A stretch of 64,000 nucleotides of DNA from Lobosporangium transversale (taxonomy: Eukaryota; Mortierellomycota; Mortierellomycetes; Mortierellales; Mortierellaceae). The notes under the pieces are model-generated. The model worked only from the letters and a program-made list of their open reading frames with translations, made no database searches and was not told where the DNA came from. Shown here in pieces: positions 1 to 64,000 of the stretch. The position numbers were made by a program, and so were the translations under genes. How positions within the stretch are numbered: the stretch's first letter is position 1; every line of letters begins with the position of its first letter. The DNA lies in the NCBI RefSeq assembly GCF_002105155.1, contig NW_019029020.1, forward strand, positions 1-64,000. Direction: 5' to 3'.

Positions 1-1004
1 AGACTGGTGTTCGTCATAGATCTCGATGGTGCTTCGAACATTGGTGATATTGGTGATACTGGTGACATGGATGCTGATGATGGGACAGAGACTGACATTG
101 GTGAGTTAGAGTATCTACTACTGGCGATAGTCTTGCTGTCATCGCTTCTGCGCCATTTAGCTGGACCACGAGGGGTCCCTACAGGTTTATAATAAATATT
201 ACATTGTTCCTGTTTCAGAATCTCAGAATCATTGTTGCAATTATTAGACTGTGCTTTAGTAGAAATTGGGAAAGCAATATCCTGGCTTAAGATAGCGGTC
301 TGTGCGAGATTACCCTCCTCAATCGTGGGGGCCATTGCTGACTGATATTTAAGCCGCTGTTGTTGTTTCTGTTGTTGCTGCTGGCTGAGAGGAAGAGTAG
401 CAATCTGAGACGGAATTTGTTTTCGACGATAATTAGGAAGAGAGTTACTACGGGATAAGGATGTGGATGAGGATACGGATGCGGAGGGAGAGAAAGAGGT
501 TGGAGTATGCTGGACGTCGTAATGACTATTGATCAATGGACGAATGGTTGGAGAGCCAGATTGTCTACATGTTTTGGATGCTGAGACTGTTGTCATGGAT
601 CTCGTGGGTGATGGGAAACTCAGGACGTCCTTTGGTGTTGTCTTGGCGGCTGTTGTACAATGTTGTGCCTTAATGGTACCTGGTGCAGGAAGAGTACTGT
701 CGGTGTTGCGTCGACGTTGAAGTGTATACAAAGGGGAATCATACTTTTCTGTCCGATAGGTCTGATGATGATGTTGAAAACTAGCAGGATGATGATGGCT
801 ATAGGAAAGTCTCCGGCCATTTGAGTGCTGAAAACTGGATGTGGTGGATGCAGTGGATGTGAATGATTCAGAGATGGAGCTTGAGGTTGTTTTGGTAGAG
901 TCTTTTGGTTTGGTAGAGCTCTTTTTGTCATTAGATCTATTCAGTGTTCGCAGAATCTTTGCTGCCACTCTTAGATATGATGTGGGTTTTGTTGGTTGTG
1001 ACAT
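1..1004 (-). CDS. Ser/Thr-rich protein of unknown function, N-terminal part (runs off left edge)
   Basis: An open frame of 334 codons starts at the ATG at 1004 and continues leftward to the window edge with no stop, so only the N-terminal part is present. I do not recognise a domain. The first 25 residues are basic with some hydrophobic character (SYLRVAAKILRTLNRS), then the chain is low-complexity: Ser/Thr-rich stretches, a Gln-rich run near residue 210, His clusters, and repeated S-P-x-S/SMSP motifs, typical of an intrinsically disordered phosphoprotein or regulatory tail. Low stop density over 1 kb and normal codon use support it as coding. Upstream (1005-1190) is an A/G-rich stretch on the plus strand, that is, a pyrimidine-rich leader for this gene. 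The gene is divergent from the phosphatase at 3345. The start could lie in a further upstream exon. Confidence 0.65.
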   Translation of the reverse strand, partial: MSQPTKPTSYLRVAAKILRTLNRSNDKKSSTKPKDSTKTTSSSISESFTSTASTTSSFQHSNGRRLSYSHHHPASFQHHHQTYRTEKYDSPLYTLQRRRNTDSTLPAPGTIKAQHCTTAAKTTPKDVLSFPSPTRSMTTVSASKTCRQSGSPTIRPLINSHYDVQHTPTSFSPSASVSSSTSLSRSNSLPNYRRKQIPSQIATLPLSQQQQQKQQQRLKYQSAMAPTIEEGNLAQTAILSQDIAFPISTKAQSNNCNNDSEILKQEQCNIYYKPVGTPRGPAKWRRSDDSKTIASSRYSNSPMSVSVPSSASMSPVSPISPMFEAPSRSMTNTS

Positions 1005-3344
1005 TTTTTTTTGTTTTGTTTTCTTCTTATGATATACGGGGCGTCAATGAAGAGCAAATGCACAAATTGCAGACAGATCTGAGACAGATAAGGGAAAGAA
1101 AAGAAAGAGAAGCAAAAAAAAAAAGAAAGGAAAAAAGAGAGGAGAAGAGGAAAAAAAAAAAAAGAGAGAGAGAGAGAAGAGGGGGATGATATATAAGGGA
1201 TGGTCTCTGTTGTGGGAAGAGGAAGTGGCGGGAAATAGGCAAAGAACAAAGAGATAATTCTGTGCGATCTGTGATAACCTTCGCCTGTATTGAAATTTAG
1301 ACCAAAACGGGGAGAAGTCGGCAAATATACAAATGAAGGAGTGATAAATAAATAAAGTGAGGACTGTCATGGCAGATAAAATGAGCCAAAAAAGAAGGAG
1401 TTGATGCATTGAAAAATAGAATACATTCCTATTGTTTGTCTCAACACACTTTTTATTAATATATCCATTGTATTACCATATCTATTCTATTCTATTAAGC
1501 AATTGCTATGCCAAGAGTTATATGTTATTAAATAGTGCTTACATTATTGAGATGCTGACGTGGGTTTGGAAAGTGAATGAGGATGGATGCGGACTAATCA
1601 GGCCTGTCAGAGACCCTGCTTGGCGGTTATTTTTTTTTTTTTATCCATATTTTAACCCTTTTGAATCGGGGAACGAATTAAAAGGAAAAGGTTGGAATCG
1701 GACACGTCCAGTTCACTGTGCAGCTAGACTGCCTAGTCCGACTTTGGTAAAGACTGTTAAAGAATAAGAGCAGAAACGAATATTTAAAGAATGGAAAAAG
1801 ATCCCTTGCCAGTTGGTTGGTTAGTTTGTTGGTTAGTTAGCTGATTGGATAGTTGGTTAAATCCTTAGTCGTTACTCATCCCTTGTCTACTAATAGACTT
1901 TTTGAACTATTTGACTGAATCGTACTTGATTTTGGGCGTCGACAAATGAATCAAAATGTGCCCTTAATCATTTTCACTCGTCCTGTCGAGATCAAACAAC
2001 AATAGTAACAATAACCAGCAGCAACAGAAGCAGCAGCACTAGAAATACTTCGCTACATGTTCTAGAGTTTATTCAATTTGCTCCACCGCCTCATCGCTAC
2101 TCAGGGGCAGTGGAGAAAGGGAAAAAAAAGGAGGAAAAAAAAAGTAGAAAAGAGCAAGGAACCTACATTTTTGTACTGTTGTGGTTATAGTCAAAGAGAA
2201 CTTTTTTAATTTTAGTGTTCACACGCTGCAGCTCCATTTGTAAAGAAATGCATGCTTATACTGCGAGGACCTACGGATCTTATGCAAGGCATTCGAGAGC
2301 ACCCATAATTTCGGGAGAATATTATTAAAAAAAAGTTGGCGCGCAAAAAACAACCTCGTTCTATCCGTAATCTGTCATTGATAATCCATAATCAAGCTCT
2401 CTCTTTCCTTTCATTTGGTTTCCCTCTTACTCAAGCAGCTGAACACGCCAATGAACAAGCTCTGTTCTTTTTGCTTTTCTTGTGAAGTTTTGAAAATGTT
2501 CCTAGCGTTTCCAATATAAAGTGAGGTTTTGTATCACCATGAGTTTATTTAGTCCAGTGCATGCCTGTGTTCCCTTCTCTTGGTCAGGGGTGAATCCTTT
2601 TTTCCTTAGAGCCTGAAGAATAATAATAAAAAGCCATCGTAATCTAGAGTTTGCTGGTGATGGAAACTCTACAGACATTCATACTCAGATAGGACGACCT
2701 GCACTCTTTTTCATAGCTCAAGAATCAACTTTCCTTTTTTTTTTTTTATTTTTTTTTTTTTTTTTTATTTTTTTTTTAGTCCCGGTCACCGCAAAGGTTG
2801 AAGAGAAACTCTACCGTAAAGGATGATTGTGATCCTAATGTTTCAGTCACCCTGACAAACTCTCTTTACTTCGGATAAAGAATGATTGGCTCTGTCTTTT
2901 GTTCAATGTTTATATATAAATTTATATACAATGTCTGCCCTAGATCAACTTTTCTCTAGAAAACGCTGGACGCGTCGTGTAAATGTGCATCAAAGCAACC
3001 ATGTTTTTTGCAAGTGTATATAACATATGAACAAATAGGTCTTCTTTTTCTTTCTTTCTTTCTCTCCTTTTCATATTTCTATTTGCATGTGCAGAGAGGG
3101 CACCATGAACTTTGTAAGCAAGTCGATCACAACCAAGCCCCAGCTCTTGTCTGACAAATAAGTATATCCTCACACACATGCGGCTTTGCTTTCCCACTGA
3201 TTTTTTTTTTCTCACAATATAAATTCGATTTGCAAGAGCTGCTTCTCCTTGTTCTCCTCTCCACTCTTTTCTTCTTTCATCCTATAATTGCTTTTTCAGT
3301 CTTTTTGTTAATATCAAAAGGAAAAGAGAAAAGAACAGCTTCTC
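1005..3344. other. Intergenic region, divergent promoters
   Basis: This 2.3-kb stretch separates two divergent genes. It holds a purine-rich tract (about 1080-1190), poly(T) runs around 2730-2780, and a TATA-like element near 3217 upstream of the gene at 3345, followed by a pyrimidine-rich leader. I see no convincing protein-coding exon, tRNA or other RNA gene in it; the short open frames are low-complexity. Confidence 0.5.
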
Positions 3345-4428
3345 ATGACAACCCCTTCCCCTGTCCACGGTCCGTACCCTCGTGTGTACCTTGTTCGTCA
3401 TGGCACAACCGAATGGAGCCAGAATGGCCGCCACACTGGTCTGACAGATATTCCCCTCCTACCAAGCGGGATCGAGCAAGCCAAGTTGTTGTCTGAACGG
3501 TATTGAGGAAACAGAGCAAAAAAAAAAAAAAATAATCAAAAACTGATGCAGAACAGTCTAAAGCACGAAGAACGAAATGCATCTAATCGGCGGATTGCTC
3601 CTGTTGTTTTCTTTTTTTTTTTTTTTTTTTTTTTTTCCTCCTAGTATTTTCGAGAATCCATTCCAGGATATGGTCCATATCGATAATATTTCTCTAGTTC
3701 TCGTCTCACCTCTTCAACGCGCTCAACAGACTTACCAACAGTTATTACAAGGAGGCCTCTCCAAGGAACAACGTGAAGGAACGAGTCAACACCATTCTTC
3801 TTGTTTTACTCGAACACAAGCTCGTACAACCTCTTTATTGACCGAATGGGATTACGGCGACTATGAAGGAATTACCACCAAAGAGATCCTTAAGTCCCGC
3901 CCGACCTGGTCTTTATTCGGTGATAATGCTCCTGGAGGTGAAACCGTTGAACAAGTCTCGGCTCGTGCAGATGCTATCATTGAACTCATCCATAATTTCC
4001 AACGAGGCCAGAATTCCGATGGGAAAAAGACCAACACATTGAGAATGCCTTTTTCAGGACCGGAAATTGTTAACGCTGCCGCTTCTGCCGAGACTTTACG
4101 ACAGTCAGAACATACCATTCAAGAAAACAGAGATAATAATCAACGTCATCATGATCACGCTAACAATGTCCAACCCACAATCGATAAGGCAGTCGTAACC
4201 ATTCCTGATAATCCTACGACGCGTGACGTCTTGGTAGTAGCTCATGGACATTTCTTGCGAGTCTTTGCAGCCCGATGGCTCAGATTAGATGGCATCCAAG
4301 GCAAGAACTTTGTCCTCGACACGGCTAGTGTTTCTGTTCTCGGATATGAACATACTCTGGAGGAACGTGTCATCAAAGTCTGGAACCAAAGCAACCATCT
4401 CTGGAAGGATAACACTCGTATCGGCTAG
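3345..4428 (+). CDS. SHB17: Histidine phosphatase (phosphoglycerate mutase-like), SHB17-type sedoheptulose-1,7-bisphosphatase
   Basis: Two exons, 3345..3499 and 3645..4428, joined in frame (CG|T gives Arg52), encode 312 residues. The catalytic RHG motif lies at residues 18-20 in the context LVRHGTTEW, followed by a typical G-R-x-T-G-L-T-D segment; the second catalytic His is at about 252 in VVAHGHFLR. The segment [10 protein letters not shown] carries the acidic catalytic Glu and closely resembles yeast Shb17, which removes a phosphate from sedoheptulose-1,7-bisphosphate to feed ribose synthesis. Between the central part and the second His there is an extra low-complexity insert of about 50 residues rich in Asn, His and Ser that Shb17 lacks. 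No signal peptide is visible, so it is probably cytosolic. The intron ends in a long poly(T) tract and CTAG. It is convergent with the next gene, 143 bp apart. Another sugar-phosphate substrate within the family is possible. Confidence 0.85.
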
Positions 4429-4571
4429 AGGAAGAAAGAAGAAAGGAAAAAAAAAAAAAAAAAAAAGTAAAGACACGCTTCACGTAATTGTATCTTTGAA
4501 AGGAAAAAGTCTCGATTCATTTTATTTTATTTGTTTTATTAAGCGCCCAATATGGATTACATCTAAGTTTC

Positions 4572-6282
4572 TTAAATCTTGACAGCGGTCCATGTGGCGC
4601 ATTCATAAACATATTTCAACATTCCATGGGGATTGGCCATATATGTACTCTTAGTTGTTCCCTGTGTCTCAAACCTAAAACCAATCGTCTTGGCCAAATC
4701 AATCACCTCTTCAAGACTCAACTCGATAGAAATCTCGTTGGCTGTGTTCTCGAAATGCCATAGCAGTGGTCCTAAGAAATCGTTGGATAGGAAAGAAAAA
4801 AAAAAGCGGATATCGATTAGTCAGTCGATTCTCTCCACTGCCAACTTAATCAACTGGGGCACAGGATTAGCTGATCTTTTTTTTGTCTAAGATTAGATCC
4901 CTGGGCCAACTCAAATCCCGTAAATAGATAGCTGTTCTAGTTAATTTTATTTTTTTTACCCCAACTAGGGTGGATCAAAAAAAAAAAAAAAAATTCCTGC
5001 AAAGTTGGTCATTAATGTCGCTGTTGTCGGCATCCACACGATCACTTCCGAATAGCAATTCTCCATACTGGGCAATGTGTGTCTTTCGGTGGTAGGAGTT
5101 TCAACCGAGGGGAAAGCCCCAGTCCTGCTTCATTTTGTTGATCCGTATGATATTCCTACAAATGATTAGAAATCCGCGTAGTGATATATTTTTTTGCCTT
5201 CTAGAGCCTCTATCTCCCCACATTGTGTATATTTTATATTAGGATTCACAATAGCAACAATAGAAAAAGGGCCTGTCTTGGATTCAAAACTTACCAGCAT
5301 TGATCCAGATACCACCCTTCTTAAGGATCTTGTAGATTGTTTCTAGATAGTTGACGATATTCTTGGCCGTATCAATGAAGAAGCACGTCACCACAGCATC
5401 CCATTTTCCTATTTGAGTCGCCCCCATTGATATGAAAAAGAGAATGTAGAAAAAAAGGTCAGCGAAATAGAATGATTATAGATATATGGAGAAAAGGAAG
5501 AAGAGAAGCGAAAGGATCCCAATCCGAGCCAGTGCATTTGATCCGATTTTTGCAAGAGTTTTTTTTTTTCTCTTTACCAAAGTTTTCGTTTTCCAATCCA
5601 TAGACTTCCAAAAAGTCGCCTGCAACCATTGAAAAGTCCGTGCCCGGAGGAATCTCCCGGGGGTCCACATCTGGGATTCTCGCCTCCATCAAGACATCGT
5701 CCGACTTTACAATATTTGAAAATGAATGAATATATGGATAAATCAAATGTTGATTCACAGCCGTTGTCTTGTTGAGAATGAAGTTCGAAGCCAATAACAT
5801 GTAGTATGAAAATTCGTTTCCTTGAGCACTAAATCCTGCATGTGCGATGTCGAACGCTAAACGTCCTAATCCTGAACCCGGTACTAAAATATGAATCCCT
5901 CCACGAGCTTGCTTGGAAATATGAGAGAACCGAGCTTCCAGTTCTTCTATAATGGGATCATAAATGGCTTCTCTTTCTGATTTTCCCTAGGTAATAAAAA
6001 AATAAAATTAGATCTTTTTGCCTTCTCTTGCCCTGATGATGAAAAAAAAATTTACCTCTTCGCTCCAATCGCGCACAAACTGCTTAATCGTCCCTTGTAC
6101 TTTTTCCATATCAGGCTGCCGAATCCGAAGTGCCGCTGCATTCTTGGCTCTGTCATTCAAGTCTAACTATGCAATAAAAAATAAAATAAAAAGAAATTCA
6201 CTGCTGGGGTCAGAACATAAAAGAGACATGAACATGAGTACGGACTCGGACACAAGGGTTGACACGGATGAGCAAGGGAATT

Positions 6283-6315
<33 letters not shown>

Positions 6316-7055
6316 CCGTTATATATATACCTTAGCCATAGGTCGATCATCATTCACAAAGATCTGTTGATCTTCACAGATGATCTTGATGATTTCATAG
6401 TTGACTTCGATTGCCGTATCAATTTTCTCCATCCTCTCGAGGTAAGAAGGAAGCATCCTTGTAAATGAACAAATAAAAATAAACATTAAAAAGAAGATAA
6501 TGAAAATAAAGGCAAAAGTGCGTTATCGTAAATAGCATTTTTTTCCCCCTCTTTTCCTTGTCATTGTATCTTTTTTTTTGTACTTTACTTTTGTTGTCTC
6601 TCTGGTAAAGAATAAAAATCTGTCCGTCTTCGATGGTTCGCATACATGGCTGAAGCTTTATATTGTGAAAATGCCTTGATGATCTTATGAAAATGTAATG
6701 CTTCTTCATGGATATCATTCTCTTCTGACGTGCTACTTTCGTGTTCCTGTTTATGATCGTGTCCATGGCTATGATCATGGCTATGGCTATGACTATGGCT
6801 ATGGTCGTGACTATGTCCAAGCTCACGATGATCGCCAAAATGATTATGGTCATGCTCGTGATTATGGTCATGGGAGTGTCCATGCCCAACAAGGTGATTT
6901 CTCTCATCTATACTAAAGCTCATGTCAAAGTCTTCATCGTGGTCAATTTCGTCCGTAAAAGGATCCTTGCCTTGTCCCTGAAGAGGGAAATCCTGTTGTC
7001 GGATGCCGGGCTGAAGGCTAGAAGACTGTTGTCCAATATTTGGCGGGTTACTCAT
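4572..7055 (-). CDS. Carnosine N-methyltransferase family protein (N2227-like) with His-rich N-terminus
   Basis: Six exons, complement of 6589..7055, 6331..6457, 6056..6166, 5578..5986, 5295..5408 and 4572..4771, give 475 residues in one frame. The N2227 family transfers methyl groups from S-adenosylmethionine to the imidazole of carnosine, and its human member CARNMT1 also methylates histidine in proteins. The SAM-binding segment is [15 protein letters not shown] (about 268-282), followed by the family motifs [16 protein letters not shown] and [14 protein letters not shown]; the C-terminus has [14 protein letters not shown]. The N-terminus is unusual: residues 54-105 hold 22 histidines in His-Ser/His-Asp alternation, like a metal-binding tract. 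The ATG at 7055 was chosen because the longer frame upstream runs through a poly(A)-coded lysine stretch. The last intron (4772-5294) is unusually long and contains an exon-like segment. Family certain; substrate inferred. Confidence 0.87.
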
Positions 7056-7885
7056 GGCTTTACAAGTCTTGGAACTGAGAGTTGATATTCTTTTTTTTTT
7101 TTTTTTAAAATTGAAAAAGGGATATCCTTCGATACTGAAGGAGTCCCCATAGATACTCAAGTAACCAAATATGCAACACCCTTAAACAAAAAATATAAGT
7201 TATTTCCCTACAAGTCATGTGGGTCATGCGGGTCATGTGAGCCAAAGTATATTTGAAAGTTCTGTCTCCACTGCCTCCATCGCCTCCAGTCTTCGCTCTT
7301 GACAGTGACTCTATTGAGCAAGAAGCACACTCTTTTTTCAGCAATATTGGCACTAAAGAGGATATTGTCTTCAACAGTCTTCAACAGTCTTCAAAAAGGA
7401 GAAGGTTTACCTACCTGGGCTAAAAACTGCCCAACATGTACTTTCAAAAAGATTGGGGTCCTCGGGTTACATGTTTGTATGAAGATGCGAAAATAAAGCC
7501 TGTCTTGGACCATACCCATATAGATGAAATAGCGTATGTGTCCAAGTGTTATGAAGACTGTAATGATTGCATATAGTACTATGATAATTGATATTTGTGT
7601 TTTGTTATACTTTTAATTTTATTACAGGATACTCTCTGGAATAGTTCATTTAAACAAGAAACAAGTCGGGTTCACTCCCTCAGAGATGTCAAGGATTGTA
7701 GGAGAAACTCTTCAATTATTTTATACCAATGAAATGGGAGATTCTTTTCCTTTACAGCATACAAGCAAGTAAACAATCGATCGTACATCGTATGTACAAG
7801 GAAGCGAAGCTTTGGGATCTTTGTGTTATATTTTCCATTACTCTTCATCTCCTCACTGGTATTTATTTAATTTATTTGTTTTTCT
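7056..7885 (+). other. Unresolved coding-like pieces between two minus-strand genes
   Basis: Three plus-strand open segments have protein-like composition: 7241..7423 (60 codons, including an acidic stretch ALDSDSIEQEAHSFF), 7436..7576 (46 residues from an ATG, with DHTHIDEIAYVSK), and 7628..7772 (ending after GETLQLFYTNEMGDSF, stop at 7770). A good acceptor, TTTTATTACAG, precedes the third. Joining the second to the third through a weak donor (GTGTTA after 7541) keeps the frame, giving an 84-residue protein, but I cannot find a complete canonical model. It may be a small intron-bearing gene, the tail of a gene whose start overlaps the methyltransferase promoter, or a decaying gene. No family recognised. 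Confidence 0.35.
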
Positions 7886-10871
<2,986 letters not shown>

Positions 10872-12424
10872 GAGGAACGCAAAATGAGATGTAGTTCTGG
10901 TTTTATATTGCTTGTGGTGTAAGGTATCAAGGCCAAGACAGAGTGCGAGTTTGTGAGAGTGTGAGTGAGAGTGCGGAAGTGAGAGTAAAAGAGTGAGAGT
11001 GAATGTGGATGTGTTGAGAGCGTGTAATATGCAGATAGTTAAAATGGTTTGTGTATTTTTATAGTGAGTGTGCAACAGATTGTGGGAAGGACAAGTAAAG
11101 GTGTTGGGATATGAAAAAGAGAGCTCTGAGGTTTTATAAGGCCATGGTATGGCGAAAAATCATGTTGACTGGTCTCTTTTTATCTTTTTCTATTTCTTTC
11201 TTTGCTGCCTTCTCTTGATGGGCATGCATCCTTTGGGAAAGACCGAGCATGGACTCCAATGACTCTTTTGTTGACAATGGCAACAACAACAACAACAACA
11301 ACAAAAAAGACCTCTTTAACTCTTTTCATTTTGAATTGATGCGTTTTTGTTTACCTTTCGCTTTTTTCTCTTCCGTTCCTTTCTTCCCACTCTGACTGTT
11401 ACCCGCTTACTTTCCCTCAAATAGTTTGTTCGCATAGTAATTAGAATATGTGGTTGTCCCATCTTTTCTTTTTTTGATCTTCACTCCAGTTGTAATAATA
11501 TCTCGCCCATGTGCCTTGTCTTTGACATTTTGTTTGATGATCACTCACCAATTATATCTTTTGGCTGATCGACACTGGTTACTTTATGACTTTGCAAATA
11601 GACAAAGAAAAAAAAAAAAAAAAAAAAAGGCGCGTTTCACCTTTTTTTCTTACGGATTGCTGGTGTAGACAGGGTTATTTATTCAGGGTCATCTGAGCTC
11701 TTTCAATACGGCCGGGAAATCCGTTTTGTGTAATGTGTCCTTCCCCTTCCGACCATATTGAAAGTCTTAAGAATAAATATCCCATGCAATTCTGTCGAGA
11801 GAGAGGCGGGAAGTCAAAGCATGGCCTGCAATGGGATGAGGGGTGGCATGATAATGAGAGGCAAGGGACTTGTTCGTACTACATATACACATTAATAGAA
11901 ATATATTTTTATACACACACACACACACACACTGCAAGAGAAAATATTTACAACGTTGAGGTAGATCTGTCCTTGAAATTCAATCCTGACACTATAGAGC
12001 TTTTTGATGACGTGAGTGCCGATTTCGGCACAGCCATGATCGTGATTATGTGGCTGGGTTGCCAAGTGCATCACTATTATGGCAGAAAGCAAACATGTGG
12101 TCTGTCGCGTCTGAAAAGCTGATATGAAGAAATGAAACAGGAAAAAAAAAATTGTCGCAAAGTCATGCTCGATGTCGTAGTTAAAGTCATGGGCATTCTC
12201 AGCCCATATGTCAAATGCCGGGCACCGATAGATTTTCCACTCTAGCTGAAATAAATAAAGAACGGGCTGTTTAAGAAGTAGTGTCTCTTTCTCTTTGTCT
12301 CTCTCTACTCCTTTGTTCTTACTTTTCTCCTACATTTCATTCACTCATTCAACTTGCCTCTAATTGCATTTACATTCATTTACTCGCTCACTCATTCAGT
12401 AAAGAAAAGAAGAATATTAGAAAC
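10872..12424. other. Divergent intergenic region with simple repeats and a coding-like relic
   Basis: This 1.55-kb stretch holds the promoters of the SR kinase (minus) and TVP18 (plus). It contains a (CAA)n run at 11281-11304, an (AC)n run of about ten units at 11913-11932, and poly(A) at about 11608-11628. A minus-strand frame stays open from about 12246 to the stop at 11892 and looks partly protein-like (for example YRCPAFDIWAENAHDF), but no start or exon structure could be built. The pyrimidine-rich leader of TVP18 begins near 12280. Confidence 0.4.
11913..11932. repeat. (AC)n microsatellite
   Basis: Ten AC units in the intergenic region between the SR kinase and TVP18. Confidence 0.9.
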
Positions 12425-13605
12425 ATGTCTTTGGTCGACGAGTTCAAATCCGGGAACTTTTCTCTTTATGGACAATGGTAATAGTATGATTCAAACGGCA
12501 TGGACGAATAAAAGGGAACTTTCAATTTTAAAACTACACCACAAGCTGGAATAAATGTGCATTGCATAAATGCATTGACCACATCAACATCAAACAAACA
12601 ATAAGTTACAAGAACGAATAAGTCCAAGGATTATTTTATCTCCCTTTGACTGATCTCTATTCAATTGTTCAAATGATAGGCTCGGGCTTCTTTCCATTGT
12701 TGGTATGAATAACAACACTGCGCGTTTTTTTTTTTTTTTCTTCCAAGGAACGGCTAAACTGATGCGCCTTCTCCTTTTCGTTAGCATTGATTATTTTTGG
12801 TATTGTCAATTTTTCGCTTGGATGGTCTCTCATCGGATGGTAATAAAAAAAAAAAAAAAAAAAAAAAAAAAGCAATCCTTCATCAGACATAATAGATATT
12901 AATCCCATTTTTCTAACATCGCGTAGGATCATCGCCTTCCTCTTGGTCTTCATTGAAATCCCTCTATGCATGAAGGTAAAAGGATGAAAGAATTTTACCA
13001 CGCTATTTATTATCGCTGTTTCAATTACAAAACAGTGTATGAAGATCCGATCTCAGTCGTCTAATTTACGTTTTTTATTTTCGTCATCACAGTGTTGTCC
13101 AACTAGTGAGAAATTGTATGTTTTATTGTTTTATTGATTCAGAGAAATGTATCATATCTTTTGCTTCTTATTTTTATTTTTAAAAAAAGATATCGGAACT
13201 TACAAGTTGATGGGCTAACACGACAACGAGTTTTCTTCGCGTCACTAGTGACAGCTTCATGACCCAGTTTCACAACCCAGTTTTCCGTACCGGAGCCTAT
13301 ATTGTGTAAGTTGGGTTAAAATGCTTTGATTTTTGTGTTGGATATTTTTATCACCGGAGCGCCACCAAAAAAAAGACCAAATAGATGTTCATCGTATCAC
13401 ATGACTCACAGCTCCTTTTTTCCATTGATACAGCTTCGCTGTCTTAATGTGGGTGGCAGTTGGCGCTGGTCACAGGGGTGTACAGACTGTTTCCGCTCTG
13501 TTGTTGACTTTTGCTGCTCTCTGCTATGGATTCGCTGCATTCCGTGGTCAGACTCCTGCCTCCAGCACCATCACTGGTGGCACAGGTGTCTCCACTATTG
13601 TATAA
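12425..13605 (+). CDS. TVP18: Golgi/vesicle membrane protein TVP18
   Basis: Seven small exons, 12425..12477, 12680..12702, 12785..12839, 12927..12975, 13093..13115, 13249..13305 and 13434..13605, join in one frame to 143 residues. The start MSLVDEFKSGNFSLYGQW, the segment LVFIEIPLCMKCCPTSEKF and the following DSFMTQFHNPVFRTGAY match the Tvp18 signatures (NFS.YG.W, FIE.P, CP.S..F). Tvp18 is a small four-helix membrane protein found in late-Golgi vesicles with Tvp23 and Yip family proteins; its biochemical role is not known. Four hydrophobic segments are visible: about residues 19-40, 44-58, 79-99 and 105-123. The C-terminal tail is Gly/Thr/Ser-rich. All donors and acceptors are GT-AG; several introns are longer than the exons they separate and two exons are 23 nt. 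No single exon but the last is long enough to stand out, so the gene is easily missed. Confidence 0.88.
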
Positions 13606-13828
13606 AATTTGAACAACAAATAACATGAAAATGCCCAGTTTCAAACTCGTCTTTCTATAAAATTCCTTCCCTTCCTTTTTTTTCTTTTCTTTTTTTTTTT
13701 TTTTGTCACTCAACTTCTTTCTCGCTTTCTCGCTTTCTCGCTACTATAATAGTAATAAACACTAATAAATAAAACAAGAATGAATGTTTCCATCGCAGAG
13801 TTTTCTTGACAACTTTTATGAATTGTGC

Positions 13829-16800
13829 TTAATAGTTGCGTATCGATACGGCTGGAAACCTTTCATGTCTTGTAACACCTAGTGGTAATGGGCTAGGAGA
13901 ACGTTGGCGGCGATTAATGGCTGGCTCCCGAGCATGCCTCCGCCATTGATCACCTTGACTAACATTTTCTTCTTGCATTGACTGTAAATCATTGTTATCA
14001 TTAAAGTCCAGATCGATTAGCGGTGTATTGGTAGCCTCAGTCAGCTCTCTAGTCATGAGTTCGTCGTAAAGATCCATGATTGGCTCACTTGACTCTACTA
14101 CTGGAGCTGGCATAAAAGAGTCAAAAACTCCTCCCATCCGAGACCCCGACCCAGAGCTGTCATGACTAGAAGAGCGAGGTACGGAAGGATTCTGGTGAGA
14201 TTGTTGTTGACTGGTAACTGGAGGTTGAGACTGAGGCAAAGATTGAGTCAAATCGACAGGATTGTGATCGACTTGTTCCCAACTCTGTCGCTCAAGCTCT
14301 TGACTCTTCCTATCCTCCTGAAGAACAGCACCTGAAGTAGCACTAGCCTCGTCTCTCCCAATCTGGAGCCCCATCTCAAAATTCTTGATCATTTCCAGAT
14401 TCTCCATTTCTTCATGTCGTATCTCCAGATCAGCCCAAACCGCTAAAAGACATTTGCGACGCTCTTCTTCATTGCCATCGCCTCCCAGCAGATGTTTGAA
14501 AAGAACAGAGCCAATCTGAAGGGTCGGACAAAAAATGAGACCCAAGTTTGAAATGTTCATCTTGGTATGATGATCATAGTCCGCAAGATTAGAAAGGTGA
14601 CGGCAGAGTGTTCCCATAAGTAGATAGTTTTCTAAAGGTAAGAGGCGAAGGTTCTCTCTCAGCTTTCCAATAGATCGTGATTGGTCCTGATCTGAAAAGT
14701 CAATGTTGTTGAAGGCAGACATTGCGTCTAGTGGTATAATAGGAGAGGGCACTTAAAACAACAAAATATTGGCAACGTATACTGCGTTAATTTTCTTGAT
14801 ATCTATAGTCATCTCATATCAATACAAATAAACCATGATCTATCTTACATTCACGTAGGTAAAGCTTGAGCAAAGTCGCAACATCATGGGGATGCTGAGG
14901 CTGATTGCCCTTTTGTAAAAAGTCGTAGTCGTGGCCTACAATTAAAGTTTAGCTCATACTTATGAACGTCCAGTTACCCCTTTTATGAAGTAATACAATG
15001 TCTCATCATTTAAAAAACAATCCCAAACCCTTACCGCTATCGAACATAGTCTTGAGCCGAGCCACGTTCGAGGTACTTCCAGGCACGCGATAGAGTCCTA
15101 CCTCCTCAACACCCATGACATCTAAATACTCTATGCATCGTGTCACAACTGCTGGTACTCCTGTGGATGCCGATATCTTTGAGAGTCGAACAGCTTCCTC
15201 TAATGGGATGCCGAAAATCTGCGCCGCTGGACCAGGACCAGGATAGTCTGGTGTTCCATCATTGGCTCCATCGACTAATAGTTAACAAGCAGGCCAATAT
15301 AATGTTAAACAATCCAGAAGCTAGAATTATGCTAGCTTAATGTCTAAATAAAATCTTCATGTTCCTAGTCCTCTTACCTCGTCGCTTCCAGCGGTCTGCA
15401 AATCCCCCAGCAATGCCTCCCATGCCACCACGATCTTCCCATACTTTTTTAGCAATCCCGCCCCATTCTGCCCCCCGTGCTCGCCAAAGTGAGCTTTTTT
15501 CATATACAGCTTCAGCTAAATCTGCCTTCTTTTCTGCATAATTGATCTGTTTCATGCGCTCTGTCTGTCCCTGGGCTAATGCTTGTATTTTATGTAAAGA
15601 TGCAGCTAGCTTTTCTGATGCAGCTGTTCCTGAGGATCCGTCGTCCACTATATCCGCATATGGGTATGTGCCATTCCTTCCAGAATGTGGAGGCAGGTAG
15701 GTTGGTGAAACTAGAGGAGCGCTAGTACATCCTTTGTTATTCAAGAGCCCAAATCCATCATTATCAAATAATGTGGTTTGTGTTGTTGGTGATCTGCTTG
15801 ATTGTGAAACCGCCATAGTCAGGGATGTAGATGCCTTGGCATCCGATACAGATCTAAGTCTCGATCGTGCGCCGATCAATGTTGGGTTGGTTCCTGTTGC
15901 ACTATCAAATTGTCTTTCAGATGTAGTTGGTGTAGCCAATGACTCTGAACCAACATTGGGGTGCGACTTGGACATATGTGGGGGTGGAGACGAAGGTTGC
16001 TCCCGCATTTGGCTCTGCAACCATTGCTGCTGCTGCAAAGTCGATAATGGTTCTATAGGATTAAAAGGAGCATTCAAAGAGGACTCTTGAGATCTAGGCT
16101 TTTTGGCGGGAGGGGTTGGTGGCGTTAGTGGTTGTACTTGTGTTTGTGACGCGATCGCGAATGCATTGTTCGCCGCGATAGATTTAGGTTTGACAGACTC
16201 CTGAGATTGATTGGCGCTAGGTATCTTTTTGTGGGCCGTTGATGGAGATGCAGATGATGATGTTGTTGTTGTCGATGATGATAGTGCAACATGTGACGGC
16301 GTTGGTATAGATGGTAGAGAAGTTGACGAGCGTGCAGGGGCTTCGGTTTTTGAAAGGAGCGGGACCGACTGCAAACTTAAAGGTTTTGCTTTAGGTTGGG
16401 GTGCAAGCGATATCCTTTTAGGTTTCGGGGGGGGCATTGGTGCTTCTGAAGCCTGTGAAGAGACTTCCTGCTTATTGAACGAAGAGCTTGAGCCATTGTT
16501 ATTACTCTTGCTATTGTTGTTGGCTGTAGTGGCAATACTTTGGTTCGTGTATTTATTGTGGCTACTTGTTGGTTTTGGAGGAATGCCAGGTGGTCCCTGA
16601 GGGTTTCCTGCTCGTCTCTCAATTGGCCCTGTAGCTGACCTAGATTCTGCGTTCGGCAGCTGCAATTCGGCTGATACAGTTGCTATAGGAATACTACTGA
16701 GGTATCCTCCTGTCTCTGCTAGAATTGTTTTCTGAGCTGAACGAGGTATGGGAACGGGTGCCCTTGTGGCGAGTGAATGTGGGATGTGTACATTGATCAT

Positions 16801-16893
16801 GACTCCATTGTTTGGAGGAATTGATTTAGTAGGGTTAGAAGAAGCACGACTTCGTGTTGGTTTTGGAGGAGGTTTGACTTCGGAGAGAGCCAT
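13829..16893 (-). CDS. RhoGAP-domain protein with proline-rich N-terminus
   Basis: Four exons, complement of 15378..16893, 15035..15274, 14849..14935 and 13829..14751, encode 921 residues. The RhoGAP domain, about residues 525-710, accelerates GTP hydrolysis on Rho-family GTPases that direct cell polarity and wall synthesis. The arginine finger is Arg568 in VGLYRVPGS; later motifs are HDVATLLKLYLRELPSPIIP, LENYLLMGTLCRHL and NISNLGLIFCPTL. The first 500 residues are disordered with many proline motifs (starting PPPKPTR), likely SH3-binding sites, and include Gln and Ser runs. Just before the GAP domain lies a basic amphipathic stretch (KKADLAEAVYEKSSLWRARG). The C-terminus is acidic and Ser/Gln-rich. 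The ATG at 16893 was preferred over in-frame upstream sequence because it begins the conserved-looking MALSEVKPPPKP. It is convergent with TVP18 (223 bp apart). Confidence 0.88.
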
Positions 16894-18014
16894 GGCATTG
16901 GGTTGATTCCAATGAGAGTGAAAGTGAATGAATGTAATAAAGAGTGTCCGAATGGAATGGCGGGAACGATACGAGGGTCTTAAAGACAAGACAATGGGGG
17001 GTTAACTTACAAGGTCAGTCAAAAACAAAAAAAAAAGGAGTGCAATTGAGCACAGACAGCTACCCGTGACGCAGAATTGTCCATCGTTCTCAAAGTCATT
17101 TAGTTATAACTTGGTGTACTTTATTTTCTGCATTCATAGTAGTAGTCGAGGAAACACATCGCGTTTTCTTCTCTTGAACCACCCGTGTCTTCTGATATTT
17201 GAATCGAAGATTGAAGTCCTTCCTCTTCAAAGAGTCAATGGCGCTTCAAACCTTCATCTATCCAGCTATGGCCATTCCATCTGTAAACATGTTTCGTCAT
17301 GGGTTAAAAGGAAAAGGAGAACACCGACATTTGGTTGCACAAAGAGCTCATTTGTCGGATCAGACAAACAAAGTATATGTACAGTCGATACTGTGTACAG
17401 TACATTAACGGCGTCAATGAGAACCTGTTATTGGAGGCATAAAAGAAATACCAATGATTAAAACTTCAAGGTATATTCCCATTAACAAGAATGAGGCTGT
17501 GTTTATTTACCTATCCTCATTACAGGCGCAGCTACTTGATCAGTTGGAGGTGCAGTAGTTCGAGCAAGTCGAATGTGCTTAAGGCGCAGTATTGCAGAAG
17601 AATGAAGATTCTATTTCTTTTCTTTTTTGTTCCATCTAGAAAGGTCTAGCCTAATCGCTATGGCGCTGGTTCAAATGAAACACACAAAACTGTAGTCTAC
17701 CATTGAAAAAGAGACAAATGGAAAGTGAGAGAAGCCTGTGTGAAAATGTCGAGTTGAATCTCCCACACTAACGAATAGTTCAAGCCCAAGAGCGTTGGTG
17801 CCGGAGCCATTTTAAGCTAGAGAAAAGAACATTGAGACTCAGTTTTGACACAAAAACAATGAAAAAAAAAACTTTTTTGGACATGTGTATTATGATTGGT
17901 CAAAAAGCCTTTAGAAAGAAAAATTATTCAACAGTCACATATGCATATAAAATATCCCCTTGGGCATGCGGCCGTGTGCCTCTTCCCTTTCACTTCAACT
18001 TTTCGTTCTGACAA
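16894..18014. promoter_or_regulatory. TEF1: Intergenic region and TEF1 promoter
   Basis: The stretch separates the divergent RhoGAP and TEF1 genes. Near 17944 a TATA-like element (GCATATAAAATATC) is followed about 50 bases on by a CT-rich leader, the usual arrangement of a strong fungal promoter, so transcription of TEF1 probably starts near 17975-18000. I see no other gene; the open frame at 17066-17461 is not protein-like. Confidence 0.55.
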
Positions 18015-18593
18015 GTAAGTTCTATTAGCTGATGAATTTAATGTTGTTTGTTGTCGTACGCACTATTTTATTTTTTGTGTACCTTCACCTACCTATGTTT
18101 TGCCCATCCTTGAATCTATCTGTCTATTTATCCATCCATCCATCCATCCATCTATTTTCTTGATCCATCCATCCCCTTTCGATCTGCTCTTTTTTGCTGC
18201 TATCTTCATGAAAAACCGTTATTGTCATTTTAGTATGTTTCACAGGAGCTTGCTGCTGCAAATACACACTTTAGAAATGAGATTTGAGAGGGCCATCTTT
18301 CTTGTATCCTATGTCCTTGGAGGTTGTAGCGATCAAAAAAGACTTGGGGTTTTGTTTCTACGTTAGTGCTATTTTTAAAGCTTGGAGCAGCAGCAGCTTT
18401 TTCTGTTGAGTTTTTTTTTTTTCTCTTTTCTTCGGACATACCAATTTTGCTTTTTTGGATTCTTCGCTGTTTTGCCCCTTCCCGTGCCCCCAAAAATATT
18501 TTTTTTTCTCAAGCAAACCTTACCCAGGTCATATGCTCTCTTGATTGGATAGAATATCTAACCTCAATTTTTTTTCTCTTATTTCTGCATTAG
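18015..18593 (+). other. TEF1: Probable 5'-UTR intron of TEF1
   Basis: A donor CAA|GTAAGT at 18015 and an acceptor GCATTAG ending at 18593, two bases before the start codon, frame a 579-base AT-rich intron. It contains a (CCAT)n run near 18133-18152. Leader introns are common in fungal and animal EF-1alpha genes and often boost expression. Inferred from splice signals only. Confidence 0.65.
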
Positions 18594-18594
18594 T

Positions 18595-19977
18595 ATGGGT
18601 AAAGAAAAGACTCACGTTAACGTCGTCGTTATTGGACACGTCGATTCCGGCAAGTCCACCACCACTGGTCACTTGATCTACAAGTGCGGTGGTATCGACA
18701 AGCGTACCATCGAGAAGTTCGAGAAGGAGGCCGCTGAGCTCGGAAAGGGCTCTTTCAAGTACGCCTGGGTTCTTGACAAGCTCAAGGCTGAGCGTGAGCG
18801 TGGTATTACCATCGATATTGCCCTCTGGAAGTTCGAGACCCCCAAGTACTACGTCACCGTCATTGACGCTCCCGGACATCGTGATTTCATCAAGAACATG
18901 ATTACTGGTACCTCCCAGGCTGACTGCGCCATTCTCATTATTGCTGCTGGTACTGGTGAGTTCGAGGCTGGTATTTCCAAGGAAGGTCAGACCCGTGAGC
19001 ACGCTCTCCTTGCCTTCACCCTTGGTGTCAAGCAGCTCATTGTTGCCATCAACAAGATGGACTCCACCAAGTGGAACAAGGAGCGTTTCGAGGAAATCGT
19101 CAAGGAAGTTTCCACCTTCGTCAAGAAGGTCGGTTACAACCCCAAGGCTGTTGCCTTCGTCCCCATTTCTGGCTGGCACGGAGACAACATGTTGGAGGAG
19201 TCCGTCAACATGCCCTGGTACAAGGGATGGGTCAAGGAGACCAAGGGTGGTGAAGTCAAGGGTAGGACTCTCTTGGATGCCATTGATGCCATCGAGCCCC
19301 CAGCTCGCCCCACCGACAAGCCCCTCCGTCTTCCTCTCCAGGATGTCTACAAGATTGGCGGTATCGGAACAGTGCCGGTCGGTCGTGTTGAGACCGGTAT
19401 CATCAAGGCCGGTATGGTTGTCACCTTCGCTCCCACCAACGTCACCACTGAAGTCAAGTCCGTCGAAATGCACCACGAAGTCCTCACTGAGGGTATTCCC
19501 GGTGACAACGTCGGATTCAACGTCAAGAACGTCTCTGTCAAGGATATTCGCCGTGGTAACGTCTGCTCTGACTCCAAGAACGACCCCGCCAAGGAGGCTG
19601 CTTCCTTCAACGCTCAGGTTATCGTCTTGAACCACCCTGGTCAGATCTCGAACGGATATGCTCCCGTTTTGGACTGCCACACTGCCCACATTGCCTGCAA
19701 GTTCTCTGAGATTCTTGAGAAGATTGATCGCCGTACCGGTAAGGCCACCGAGGAGTTCCCCAAGTTCATCAAGTCTGGTGATGCTGCCATCGTCAAGATG
19801 GTTCCCTCCAAGCCTCTCTGCGTTGAGACTTTCCAGGAGTACCCCCCTCTTGGACGTTTCGCCGTCCGTGATATGCGTCAGACCGTTGCTGTCGGTGTCA
19901 TCAAGTCCGTTGAGAAGACTGATGGCAAGGGCGGTAAGGTCACCAAGGCTGCCCAGAAGGCTGGTGGCAAGAAGTAA
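18595..19977 (+). CDS. TEF1: Translation elongation factor 1-alpha
   Basis: A single uninterrupted reading frame of 460 residues encodes EF-1alpha, the GTPase that brings aminoacyl-tRNA to the ribosome. The P-loop GHVDSGKS is at 14-21, DAPGH near 91-95 and NKMD near 153-156; domains 2 and 3 follow and the lysine-rich C-terminus ends KAGGKK. Length and sequence are normal for a fungus. Codon use is strikingly different from the neighbours, with mostly C or G third positions (AAG, GTC, ACC), the mark of a very highly expressed gene, and there is no intron in the coding part although nearby genes average several. The bias creates a long antisense open frame that is not a gene. A polyadenylation-like AATAAA lies near 20063. 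Convergent with the transporter ending at 20194. Confidence 0.99.
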
Positions 19978-20193
19978 ATAATTTGCTCCATAGGATACTT
20001 CACACTCTTCTCAAAAATCGCCCATCCAAAATGGTTGTTTTGTATTAAAATTGAACGAACGAATAAATGCATTTTTTATCAGTACTTTTATATTTTTATT
20101 TTTTGACTAAGACAACCTTTTGTGGTATGTATAACACATTGTCATTTTTATTGAAATGGATGTAATCATTTGCTTCTACAAAATCGATCTGGT

Positions 20194-21408
20194 TTACTCG
20201 TAGAAACGATAGCCAGGATGAGCATCGGTTGCATCCTTCTGATCACTTTCCTTCTCGAACTCCTCTGGTGTGAGTTGATCCCGTCGCTTGTTCTCTCGCC
20301 TGAGTAGAAACTTCAAACCAAGAATAAGGATAGAGTTGATGAACATGAGCACGGCATTGATGGTGTGTCCACGGACGTAGAGGGGAGCTATTGGAGGTAG
20401 AGGAGTTATTGGACTTTTTAGTTTAAATCATGCATCATCCACCACTCACAAAAAAAGAAAATATTCATGGAAGTCATTGGAATACTCACCATCGTCCTCA
20501 CGATAGATTTGCCCGCCAATGATACCCCCGACTTGTGACACGGCGATGATGAAACCAATGGCGACGCCCTTTTTGGTATGGCCACCAAAATTGCCACTTG
20601 GCCAGCATAGATGAAGAGGAATTGCAGCATACACTCCACAAGCACAGATAACAAGACTGACATATCGCACTATGGTCGAGGAATGGCTTGTAAGGATCAG
20701 AAGAACAAATCCCGCCGCCATGAGAAAAGTTGTTGCAAAGACATGAAAACCTCGTTCTTGAAGTCGATCAGATGAAATTGCAAACAGAAGGGTAGCCACA
20801 CATGCGACCACGAAAACTGGCGCGGTCATGATCTGAGTCGTCACATGGCTTTGTTAAGATTTAAAAAAAAAAAGAAGAATGGATTGTTATTAAAGAGAGA
20901 ATAAACGATAACAAAAAAAATAGAAGAAAAGAAAAAGAAAAACCAGTTAAGGAAGGATCTTTACTCATATCCGAAACCCATGGTAATGGATGGGACAAAC
21001 AAGCCCACAGAAGCAAAAGCAACATTATGGAGCAGCAAAAGCAACGTATGCGCATAAATCTTCCAATCTTTAAAGGCTGCCCAGAGTTGCTTCCAGGAGA
21101 AGGCAGTGTCCGTGGCAGGACCAGCGTCGAGCTTTAATCTTTGGATTGTCAAGGCCTTTTCTTCAGGAGTTAACAAGCGAGAATTTTCAGGGAGACCTGG
21201 TAGGAGCCACAATGCTAACAAAGCACAAAGGATAGTAGGCAGACCTTCTAAAATAAAGATCCATTGCCATGCCTTCAATCCCCCCGCCGTATGGAGTTGT
21301 GCAATTGCGTAAGCGATCAGTCCACCAAACGCTCCTGCAATTGTCGCAGCTGAGAAGTAGATGCCGATTCTGAGCGCGTGCTCGCATCTGCGGTACCATA
21401 GAGAGATG

Positions 21409-21450
<42 letters not shown>

Positions 21451-22790
21451 ATAAATATATATATATATATAAATAAATAAATAAGTAAAGAGAGAGTGGA
21501 GAGTAAGCGATACGTAAGTGTGCATTGAAAAAGCTTATTGATGCATGCTTCAAGGGATATCTGGAATCTACTTACATACACAGGAGCCGGTGCAAATCCC
21601 TGCATATGGTAAAAAAAAAAAAAAAAAAAAAAAGGTTAGAAAGTTGAGATGACGCTAAAAATGAAACACGCGTACATCTTACACACATGCCAAAAAATTC
21701 CCCTTTTTGACAAGTGAGTAACATTCCGCATAATACGCATAATAAACAACAACACCAAACCAAACAATCCATGTCCATAAACGGTTTTAAACAAAAAATA
21801 TTACCGATTCTGCCAATCCAAGGAAGAAGCGCGTAGCAATCAGCCCTGCTCCATCAGTGATCGCTGCCATACACATCGACACAACGCCCCAGGCGGTCAT
21901 CACCATGAAAACCCATATTCTTGGCCCTATTTTCTTTAGCTAAATTATTCCGTAAGGAAGAGGAAGAAGAAAAAGAAAAAGAAAAAGAAAAAGACAAAGA
22001 CAAAGAGAAAATAGATATATTTCAATAAGCAAGCCTTGTTCACTCCTTCGCTATTTAAAGAGTATCTTCTATGCTCAATAAAAGATAAAAAACTTACTGC
22101 AACGTTGGCAGGAACATCACCTTAAAACAAAAACAAGGTCAAAGTTTAGGGGTGAGGTGGATAACACAGATGATAATATGTATAAGATGTATAAGAGTTT
22201 GAGCTGCTCAAACATGCTACAGTCCATACTAACATATGAAAAAAAAAAAAAAAAAAAAAAAAAGTTGTTACCCAAAATATAGCCGACGTAAAAAACACTG
22301 AGTGCAACGTTATAAACGCCTGGTTCGAGGTTTAAGTCCTTATCAAGATGGGCTACTTTCGCATTGCCTGTCCGTCCATAATGTTGAACAAGTAGAAAAA
22401 TAGTAGAGACAAGAAAAGAAGGCGGTTCATCATTAATATAAAAATAATAATAATAATAATAATAAAAAAAAATTGATGTTTCACAATACCAATGTTGGAT
22501 CGATCCAAATATGAACACAAGTAAAGAAGTCCTAGCAATGGTATAAGACGTCGATCGACCTTCCATCGTACTCTCCGTACTTCTTTTGAATCGTGATCAA
22601 AGCAGTCATCAGACATCGTTTCCTGATCAAGATGAGCGTCCTCTACGTCTTTCATTTCTTCTATAACACTAGGTATAAAATATTTCGGCTCCTTATCGAT
22701 GTTACTACTTTGATTACATTGTTGCTGTTGTTGATGTGCAGGAGGGCTAGCGCCTTCTCTTTTGTCATTGAGGGATGTGCTGATCTCCAT
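20194..22790 (-). CDS. MFS transporter, anion:cation symporter (DAL5/allantoate permease) type, copy 1
   Basis: Eight exons, complement of 22490..22790, 22272..22367, 22098..22120, 21805..21939, 21576..21599, 20965..21410, 20490..20848 and 20194..20387, encode 525 residues. The family moves small organic anions such as allantoate, nicotinate or pantothenate across the plasma membrane with protons. Family motifs are LLYLCSYLDRSNIG (first helix and loop), RFFLGLAESG, LISLWYRR, WQWIFILEGLPT and the C-terminal RRENKRR; twelve hydrophobic segments can be placed. The cytoplasmic N-terminus (about 90 residues) is acidic with a Gln run. Two exons are only 23 and 24 nt. The acceptor before 21410 is preceded by a run of about 32 A, rather than pyrimidines. 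The start MEISTSL at 22790 was chosen since the frame upstream is a hydrophobic translation of AT-rich leader. Substrate cannot be told. Confidence 0.9.
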
Positions 22791-23326
22791 GTTTTGTGCG
22801 GGCCAATGGTTTGGAGGGGAGTGAAGTTGAGGACTGGGGAGATGGAGGGAGGAGAATACCAAAGAAAGAAGACGAAACGAAATAAATATGTTTAAAAAAA
22901 TATATATCTTAATAAAATATAGACACTGGCTTCGAAGCAGGAGGCTCATGAGATCACCTCCTACAATTATTTTTGTAAACGATTGTAAACGATCTATTCA
23001 AGGGTTCAGCTGTGAGGAAATCGGAGCAATTTTTTTTTTTTTTAGCCACTATTCAAAGGACACCTGCATAGTTGCATACTGGAATTGATGCTTTACTTTT
23101 CTATCCACATGCACAGCATGTACTTATGCACATGTATATTTCAACTGAAAGAAAAGAAAATGTACTGCTTGCTGATTAAGCAATGCTCATAGATCTGCAT
23201 CCTCAAAGTAACAATGCAGGTAGTTTATTTGTTACGTATATCATTTACTAAAAAAAAAAAAGGTGCTTGAAAGCTATGTACAGAATTATATCGGAAAGAT
23301 AGTGTCCTCTCTCTTTCTCTTTTTTT
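22791..23326. other. Spacer between tandem transporters
   Basis: This stretch holds the promoter of the left copy and the 3' end of the right copy. It is AT-rich with a poly(T) run near 23030-23043 and an A run near 23250-23262. No further gene is seen. Confidence 0.5.
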
Positions 23327-24961
23327 TTACGTATAATAAGTAAAGCCAGGGTGGTTGTCACACAGGTCTTCGCCCTCAGCTTCTCTTGCATACTCTTCGG
23401 GGGTCAGATTGGCGCGACGTTTGTTCTCACGTTGCAAAAAGTACTTCATTACCAAGATCAAGACTCCAGAAATCCCCATCATGCAAGCACAGATGGTATG
23501 TCCGCGGACAAACCCATTTTTAGCATCCGGGGCCCTGTAGATTTGTCCTCCAATAGCTCCTCCGATGTTTCCAAACGAAATAATAGCGGCCGTAGCAACT
23601 CCACGCTTTGTATGGCCTCCGATGTTGGTTGTGAACCAAGACAGCATTGGGGGCACAGATGAGAAGACACCAATTGCAGTAATAGTCAAGCTCACATAAC
23701 GAACGATTGTCGATGAATCCTTTGTAATGATCAAAAGAATATATCCAAGGCAACCGAGGAAAGTAGGAAGAGAATAATGCAAGCCACGCTCGCGGAAACG
23801 ATCTGATGAAAAGGCGCAGATGATTGTAAAGAGGCAGGCAATGATATATGCGGGAGCTGTCATAGCCTGTGTTGTCAAAGGGCTAATAAGAAAAAGGTTT
23901 GTAAAGTCTTAGTATAGGCTGTTGAACATTTTTTTTTTTTTTTATCTTTCAACAAAAAGAAATGTATAGCAAAACAAACTTACCTAAACTTAAAACCTTG
24001 GACAATGGATGGGAAGAAGAGGGAGAGAGAGTAGAGAGGCGTTGCATTGAGGATGTAGGTAATCATATGCATATACACTTTCCAGTCAATGAACACTGCG
24101 CGGAACTGTTTCCACGAGAACTCAGTCTGAGTAGCTGGACCTGCATCGATGACCAGACGCTTAACAGCCAGCTCCTTCTCAGTATTGTTCAAAAAATAGG
24201 CCGTGGCAGGGAAATCAGGCAGGTAGAAGAACACAACAATTGTCAGCAGAACTGTAGGCAAACCTTCCAGAATGAAAATCCATTGCCATCCTATTTGAAA
24301 TTTACACATAAAAACCCTGTTAGACAAAAAATAAATTGCTTCAAATCTCGCTTGTTCCTTGCCGTTCTTGTTTGCTTTCCTGATTTACAGACATTACCAT
24401 GAAGACCCTGAATACCATCCATTTGCGCAATTCCATAAGCCAAGACACCCCCAAAGGCACCTGCCATAGTCGCTGTACTGAAGAACAATCCATTACGAAG
24501 GGCTTGTTCCGAACGAGTGTACCAGAGTGAAATCAAGTAAACCGAGCCTGGGAAGAGTCCTGATTCAGCCAACCCAAGGAAGAAACGAGCTGCAAGTAAT
24601 CCAGCTGCATTCGTGACAGCAGCCATGGCCATCATGATAGTTCCCCATGCAATCATCACAATCGTAATCCATTTTCTTGGCCCCATCTTCTTGAGCAAAA
24701 TGTTTGAGGGAATTTCAAAAAGGACATATCTATTTTTTGTTTGTTTTGTGAAACGTTGTTAGTGGGAAAAAAAACTCTAGTAACAAGAAAGTCCAAAGGA
24801 TCAAGTCGCATGTCTATTTTCTCCCTTATGCAGTTGCTTTTTTTTTTTTCTTTCTTCCTTACCCAATGAAGAAGATAGAAAGGGCCCAGTTGTACTCACT
24901 TGGAGTAAGGGCAACATCGTCTTCCAGACCAGCCACCTTTGCATTTCCTGTTGAATTTATT

Positions 24962-24998
<37 letters not shown>

Positions 24999-25289
24999 TT
25001 TATTTATTTAGCTGATAGAAGATAATCATTTTTATTAACCTACCAAAAAAAAAAAAAAAAAAAAAAGAGTGAAAGCCTCACCGATATTGACACGATCCAA
25101 AAATGAGCAAAGGTATAGCACTGAGATCAATGGGATTAAATGCCAATCAATTTTTCTTCTTAGTTTACTAACGGCAATAGGGTCAATTTCATCAGACGTG
25201 ACGCTATAGGCACGCTCAGCGTCGGCAACGTCGGCGATCTCCTGCTTCTCCGAAGCATATTGGGGTGTTTTGTTGTCAATAGTACTCAT
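23327..25289 (-). CDS. MFS transporter, anion:cation symporter (DAL5/allantoate permease) type, copy 2
   Basis: Five exons, complement of 25082..25289, 24863..24947, 24398..24729, 23984..24290 and 23327..23882, encode 495 residues, clearly paralogous to the gene just downstream on the same strand. Matching landmarks are LYLCSFLDRVNIG, RFFLGLAESG, LISLWYTRSE, GWQWIFILEGLPT and MTAPAYIIACLFT, then a C-terminal RRANLTPEEYAREA tail. Twelve membrane helices are expected. Two intron positions (after the DRxNIG motif and before the MTAP helix) are shared with copy 1, others are not, so the duplication is old or copy 1 gained introns. The start at 25289 (MSTIDNK) has an in-frame alternative at 25313. 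The leader upstream contains a purine-rich minisatellite. Substrate unknown; by family, a small carboxylate or ureide. Confidence 0.9.
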
Positions 25290-26986
25290 GGTACGATTAA
25301 ATCCGTGCTCCAATGTCCTGCTGTTGAGAGATGGGTATATGTATTATGGTAGGGGTAAAAGCAAGAGGAGCTGCACGAAAGATGGGAGAAGGCAAAGGAG
25401 AAGAGAGTGGAGAAGACAAAGGAGAAGAGAGTGGAGAAGAAGTAATAAAAATATTCTCCCAGTGATATGGCGACGAAAGTTTGACTGTCCGATCTTTGGT
25501 TTTATACATTCATCGTCGTACGCACTGAATGACACGGGGCGCACTTAGTAGATCAGAAGAGGCGCTAGTTTGGGAAGCACAAGCTTAATCATCTCGATCA
25601 TGTATATGGCTATAGAAGGCCCAACGGCGATTTCATTCGAAATCATAAAAAAAACCCCCAAAGTCAAAGAAGACAGATTACTGTAAATTTTTATTATGAG
25701 CATGATGTGATGAATATGAGTCTAATTTTCCATATCAATCCTATATGATTGTGGGTAAAAAAGAGAGCATGCTTTTGCAGCGGGCTGGTGGATGAAGTCC
25801 GATTGGGGGAAATGGCGCCTGTAAGAATATCGCCATTTCATATGACACATTCCACACAGCCATCGGAGACTCTCTCTTCTCTCTGATAGTCATAGCATGT
25901 ACATGTAGTTGCTCTTACTCCATGTTAGATTCAGGATTCAAAGATACGGAGAAGGCCAGCCCTGTGTCCAGATGTGTTTCTCTTGTTTCGCCTACTCTTA
26001 TATCTTCTATTTTGGTTCCTGATGCCTTGTGGTATTCGGTGCCCTGAAAAAAAAAGAGACCACAGTTCTTGATAAAAGAAAACTGACTGGCAATGTCCCA
26101 ATCACCTAATCAGTTCTCATCAATTCTTAATATTTAAGGAATAGTCCTTTTTAGTCAATAATCCATACATTATTTATTGAGAGTCAAACGATACGGGCGA
26201 TACAACTCTCAAAGAGCTTCAGGTTAGGGAGTAAACAAAAGAAGGTTGACAGCCAAGGTTTCACCAACTGTTAAGTATTACAGGTAATGTTTTTGATCCC
26301 CTGCTCCTTGGTAGTGAAAACCCCTATTCCCCGCTTATTATAAAATACAGAGAATTAGCCTCTGTAAAAGACCTCTTTCATTGGTCCATTAGAGGAATGC
26401 TTTCAGAGCTGTTGTATTCATTTGTTAGGGTCAGATCTGTGAAGTATTCCTTTTTGAGAAGTGTTTGTTAGAGCTTGTCTATTGGTCAACGAAAATGCCA
26501 TTCTCTCAAGCAGACAGATTTAAGTAGTCTCGATAGGCATCAAAATATGATTAACAGTTACTATCATCTCATACCACGACATCTGCTCGTCCTGGGAATT
26601 GATGTGGCTCTGCACGCGTCCAGACCCGCTTGATATGCTTTGTAACTTTACAACGGTCATTAGCCAATCACTTTTCTTAATGCGATCTTGGGAAAACGCT
26701 CACTGCGCAGTTAAGTCCAGTCATATGCAGATGCCAATGTATATGTAGTGTTGCTTGGATTCATTGACACCAGTACCACCACTTAGCACCACCGACTCAA
26801 AGTTCGGTGCTGCTGTTCTCAGTTATATAGAAGCACCATCAGATTTTACAATGTCAATGCAGATGTGTTTATGAATGAAAGAAGTAATAAAAGTAAGAGG
26901 TTCAAAGACTAATACAATTAAACAATTAAAAAAGGAGCCAACTATAGACTAGCTGATGAGTAAAACTACACTTGTTGCTTTGGTCT

Positions 26987-27016
<30 letters not shown>
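25290..27016. other. Intergenic region
   Basis: This 1.7-kb region lies between the transporter start and the end of the KRE33 gene. It contains a purine-rich minisatellite at about 25385-25441 (two copies of a ~25-base AAAGGAGAAGAGAGTGGAGA unit) and a poly(T) run at 26990-27018. I see no protein-coding exon or tRNA. Confidence 0.5.
25385..25441. repeat. Purine-rich minisatellite
   Basis: Two near-perfect copies of a ~25-base unit (AAAGGAGAAGAGAGTGGAGA plus AGAC-type joint) followed by a partial one, just upstream of the second transporter, where it may form part of its leader. Confidence 0.8.
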
Positions 27017-27023
<7 letters not shown>

Positions 27024-30000
27024 TTGCGCTTCTTGGCAGATTTCCCACCATCACGTCTTGATGCCTTACCACGAACAAATTCTTTGGCCTCCTTATCCAT
27101 TACGTCCTTAGCCGTTCCACCCATCACCAAGTTTCTCTTCTTGGTCGACTCAGGATTCTTGACTGATACTACAGTGGATTTACCCTTTTTATCAATCTGT
27201 GCCTCCGCTGCTGACCAGTCCATGGAGCTGTCATTAGCAATTGCATATATCTTCTCCACATCGCCTAGCGCTGCTTTCTGGAGCTCACGCAAACGTTCGC
27301 GCCCTTCCTTACCGAGCTCATCATCTAGATCCTCCGTATTAGGATCCCACTCTTCTTCCCTAGTCACATCTCGCTTTTTACTGTTGACATCCTTGATCTT
27401 CAACTGCGCTGAAGCATTAGCGCGTGAATTGTTAATCTCTGTAGTGTACGCAAGTGTTTTCTGCTCTTTGAACAGATCAGAGAATTTGCGGATCATCTTA
27501 ATAAAGAAGGCGAGTAACTGTGATACTGAAAGTCCAATTTCCTTCTGTTAAATTTGAAGTAAATCAGGTCAAGAAAAATATAAACAGTTTAGAAACAACT
27601 AGTCAATCATGTTACTTCACTTGCCAGCCGAATGCAGTCAAAATAATAGTAATAAAAATAAATAAATAAAAGAAGGCATTACCTCAAAATCATCAACGGT
27701 CTTGCGTTGCAAGCCCAGAGCTAACAAGAGCGCAGCCTGAATGTTAGTGAGCTTGAACCCAGCATTCTGAACACGGCCGTCGAACCAGATACTAGCAATC
27801 TGAGGCAATAAGTCCAAGATAACATGGTAATCCAGCAGCTGGTTTGCATAACTTTCTAGGCGCTTCAAGTCATACGCCGAGAACAACAGATCAACCAATT
27901 CTCTGGTAACTTGACCATCACGTAAACTCTTGATCAATCTATCTGTTGTGTCCTTGTTATTGTCTTTCTCCTCGTCCACCTGCTCATCTTGCTGTTCGTT
28001 TTGTGCCTTAGCGGCGCGGGCAGACTCCAGAATCGAGAGTGCCAATGTGGCAGGGAAAGAGCGGAATTGGAATGAAAGTAAGCTTTGGAAACGGTGATGG
28101 AAATCCTTGGCAAATAAGGAAAGCCACATGGGATCACATTGTGTTTGTGTCTGAGAGCTCTCAAGTGTACGAAGCATCACACAAGTATGCTCTCCTGTCA
28201 ACTCGTTAGGTGTTTGACGAAGATAGACAGGGACATACCCTGCTTTCGACCAAAATCTAGGGTTTAAATCCATATGAGTTATTCATGATCTTTTAGTTTC
28301 CTCTACCTCAAAAAAAAAAAAAAAAAAAAAAAAGTAGACACAGATATAAGGTATCAACAAATCACTTACTTGTGAAGAGGAGCGGTCAAGCCATAAGAGA
28401 CACCAAGCCAGTGGAGTTTCTCTGCCCTTTTTTCACTCAATTTAAGAAGGAGGGGAGGCATCTTCTTGGGATCTCGAATCTTAATATCATCTGTCATCAA
28501 AGTGACTCCCTCAAGTTCACTGTCGTCGACATGGTTCATTCTATACTCTGGCTTTTCTTCGTCATCCTCAGAAAGCATTGAGAATTGTCCTTCGTAGAAC
28601 TGAGAAAGTAGCTCAAGCGCTCTAGATCCATACCCCATCTTAACATAATCAGGGTGGGTTGCAATGCGAACGACACGGGCCCCAGAAAGAGAAGCAAAGT
28701 CATCATCCTGGAATTGTTGTGAAATTAACCAAGGGATCAAATCGCCTGCCGCACGAACACCTCGACTCAAGCTGTTGAGTACAGTCTGCTTGGAAATCTC
28801 TCCTTCCAAACAGACCTGAAGTACACACAGAGGATCGGGCAATGAGCGATCGCCTTCCTTGACAGGCGGTAAAAGCACAAAAAGATGATGTGAAGGTGCG
28901 TCGCTGAGCAGCTGTAAGTCGTTTGGGGTATTCTTGTAGTGACTAGCGACGTAGAGGGCCATCATACGCTGCAAAAATGTCTCCGAAACAGGATGATAGG
29001 AGAACAAGGTGTCGCGATTAACGTAGAATAGCTGACATTCCTCTTTGGCGGGACAACCTGAGATATTCTTTTGCACAATGGTAGCGTCCAAGCAAAGAAG
29101 CTTATTAAGCCATTTCTCCGTTGGATCTTCTGGTGCATAACGAATAGGCTCTTTCAACTCGATCTCTCTTAACGTCCTTGCACCCGTAGCAGATCCTGTT
29201 GCCTTGCTCTTAGCCAACTCGGAAGCATTCAGTTCTTTACCAACAAATCCGCGTGATTGCTCACGAAGCTGCTGGATCAGCTTTAATGACAGAGACCGTC
29301 CAGTGCCCTCATAGCCGTTGATGGTAGAGGCCATAAAGACTAGGTAGGGTCCTAAAAGCGCCTTGACCAAAGGCAGTGGGATAGCGGCAGCTTCATCAAT
29401 AACAACCAACTCAGCTTGTCCCAAAGTATGCGCATCCTGTGGTTGAATGTACTGAATAGTCTGACGATGATCACGCTTGAAGACATTGACGCGGACGATG
29501 GCATTGTTGAACTCTGGGTTAGTGGACTGGATGATATCATAGTCCATATGCTCCTCATACCCAAGTGCATCGAATCCTTTGAAAACAAACTCGAACAGTG
29601 TCTTTAAATTTTCAGGGCTTGGCGAAGTGACAAAGATATTGGAGTATCCATAGGCAATAGCAGAGGCCATTGCAATTCCAAGAGCAGCCGATTTACCACG
29701 ACCGCGAGAAGCAGTTAGAGTAACAGTGGATCGGAGCGTTTTCTCTGCGATAGCTTCTATAAATTTCATTACAGCAATTGCCTGATCCTTTGTCTTTGCT
29801 GTGCCGACAAGTGCGCCCATGGGTTGCTGGTCCTGAACGCTCTCTTTGATCTTGATCAAATCTTTCTGTTCATCTGTTAGAGCATCTTCGCCAGTTTTGA
29901 TTGGCAAAGGTTTGACATTCTTGCCCAGAGAGATAGGAAGTACATTGAGCTCATCGTCGACTACTAAGCACGAAGGGCATGTTCCAAGCGAGAGGATAAA

Positions 30001-30694
30001 GCGTTCATTGAAGCGTGCCACTACATCATGATGTGATTCTGTGCGATATCTTGAATGTACATCCTAATACGATTCCCAAGAAAACAAGTATATCGTTTTA
30101 ATGTCAATCGTCATTGCCATGCCGGATATTACAAAGGATCTTTATCCTCATTTGACCTGCTTCGGTAGTATTAGCTGTAGAGACAGAGTATTCACTTACC
30201 ATGGTCATGGTATAAAGCTGCTTCAATGATGACATGCTCTTCAACAGAAGCACAATGATTCCACCGCCTTCAACTGTCTCAATTGTTCTTGCCAACAAAT
30301 TGGGAGTTAATGCCTCGAAATCCTGTAAGACGCACATGCCGTAGGTGTTTCCGAGAATCTTTTGTGTTTCTTTGTAGTAGGTGTATCGAATGTTTGTCAC
30401 AGAGATAAAGAGCTCAAACGGATCCTCTTCATTGACTTCACGGATACCCCGCTTAACATCGCGCTTAATCTTAGCCTCTCGTTTCTTGCGGTGGGAGCTG
30501 AAGCCCAGGTCCTTCTTATAGCACCACAGAACAGAAGGTCTAGCTGTGACCTGTGCCTGTGACAACAGCCAATGAAGGTTCACAACCTGGTCCTTGCCCT
30601 TGTCGCCGATAATAACAAAGAAGGAGCGGTGCTTAGACTGCACCCCGTTCTTGATGAGCGTATGAATGCGTGAGTCAATAACCTTCTTCACCAT
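27017..30694 (-). CDS. KRE33: RNA cytidine acetyltransferase (Kre33/NAT10)
   Basis: Four exons, complement of 30200..30694, 28370..30063, 27683..28256 and 27017..27544, encode 1,096 residues, close to yeast Kre33 (1,056) and human NAT10 (1,025). The enzyme makes N4-acetylcytidine in 18S rRNA and some tRNAs and is needed for small-subunit assembly in the nucleolus. Conserved blocks are ARPSVLWCYKKDLGFSSHRK, ILGNTYGMCVLQDFEALTPN, the helicase-type Walker A SRGRGKSAALG (Lys289), VVIDEAAAIPLPLVK, and the acetyl-CoA-binding region around MGYGSRALELL (642-650). The segment FWSKAGYVPVYLRQTPNELT follows, and the C-terminus is Lys-rich, ending KSAKKRKI, a likely nucleolar signal. Start at 30694 (MVKKVIDSRI) matches the family start; an ATG nine bases upstream is possible. 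A poly(A) tract lies in the leader. Confidence 0.97.
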
Positions 30695-30866
30695 GGTTGT
30701 CAAGAATGAGGGTTATGGAAATGAGGTGGGCCAAGGGTTTGTACAAGCAAAAAAAAAAAAAAAAAAAAAAAAAATCAAAACAAGCAAAATATAAGGTGGC
30801 TTTATTTAGCAGTCCTACGATACAGCGGCGCAGCACAAAAAGCCTCGTTTTATTACAATCTATCTT

Positions 30867-33800
30867 CTATTTGGCTCCGCTGGTCGATTTATTTGATTTA
30901 AGCACCTGCTTCCCAAAGCCCCATTGCTGACTACCTCTCTTCCTCTGCGCATCAGATAGAATATTGGGCATTGTATTGCTGCTACCCCATCCATGCTGTT
31001 GCAGAGACTGTCCAGTTGAAACTCTTGCTGATTTACTACCTGTATCCGTACCATCATCCGTTGGTTCCACGGCCTGAGAAGAATGACGCTTCCGGGAAGT
31101 ATCTCCATGTGCCTCCTCATCCATTGAGGTGGCGCTTTGTTGTTGTTTCTGCTCATTAGCCGTTGACACGGATGTCCGTCGATTTACGAGCACACTGCTA
31201 CTTGGACCACTTGCACTACCGTCTTCAATCTCTTTTTGGATTTGCTCCACACAAATGGAACTTCTGTGCCTAAGCGCTTGAGAAAATTCAAACTTCTTGT
31301 ATCTAGAGTTATAAAAAGTCATTGGGTTGGGTGGATTTGTCACTGAGGCAGCACGAGCATGATTGGAGGAGAATAGTTGACTGAGTCGATGGTTTGATGA
31401 TGTCGAGGGTTGGTTCGAGTGAGTAGCGGCTTGAGCAGCAGCACTCTCAACAATGTTAGTGACAATATCAGAGGGGAAACCACCTCCGAAGACGGAAAGC
31501 CTTGGGTTCGAAGCAGATGTCGGAGATGCAGCATAAAATATACTGGCAGGACGAGCCTCCTTCCCAGGGCCTTTGACAATCCATTGGAACTGCTCCAATG
31601 CTGCCTGCGACAAATGAAGTCTCTTGTAAAGGAGCTCTCCCAGCTTAAAGAAAAAGAAAAAAAAAAAATCAGCAGATGTAATGATAATGTATAAGTACTG
31701 TTTGTTAATAAAATGAGAAGTATACCTCGTAGTGACAGTGAGGGACAACCCACATTTCGCTCTCGATTGCCGACTCGAGCAACAAGCAATCTGTTAACGC
31801 CGTGTATGCAAATGTCGCATCATCAGGGAGCAATTGGCGATGTACGACAGCACTCAACAGAAGGTAGATCGCTTGTGTATCAGCATCGGCTGTATGCTGC
31901 GCAGACTGCGGGAAAAAAGGAGTTGATAGTTAGCAGGCTGAGCTTGAAGACTATTCAGCTTGCAACGCATTAGAGTATACTCACCTTCCAAATTGTCTCC
32001 AGAAGCGTGCGATATTTTCGCAGCAGGACAGGCTTCATGTATGCAAGGTCCCTACGGAGATATAGGATCACTAGAGGTAGGAAGGGCGAAATGCGTCCAC
32101 GCTGTAGACTTTTCTGGCATTGGTTCCAGGCAAACTTATTGAATCTATTGAGCTATAAAAGCGTGTTAAAAAAAGTTTTAGTTCATGAATCTGAATTTCT
32201 CGTTATGGTAGTGGCCATTGTTATCATTTGTGTAAGCCTATATGCGCATTACCTTGCCAGCTTGAGTGGGTACTGGTGAAGACAGGAGATGGGAAGAGGC
32301 CGTCGAATGAGTCGATCCTGCCTTTGAATGTTCCAAAATAGTATTTCCACTGAGGCCAGCGTCAGCATCAGCACCAATGCTTCCACTTCTAGATCTTATA
32401 CTTGCTATTGGTGTACTATTTTCAGCTCCTTCAGGTTGTCTTGATGAAAGCTGGTCGGCTCCAGACATGACGATCAGCACTTCTTGAGCTGCCATCAGTA
32501 AGTCGAAATCTGGCCCAGGCCTCGAGAGATGAAGGGGCATAGTTGACCCAGACACTGTGCTATCGAAGAACAATCCAGAAGAGGAAGACATCATAGTGCT
32601 ACTGCTTCCCCCATCCCCATTACCAGCACTCATACTATTTTTGTCGCTAGAGCTGATGTGATGACCAAACCCATCACGACCATATCCAAAGTACCCATCC
32701 TGGCCTTGTCGAATAATTGTTTTACTGGCAATTAAGCACAGTCCGCAGAATGGCGCCAGCTCAAAGTCATCCTCTTCTTCGTCTTCTTCAGGCGTAAATC
32801 CTCTTCCAGGTCCGGGTCCAGCGGCATGGCCGAGACCGAAATTAATAACCCCAGACGAAGTGTCAGTCCTGGTCGCTTGGCTCATGCCCTGGCTTCTTCC
32901 CTTCGTTCTACGCCCTAGTCCCCCACCTGCTGTATTTTCTGTGCTACCATCGCTGATGGTTGCAATGAATCGTCTCCAAAGGATCTCGAAAATATCGGCT
33001 GCTTTGCCAAACTCTTGATTAACGAAGAACGTCAGTCCTAACTCAAACCGATAATTGATCGATGGGATGCCTGCAGCTTCACAGGTTTGGATACCACGAG
33101 TGATATGGTTCAATGCGGCAGGGATAATGTTGCCTGTCTTGCGGGCATGGTGGCAGGCCATCAAAAGGTAGCTTGAACCGTTACTATGCCAATACAGAGA
33201 GTTTAGAAAAGATTATATTAGATTTTGCTTAAAAAATAAAAATAAAAAAGGAGTGGTGGAGGTGACATACGGGCAAGTCTTAAGGGATTCTTCTACAATC
33301 TCTCCTGCTCTTCCAAGCGAGATACATGGGTCATTCATTCCTCTGGGTAAGAACAAGTAGTTGATCAACAAGAACAATGCTGCGAAGGGTGCTCGGCCGT
33401 TTTTGTTAGATGAGACGAGTTCCAAGTTCTTGATTGCTTGCTCATGGTTTGCTTGCAAGCCAATCGTCCTCAATGCCGGTAATAGAGATTTGGGAACGAT
33501 AGATACAATAAAATAGAATAACCCAATGCCATAATGCATGTAATCTTCAACATCTTCAAGCACTTTGACAGCGGTCTTAATCTCTTCTACGGCTTTAGTC
33601 TGATCCCGAAGGAGACTAGCCAAACCTTTGGCTGTAGAAGGGCTTGAAGCCAAAAATCTAGAACCTGGTAGACGCTCTCCGTCATGAAGCAGATCAAAAC
33701 TACTGTTATCCACGGGAGGGGATGACGACAGTGACGCCGCGGACTGGTTCCAGCTACTTCTTTTCCCGAATAATGACCAACGCGAGCCGCCATCCGATGT

Positions 33801-36800
33801 ATGTGATGTCGACAGCGGTGCGCTTTTCTTGCTGCTTGGAGACGCTGTGAGGCCTTGGGTCTTGGTAGCAGTGGGGATTGGGATAGGCATAGTCTGAGTT
33901 TTTGATAAGCGAGTTGGACGGGATGCCTTGGTTATCGGCAGATCAATCTCATCATTGTTACCCACATCCTCTTCACCAGTCATCATCTTTTGTGTTTTGT
34001 GCTCCTGCTCTATCTTTGCCTGAACAAGGGTTGAGAGCTTTTGCCACTTCTCTTTAGCCATCTCCATCTCTTGTTTGATTCGTAAATAGCCCTTCCAGGC
34101 GCGCCTAAGCTGCAGTCCTCCCTTGATATCCGAGAATGTACCCTTTGTATCGGAGGCTGAGGTCAGCTGGAGAACTCCACGATATAATAACGTGTCGTAG
34201 AATGTCATCTCACAGTCCCATTTGTAGTTTTGCCGAAGCGAGTTGTCATTAGCTGTAGCCAGCGTAGCATCAGTACTGCAGACAGATTTGTAGGCCATAA
34301 AGCTCGCATCCTGTAGAAGACATAGACAATGCATCATTAGAAATAAGGAAGATACAATTCATATTGCGTCGTATACAATAAGCTAATGATAAAAACCATG
34401 TGGACTTACAAATTCCTGCCGTCTATCCAATACACGAGATGCAACCTTCTCGGAAAGCTGAAGTGCATCCATGAGCTCTGAATCGGCTTCAGAGAGCTGG
34501 CCGCTGATCAACTGCCGGACAATATGAACCTATCGATTATTGTCAAAATAAAGACAATAAGTGTAAATATTAAAGTCAACAGTAAAGAAAAGCGCGTTTC
34601 TTTTATCTCGTACAAAATTACCTCCGCTGCTGCAAGGCTCCATCTTGGATATGCGCCTTCATACTCTTTGAATATGTTCAATGCTGTACCAAATTCATTA
34701 TTCCAGCATGCCATAATTCCTTCCTGTAAAAGCAAAGGATGCAGATGATGGCGACTCGATGGAGGAATATCTTGTTTTCGTTTGCTTTTCTTAGATGTAG
34801 CGGCCATCCCTATTCTTTGTCCAGGGCTACTGCTTGCAGTTGAGACGGCAATTGTATCCTTCACCTTCATGCGGGGATCTGGTGATGGTAACTTTTCGGC
34901 AGCATCCCTAGTGGTACTTGCGGTAGTTGCAGTGTTGATGCTGATAGCGCTAGTCGAGAAGACTGATTCCGTGATAAGTGATCGCACTCGAAAGGTGGCT
35001 TTGGCTGCATCTTCTTTGCCTACGAGAATTTCCTGGGCTTCAGTCGTGATTGGATTGCTTGTTTGGCTCCTGTCCTGTAGCATGATATTTTCTGCATTTC
35101 GAGCTGAAGTTGACAAAATAACAAGATCAAGGTGACTATCAACGCTGTCCTTGCGAGTAATGTTGCTATCGACACCATTTTTTGCATGTACTCGATTCCG
35201 CTGGCTCGATAGTGCGGAGGCTGTTCGTGTTTGTGAGGATGATGGGCCTATTTTTAGTCCTCTAGTTGCCAAAAGGCGTACTGGAGGTGGACTCAGTGGT
35301 GGCTTTGGGAAGTTAAGTGTTGGTGGAGGTTGCGGCTGCGGCTGCTGCTGGAGCTGCTGCTGGTGCTCAAGCAGCGTACGAGGTGGAGACATTAGGAGCG
35401 AGCCAGATATTGGAAGCGTTGTTGTTGAGGGAAGAGTGGCTATTCGACCCGACATCGAGGGCGAGGGTAGTTTACATAATTCTTTCTCTTCTGTCTCTGG
35501 TCGTGGCGGCTGCTGTTCCTCTGGATGAGTATGCTGGACTTGCTCCTGCTTTACCTCATTTTTTTGCATCTCAATGGTCACTCGCTGGCTCTCCCTCTCC
35601 TGTACTCGCTGTTGCTCCCGTAACTCATCATCCTCTCTTTCCATCTGTTGGATCCGCAGTTGTCTCTTTTTCAGCTGTTGCGCCATTTCTGAAAGCAGCT
35701 GTCCTTGTTGTTCTCGTACCTTCATTTGCGACTTAGTGGTATCATAATATGTCTCGAGCGACATCTCTTGCAATGGTGACATTACAGGCATGCCCCCTTG
35801 GAGTTGTAATTCTTGATATGATACTTCGGTGTTGGCAGAGTCAGAAGGGAACGCGGCGTGCCTTGCTGCCGCTGAGGCTCGCAGGTCGTGTTCATCCACA
35901 TCCATGTTTGATCGTTCCATCATAATGACGGTGTCAATAGCGTTAGTTGAGGCAGAGATGATACGACGTGAGTATTCACCCATATCTTCTGCCTGATATT
36001 CTGGAAGGTTCGAAGCGCTGTCATATAAATGCATATGGATATCAGATTTGCCTTCTGTAAAAACATCTCGTGCCTCTTGTGCTCGCTGAAGATGTCTCGC
36101 TTGCATTTCTACACTGGGCTCTTGTATAAACGCATGTGCTCCTGAGGTTAATGGCCGACTTGAAAACTGATGACTGTATGCATTCTCTGGAAGCGGCTGG
36201 GTACTTCTCAGCCACGGCTGCTGCTGCTCTACTGCTGCTGCTGCCATCGTGCCAACTGCAGCCCCAGCTCCAATACCCAATGCCGTTGCGGGCATGACCA
36301 TCCCAGTAGCATGCCCTTCAAGTTCATGAATAGATGCAACGCTACGATGGTCATATATGGATGCCACAGAGTAGACATCGTCATCATATATAGAAGCAAC
36401 AGAGTATCTCTGAGTCACCGGTGCCGCACTTCCGGATGGTCCTCTCATTCCCACCCCCTGTGGTGCTCCTGGAACAATGGTCTCATAGGTACCATACGCC
36501 GGTTGCGTTGTCGAAACCATGGGCCCAATTGGAGCGGCTGAGGCTACGATCTGTGGCTGAGATGCGATCATCTGGGGAGCTGGCTGAATGATAGGTTGTT
36601 GAGGCGGAGCCACCACTACTGGTCGTTGCTGGGTCATGGGTGGCAGCGGTAGCATACGTTGAGGAGGAGGAGCGATAATGGGCCGTGATGGCGGTGTATA
36701 GACCATGGGGAGTGGTGGCCGTTGGATTACCCGTGGCTGTGGCAGGATATGGGGCTGAGGTTGAAATATTCCTGACATTGGCTCGGGTGTCTGTACTATT

Positions 36801-39800
36801 GGGTATGCTGGAGGGATGACGACCTGCTCAGGCGTGGTTACCGCAATGGGCCTTGGCGGCTCCACAATGGCTGTGCGTTGTGGAGGAATATATACAGCAG
36901 GTCCAGGATTTGGTTCGATGGGTATATCATCCTGAAGGGATGGAGGGATGTCGTCTACGATCCCCCAGGTAATCACCCCTTCCGGTGGTCTCATGTCGTC
37001 TATTTCTATCCACTGCCCTGGGATTGTTGGGTGAGGTCTTCGTCTTGGTCCTGTAATGATGGTTGTGGCTGTATTCGAAGAAGAATCAAAAACGACTACA
37101 TCTCCGATGACATTGCTGTCGCTGACAGCTGGGCGTATGATCTCATTATTATCACCCTTTTCCACCATAATCTGTTTGGTCCGTTCGTGGATACGGTTTT
37201 CTTTGTCCTTATCACTCTGCTGCTCTTCTCCCATGACGGCATCGGACTCTTGGCGGCGCGAATTATCTGGATCGACCTCTGGCAGAAGGATATTTAGAGT
37301 ACTACCAATTCCCTCACTAGGTTCCTGCTCAGTCTGCTCAACCTGCTCAATCTTCTCAACTTCTTTACAATCAAGGCCTTCTTTATGATAACGGCTGTCT
37401 CTTTGCCCATGATCATGCTCATCTCCCCCCTTTTTCAACTCAGGCTCTAAATCCTCAATTTTGGTCTCAATTATACTGCTTGGTGTTTGCGGTAGTAATG
37501 GTAGTGGTGATAGTGTTGTCTCGATGCAATCTGGGATCACGATTCCATGAATTTCATTCACTGGTCCTTCAATCGGATACGTTATAAATTCAGGGTTGAT
37601 TCCATCTCCTGTCCGTTCCACAGCAACTGTGGAATTCTCTTTGATGTCCAGATTTATAATGTTTCCGCTATGAAATTCAGGACCAAGGATTGCCTCTAGC
37701 TCAGCAGCGGGACCTTCTTGAAATTGATGTTCTGAACAATTATCCTCTTCGCACATCACAGCAGTTATATCTTTATGCGAAGATAAGTGAAGCTTTAGAG
37801 TTGAGAGTACATGTGGGTGATGTTTTATATCCTCATGATCTTCTTCTATTCCTTCAAACGTATTGCTTGCCTTTGCTTCTACTAACATGAAATAAGAGCC
37901 AGACACATGGAGAAAAGGAAGGCATTTCATTTAGTCTTGAAGTTTTATTAAACATGGATAGATGTAAAGCGGCGTATTATTACATACCTGTAGCAGCGAC
38001 ATCAATCATAGTGTCTGGCGTCTGGGGCTCACATATCGCCTCCTGAGACTGTGCTTGTGGCTGAGAGCGGCTTGCCTTGAGGTCATTCTCCTCTAGGGCT
38101 ACTACTGCTACTGTTATATCTGTTCTATCCAGATCTATAGGGCTTATTTCTTGATCCTTCATGACCGTAGCAATAGCTGTTACTATCGTTCCTTGTTCAA
38201 CTGCAATGCGCACATTTTCACTGCTAGGCTGCTCTTCAATTTCTGCAGTTTCATCCAATGTCTTTCCTTCAATAATATTGACTTCAACTTTGATGGTATC
38301 ATCAAGTTCTAAATGCTTTCTTTGGTCCTCCTCCTCATCATCTTCCAGCATCGTTGATGCATCTGCTTTCCCTCCATCTGTTTGTCCACTTTGTTCGATT
38401 TCATCTTCATCTGAGTCTTCCACAAAGATGCCTGAGTAAATGATGTTATGTCCGCCAGTCCAAGTCCTACGTCCAGTTCCGTTCGGGCCCATGTTTGATC
38501 TCATTAACCGTTTCCGTGGTGTATAACCAATAGTAAGCCCTCCTGCAGCTGCTGTTGCAGAGCTTGATGCATTTGCGGCCGCTATCCGCATATCGTATGA
38601 CGACGCATATGAGCCGCCAATGCCGCTGCCACCACTTTGTCGTCCTTGGTATGCCCACGACAATGGCATTCGATGACGACTGAGGCTGCTTGAATCAACT
38701 GGCAGTGCTTGTGGAGAGGATAGTATGGATCGTGCAGGTATAACAGCTGAGGAAGCGGTAGGTGAAAATGCAAGTACTTGTTGCCTCCGAGCATCCTGAA
38801 ATGCTAAGAGTGTTGCCATATCCTGCTCTTCATCATTTTCTTCAGCCTCATCATTGCCATCATCGTCGTTGTATTGGCTCCTAACGATACTATATTCATC
38901 ACGAAGGCCGCTATATCCTCTGTTAGCCTCCTGGCTGGCCCTACGGCCACTACCACTAGCGCTATTCCTACTGCTATTGCTACTGCTACCATCAATACCA
39001 GTTGCACTTCCTAATCCTTGCCGCGAAGTCATACTCTTATTACGGTCAATATCGACTTTGATGAAAACATCCTGATCCTCATCTTCACCATCCTGTTCTT
39101 CGTCTAGTTCTTGGACGGCATCAAAAGGCGAATTGACCATCGTACCATATGATGTCCCTCGTCTCAACGACAGTCGTGAATGATGAGTACTAGTTGCAGA
39201 TGGGGGAAATGCATTAATGTGTCGTGACTCTCGACTGAAAGTGATGCTATCACTCAAGTGTGGATCATAGTATTCAAGAATTGCAGACATGGGTGTGTGT
39301 GCAGAATAAGAAATCCAATGCAGCTGCGTCAAGACAATGGAAAACGAATACTGAGCGATCAAAGTCATCGTCAGCGCAACTCTTTGTTGGATCAATCTAT
39401 TAATTTCAAACAGGATCAGCAGAGTGATCAACTACTTCCCCACCCAAGATACAGAGAATGACCGTATAAGTAAGTTGTTAATTAGCTTCCAAAGATAATG
39501 GTACTAAGCTTTTCCTTCTCTTCCGACAGTAACTGCGACCACATTGTGTATCACATACCACGCAGACAAAAATGACAGCTGTGTTGTAATTCCCGTCTCT
39601 ATATCGCACTGTGAACAACATCACTGAGATCCGCGCAATGGCCATGGCTGTCAATGACAACGATACCCAGTCCCATTCTAATATCCTGTCCTCTGGGTTC
39701 CATCCTAGTAGCAGCGTAAACATGATCAGCACAATTAGGTCTACCCAGCAAATCAGTTTAGATCGACGAGCTCTCTTCTGTTTTAACATGTAATCTTGTC

Positions 39801-40533
39801 CTGCAGATCCAAAATATGACAGTCGATCGTTCCCTTCTATCTCATGACGATGATAATCCAGCTCATGCTCTGCTAACGCTGCTACAGGGACTGTCGTTGA
39901 GTGATGGTCAATGGTATAAAGCGAGTTGATTTCTGACTCTGAATCTCCTTGATAATGCAGTAAGGGCTCATGAACTGTTGTTGCCCTGGGCTTCATCAGG
40001 TGGCTACTATGGCCTCCCCTCGCTGTGCCAGTGAACGTTGTGCTGCTGTACTTCTGCTGTTGCTGTTGAACAGCTGTATCCGCACCTGTCCCTGTCCCTG
40101 TTCCATAGGCAAATGAAGCAGGAGTCGCATTGTCTATAAAGCTATAATTATGGTTTCGAGCTGCTGTTGTACGTCGGCCAGTAAAACTGGATGTGGAAAT
40201 AAGAGGAGGTGCTGGCCCATGTTGATAATGGGACTGACCAGAGAAATTAAAGTAACTACTACTACTGCCGTTGCTGCCATTCGACTCTGCGCTGGTGCCC
40301 TGTTGAAAAAGCGACAAACGGGTCGAGTCATTAGGTCCCAAGAAACTAGAGGAGGAATAGGTTGAGTTACGGAAAGAGAAGGAAGAAGTTGAGGATGGGA
40401 ATGGCTGATGTTGATGGATAACTGAGTGTTGTTGTTGCTGTGTATGGTTTCGCGGCAGACTTTGTTGCCTGGGCTTAGAGATGGTTCGAGCTGGATTCGA
40501 ACTGGACGTTGCTGAAGTTACACTAGCCATCAT
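30867..40533 (-). CDS. IML2: Giant protein: four-helix membrane segment plus disordered region fused to IML2/TTC39 domain
   Basis: Nine exons, complement of 39559..40533, 37988..39431, 34622..37881, 34410..34529, 33271..34310, 32253..33183, 31985..32152, 31726..31905 and 30867..31643, give 2,964 residues in one frame. Residues 1-255 are disordered; four hydrophobic helices lie at about 260-279, 288-309, 316-336 (built across the first splice) and 344-366; then about 1,490 disordered residues rich in Ser, Gln and Pro, including a PPQ/PPPQR region. The C-terminal third is the IML2/TTC39 family (yeast Iml2 clears inclusion bodies with lipid droplets): LLLQEGIMACWNNEFGTALN, YGIGLFYFIVSIVPKSLLP and a final WVVPHCHYELGELLY segment; a disordered insert interrupts it. 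The joining intron (37882-37987) has a GTATGT donor, a CTAA branch site and TTAG acceptor, leaving no room for a separate promoter. Two genes with 50 bases between stop and ATG is the less likely alternative. The membrane segment is of unknown family. Confidence 0.75.
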
Positions 40534-41294
40534 TTCAATTCAAGAGGCATAGACACTTCACTCAAAGATTGAAACCTGTCAAATCGATAATGTCGATTGC
40601 TATCTGAGCAAAGCTCGTAACTGTATGGTCTTAAAAAAAATGGGGGTGACTATTGATCTGACAAAAACGTTTATTCCTTCCAATACTTTTTCTTGTGGTA
40701 CTCCGCAATGGGTAAAAGTCTGGCCCAGCTAGGAGGGATAGGCGGAGCAAGGAAGTTCGGAAGAGAAATCAGGAAGTGAGTGCGGTCCAGCAAAAGGTGA
40801 AGAATAAAGACATGGACTCTTGGAAGAAGTAGCAAAAAAAAAGGTGTGTTGTTTTGTGTGCCTGTGCCATATCCGCATGTTATCAAAAGAGTAAAGAAGG
40901 GGTTCAGTGTAATCGAAGACAGGAATAAAAAAAGGGGTTATCAACAACATTGACATCAGCTGAGCACAAACAATATGTTGCTCTTCTTTTTTTTTTTTTT
41001 TTTTTTTTTGCGACTTGGTGCTTTGCAAAGCCCGCAACGCTGATATACAACTCCGTCACTCTACTTTCTATGCCTCCCCTTTTTTTTTTTTTTTTTTTTT
41101 TTTTGAATAGAGAGTACCTCTCACTAAGGCGAAGTAGAAGCATTATGTTTCCAGAAAACCAAGAGTTCAGCCCTCTATTCTATTTTCATGCAAATGTTAT
41201 CGTGATATCCCATAGGATAGTTATGAGCGACCATTAAGAGTATGGATATGTGATTGTATAAATGTTAATGTGCACCATGAAGATGTGTGTCTGT
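40534..41294. other. Intergenic region with poly(T) tracts and a possible small last exon
   Basis: The region separates the IML2-type gene start from the end of the PC-esterase-like gene. Two plus-strand poly(T) runs lie at about 40988-41009 and 41079-41104. On the minus strand a C-terminus-like stretch follows a good acceptor (CCTATCCCTCCTAG) at 40728 and reads WARLLPIAEYHKKKYWKE to a stop at 40671. Upstream exons could not be found, so a very small gene here is only a possibility. Confidence 0.3.
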
Positions 41295-44089
41295 CTACAA
41301 ATCTAATCTATAGAGTTCGCCATACAAATGATGGACGAGGGTATCTAGTGGTCCTATTGAAAGTAGAAATGGATCGACAAAAAACGACGCGTCAACAATA
41401 TGAAAATTAAACATTCACACGCGAGCGTCTTCTTTCTTTATACCTGGCATCATGAAATTGCTACAGTGCCGCGTGCTTGCTACAGAGCCCTTAAATTCTC
41501 TGAGGAATTTTGTGTCTACGAACGAATATAATGGATCTTGCATCCTTGCTACCACAGTCTATGAGACCAATCAACCAAAATAAAAATAAAAAAAAAACAT
41601 ATTAATAAAAAATAGTAACAACAACACTATATTTGTATACTGCATACATTTTTTTTTTTTTTTTTTTATCATTTCCTTCTCATCTATACCTTGGTCAGTG
41701 TGTTCAAGAGAGCTGCTTCTTGATCCTTCAGCTCTTCAATTGATTTGTTGTATTTATCAGAATCATTACCACACGGCCTACGCCTGACACTGGTTTGGAC
41801 GAAGACTCTCAGGTCTGGATACTTTTCTTTGATGTAATCCAACATGTTAGTCAACACCCTCATGTACTGCTGTCTTAACAATTTCTTGCGCTTATCTCGA
41901 CTCTGTCTAATCTGATCTCGCTCGGCCTTCGACAGCGCTTTCATCTTTTTCGCCTCTTCATGACCTTTGCCAGCATCATTCGACCATCCGTCCATAAACC
42001 CCGTTGTCACATCCTTAGGATCATACTCCCAAAAATGTCCACTACTGATCATCACCAAAGGTTTGCGTTCAATATCTTCTTCACTTGTACTTTTACGCAT
42101 TGACGCTCTAGCTCGATGTTCTGCGGTATCACTCACAATCGCCTCAAGTAACTCAGTCCACTTCAAATTAATTATATCATGGTCCAGATCCGATCCATAG
42201 AGCATCTCTTCTTCCTCTTTATCGCCATCCTGATCTCCTAGATTATTATTGCTTCCAGTACTACTTTTTGATTGTTCTGAAGGAGCATTATCCGATCCTA
42301 TCCACCATTGCCACCAATACGATGACGTTGATGATGCAGCCGTCGTCGTCAAACCTTCAGATTTATCCCTCTCGTTTGCTTCCGTTTTACGGTAATGTTC
42401 GATTCGTGCTGGTTCACAAAGTAAGGCCATTCCAACGACCTTACAATCTGGATGGAGCCCATTAGCTTCCATTTCTGAAATCTCCTTTGCGGTTTTGACT
42501 GTATGCTTATGGATTGGATCCACTAAAAACATTCCAGGGTCCCAAAGAACATCTGAACGGATGAATGTGATTAAGCTCAAATTGGAGACACGGTCGACAA
42601 GTCGCATTTGACCAGGCTTAGCTTTCCTGTAGATAGATGGATGATGGTTTTGTTTTCTTGATCCAGGGGCGATCTTGAGCTCAATCACAGAAGGCATCTC
42701 CGACTCGATTCTGTATTCGAATCCTGCTACCAAGGCTTCTTTACCTTCTTCATATGCTGCTGATTTATCGTTTGTGTCTATTCTGCCTGTTGTGGGCTTG
42801 ATCCCAGCATCCATATAAAGCTGGTCCTGCATCCCAAGAATCATACATTCGATAGCAAGATATTCTTGCTCTAGAAACTTATCTCCTATCATTACGATAG
42901 GCGTTCGCTTGAGAATATCAACAAAGTCACTAACGTCCATCTCTGGTTGTTGACATTCGCTGAGAAACTGATTAGGATGCCTTGGATCCTGACGAGGACT
43001 TAGCTGCCACCGAAAGTTTTTGAGATGTTGTGCATATTGTAGGTCTGCCTGCAAGTAGCTGCTGCTGTTGAGGGGTGTTGTTGTAAAGTTGCTGTTGAAA
43101 CCATAAGATGGTGTCAAAAGGTATCGTTCATTCCATATGTGAGGTCGACAGCCATTTTGCCCATACCCTGTCCAACTCAAGTTTTGATCAACGGGTGTTG
43201 TAGTAACTTCTACTTTTTCTTGTTTGCTTTCTTTTACAGAAGTATAGATCCACTCTCCATTAGCCACATCCTCCAGGCTACATATCCTAACAGATGATGA
43301 GCTACTCTCATGAGATGGTAGATGTTTGGCTGGTTTATCGGATTCGTCTGTTGTTTCCCCCCCTTTGCTCGCTCCGAAAGGTGGATCTTCCTTTGCAGGG
43401 ACAGGCTGCTTCTTCCCCCAACCCTTATCTCTTCTAGATCCACTAGTTGGCCCTGTGTCTAATTGAAGGCCGTTAGAATTACTACTGTCAGTCCCTTCTC
43501 TCAACAATGGCACAGTACCCAAATCATTAGGATGCTGTAATTGGCTCAAAAGATATCCTCCAGAAAGTGCTGTCAAGACAACTGAGATCAGAATTAGGCT
43601 CATGAACCAACTCTTGCGCCACTTGCTGCTCACGGCGCCCGTGATCATCAAAGAAGTATACATCTGGATTTTGCGAATCATGTTGTATGCTGAACTTGTT
43701 ATTGTTGATGTTGTTGTTGTTGACGTTGATGATGAAGGGATACGGGTATATAGTGAAAACCCTAACCATGACCGACTATTATTGCTGTTGAGGTTATGAC
43801 GATGTTGTTGGGATCTATGATATCTTTTTTTCCAAGGGTTTCGTAGAAAAACTAGCCATGAATAGCCTCTTGTAGGTGCGCCATTAGCATCACTACTACT
43901 GCTGCTGGTAGCAACCGTACTGTTGATGGAATTCATAGTATCTTTGCTGTCACTCATTCGTCGTCCTAAACCCTGTCGCCGCTCTGGTTCATCGTCACTG
44001 TCGACATGATGAGCTACACGCTGTTCGACCTGACTACCAAAGAGACCTTCAATAGACCCACTTTCATACGAGTCAATCGAGATGCTCAT
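41295..44089 (-). CDS. Type II membrane protein with PC-esterase (TBL-like) domain, catalytic residues altered
   Basis: Three exons, complement of 41690..44089, 41444..41558 and 41295..41353, encode 857 residues. A cytoplasmic, Ser/Thr-rich N-terminus is followed by one membrane helix at about 161-181, so the rest faces the Golgi lumen or outside. The luminal part follows the PC-esterase/trichome-birefringence-like plan: Cys270 with GEW, NGCRPHIW (Cys314), FRWQLSPR, then the motif that is normally GDS, and at the end MQDPLYSFVDTKFLREFKGS and a His-Cys pair. Members O-acetylate or de-acetylate polysaccharides. Here GDS reads GDK (402-404) and the usual DxxH reads SxxH (828-831), so both the nucleophile and the Asp are missing. 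The two small last exons complete the conserved C-terminus that the large exon alone would lose. Activity doubtful; family assignment by motif. Confidence 0.75.
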
Positions 44090-44494
44090 TCCGGTGTTTT
44101 TTTTTTATTTTTTTTATAATGCTTTCTTGCCTAATGTCAAACTGAAATTATGAAAAAAAAAAAAAAAAAAAAAAAGCTAAAAAGCAAAACAAACTCTGAC
44201 CGTGACAGCTCTGCATTCCAAGGATAACACTCATAACTAATGTTTTATTTTCTTTAATATTTATTGGCTATTGGTGCTGGTATATTGCAGAAGAATAAAA
44301 GTACACACTGCCATTGCCAATGCCAATATCGAATGAATAAGAATAATAAGGAAATAAATATAAGCAGACAAAAACCAAAAAAAATAAACTGGCACAAAAA
44401 TGAAAGCGGACAAAAAAGCAGGATAAAAACAAAACAATAATAATAAAGTAACAAAGTGAAATGACTAAATAGTAGTACTTTGGAAAGGAAATGA
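44090..44494. other. Spacer between PC-esterase-like gene and histidine kinase
   Basis: These 405 bases hold the kinase 3' end and the promoter of the PC-esterase-like gene. A poly(A) run on the plus strand is at about 44154-44175; the rest is AT-rich. No gene is seen. Confidence 0.5.
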
Positions 44495-47400
44495 TTACTT
44501 CTTGTTGTTGTAAAAGTTAATCTTGGGATCTTGTTGAGGGTTATAGCTCAATCGCAGATTTGGAAATTCGAAATATGGATCATGTTGTGCGAGATCCGGA
44601 CAGTTCTTAGGCGGGAACTTGTTAATTGTCGCAATTAGCTCGTTGACACGAAGTGGTTTTGTGATATATTCGTCCTATAGGAAAAAAGAAAAACAAATTA
44701 GATCAAGAAATGAACTAGAAAGCAGGAAGTTATAGCACTTAGTACAATGCATAAAATAAAAACTTACCATGCCAGCAGCAAGACACTTCTCTCGATCACC
44801 AATCATAGCGTGTGCAGTCAAGGCGATAATGGGCAAGTGTTCGGTCCTGCCTTTGAGTAACTCTAGCTTTCTGATCTCCTGCGTAGCCTCAAATCCTCCC
44901 ATGATCGGCATCTGGACATCCATCAAAATCAAATCAAAGTGCTTGCTATCGTAGAACTCGACTGCCATCTTGCCGTTCGAGACAATCGTCACTTTGTGTC
45001 CAAACTTCTCCAAGATACGGACCGCAAGCTTCTGATTCACAACATTATCCTCTGCCAGCAAAATATGCAATGGAATCGCATGCTCAGCATCAGATGGCAA
45101 CGCTGATGCAGACTCGAAAGCAGGCAATAAGGCATTCATCAGATCAGGTAGTTGCACTGGTGGGTTAAAATAGCTGGCAATGCCCAATTCCTGGCAGACC
45201 TTCATGCTGATATAGGGTGTGGTCATGGACAACAGCACAATGGGCAGGAATCGAAGCATGGGGATCTCCTTGATCTTGCGGATATCCTTTACATTGTCAA
45301 CAATCACCACATCAAACATTGATTTCTCAGATGAAGAGCCCGAGCCCGAGCCCGGAGCTTGGACTAGAGTATGGGCTTGCTCGAGTGATGACATATACGT
45401 AGCCTTGAATTTGAGCTCCTCCAGCGTTCTTACGACTGAGCTAGAAATGACATCGTCGCGCATCGTTCCCAAATAAAGGATATGACGTCCAACATATGGC
45501 TTCGTCTTGAGATTGATCTGATCCACAGACATGGTACCTGTGTTAAACCGCACTGTAAAGAAGAATTGTGATCCTTTTCCGAAGATACTATTCACCCACA
45601 GATCACCTCCCATCAACGTCACCAGACGCTTGGAGATAGAGAGACCGAGCCCAGTACCACCGTACTTGCGTGTGGTGGAACCATCAGCCTGACAGAACGT
45701 ATCAAAGACGACTTCGATCTTATCACTTTGAATTCCAATTCCCGTATCCGAGACACAGAATTGAAGTTCAACACCAACATCCGTTTTGTTTTTGCAGACA
45801 CAGTCTAGAACAACACTACCCTCGGTTGTAAACTTGATGGCATTTCCGATCAAGTTAGTGATGACTTGGCGAAGGCGAAGTGGATCGCCCACAAGTTGGT
45901 CAGGGAAATCGTTATGGACATTGTAAATCAAATCCAGTTTCTTCTGATGAGCTTTCACGGCCAGAGTCTTAAGTACTCCAAATGCCTGGGTTCTCAACGA
46001 GAATGGAGCTTGCTCAATTGTCATCTTACCAGCCTCAACTACGTAGTTTTTTTTTTTTTATAAAAAAAAAAAAAAAAAAAAGGAAGAAAAAAAAAAATTT
46101 ACATAAATATTTCATTATAGACAAAAAATTCAAATCACCAGCTACAATGCTGTAACAAAAGAGCATCAACTTACTCTTTGAGATATCAAGAATATCATCA
46201 ATAATCGTCAGGAGTGAATGGGCCAAGTGACTAACAATCACCAAGTTTTCACGTTGTTGACGGGTAAGCTCAGTTTCCAGAGTGAGACTGGTCATTCCGA
46301 TGATTCCGTTCATGGGGGTTCTAAATAAAAAGAAGAAGAAAAAAAAAGTTAGGTGCTTTCAAAAATTACAGTAAGGACTTTAAAACATAATAAAAAGTGC
46401 AGTAATTACCTAATCTCGTGCGACATGTTTGCCAAGAACTCGGATTTGGATCGATTGGCAAGCTCAGCGGCTTCACGAGCAGCGGTGTTCTTTTGAATAC
46501 TCTCGCGAAGGTTGTAAACCATCTGATTGATCTTGGTCTTAAGCGAATCCATCTCTCCGGAGGCCTCAACAGTGATAAACTGAGTGAAATCACCATCCGT
46601 TGCAGCAGTCGAAATGGAGGCAAATGCACGTACTTGTGCTGTCAAATTGCTAGCCATTGTATTGACGTTTGATGTGATTTCCTTCCATGTTCCACGTACA
46701 TCCTCCACCTGTGCTTGCACGCCCAATTTGCCTTCGGTACCGACCTCTCGAGCGACACGCGTTACCTCATTAGCAAACATGGAGAGCTGATCCACCATGA
46801 TATTGATCGTGTTCTTAAGGTCCAACATCTCACCCTTGACCTCGACTGAAATCTTCTTGGAAAGATCACCTCGAGCAACGGCTTTACTGACATCGGCAAT
46901 ATCACGTACTTGTGCTGTAAGATTGGCAGCCATGGTGTTGACGTTGTCAGTCAGCTCCTTCCAGGTACCATCAACCCCTGTGACTTCAGCCTGACCTCCT
47001 AGACGACCTTCTGTACCGACTTCACGAGCTACACGAGTTACCTCGGCGGCGAATGTTCTCAGCTGTTCGACCATAGAGTTGACAGTAATCTTCACCTCAG
47101 AGATCTCTCCTTGTGCTTCGACATCAATGGTCTTACTCAAGTCTCCTGCTGCGACAGCGGTGGTAACTTCAGCGATGGATCGTACCTGTGTTGTCAAGTT
47201 CGAGGCCATGGTGTTGACATTATCTGTGAGTTCTTTCCAAGTTCCATCAACACCTTTGACAATGGCTTGACCTCCAAGTTTGCCTTCTGTTCCGACTTCA
47301 AGACTGACTCTGGTAACCTCGGTGGCAAACTCTTGCAGCTGGTCCACCATGATGTTGATCGTGTTCTTAAGATCCAACATCTCACCCTTGACCTCAACTG

Positions 47401-50400
47401 AAATCTTCTTGGACAGATCACCTCGAGCGACGGCTTTACTGACATCAGCGATATCACGTACTTGTGCTGTAAGATTGGCAGCCATGGTGTTGACGTTGTC
47501 AGTCAGCTCCTTCCAGGTACCATCAACTCCTGTAACCTCAGCCTGGCCTCCTAGACGACCTTCTGTACCGACTTCACGAGCCACACGAGTTACCTCGGCA
47601 GCGAATGTTCTCAGCTGCTCCACCATAGAGTTGACAGTAATCTTCACCTCAGATATTTCTCCTTGTGCTTCGACATCGATAGTCTTACTCAAATCACCTG
47701 CTGCGACAGCGGTTGTGACATTGGCGATGGATCGTACTTGAGTTGTCAAATTGGCAGCCATGGTGTTGACATTGTCTGTGAGGTTCTTCCAAGTACCGCT
47801 AACATCCTTAACAACAGCCTGTCCTCCAAGTTTGCCTTCAGTTCCGACCTCTAGACTGACTCTGGTGACCTCAGTGGCAAACTCTTGAAGCTGGTCCACC
47901 ATGATGTTGATCGTGTTCTTAAGATCCAACATCTCACCCTTGACCTCGACTGAAATCTTCTTGGACAGATCACCTCGAGCGACGGCTTTACTGACATCAG
48001 CAATATCACGTACTTGTGCTGTAAGGTTGGCAGCCATGGTGTTGACGTTGTCAGTCAGCTCCTTCCAGGTACCATCAACCCCTGTGACTTCAGCCTGGCC
48101 TCCTAGACGACCTTCTGTACCGACTTCACGAGCCACACGAGTTACCTCGGCAGCGAATGTTCTCAGCTGCTCCACCATAGAGTTGACAGTAATCTTCACC
48201 TCAGATATTTCTCCTTGTGCTTCAACATCGATGGTCTTGCTTAAGTCTCCTGCTGCGACAGCGGTGGTAACTTCAGCGATGGATCGTACCTGTGTTGTCA
48301 AGTTCGAGGCCATGGTGTTGACATTATCTGTGAGTTCTTTCCAAGTTCCATCAACACCTTTGACAATGGCTTGACCTCCTAGTTTACCCTCGGTACCGAC
48401 TTCAAGACTGACTCTGGTGACTTCAGTGGCGAACTGTTGCAGCTGGTCCACCATAATGTTGATCGTGTTCTTAAGATCCAACATCTCACCCTTGACCTCA
48501 ACTGAAATCTTCTTGGACAGATCACCTCGAGCGACGGCTTTACTGACATCAGCAATATCACGTACTTGTGCTGTAAGGTTGGCAGCCATAGTGTTGACGT
48601 TGTCAGTCAGCTCCTTCCAGGTACCATCAACCCCTGTGACTTCAGCCTGACCTCCTAGACGACCTTCTGTACCGACTTCACGAGCCACACGAGTTACCTC
48701 GGCAGCAAAGGTCCTCAGTTGTTCGACCATAGAGTTGACAGTCTTCTTCACCTCAGAGATCTCTCCTTGTGCTTCAACATCGATGGTCTTACTCAAATCA
48801 CCTGCTGCCACAGCGGTTGTGACATTGGCGATGGATCGTACTTGAGTTGTCAAATTAGCAGCCATGGTATTGACATTGTCTGTGAGGTTCTTCCAGGTAC
48901 CACTGACATCCTTGACAACAGCCTGTCCTCCAAGTTTGCCTTCAGTTCCGACCTCAAGACTGACTCGGGTGACTTCAGTGGCGAACTGTTGCAGCTGGTC
49001 CACCATGATATTCATCGTGTTCTTGAGATCCATCATTTCTCCTTTGACTTCGACAGAAATCTTCTTGGACAGATCACCTCGAGCGACGGCTTTACTGACA
49101 TCAGCAATATCACGTACTTGTGCTGTAAGATTGGCAGCCATGGTGTTGACGTTGTCAGTCAGCTCCTTCCAGGTACCTTCAACACCTTTGACTTCAGCCT
49201 GGCCTCCTAGACGACCCTCTGTGCCGACTTCACGAGCTACACGAGTTACCTCGGCAGCGAATGTTCTCAGCTGTTCGACCATAGAGTTGACAGTAATCTT
49301 CACCTCAGATATTTCTCCTTGTGCTTCGACATCGATGGTCTTACTCAAGTCTCCTGCTGCAACAGCGGTGGTAACCTCAGCGATGGATCGTACCTGTGTT
49401 GTCAAATTGGCAGCCATGGTGTTGACATTGTCTGTGAGATTCTTCCAAGTGCCGCTAACACCTTCGACCTTAGCCTGTCCTCCAAGTTTACCCTCGGTGC
49501 CGACCTCAAGACTGACTCGGGTGACTTCAGTGGCAAACTCTTGTAGCTGGTCCACCATGATGTTGATCGTGTTCTTAAGATCCAACATCTCACCCTTGAC
49601 CTCGACTGAAATCTTCTTGGAAAGATCGCCGAGAGCAACAGCTTTACTAACGTCCGCAATGTCACGAACTTGTGCAGTAAGATTGGCAGCCATGGTGTTG
49701 ACGTTCTCAGTCAGTTCCCTCCAAGTACCAGCAACACCTGTGACCTCAGCCTGGCCTCCTAGACGACCTTCTGTTCCTACTTCACGTGCGACACGGGTGA
49801 CCTCGGCAGCGAACATCCTAAGTTGCTCCACCATGGAGTTGACAGTAATCTTAACTTCGGAGATCTCTCCTTGTGCTTCGACATCGATGGTCTTGCTCAG
49901 GTCTCCAGCTGCGACAGCGGTGGTAACCTCGGCGATGGATCGTACTTGAGTTGTCAAATTGGCAGCCATGGTGTTGACATTGTCTGTGAGGTTCTTCCAG
50001 GTACCACTAACATCCTTGACAACAGCCTGTCCTCCAAGTTTGCCTTCAGTTCCGACTTCAAGACTGACTCGGGTGACCTCAGAGGCGAACCGTTGTAGCT
50101 GATCTACCATGATATTCATCGTGTTCTTAAGGTCCATCATTTCTCCTTTGACTTCGACAGAAATCTTCTTGGACAGATCACCTCGAGCGACAGCCTTACT
50201 GACGTCGGCAATATCACGTACTTGTGCAGTAAGGTTGGCAGCCATGGTGTTGACGTTGTCAGTCAGCTCCTTCCAGGTACCTTCAACACCTTTGACTTCA
50301 GCCTGGCCACCTAGACGACCTTCTGTACCGACTTCACGAGCCACACGGGTGACCTCGGCAGCGAACATCCTAAGTTGCTCCACCATGGAGTTGACAGTAA

Positions 50401-53400
50401 TCTTCACCTCAGAGATCTCTCCTTGTGCTTCGACATCGATGGTCTTACTCAGGTCTCCTGCTGCGACAGCAGTCGTAACATTGGCGATGGATCGTACTTG
50501 TGTTGTCAAATTGGCAGCCATGGTGTTGACATTGTCTGTGAGGTTCTTCCAAGTGCCACTAACACCTTCAACCTTAGCCTGTCCTCCGAGTTTACCCTCG
50601 GTACCGACCTCAAGACTGACTCTGGTGACCTCAGTGGCAAACTCTTGAAGCTGGTCCACCATGATGTTGATCGTGTTCTTAAGATCCAACATCTCACCCT
50701 TGACCTCGACTGAAATCTTCTTGGAAAGATCGCCGAGAGCAACAGCTTTACTAACGTCCGCAATGTCACGAACTTGTGCAGTAAGATTGGCAGCCATGGT
50801 GTTGACGTTGTCAGTCAGCTCCTTCCAGGTACCATCAACACCTTTGACCTCAGCCTGGCCTCCTAGACGACCTTCTGTTCCTACTTCACGAGCTACACGA
50901 GTTACCTCGGCAGCGAATGTTCTCAGCTGTTCGACCATGGAGTTAACAGTAATCTTCACCTCAGAGATCTCTCCTTGTGCTTCGACATCAATAGTCTTAC
51001 TCAAGTCACCTGCTGCGACAGCGGTGGTAACCTCAGCGATGGATCGTACTTGAGTTGTCAAGTTAGAGGCCATGGTATTGACATTGTCTGTGAGTTCCTT
51101 CCAAGTACCGCTGACATCCTTAACAACAGCCTGTCCTCCAAGCTTACCCTCGGTACCGACTTCAAGACTGACTCGGGTGACCTCAGAGGCGAACCGTTGT
51201 AGCTGATCTACCATGATATTCATCGTGTTCTTAAGGTCCATCATTTCTCCTTTGACTTCGACAGAAATCTTCTTGGACAGATCACCTCGAGCGACAGCCT
51301 TACTGACGTCGGCAATATCACGTACTTGTGCAGTAAGGTTGGCAGCCATGGTGTTGACGTTGTCGGTCAGTTCCTTCCAAGTACCTTCAACACCTTTGAC
51401 TTCAGCCTGGCCTCCTAGACGACCCTCTGTGCCGACTTCACGAGCTACACGAGTTACCTCGGCAGCGAACATCCTAAGTTGCTCCACCATGGAGTTGACA
51501 GTAATCTTCACCTCAGAGATCTCTCCTTGTGCTTCGACATCAATAGTCTTACTCAAGTCACCTGCTGCGACAGCGGTGGTAACGTTAGCAATGGATCGTA
51601 CCTGTGTTGTCAAATTGGCAGCCATGGTGTTGACATTGTCTGTGAGGTTCTTCCAAGTGCCACTAACACCTTCGACCTTAGCCTGTCCTCCGAGTTTACC
51701 CTCGGTACCGACCTCAAGACTGACTCGGGTGACTTCAGTGGCAAACTCTTGAAGCTGGTCCACCATGATGTTGATCGTGTTCTTAAGATCCAACATCTCA
51801 CCCTTGACCTCGACTGAAATCTTCTTGGAAAGATCGCCGAGAGCAACAGCTTTACTGACATCAGCAATATCACGTACTTGTGCGGTCAAATTAGCAGCCA
51901 TGGTGTTGACATTCTCGGTCAACTCTTTCCAGGTGCCATCAACTCCTGTAACCTCGGCCTGACCTCCTAGACGACCTTCTGTTCCGACTTCACGAGCCAC
52001 ACGAGTTACCTCGGCAGCAAAGGTCCTCAGTTGTTCGACCATAGAGTTGACAGTCTTCTTCACCTCAGAGATCTCTCCTTGTGCTTCGACATCGATGGTC
52101 TTGCTCAGGTCTCCTGCTGCGACAGCGGTGGTAACCTCGGCGATGGATCGTACTTGAGTTGTCAAATTAAAGGCCATGGTATTGACATTATCTGTGAGCT
52201 CCTTCCAAGTACCGCTGACATCCTTAACAACAGCCTGTCCTCCAAGTTTGCCTTCAGTTCCGACCTCAAGACTGACTCGGGTGACTTCAGTGGCGAACTG
52301 TTGCAGCTGGTCCACCATGATATTCATCGTGTTCTTAAGGTCCATCATTTCTCCTTTGACTTCGACAGAAATCTTCTTGGACAGATCACCTCGAGCGACA
52401 GCCTTACTGACGTCAGCAATATCACGTACTTGTGCTGTAAGATTGGCAGCCATGGTGTTGACGTTGTCAGTCAGCTCCTTCCAGGTACCTTCAACACCTT
52501 TGACTTCAGCCTGGCCACCTAGACGACCTTCTGTTCCGACTTCACGAGCTACACGAGTTACCTCGGCAGCGAATGTTCTCAGCTGTTCGACCATAGAGTT
52601 GACAGTAATCTTCACCTCAGATATTTCTCCTTGTGCTTCGACATCGATGGTCTTACTCAGGTCTCCTGCTGCAACAGCGGTGGTAACGTTAGCAATGGAT
52701 CGTACCTGTGTTGTCAAATTGGCAGCCATGGTATTAACATTGTCTGTGAGGTTCTTCCAAGTGCCACTAACACCTTCAACCTTAGCCTGTCCTCCGAGTT
52801 TACCCTCGGTTCCGACCTCAAGACTGACTCGGGTGACCTCAGTGGCAAACTCTTGAAGCTGGTCCACCATGATGTTGATCGTGTTCTTAAGATCCAACAT
52901 CTCACCCTTGACCTCGACTGAAATCTTCTTGGACAGATCGCCGAGAGCAACAGCTTTACTAACGTCCGCAATGTCACGAACTTGTGCAGTAAGATTGGCA
53001 GCCATGGTGTTGACGTTCTCAGTCAGTTCCCTCCAAGTACCAGCAACACCTGTGACCTCAGCCTGGCCTCCTAGACGACCTTCTGTTCCTACTTCACGTG
53101 CGACACGGGTGACCTCGGCAGCGAACATCCTAAGTTGCTCCACCATGGAGTTGACAGTAATCTTAACTTCGGAGATCTCTCCTTGTGCTTCGACATCGAT
53201 GGTCTTGCTCAGGTCTCCAGCTGCGACAGCGGTGGTAACCTCGGCGATGGATCGTACTTGAGTTGTCAAATTGGCAGCCATGGTGTTGACATTGTCTGTG
53301 AGGTTCTTCCAGGTACCACTAACATCCTTGACAACAGCCTGTCCTCCAAGTTTGCCTTCAGTTCCGACTTCAAGACTGACTCGGGTGACCTCAGAGGCGA

Positions 53401-56085
53401 ACCGTTGTAGCTGATCCACCATGATGTTCATTGTATTCTTGAGATCCATCATTTCTCCTTTGACTTCGACAGAAATCTTCTTGGAGAGATCACCTCGGGC
53501 GACTGCTTTACTGACGTCGGCAATATCACGTACTTGTGCGGTCAAATTAGCAGCCATGGTGTTGACATTGTCAGTCAGTTCCTTCCAGGTACCTTCAACA
53601 CCTTTGACTTCAGCCTGACCTCCTAGACGACCTTCTGTACCGACTTCACGAGCCACACGAGTTACCTCGGCAGCAAATGTCCGCAGTTGTTCGACCATGG
53701 AGTTGACAGTCTTCTTCACCTCAGAGATCTCTCCTTGTGCTTCAACATCGATGGTCTTACTCAAATCACCTGCTGCGACAGCGGTCGTGACATTGGCGAT
53801 GGATCGCACTTGAGTTGTCAAATTGGCAGCCATGGTATTGACATTGTCTGTGAGGTTCTTCCAAGTGCCGCTAACACCTTCGACCTTAGCCTGTCCTCCG
53901 AGTTTACCCTCGGTACCGACCTCGAGACTGACTCTAGTAACCTCAGTGGCAAACTGTTGCAGCTGATCCACCATGATGTTCATCGTGTTCTTGAGATCCA
54001 TCATTTCTCCTTTGACTTCGACAGAAATCTTCTTGGACAGATCACCTCGAGCGACAGCCTTACTGACGTCAGCAATATCACGTACTTGTGCTGTAAGATT
54101 GGCAGCCATGGTGTTGACGTTGTCAGTCAGCTCCTTCCAGGTACCATCAACACCTGTCACCTCGGCTTGGCCTCCTAGACGACCTTCTGTACCGACCTCA
54201 CGTGCGACACGTGTGACTTCTGCGGCAAATGTTCTAAGCTGATCCACCATGGTATTCATAGTCTCCTTCAGTTCAAGTATTTCTCCCTGGACAGGGACAC
54301 TAACTTTCTTCGTCAAATCTCCGCATGCGACGGCTTTACAGACTGTGGCGATATCTCGAATATGGCCTGTGAGATTCGAAGCCATCAAGTTGACATTGTC
54401 CGTGAGTTCTTTCCACGTTCCGCTGACATCTTTAACGTGGGCCTGACCACCGAGTTTTCCTTCTGTACCTACTTCCAGACTCACGCGGGATACTTCTGTG
54501 GCAAACTCCTGCAGTTGATCTACCATGGTGTTGATTGTGTGCTTCAAGTCTCCCATCTCTCCCTTGACTTCAACAGAAATCTTCTTGGACAGATCACCTT
54601 TTGCGACAGCTTTACTAACACTTGCAATATCTCTGACCTGCGCTGTGAGGTTGGCGGCCATGTGGTTGACATTGTCAGTCAGCTCCTTCCAGGTTCCATC
54701 AACGCCTTTGACATGTGCCTGGCCTCCTAGGCGACCCTCAGTACCGACTTCATGTGCCACCCGAGTAACTTCAGAGGAAAATGAACGCAATTGATCAACT
54801 AGTTGAAATATAATATTTAGAGAAAAAAGATTAGACACTGACGAAAGAAGTAAAAATAGAGTGGGGCGGTCGACAAGTGTGTTTGAAGTATAAATAAAAG
54901 AGTCCTTAATCATGCTCACTTACCCATCGTGTTGATCGTATTTTTCAATACAAGTGTTTCACCTTGGACAGCAACTGTGATCTTTCGGCTGAGATCACCA
55001 TGAGCGACAGCTGTACAGACAGAGGCAATATCACGTACTTGCTCTGAATGGATGATGCTCATGGTATTCAGGTTGGACACAAATTGTTTCCAGATACCGT
55101 GCTCGTTCTTCATACTCGCTTGGAAGCCCAATTTACCTTGCACTCCCTGGGCTGTAACCTGGATGACCTCATTTGTAAATGTGGATAGCTTATTAAGCAT
55201 TTGATTGATGGAAACGACTAGGTCTGACTGACTGCAGGCGGGGTTGCTGCATTTTATCCGTACAGCCAGGTCGCCTCTAACCACTGCAGCTGCGAGCAAG
55301 GCACATTGATGGATGCAGTCAACACATGGGGCGATACCCGTAGTTGCGGTAGTTGTCTTTGGTGTTGGTGCAGCAGCAGTTGTCGTAGTTGTTGTCGTCA
55401 TAAGATTGGATAAGATGGGGGTGCGCAAAGGTGAGATTGGTGTGGTGTCCTTGACAGCTGCGGCTGTTGTGATGGGTGATGAGACCATGGTCTGGCCATG
55501 TCCGGATGGCTGACCATTCAGATCCGTAGGTTGAACAAAGCAAAGCGGGCCATTGTCGGTTGCTTCGATCGAATGTGCTGCTAGTGCTGATGCAATCGGC
55601 TTGGGACGATGAATAGTGACTGATGATTGATCAGACACTTGGGTATGAGCGGCCCTTGCTTGCGAGAGCGTATGCAGTGGGTGGGATGTGCGCTCCTGTT
55701 GTATACTTGAGTGAGTAGGAATATGATTGACAAATTCCCAATTACCATCGTTCAACCGAAAAGACGAAGCTGAACCTGGGGGCGAGAGTGAGTCGACAGG
55801 GGGGGTGAGAATAGGAGGAGCGAGGACAATGTCGGATACGACAGGATGAAGGGGCTTCCGGGTGCGTGCAAGTTCCTGCTCCATCAAGAGCATCTTTTTC
55901 ACTACCCGCTGTAATGAGGCATCGACCTTTTGAATATATTGTGGTGTGGTGGCATCAACAAAATCAAGTGGAAGAGGGTGTGGCGAGACAAAGGAGAAAT
56001 AAACTGGGTCAAAGTCCTTGTCCTGCGCTAACAGGTCGAAGACGTTGCCGACATGCTTAATGTATTCCTCTTCGTACGTGGTCAT
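44495..56085 (-). CDS. NIK1: Giant group III hybrid histidine kinase with 31 full HAMP units (Nik1/Os-1 type)
   Basis: Five exons, complement of 54924..56085, 46410..54798, 46175..46320, 44768..46038 and 44495..44674, encode 3,715 residues; Neurospora Os-1 has about 1,300. Group III kinases are cytosolic osmosensors that control the Hog1 MAP-kinase path and are targets of phenylpyrrole and dicarboximide fungicides. Residues 1-270 are a disordered N-terminus; a partial HAMP and 31 full units of about 92 residues follow. The kinase part has the H-box NMSHEIRTPMNG (His3181), N-box [21 protein letters not shown], and [13 protein letters not shown]; the receiver domain has LLAEDN, phospho-acceptor Asp about 3606 in LILMDVQMP, and the Lys of YITKPLR. 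All catalytic residues are intact. No membrane helix or PAS domain is present. An intron interrupts the H-box, and the whole 8.4-kb repeat array is a single exon. Confidence 0.95.
49627..50104. repeat. Near-identical block shared with 52939-53416
   Basis: Read side by side, the two blocks appear identical over about 478 bases, 3,312 bases apart, which is exactly twelve 276-base units. Both carry the same otherwise rare variants (a TGTTCCTACTTCACGTGCG stretch and the AGTTCCCTCCAAGTACCAGC stretch). Differences appear again just outside (for example one base at 50105 versus 53417). Confidence 0.85.
52939..53416. repeat. Near-identical block shared with 49627-50104
   Basis: This is the second copy of the block described at 49627. 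It lies inside the HAMP array, in the same register of the two-type alternation, as expected for unequal crossing-over or gene conversion that keeps the frame. Confidence 0.85.
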
Positions 56086-57071
56086 TGTGAAGAGGAAAAG
56101 AGAAAAAAAGGAAGAAGAAGGAGAAGAAACAATGGATGGGGAGGATGGGGGATGCTGTAGCGGTTGTATTAATAGGTAGAAGGAGTGGTGGAAGGGTTGG
56201 CGTCAGGTATTTGTGAAGGGCACCAAGGAGTAGAGATGGAAAGGAAAGTAGAATAGAAGGTTAGAAACCACAGAAACAAAGCATGTATGCAATTCAGTTA
56301 TAAAAAAAAAAAAAAAAAAAAAAAAGCACAGGCAACACACATACACTCTCACACTCTCCCTCGTTCACTCACTCTGGGAAATAAAAAAGGGAAGAGAGAA
56401 TGTAATGATAATAACAATAACAATAATAATAATAATAATAATAATAATAGTAATAAAGAGGTAGAGAGAAAGGATGGGGGGGGGAATGGGTGCGAGGACG
56501 ATGAAAAGAAAGGAAGAGGTGAGGAAAGAGAAAGAAGAGGGAATAAAAATAAGGATGGAGCCAGGGGGGCGGAAGATAAAATAAAATTGGAGAATAAAGA
56601 ATGGACTGCCCTGACTGTTATGAATGTGTGTTTGGGGAGTGGAGAGGAAAGAAAGAAAAGAAAAAAAAAAAAAAAAAAAAAAAGTTGCCTTGCCTGCAAA
56701 AGCGAAGGGAAGTTCTGTTTTCACTTGAGCATGCACACACAACACACAAACGCAAATTAATAATCCGTCTTGTGGTCGTCTTTGTCAATAAGGAGAGGTT
56801 AAAAGATGGGAAAAAGAGAGAGAGAGAGACAGAAAAGGATTAGTGCGATATACGGATTTCCTTTAAAAAAAACAGAAAAGGAAAGAAAAATGTGATTTGC
56901 TGATCATACAGGGACAATAACAAAAGGAAAGGAATTGAGAGGAAATGGAATGAATCTGTTTCGAGGTAGTGGTGAGATAGTGCTTTGTGAAAAATAGTTT
57001 AGAATGAAGAAAGTATTAGTTGTTAGTAGAGTTGAGGGAAGTAGTCGGGTTGGAGCATGGGAGCAGAAAAG

Positions 57072-57108
<37 letters not shown>

Positions 57109-58743
57109 GCAAGAGCATGCTAATCCTATCCTGTCCAATTCACACACAAAACAAGCGAAACGCATCACTCCTAAATCCCTATTCATCATCAAATCACATT
57201 TCTGTCGTCTCTGAACCATTCAAGACCTCTTCTGGCACAGGCACGGAACACTAAGGCTCTCTTCACACACACAAACCATTGTGCATGCATGCATGCAAGC
57301 AAGCACAACTGCACAAAAATGCGGAAACAAAAAAAAAAAAAAAACAATAGCACATGGATTACACAACAATCAAATCAGGCTATCAAGCAAGCGATGTCAA
57401 ACATTTCTTGACCCTTATTTTGGTCCGCGCATGTTCACAGCTGCCTCATTCAAACACCATGAGCATGTTGCACTACAGCAAGCTAATGCAAAAAGTATAA
57501 AACTGTCGAGCCCATCCAGACATGAAAAAATTCAATAAAAGAAAACCCCCGTACAACCAATGAATATAAAAATAAAGATCTTCTGAACCTGATCATTGCA
57601 CCTCTGAGCCATCCGTCCAACCATTTTTTTTTTTTTTTTTTTTAAAAGAGAGCTTTTTTTTTATACATATTGTTGTCGTTGCACAAGAACCAGCACATCC
57701 ACACACCGACAAGACACAGCATTTCACAAATACAATTCAGCCTGCCTGAGATCTCCTGGATCGTCTCTATACCCTCACAACTTCTTTATCACCTCTTTAA
57801 AATGGAAATAAAAAATAAAAAAGATTTTTTCCCCTAATGCTTTGCCCTTTAGCGCTTTACTTAGCCTATTAAACATGTAGTAGTATGAACCATACTAATC
57901 ATCAAGGAACATTGTACGGTGTGGACGGAAGAGGAAAAAATGGCCGAGTCTGGACCCAAAATTTGCTTTTTTTTTTTTTTTTAACTCTTTTTGTTCAACC
58001 AAGGAAAAAAGGGGCATGCAATGTGTCTCTTGAACCTTTGTCTGTCTACCATATTGGCCCCCGCCCGTGCGTGTGTGGGGTGAGAGCCCCTTAAAGTAGC
58101 TTCCAACAACCTTTGCGGCCTTTATATTGCATTTATCCCCCCCATCATTCTCCTCCAATCGTTTTTTTTAAAAGTTGGTCTTTAAACCTGAACCCTGAGA
58201 GTGGATCCCGATCCATTCAACAAATGCACCAACATAATCAACGACAACAACAACGATAGAGAATAAATAAATCACTGATGGGTCAGGATAGGATCAAAAT
58301 GGAGATGTTTAGAAGACATGCAGGGGAATAAAATATCAAAAGCTGTAATCCATCTTTTGCATGAACATGTTGATGTTGTGTACAAAACAAAAAAAAAAAA
58401 AAAAAAAAAAACTCGTTCAGCCTGAAGCCTGAGGAACCCGTGTTACAAAGGAAGACACCTTGAATGTTATTGCACAATCATACTCCCTTTTTTTCGATGC
58501 AAGGTAACATGCATGTTGGATGAGAAAATGAAGCATTAATCTGCTCACCCAAGCAAAGAGCATGTTCCCAAAAAGGTCATTACGGCCAGTTTCACCTTCC
58601 AGAATCCATGCGGACACGCGGCAAAAAAAAAAAAAAAAAAAAAAAAAAATACCGCCTTTTCGTCTGCCTCGTCCATGTCTTTTGATAGTTTTTTAATATT
58701 TATTTCTGCTTGAGATGTTCGAGAACATTAAAACAACTCAAAG

Positions 58744-58796
58744 AGACAAAGACAAAGACAAGACAAGACAAGACAAGACAAGACAAGACAAGACAG
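58744..58796. repeat. Minisatellite, GACAA/GACAAA units
   Basis: About ten units read GACAAA then GACAA in tandem, ending at GACAGCGCC. Perfect in its right half, so it is probably length-variable between strains. Confidence 0.85.
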
Positions 58797-59971
58797 CGCC
58801 TCCTCCCCTCCTCCTCCTCCCCTATTTTTTATCCATACAAAGATGTGCCAGCATGGTCTGTCTAGTTTTGCCTAATGCTCAACCCTTGATGTCACTCGAA
58901 GGCGCTTCGGAGACAAAAAAAAAACTGATGCGCATGGATGGCAGCATGAATATGGGAACTGATGTTCTCAATCTCAAAAGTAAACACACGCACACACACC
59001 CCTCAGAATTTGTGCAACCCAAGAAAGAAAAAAAAAGAAAAAAATTCTCTGTGTCTGGCATGCAGACAACTTTTTCCCTTGTTTCCCGTTTTTTCAGTTC
59101 ATCACTTTCATTTGCCAGCTTAGGGATAGCACAAGGAAAAAGGAAAGAATGAAGAAAAAAAAGAAAAAAGAAAAGAAAAGAATAAAAGAAAAGAATAAAA
59201 GAAAAGAGAAAAAAAACAAAAAAAGTAAAGAATAGACAAAATAGGTAGAATACAAGGGGAAACAGACACAAAAGAGAGTGTGTGAAAGTAAGACGCACGC
59301 ATCGATCCTTATCGAAATAGTCCCTCTTCCATCTTACCAGCTAGCTGACTGTGCAAAAAGAGAAAGGATGATGTTCAAGTGTCGTTGCTCCTGCCCGAGT
59401 GGAGAGAGATCAGTTTCCAACTCGATAGATGCGTTTTTTCTTTCTTTTGTCTATCCGGTTTCAATGGATAGGTATTAATTCGGATATAATCAAAAATCCT
59501 GGCTTTTGTCCGTTTGTGTTGATTAAAAGAATAAAGTTCCTGATCGAGAAGCGTCGCCAGTCTAGAGTGATTAAATACAAAGAAAGAAGGGGAAGTAAAA
59601 AAGAAAGAAAGAAAGAAAAAAAAACGCAGTCAATCAGATGGGATAAAAAAAAAAAGAGAGCGAGAGAGAGAGAGAGAGAGAGAGAAAGAGGGAGTACAGA
59701 ATTCTGAGGAGGAAAAGTAAAGCATCGACATCAAGCATGACATAGTTTAGCTTAGCATAGCGTCTGGCATGTAATGAAAGAATGCCAGGGCCAAAAAAAA
59801 GTACCTGTTCTGCCCAATCCCAATGTTCCTGAGTGCCGCTCAATAAATTATTTTTAATCACACGTGGCAAAGACGAGGATCCACTACTTTATGGAAAACA
59901 TGTACATGAATAAATAATAATCAATCGTACAGAATGAGCACAAACGAAAGAGCTTTAGTTATATCCCGTTT

Positions 59972-60002
<31 letters not shown>

Positions 60003-60149
60003 GTTTGCCAATGCATGTTGATTATTACACTGTGAAGTGATGAAATGTTGCACTACCAGAGATTAGACGGATAGACAAACACACAACGAAAAAAAATAAA
60101 AAAAAATAAAAAAAAATAAAAAGTTACAATGATGTTCTACAAATGTAAT

Positions 60150-60331
<182 letters not shown>

Positions 60332-61098
60332 TGACAATGGGATGAAGCACTCGAATGATTGAGACTAAGCCAAGTCTGCAATCTCAATTCGAACAGAAGT
60401 AAAGTGTGTGGCTGGGTGATTATTGAAGGAAACGATGCGAGGGGTGCAGAAAATGTGTCCTAAAGATTAAGAAAGAGAGAGGACATTAAACATGGCCCTC
60501 TGCTTCCCTTCATTCAATCCTCTGCGTTATTTCTCTCAGGGCAATTGCAAATGCAAATGAACCAATGCTGAAGCTGAGCTTGTAAACTCGCTTTTGTAAC
60601 GTTAAGATTCGTGGGGTGCGTGACAATCTCATTTAGGGCATGTTGCTCTCCCGAATGTGGTTATTTTGTGTTACCCTTTTAGCCACCAAATGAAATTACA
60701 AACTAAGATAATTTTTTTTTCTCCCCCTTTTTTTTTATTTTTTGGAAACAGCTCTTAGGGATGGGATCAGTTGTGGCGGATAGACATGTTTCCTGATTTC
60801 TATCCTCTTTGGATGTAGTAGCATCTACACCCATTAGTATCATTACCATTATCAAAAAATATATAAAAATAAAAATAAAAATAAAAAAAAGTTCTCGATA
60901 AGCTTCTTTTGGTTATCACCAGAAAAGGATAGACCAAATAGGGATCAAATGAGTGTTGAAAGTAGATCATTACTTTGATTAGCAACCCAGATAGTCCAAT
61001 AGGTCTAATAGTTTTCATGCTTCTTGACGACACTGATACTAAGCAAATTATATGCAGCAAACTTAAGCTATTTATTCCCTATTGTTGTCTACCTCTTT

Positions 61099-61130
<32 letters not shown>

Positions 61131-61470
61131 CGCCCAACTTTTTGGGTGAAGCACAAACAAATTCCATTTGGCGGTTACAGTTGCATTTTCCCGCCCTTTT
61201 TATTTTTTTTTTAGAACAATTGCTTCTATCTGGAGCTTATGTACACGTACTTCTTCTGTCGTATATGATTCTCAGATGCAGTATTTTCCTTGAGTTAATG
61301 TAGACAGACTTGGGTTCAGACATGTAACAGAATCTGCATACATTTTATGTACGGTGTTCACATTGTACATATTCATCGAAACATTTTAGGTACGGCGTGC
61401 ATACGTGCATGCAGAGATGAGAGAACGGTGCAAGATGACGACGATGACGCGTTTCGCATCCAAGTATATA

Positions 61471-61510
<40 letters not shown>

Positions 61511-62092
61511 GGCACTGAATAGACTACAACAGACATTTCATGTCAAAGATTACGCTAGACAACTGAAGTCAATCATCGAAATAGCTTATTAACTCTTCAG
61601 CGCCTTCTATGCATGCCCAGTCAATTAAATAAATAAAATAAAATAAGACGGTATCCATGCACCATCTCTTTTTCTCTCTCGCACAGTCCCATCGAAATAG
61701 ATGCAAGACCACATCAAGGTTTCTGATCAGGTGACATGAATTTATCAATGTTTTGTTTCTGATAACTGTAGCCTCGAGGAACACTAAAGAGAGAGAGAGA
61801 AATGTATACACGACCAAGTATATAGATATTCATGGTGTGTAAATGTATAAATATGTCTTTGTTTATGCGCCTTAAGAAAACGGAGTAAGAGAGAGAGTTG
61901 TCGAGCGATAAACATATTCGTGTTGAATATGTAGCGTCGCTAAATAGAATGCATGAATATAAGGCACAATTGCATTGCATTTGGATATCAGGAAAAAGAG
62001 ATGATTGCAAACCGTCAACATCTATAAGAGGATAAAAGTAAAAAGGATGAAAGCAGAAAAATCCAAAAGACTTTAGCAACATCAGCAATTTT

Positions 62093-62164
62093 TTATGAAG
62101 CTTCGTCTCTGCCACCAATATCTCCATTATAGTTAATTCGATCACCAAGACCCAAATAAGGTGC
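62093..62164 (-). other. Possible terminal coding exon of an unresolved gene
   Basis: After an acceptor TTTAAGCTTTCAG, the minus strand reads 23 residues, beginning APYLGLGDRINYNGD and ending GGRDEAS, then a TAA. The composition is protein-like for such an AT-rich area. I could not find its upstream exons in 62165-64000, so it may be the end of a gene with very small exons, as TVP18 is, or chance. Confidence 0.25.
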
Positions 62165-62627
62165 CTGAAAGCTTAAACAAAATATCAGTTAAACGTTGCT
62201 ATTACAGGTAGACAGAACAGAAAAAGAAACACAAACACCGTTAACCCAATCGCACCAATAGAAAGAAAGAAAAAAAAAGTTGTACACGTACTCCTCAGGG
62301 GTGGGAGAAAGTAAAGATAGACAAGACTTTGAGAGCAACAAAAAAAAAAAAAAAAAAAATGGATAAATGCGCGAAAAGAAGAATAGGCATTTGTATTCTC
62401 ATTTTTCGTTTGTATATTTATATAATAAAGAAATTCAGAAATGTACGATGAGTCGCAGAGTACAAATATGACATAACGCATGTGTTGTTGTTCCACTTGC
62501 CGAAGTGAAAGTAACAAGTAACTATGAGCTTATTTCGAGGAAGAAGGAAAAAAAAAAACTTTTTACTTGAACCCACTTTTCTGCATGACTGATATAACGA
62601 CGCGTCAAAACTCAGATGGCGATGACC

Positions 62628-62658
<31 letters not shown>

Positions 62659-63319
62659 ATTGGATTGGTTGAAGAGAGAGCCAATCAATGTCTTTTGATG
62701 CGGTATTTATACATGTACACTTCTTTTTATTGAGCGTAATAAAGAAACCTCTCTTCTCTTCCTGGAACTCCCGCACCAGCAAAAAACGATCCTAACCTTT
62801 TTTAGAAATTCATTTCTAATTTTTAGGGCTGACCGAGGACAAGGCAGGGCTCTCGTACAACCACCAACCCCAAACAACTCGCCCAAAGAGTTTATTGAAT
62901 CTTGAACGAACACATCATCCGTAAATATTTTATATGAATAAATACACAACATTAATAAACTATATGGCCATAATAAACAACGCTGTAAAATGCATCTACT
63001 GTGGAAAAAGGTCATGTGGTCCCTTGCTTGCATGTTACACAGCTTGCTATGTAGGTACCCTCATGCTCCGCGGGGTTGTATGGCGTTTATACGAAAGGGA
63101 TCGCTCTTGCATTTTTCCATCTCTATTCAATTATTCGCTCAAAGGTCCTACATGATTGACCGACATTAAATCTGTACACAAAGTATATACAACCAACCAA
63201 AGTAAACAGTAAGTATCCAATTGCTTATCTCTGGTACAGACGGTATTTTCGATACACATCTTTGCCTTGCTTTGTTCATCTCAATGACCTCACCTTGTAA
63301 TATACTTCTTGTATGCATA

Positions 63320-63351
<32 letters not shown>

Positions 63352-64000
63352 CTTTCTCCTTTCTTTTTTAACAAATCATAGGAAAGAAAGGAAGAAAAGA
63401 AAGTTGGACTAATTTCCTGCAACCAGAGTACAGTCCATTTTGGATTCAATCAATTGTCAAGACATAATGCCTGAAAGCGACTTCACATTTTCTTTACGTG
63501 TTCAATCTAGCCTAGGCGACTAAGAAACAAGAGAGTGGATTCTTTCTCGTGTACATTCACAAAATAGCTCCGATCTGTTTTTCAACGCCTCTTTTCTTAT
63601 TTATTTAATTTTCGTTCGCGTAGTAAAAAAAAAAAAAAAAAAGTAACACTGCCGTCCTGCCTCATTATATTTTTTCTTTTTTTTAAAAAAAATAAAATAA
63701 AATAAAATAAAAAATATATTTATATATATTTATATATATAAATATATATATATATATCCGTAACTGCATATTCATGAATGAAAAATAAATGGAAAATTGC
63801 GTTTATTTTTGGCCCTCGGAGAGCATAACAATCTGCTTTGGTCCTGCGGGAAGGATGATTGGCAGTGATAGTTGTAATGAATGGTGTTGCGTTTTTTTTT
63901 TTTTTTCTTTTTTCTTTTTGAAGGGGTTTAAAAACTTGTCTGATGGCCAATTAGAGGTTGTCATACCAATCTCTTATTGCACATTTTCAACATGCAATAA
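62165..64000. other. AT-rich region without supported gene
   Basis: The region carries poly(A) runs (62339-62359, 62628-62656), a poly(T) run at 63321-63350, an A run near 63625-63642 and an alternating AT/TATA tract at about 63713-63757. A moderately protein-like minus-strand frame lies at about 62720-62925 (for example DDVFVQDSINSLGELFG) but has no splice or start context that I can support. Confidence 0.4.

Follow-up and report, generated by a model that had tools for sequence, protein, structure and literature searches.

The closest described relatives of the gene analysed here are the fungal group III hybrid histidine kinases Nik1, Os-1, Bos1, TcsC and CaNik1p, which carry N-terminal tandem repeats of 92-residue HAMP pairs followed by HisKA, HATPase and receiver domains, with no obvious membrane helix. 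To our knowledge, what these kinases sense is not settled, although osmosensing and a phenylpyrrole response, both by way of HOG, count among the traits of the group. Class III kinases of studied Dikarya are described as having 'five to six' repeats (PMC3418262), a signature of the H-box has been named as a group III feature (PMC4965123), and phenylpyrrole fungicides are reported to need group III kinases to act (PMC6433957). We analysed a 64,000-nucleotide window at the start of a contig (C65) of the soil fungus Lobosporangium transversale. The window holds a kinase of the same architecture that differs in its number of units, 31 against five or six, in an interior expanded in R-S pairs and in a divergent SKN7 neighbour. 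Because the convention used for CaNik1p counts 92 residues as a pair of HAMPs (PMC3848655), 31 units correspond to about 62 HAMPs.

A preliminary description of this DNA had delimited a kinase of 3,715 residues, and its boundaries proved correct to the base in a spliced five-exon model with an open frame (Table 1). The exons lie on the minus strand at 56085-54924, 54798-46410, 46320-46175, 46038-44768 and 44674-44495, all four introns (125, 89, 136 and 93 bp) run from GT to AG, and there is a single terminal stop. The 31 full units in frame, also part of that description, were recovered by a unit HMM applied to the spliced model (31 full, 0 partial). The 92-residue spacing was exact for 30 of the unit anchors, and an N-terminal half-unit was recognized by eye ahead of unit 1. 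Tandem Repeats Finder returned a period of 276 with 26.6 copies (score 5592) for the array, and Pfam HAMP and HAMP_2 matched 12 times each within the C-terminal 1,195 residues encoded by exon 2.

Table 1 Features of the kinase locus of L. transversale (positions in the window)
Feature	Position	Strand	Remarks
Group III hybrid histidine kinase gene	44495..56085	-	spliced model; five exons, 3,715 aa; P0020 match 100% identity
Receiver domain, main part (exon 4 end)	44768..45064	-	Pfam Response_reg, E 7.9e-22
HATPase_c domain	45545..45889	-	Pfam, E 8.3e-28
Exon 3, HisKA region	46175..46320	-	H-box crosses the intron 2 junction; its histidine at the exon 2 end
HAMP units 2-31 (residues 387-3146)	46523..54927	-	coordinates include intron 1
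Interior units 5-30	46799..53974	-	lineage-specific expansion by unit comparison; alternating R/S units, 552-bp module
Intron 1	54799..54923	-	between units 1 and 2; paralogue intron in the same place
HAMP unit 1 (residues 295-386)	54928..55203	-	divergent N-terminal cap unit
Cysteine tip C254, C257, C261, C279, C284	55234..55326	-	N-terminal half-unit; CxxCxxxC...GDL..RI.CxxxxC
Gap, left part	56086..64000	.	~11.6 kb between kinase ATG and presumed SKN7 ATG (C65:67654, beyond the window)

The HisKA, HATPase and receiver domains first described as intact were confirmed by Pfam (HisKA scored at C65:46173-46325), with the H, N, G1 and G2 boxes and the receiver Asp and Lys all present; the end of the receiver carrying the TKP lysine is encoded in exon 5 (44495-44674). 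A Kyte-Doolittle scan, the one method applied to the claimed lack of a membrane helix, revealed no convincing segment and hence no obvious helix. Its best 19-residue means were 1.78 at residue 251, where the first HAMP has a polar stretch that includes cysteine, and 1.66 in HisKA. A quick kinase-domain tree, built without bootstrap and without Ascomycota, contained a clade of 15 Mortierellomycota rows (SH-aLRT 100) that includes P0005, named NIK1 at source. The initial assignment to group III (Nik1 type) stands on this grouping together with the HAMP repeats and the catalytic module. By these features the L. transversale gene is a genuine group III hybrid histidine kinase in a long-array form, and its product is very probably functional and probably soluble.

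An array of this size could be an assembly expansion, or the gene a pseudogene or annotation error, and the deposited model P0020 (BCR41DRAFT_360209; 2,214 aa) is indeed labelled 'partial', matching residues 1502-3715 exactly and covering 18 of the 31 units. However, no identical DNA pairs were present among the 156 same-class and 169 between-class pairs compared (units 4-29), and a single exact repeat in the array (482 bp) exceeded 209 bp, the length of the next longest. The frame is open throughout, and 30 units are found in a Mortierella alpina relative from a separate assembly. Differences between same-class units were mainly silent (dS 0.52, dN 0.03; dN/dS about 0.06), and these substitution patterns show strong purifying selection within unit classes. 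Assembly expansion was rejected on the lack of identical units among those compared, the mainly silent same-class divergence and the single longer repeat. An artefact of any of these kinds appears highly improbable, and unit-level divergence supports the copy number of 31 as credible.

The expectation of five to nine repeats voiced at the outset fits the studied Dikarya but not the early-diverging fungi, in which long arrays were usual among those found, nor Dacrymycetes and Mycena, where they are also present. Counts ranged from 17 to 31 units in 14 Mortierellomycota proteins, reached 38 in Kickxellomycotina and were 24-27 in Dacrymycetes; natural arrays as a whole span about 9 to 38 units. 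Among these 14 Mortierellomycota proteins the L. transversale array is the longest, and a paralogue in the same genome has 17 units. Thirty-one units is high, not exceptional. Among the open-licence PMC papers listed in literature searches, none dealt with long arrays in early-diverging fungi.

When the best match of each unit was sought across ten arrays, units 1, 2, 3, 4 and 31 had theirs in the same-position unit of another array, and units 5-30 inside their own array (26 of 26). This own-array share was the highest among the six arrays for which it was available, and own-array best matches were far fewer in most other arrays. Amino-acid identity between units was 0.90 at lag 2 versus 0.68 at lag 1, and all eight exact repeats of at least 120 bp lay at even unit offsets. 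These comparisons show, at the level of unit sequences, that the interior has grown or been homogenised in the L. transversale lineage as alternating R and S units. A strict R-S order does not hold generally, since it is lost in M. alpina P0001, in Entomortierella P0005 and in the Linnemannia arrays inspected, and a check of the unit counts by eye gave no even/odd bias in total unit number. An AlphaFold model of three units, of very low confidence (mean pLDDT 38), had helices of 33-36 residues and connectors of 10-13 residues.

The preliminary description had proposed a length-dependent or strain-type sensor. In such a design the interior HAMP units would themselves sense osmotic or mechanical strain and their number would set the threshold. 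For Dikarya, it has been suggested that HAMP repeats take part in sensing osmotic stress and in the response to fungicides (PMC3418262, PMC3848655), and the strong purifying selection on same-class units would be in keeping with it. However, the tree group holding the L. transversale kinase (SH-aLRT 86) includes arrays of 21 (M. claussenii), 26 (Entomortierella) and 31 units, so that no tuned length is seen, and the units that are position-matched between arrays are the end ones. The proposal found no support here, and we regard an interior sensor as improbable; since length varies and the end units are position-matched, a length-tolerant relay suits the array better than a ruler. Somewhat unlikely, in our view, is an ordinary Nik1 osmosensor whose extra interior units are drift tolerated through unequal exchange and gene conversion and whose cysteine tip has no role. 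The wide variation in array length, the homogenisation of the interior within its own array and the 17-unit paralogue all speak for it, but the low dN/dS within classes shows that the sequence of the units, if perhaps not their number, is maintained, and several phyla retain the tip cysteines, with some members lacking them.

The cysteine tip is followed by a long stretch (residues 547-3311; 2,765 residues) with zero cysteines. A four-cysteine pattern was present in 14 of 15 Mortierellomycota and 47 of 69 Mucoromycotina proteins; it was missing from the other 22 Mucoromycotina and from all five Glomeromycotina and all five Basidiobolus proteins. A looser pattern matched none of 3,240 shuffles, nor any of 15 Mycenaceae, 27 bacterial or metagenome and 4 unnamed proteins, nor the 3 from Dacrymycetes, two of whose models start inside the array; its 66 matches in Mucoromycotina all lacked the third cysteine of CxxCxxxC. 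Judged by these patterns, the tip cysteines are conserved in many early-diverging fungi, in several phyla, and are not universal.

Both group III kinase loci of L. transversale lie head-to-head with an SKN7 gene. The neighbour in C65 encodes an HSF-type DNA-binding domain followed by a receiver, and P0161, the named skn7 of L. transversale, matched it at 100% identity over 91% of the query. Among seven HSF loci, a receiver match was nearby only at two, both beside HAMP-array kinases. As an indicator of linkage, kinase and SKN7 were on equal-length contigs in four further species of the 24 in both lists, and in 0 of 9 Mycena. When 92.6 kb of C65 was compared with 69.1 kb of C117 (hits at E 1e-12 or better), matches were limited to the kinase, SKN7 and an INSIG gene; the neighbourhood has therefore been reshuffled, and whole-segment duplication as the origin of the two kinase loci was rejected. 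The kinase-SKN7 intergenic DNA gave only one blastn match, of 43 bp, at the SKN7 end, and an ORF in the neighbourhood had no match in PHROGs. Two Hpt loci were found. No publication on kinase-SKN7 linkage was among the open-licence PMC papers listed. A retained gene pair, if true, would give genomic support for Skn7 as a main partner of the kinase.

The best overall reading, which we consider reasonably probable, is a rod that takes input at its tip and relays it to Ypd1 and Skn7. Two chains would run in parallel along a poly-HAMP rod that comprises about 62 HAMP bundles and measures roughly 150 nm. Input would be taken at the conserved N-terminal tip, where the cysteines could bind metal or serve as a thiol switch; the interior would relay a two-state HAMP signal and tolerate changes in length; and the receiver would pass the output to Skn7, and probably also to Ssk1/Hog1, by way of Ypd1-type Hpt proteins. 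If the rod tip is the input, early-diverging fungi provide a clean test, with a cysteine cluster at one end, the long cysteine-free stretch after it and then the kinase; the natural length variants are ready-made for asking over what distance a HAMP signal can be relayed. More tentatively, early-diverging fungi might possess a distinct group III form. Its HAMP rod would be very long and tolerant of length changes, its conserved cysteine tip would be metal- or thiol-sensing, and its gene would form an ancient divergent pair with the target gene SKN7, so that a eukaryote would have kept a two-component sensor next to its regulator, as bacteria do.

Three features are new here by sequence comparison: position-matched end units versus a lineage-specific R-S interior, the N-terminal cysteine cluster, and the head-to-head pairing of kinase and SKN7. 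Related kinases with 26-38 units are M. alpina P0001, Entomortierella P0005, Linderina P0004 and Martensiomyces P0007, deposited as hypothetical proteins except for P0005. Relative to Nik1-type kinases, the cysteine tip is present here, in a comparison set without Ascomycota. Concatenated HAMP chains are also found in PDB 9trk and 9trj, histidine kinase-Gcn4p fusions that are solved relatives of the unit class by sequence match (9trk aligns over 143 residues, 198 bits), and in the poly-HAMP of Pseudomonas aeruginosa Aer2, of which chain 3vol is a weak match (E 0.013). Aer2 conformers are reported to give opposite outputs (PMC3570549). Aer2 and 9trk/9trj have few HAMPs compared with the approximately 62 of the L. 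transversale kinase.

The group III (Nik1-type) hybrid histidine kinase was resolved into five exons separated by four introns, all GT..AG; the only stop is the terminal one. A 92-residue unit profile made from this protein and its L. transversale paralogue found 31 full units, bearing out the coordinates and count of the preliminary description. A half-unit, seen by eye and without a Pfam match, precedes unit 1. Pfam returned HAMP and HAMP_2 repeatedly, plus HATPase_c and receiver domains; HisKA scored in a separate search, and the catalytic boxes are intact. The deposited partial L. transversale protein P0020 matched residues 1502-3715 of the model at 100%. By the CaNik1p convention (as given in an excerpt of PMC3848655), a 92-residue unit comprises two HAMPs, so the array amounts to approximately 62 HAMPs. 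The two antisense open frames lying over it probably reflect the codon composition of the repeat. Elsewhere in the window, a gene that we take from its sequence to be elongation factor 1-alpha-like carries an antisense open frame as well.

Coordinates of the kinase and of associated features (C65, contig of the window; C117, contig of the paralogue; L009, L012 and L019, stretches fetched outside the window)
Feature	Position	Strand	Remarks
Kinase	window 56085-44495	minus	3,715 residues
Tip cysteines (five)	window 55234-55326	minus	residues 254-284 (31 residues), in half-unit
Antisense open frame	window 48864-49949	plus	361 aa
Antisense open frame	window 52176-52856	plus	226 aa
Elongation factor 1-alpha-like gene	window 18595-19977		493-codon antisense open frame
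(GA)n tract	window 60150-60328		179 bp, kinase-SKN7 intergenic region
SKN7	C65:67.65-70.8 kb (L012 4654-7787)		just right of window, head-to-head with kinase
INSIG-like gene	C65:77.7-79.9 kb (L019)
Second kinase	C117:575044-583296 (L009 544-8796)		2,479 residues, 17 units
INSIG-like gene	C117:583.9-584.9 kb

Copies made by an assembler would be identical, and none of the 325 pairs compared among units 4-29 was identical in DNA, which therefore argues against the assembly expansion that the preliminary description had named as a possible flaw. The assembly (42.7 Mb, 127 contigs) is presumably a long-read one. Same-class unit pairs (n = 156, units 4-29) had a mean dS of 0.52 and dN of 0.03 (ratio 0.058), and between-class pairs (n = 169) a dS of 1.9. 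The nearest pairs among all 31 units, 7/19 and 8/20, reached 99.6%. Eight exact repeats of at least 120 bp occur in the array (the longest 482 bp, the second 209 bp), all at unit offsets of 2, 4, 6 or 12. By these sequence measures purifying selection acts on the array, which is old and in frame.

A unit-by-unit comparison of ten Mortierellomycota arrays found that units 1, 2, 3, 4 and 31 of the L. transversale kinase best match the unit at the corresponding position in a different array, whereas its units 5-30 best match within their own (26/26). Own-array shares, given for six of the ten, were 26/31 for the L. transversale kinase, 4/21 for M. claussenii, 16/30 and 6/23 for two M. alpina kinases, 11/26 for Entomortierella and 6/17 for the L. 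transversale paralogue. Two unit types, R and S, assigned from a single short motif, alternate strictly over units 2-30, with identity of 0.90 at lag 2 against 0.68 at lag 1; the same alternation is present in a nine-unit Glomeromycotina kinase (Funneliformis), is nearly kept in M. claussenii and the second M. alpina kinase, and is lost in other relatives. The array thus looks fixed at its ends and able to expand in between, apparently by pairs of units in the L. transversale kinase. In a quick kinase tree this kinase grouped with M. claussenii and Entomortierella (SH-aLRT 86), and M. alpina P0001 had no resolved position.

All 44 HAMP matches in the L. transversale genome fell at two loci, that of the kinase and that on C117. 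The C117 kinase is 92% identical in the kinase module and has two extra introns inside its array, at unit boundaries. SKN7 (HSF DNA-binding domain plus receiver) adjoins each kinase and is transcribed away from it; among seven HSF loci (nine matches), a receiver match lay near the two kinase-side loci only, in a search that scores no more than its best candidates. Kinase ATG and presumed SKN7 ATG are approximately 11.6 kb apart at the window locus and, by eye, roughly 4-5 kb at C117. The first intron of the window-side SKN7 looks GC-AG by eye. The fetched surroundings of both loci share only kinase, SKN7 and INSIG, the INSIG-like genes differing in relative position.

In an SKN7 protein search, a hand tally among the matches listed placed SKN7 and kinase on equal-sized contigs in 4 of 24 species common to both lists: L. 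elongata AG-77 (1,195,173), M. hygrophila (38,885), Gryganskiella cystojenkinii (73,994) and Basidiobolus meristosporus (130,707). None of nine Mycena species did so among the matches listed. L. transversale itself is among the 20 non-equal species because its listed SKN7 stems from a 4,299-base contig; such cases say little, Mycena perhaps excepted, since many contigs are too short for both genes or represent another paralogue or strain. Distance and orientation were read in L. transversale only.

Two protein searches, ranked by array similarity (lengths approximately 1,537-4,891 residues) and by kinase similarity (approximately 1,217-3,874) and each giving at most its best 120 matches, gave 160 proteins among the matches listed, or 162 with the two L. 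transversale models. This set is a non-random sample grouped by hand from source names, and errors within the array are possible in some of the public gene models.

Full units per protein among the matches listed
Group	Full units	n	Median
Mortierellomycota	17-31	14	23
Partial Mortierellomycota models	11-20	5
Mucoromycotina	10-26	76	18
Kickxellomycotina and other Zoopagomycota	15-38	8
Basidiobolus	9-20	5
Glomeromycotina	8-9	5
Dacrymycetes	24-27	3
Mycenaceae	14-20	15
Bacteria or metagenome	13-18	27
Unnamed sources	16-22	4

The 31-unit kinase was confirmed as an observation; its uniqueness was not. It ranks third among the matches listed, behind Linderina with 38 units (in a model marked as partial) and Martensiomyces with 33. 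Judged from sequence, the long array is common among early-diverging fungi in the matches listed; no description of this form was seen among the papers that literature searches listed. The bacterial or metagenome kinases (P0066, P0086, P0104 and others) have units of the same 92-residue kind, and many carry GAF-type accessions in their Pfam lists. They are perhaps relatives of the fungal family's source.

The kinase has 16 cysteines, including the five of the tip and others at residues 182, 357, 541 and 546, with none at residues 547-3311. A looser tip pattern, CxxC...G-x-[LF]..R[IVA].C, sought in the first 900 residues, was present among the matches listed in Mortierellomycota (14/19), Mucoromycotina (66/76), Glomeromycotina (5/5), Zoopagomycota (4/8) and Basidiobolus (2/5), and absent from Dacrymycetes (0/3), Mycenaceae (0/15), bacterial or metagenome (0/27) and unnamed (0/4) proteins and from shuffled sequences (0/3,240). 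Four of the five Mortierellomycota models lacking it start inside the array; the fifth, Gryganskiella, keeps the motif's second part, the first being absent from the model. The four-cysteine form occurred among the matches listed in 14/15 Mortierellomycota (P0015, P0020, P0121 and P0122 left out), 47/69 Mucoromycotina (after removal of seven models whose start lies beyond the motif, though at least one more of that kind, P0022, stayed in) and 3/7 Zoopagomycota (P0004, from Linderina, left out), and in no Glomeromycotina (0/5) or Basidiobolus (0/5). The nameable proteins of this comparison included no Ascomycota. The tip cysteines are thus kept in many early-diverging fungi among the matches listed, and the tip is a putative zinc or thiol site.

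In Aer2 chimeras, the two conformers between which HAMPs switch give opposite outputs (as described in an excerpt of PMC3570549), and two fusions of a comparable poly-HAMP, 9trk and 9trj, are deposited in the PDB; by analogy with both, the array is likely a parallel dimeric rod. At an estimated 2.6 nm or so per HAMP, 62 HAMPs would span about 160 nm. An AlphaFold model of three units had helices 33-36 residues long with short connectors between them, at a mean pLDDT of 38 that gives no evidence for the fold. Most likely, the fixed N-terminal tip would take the input, the interior units would relay the signal and the fixed last unit would set the kinase. In yeast, Skn7 mediates oxidative stress responses. 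The parts most worth following are the cysteine tip and the neighbouring SKN7.
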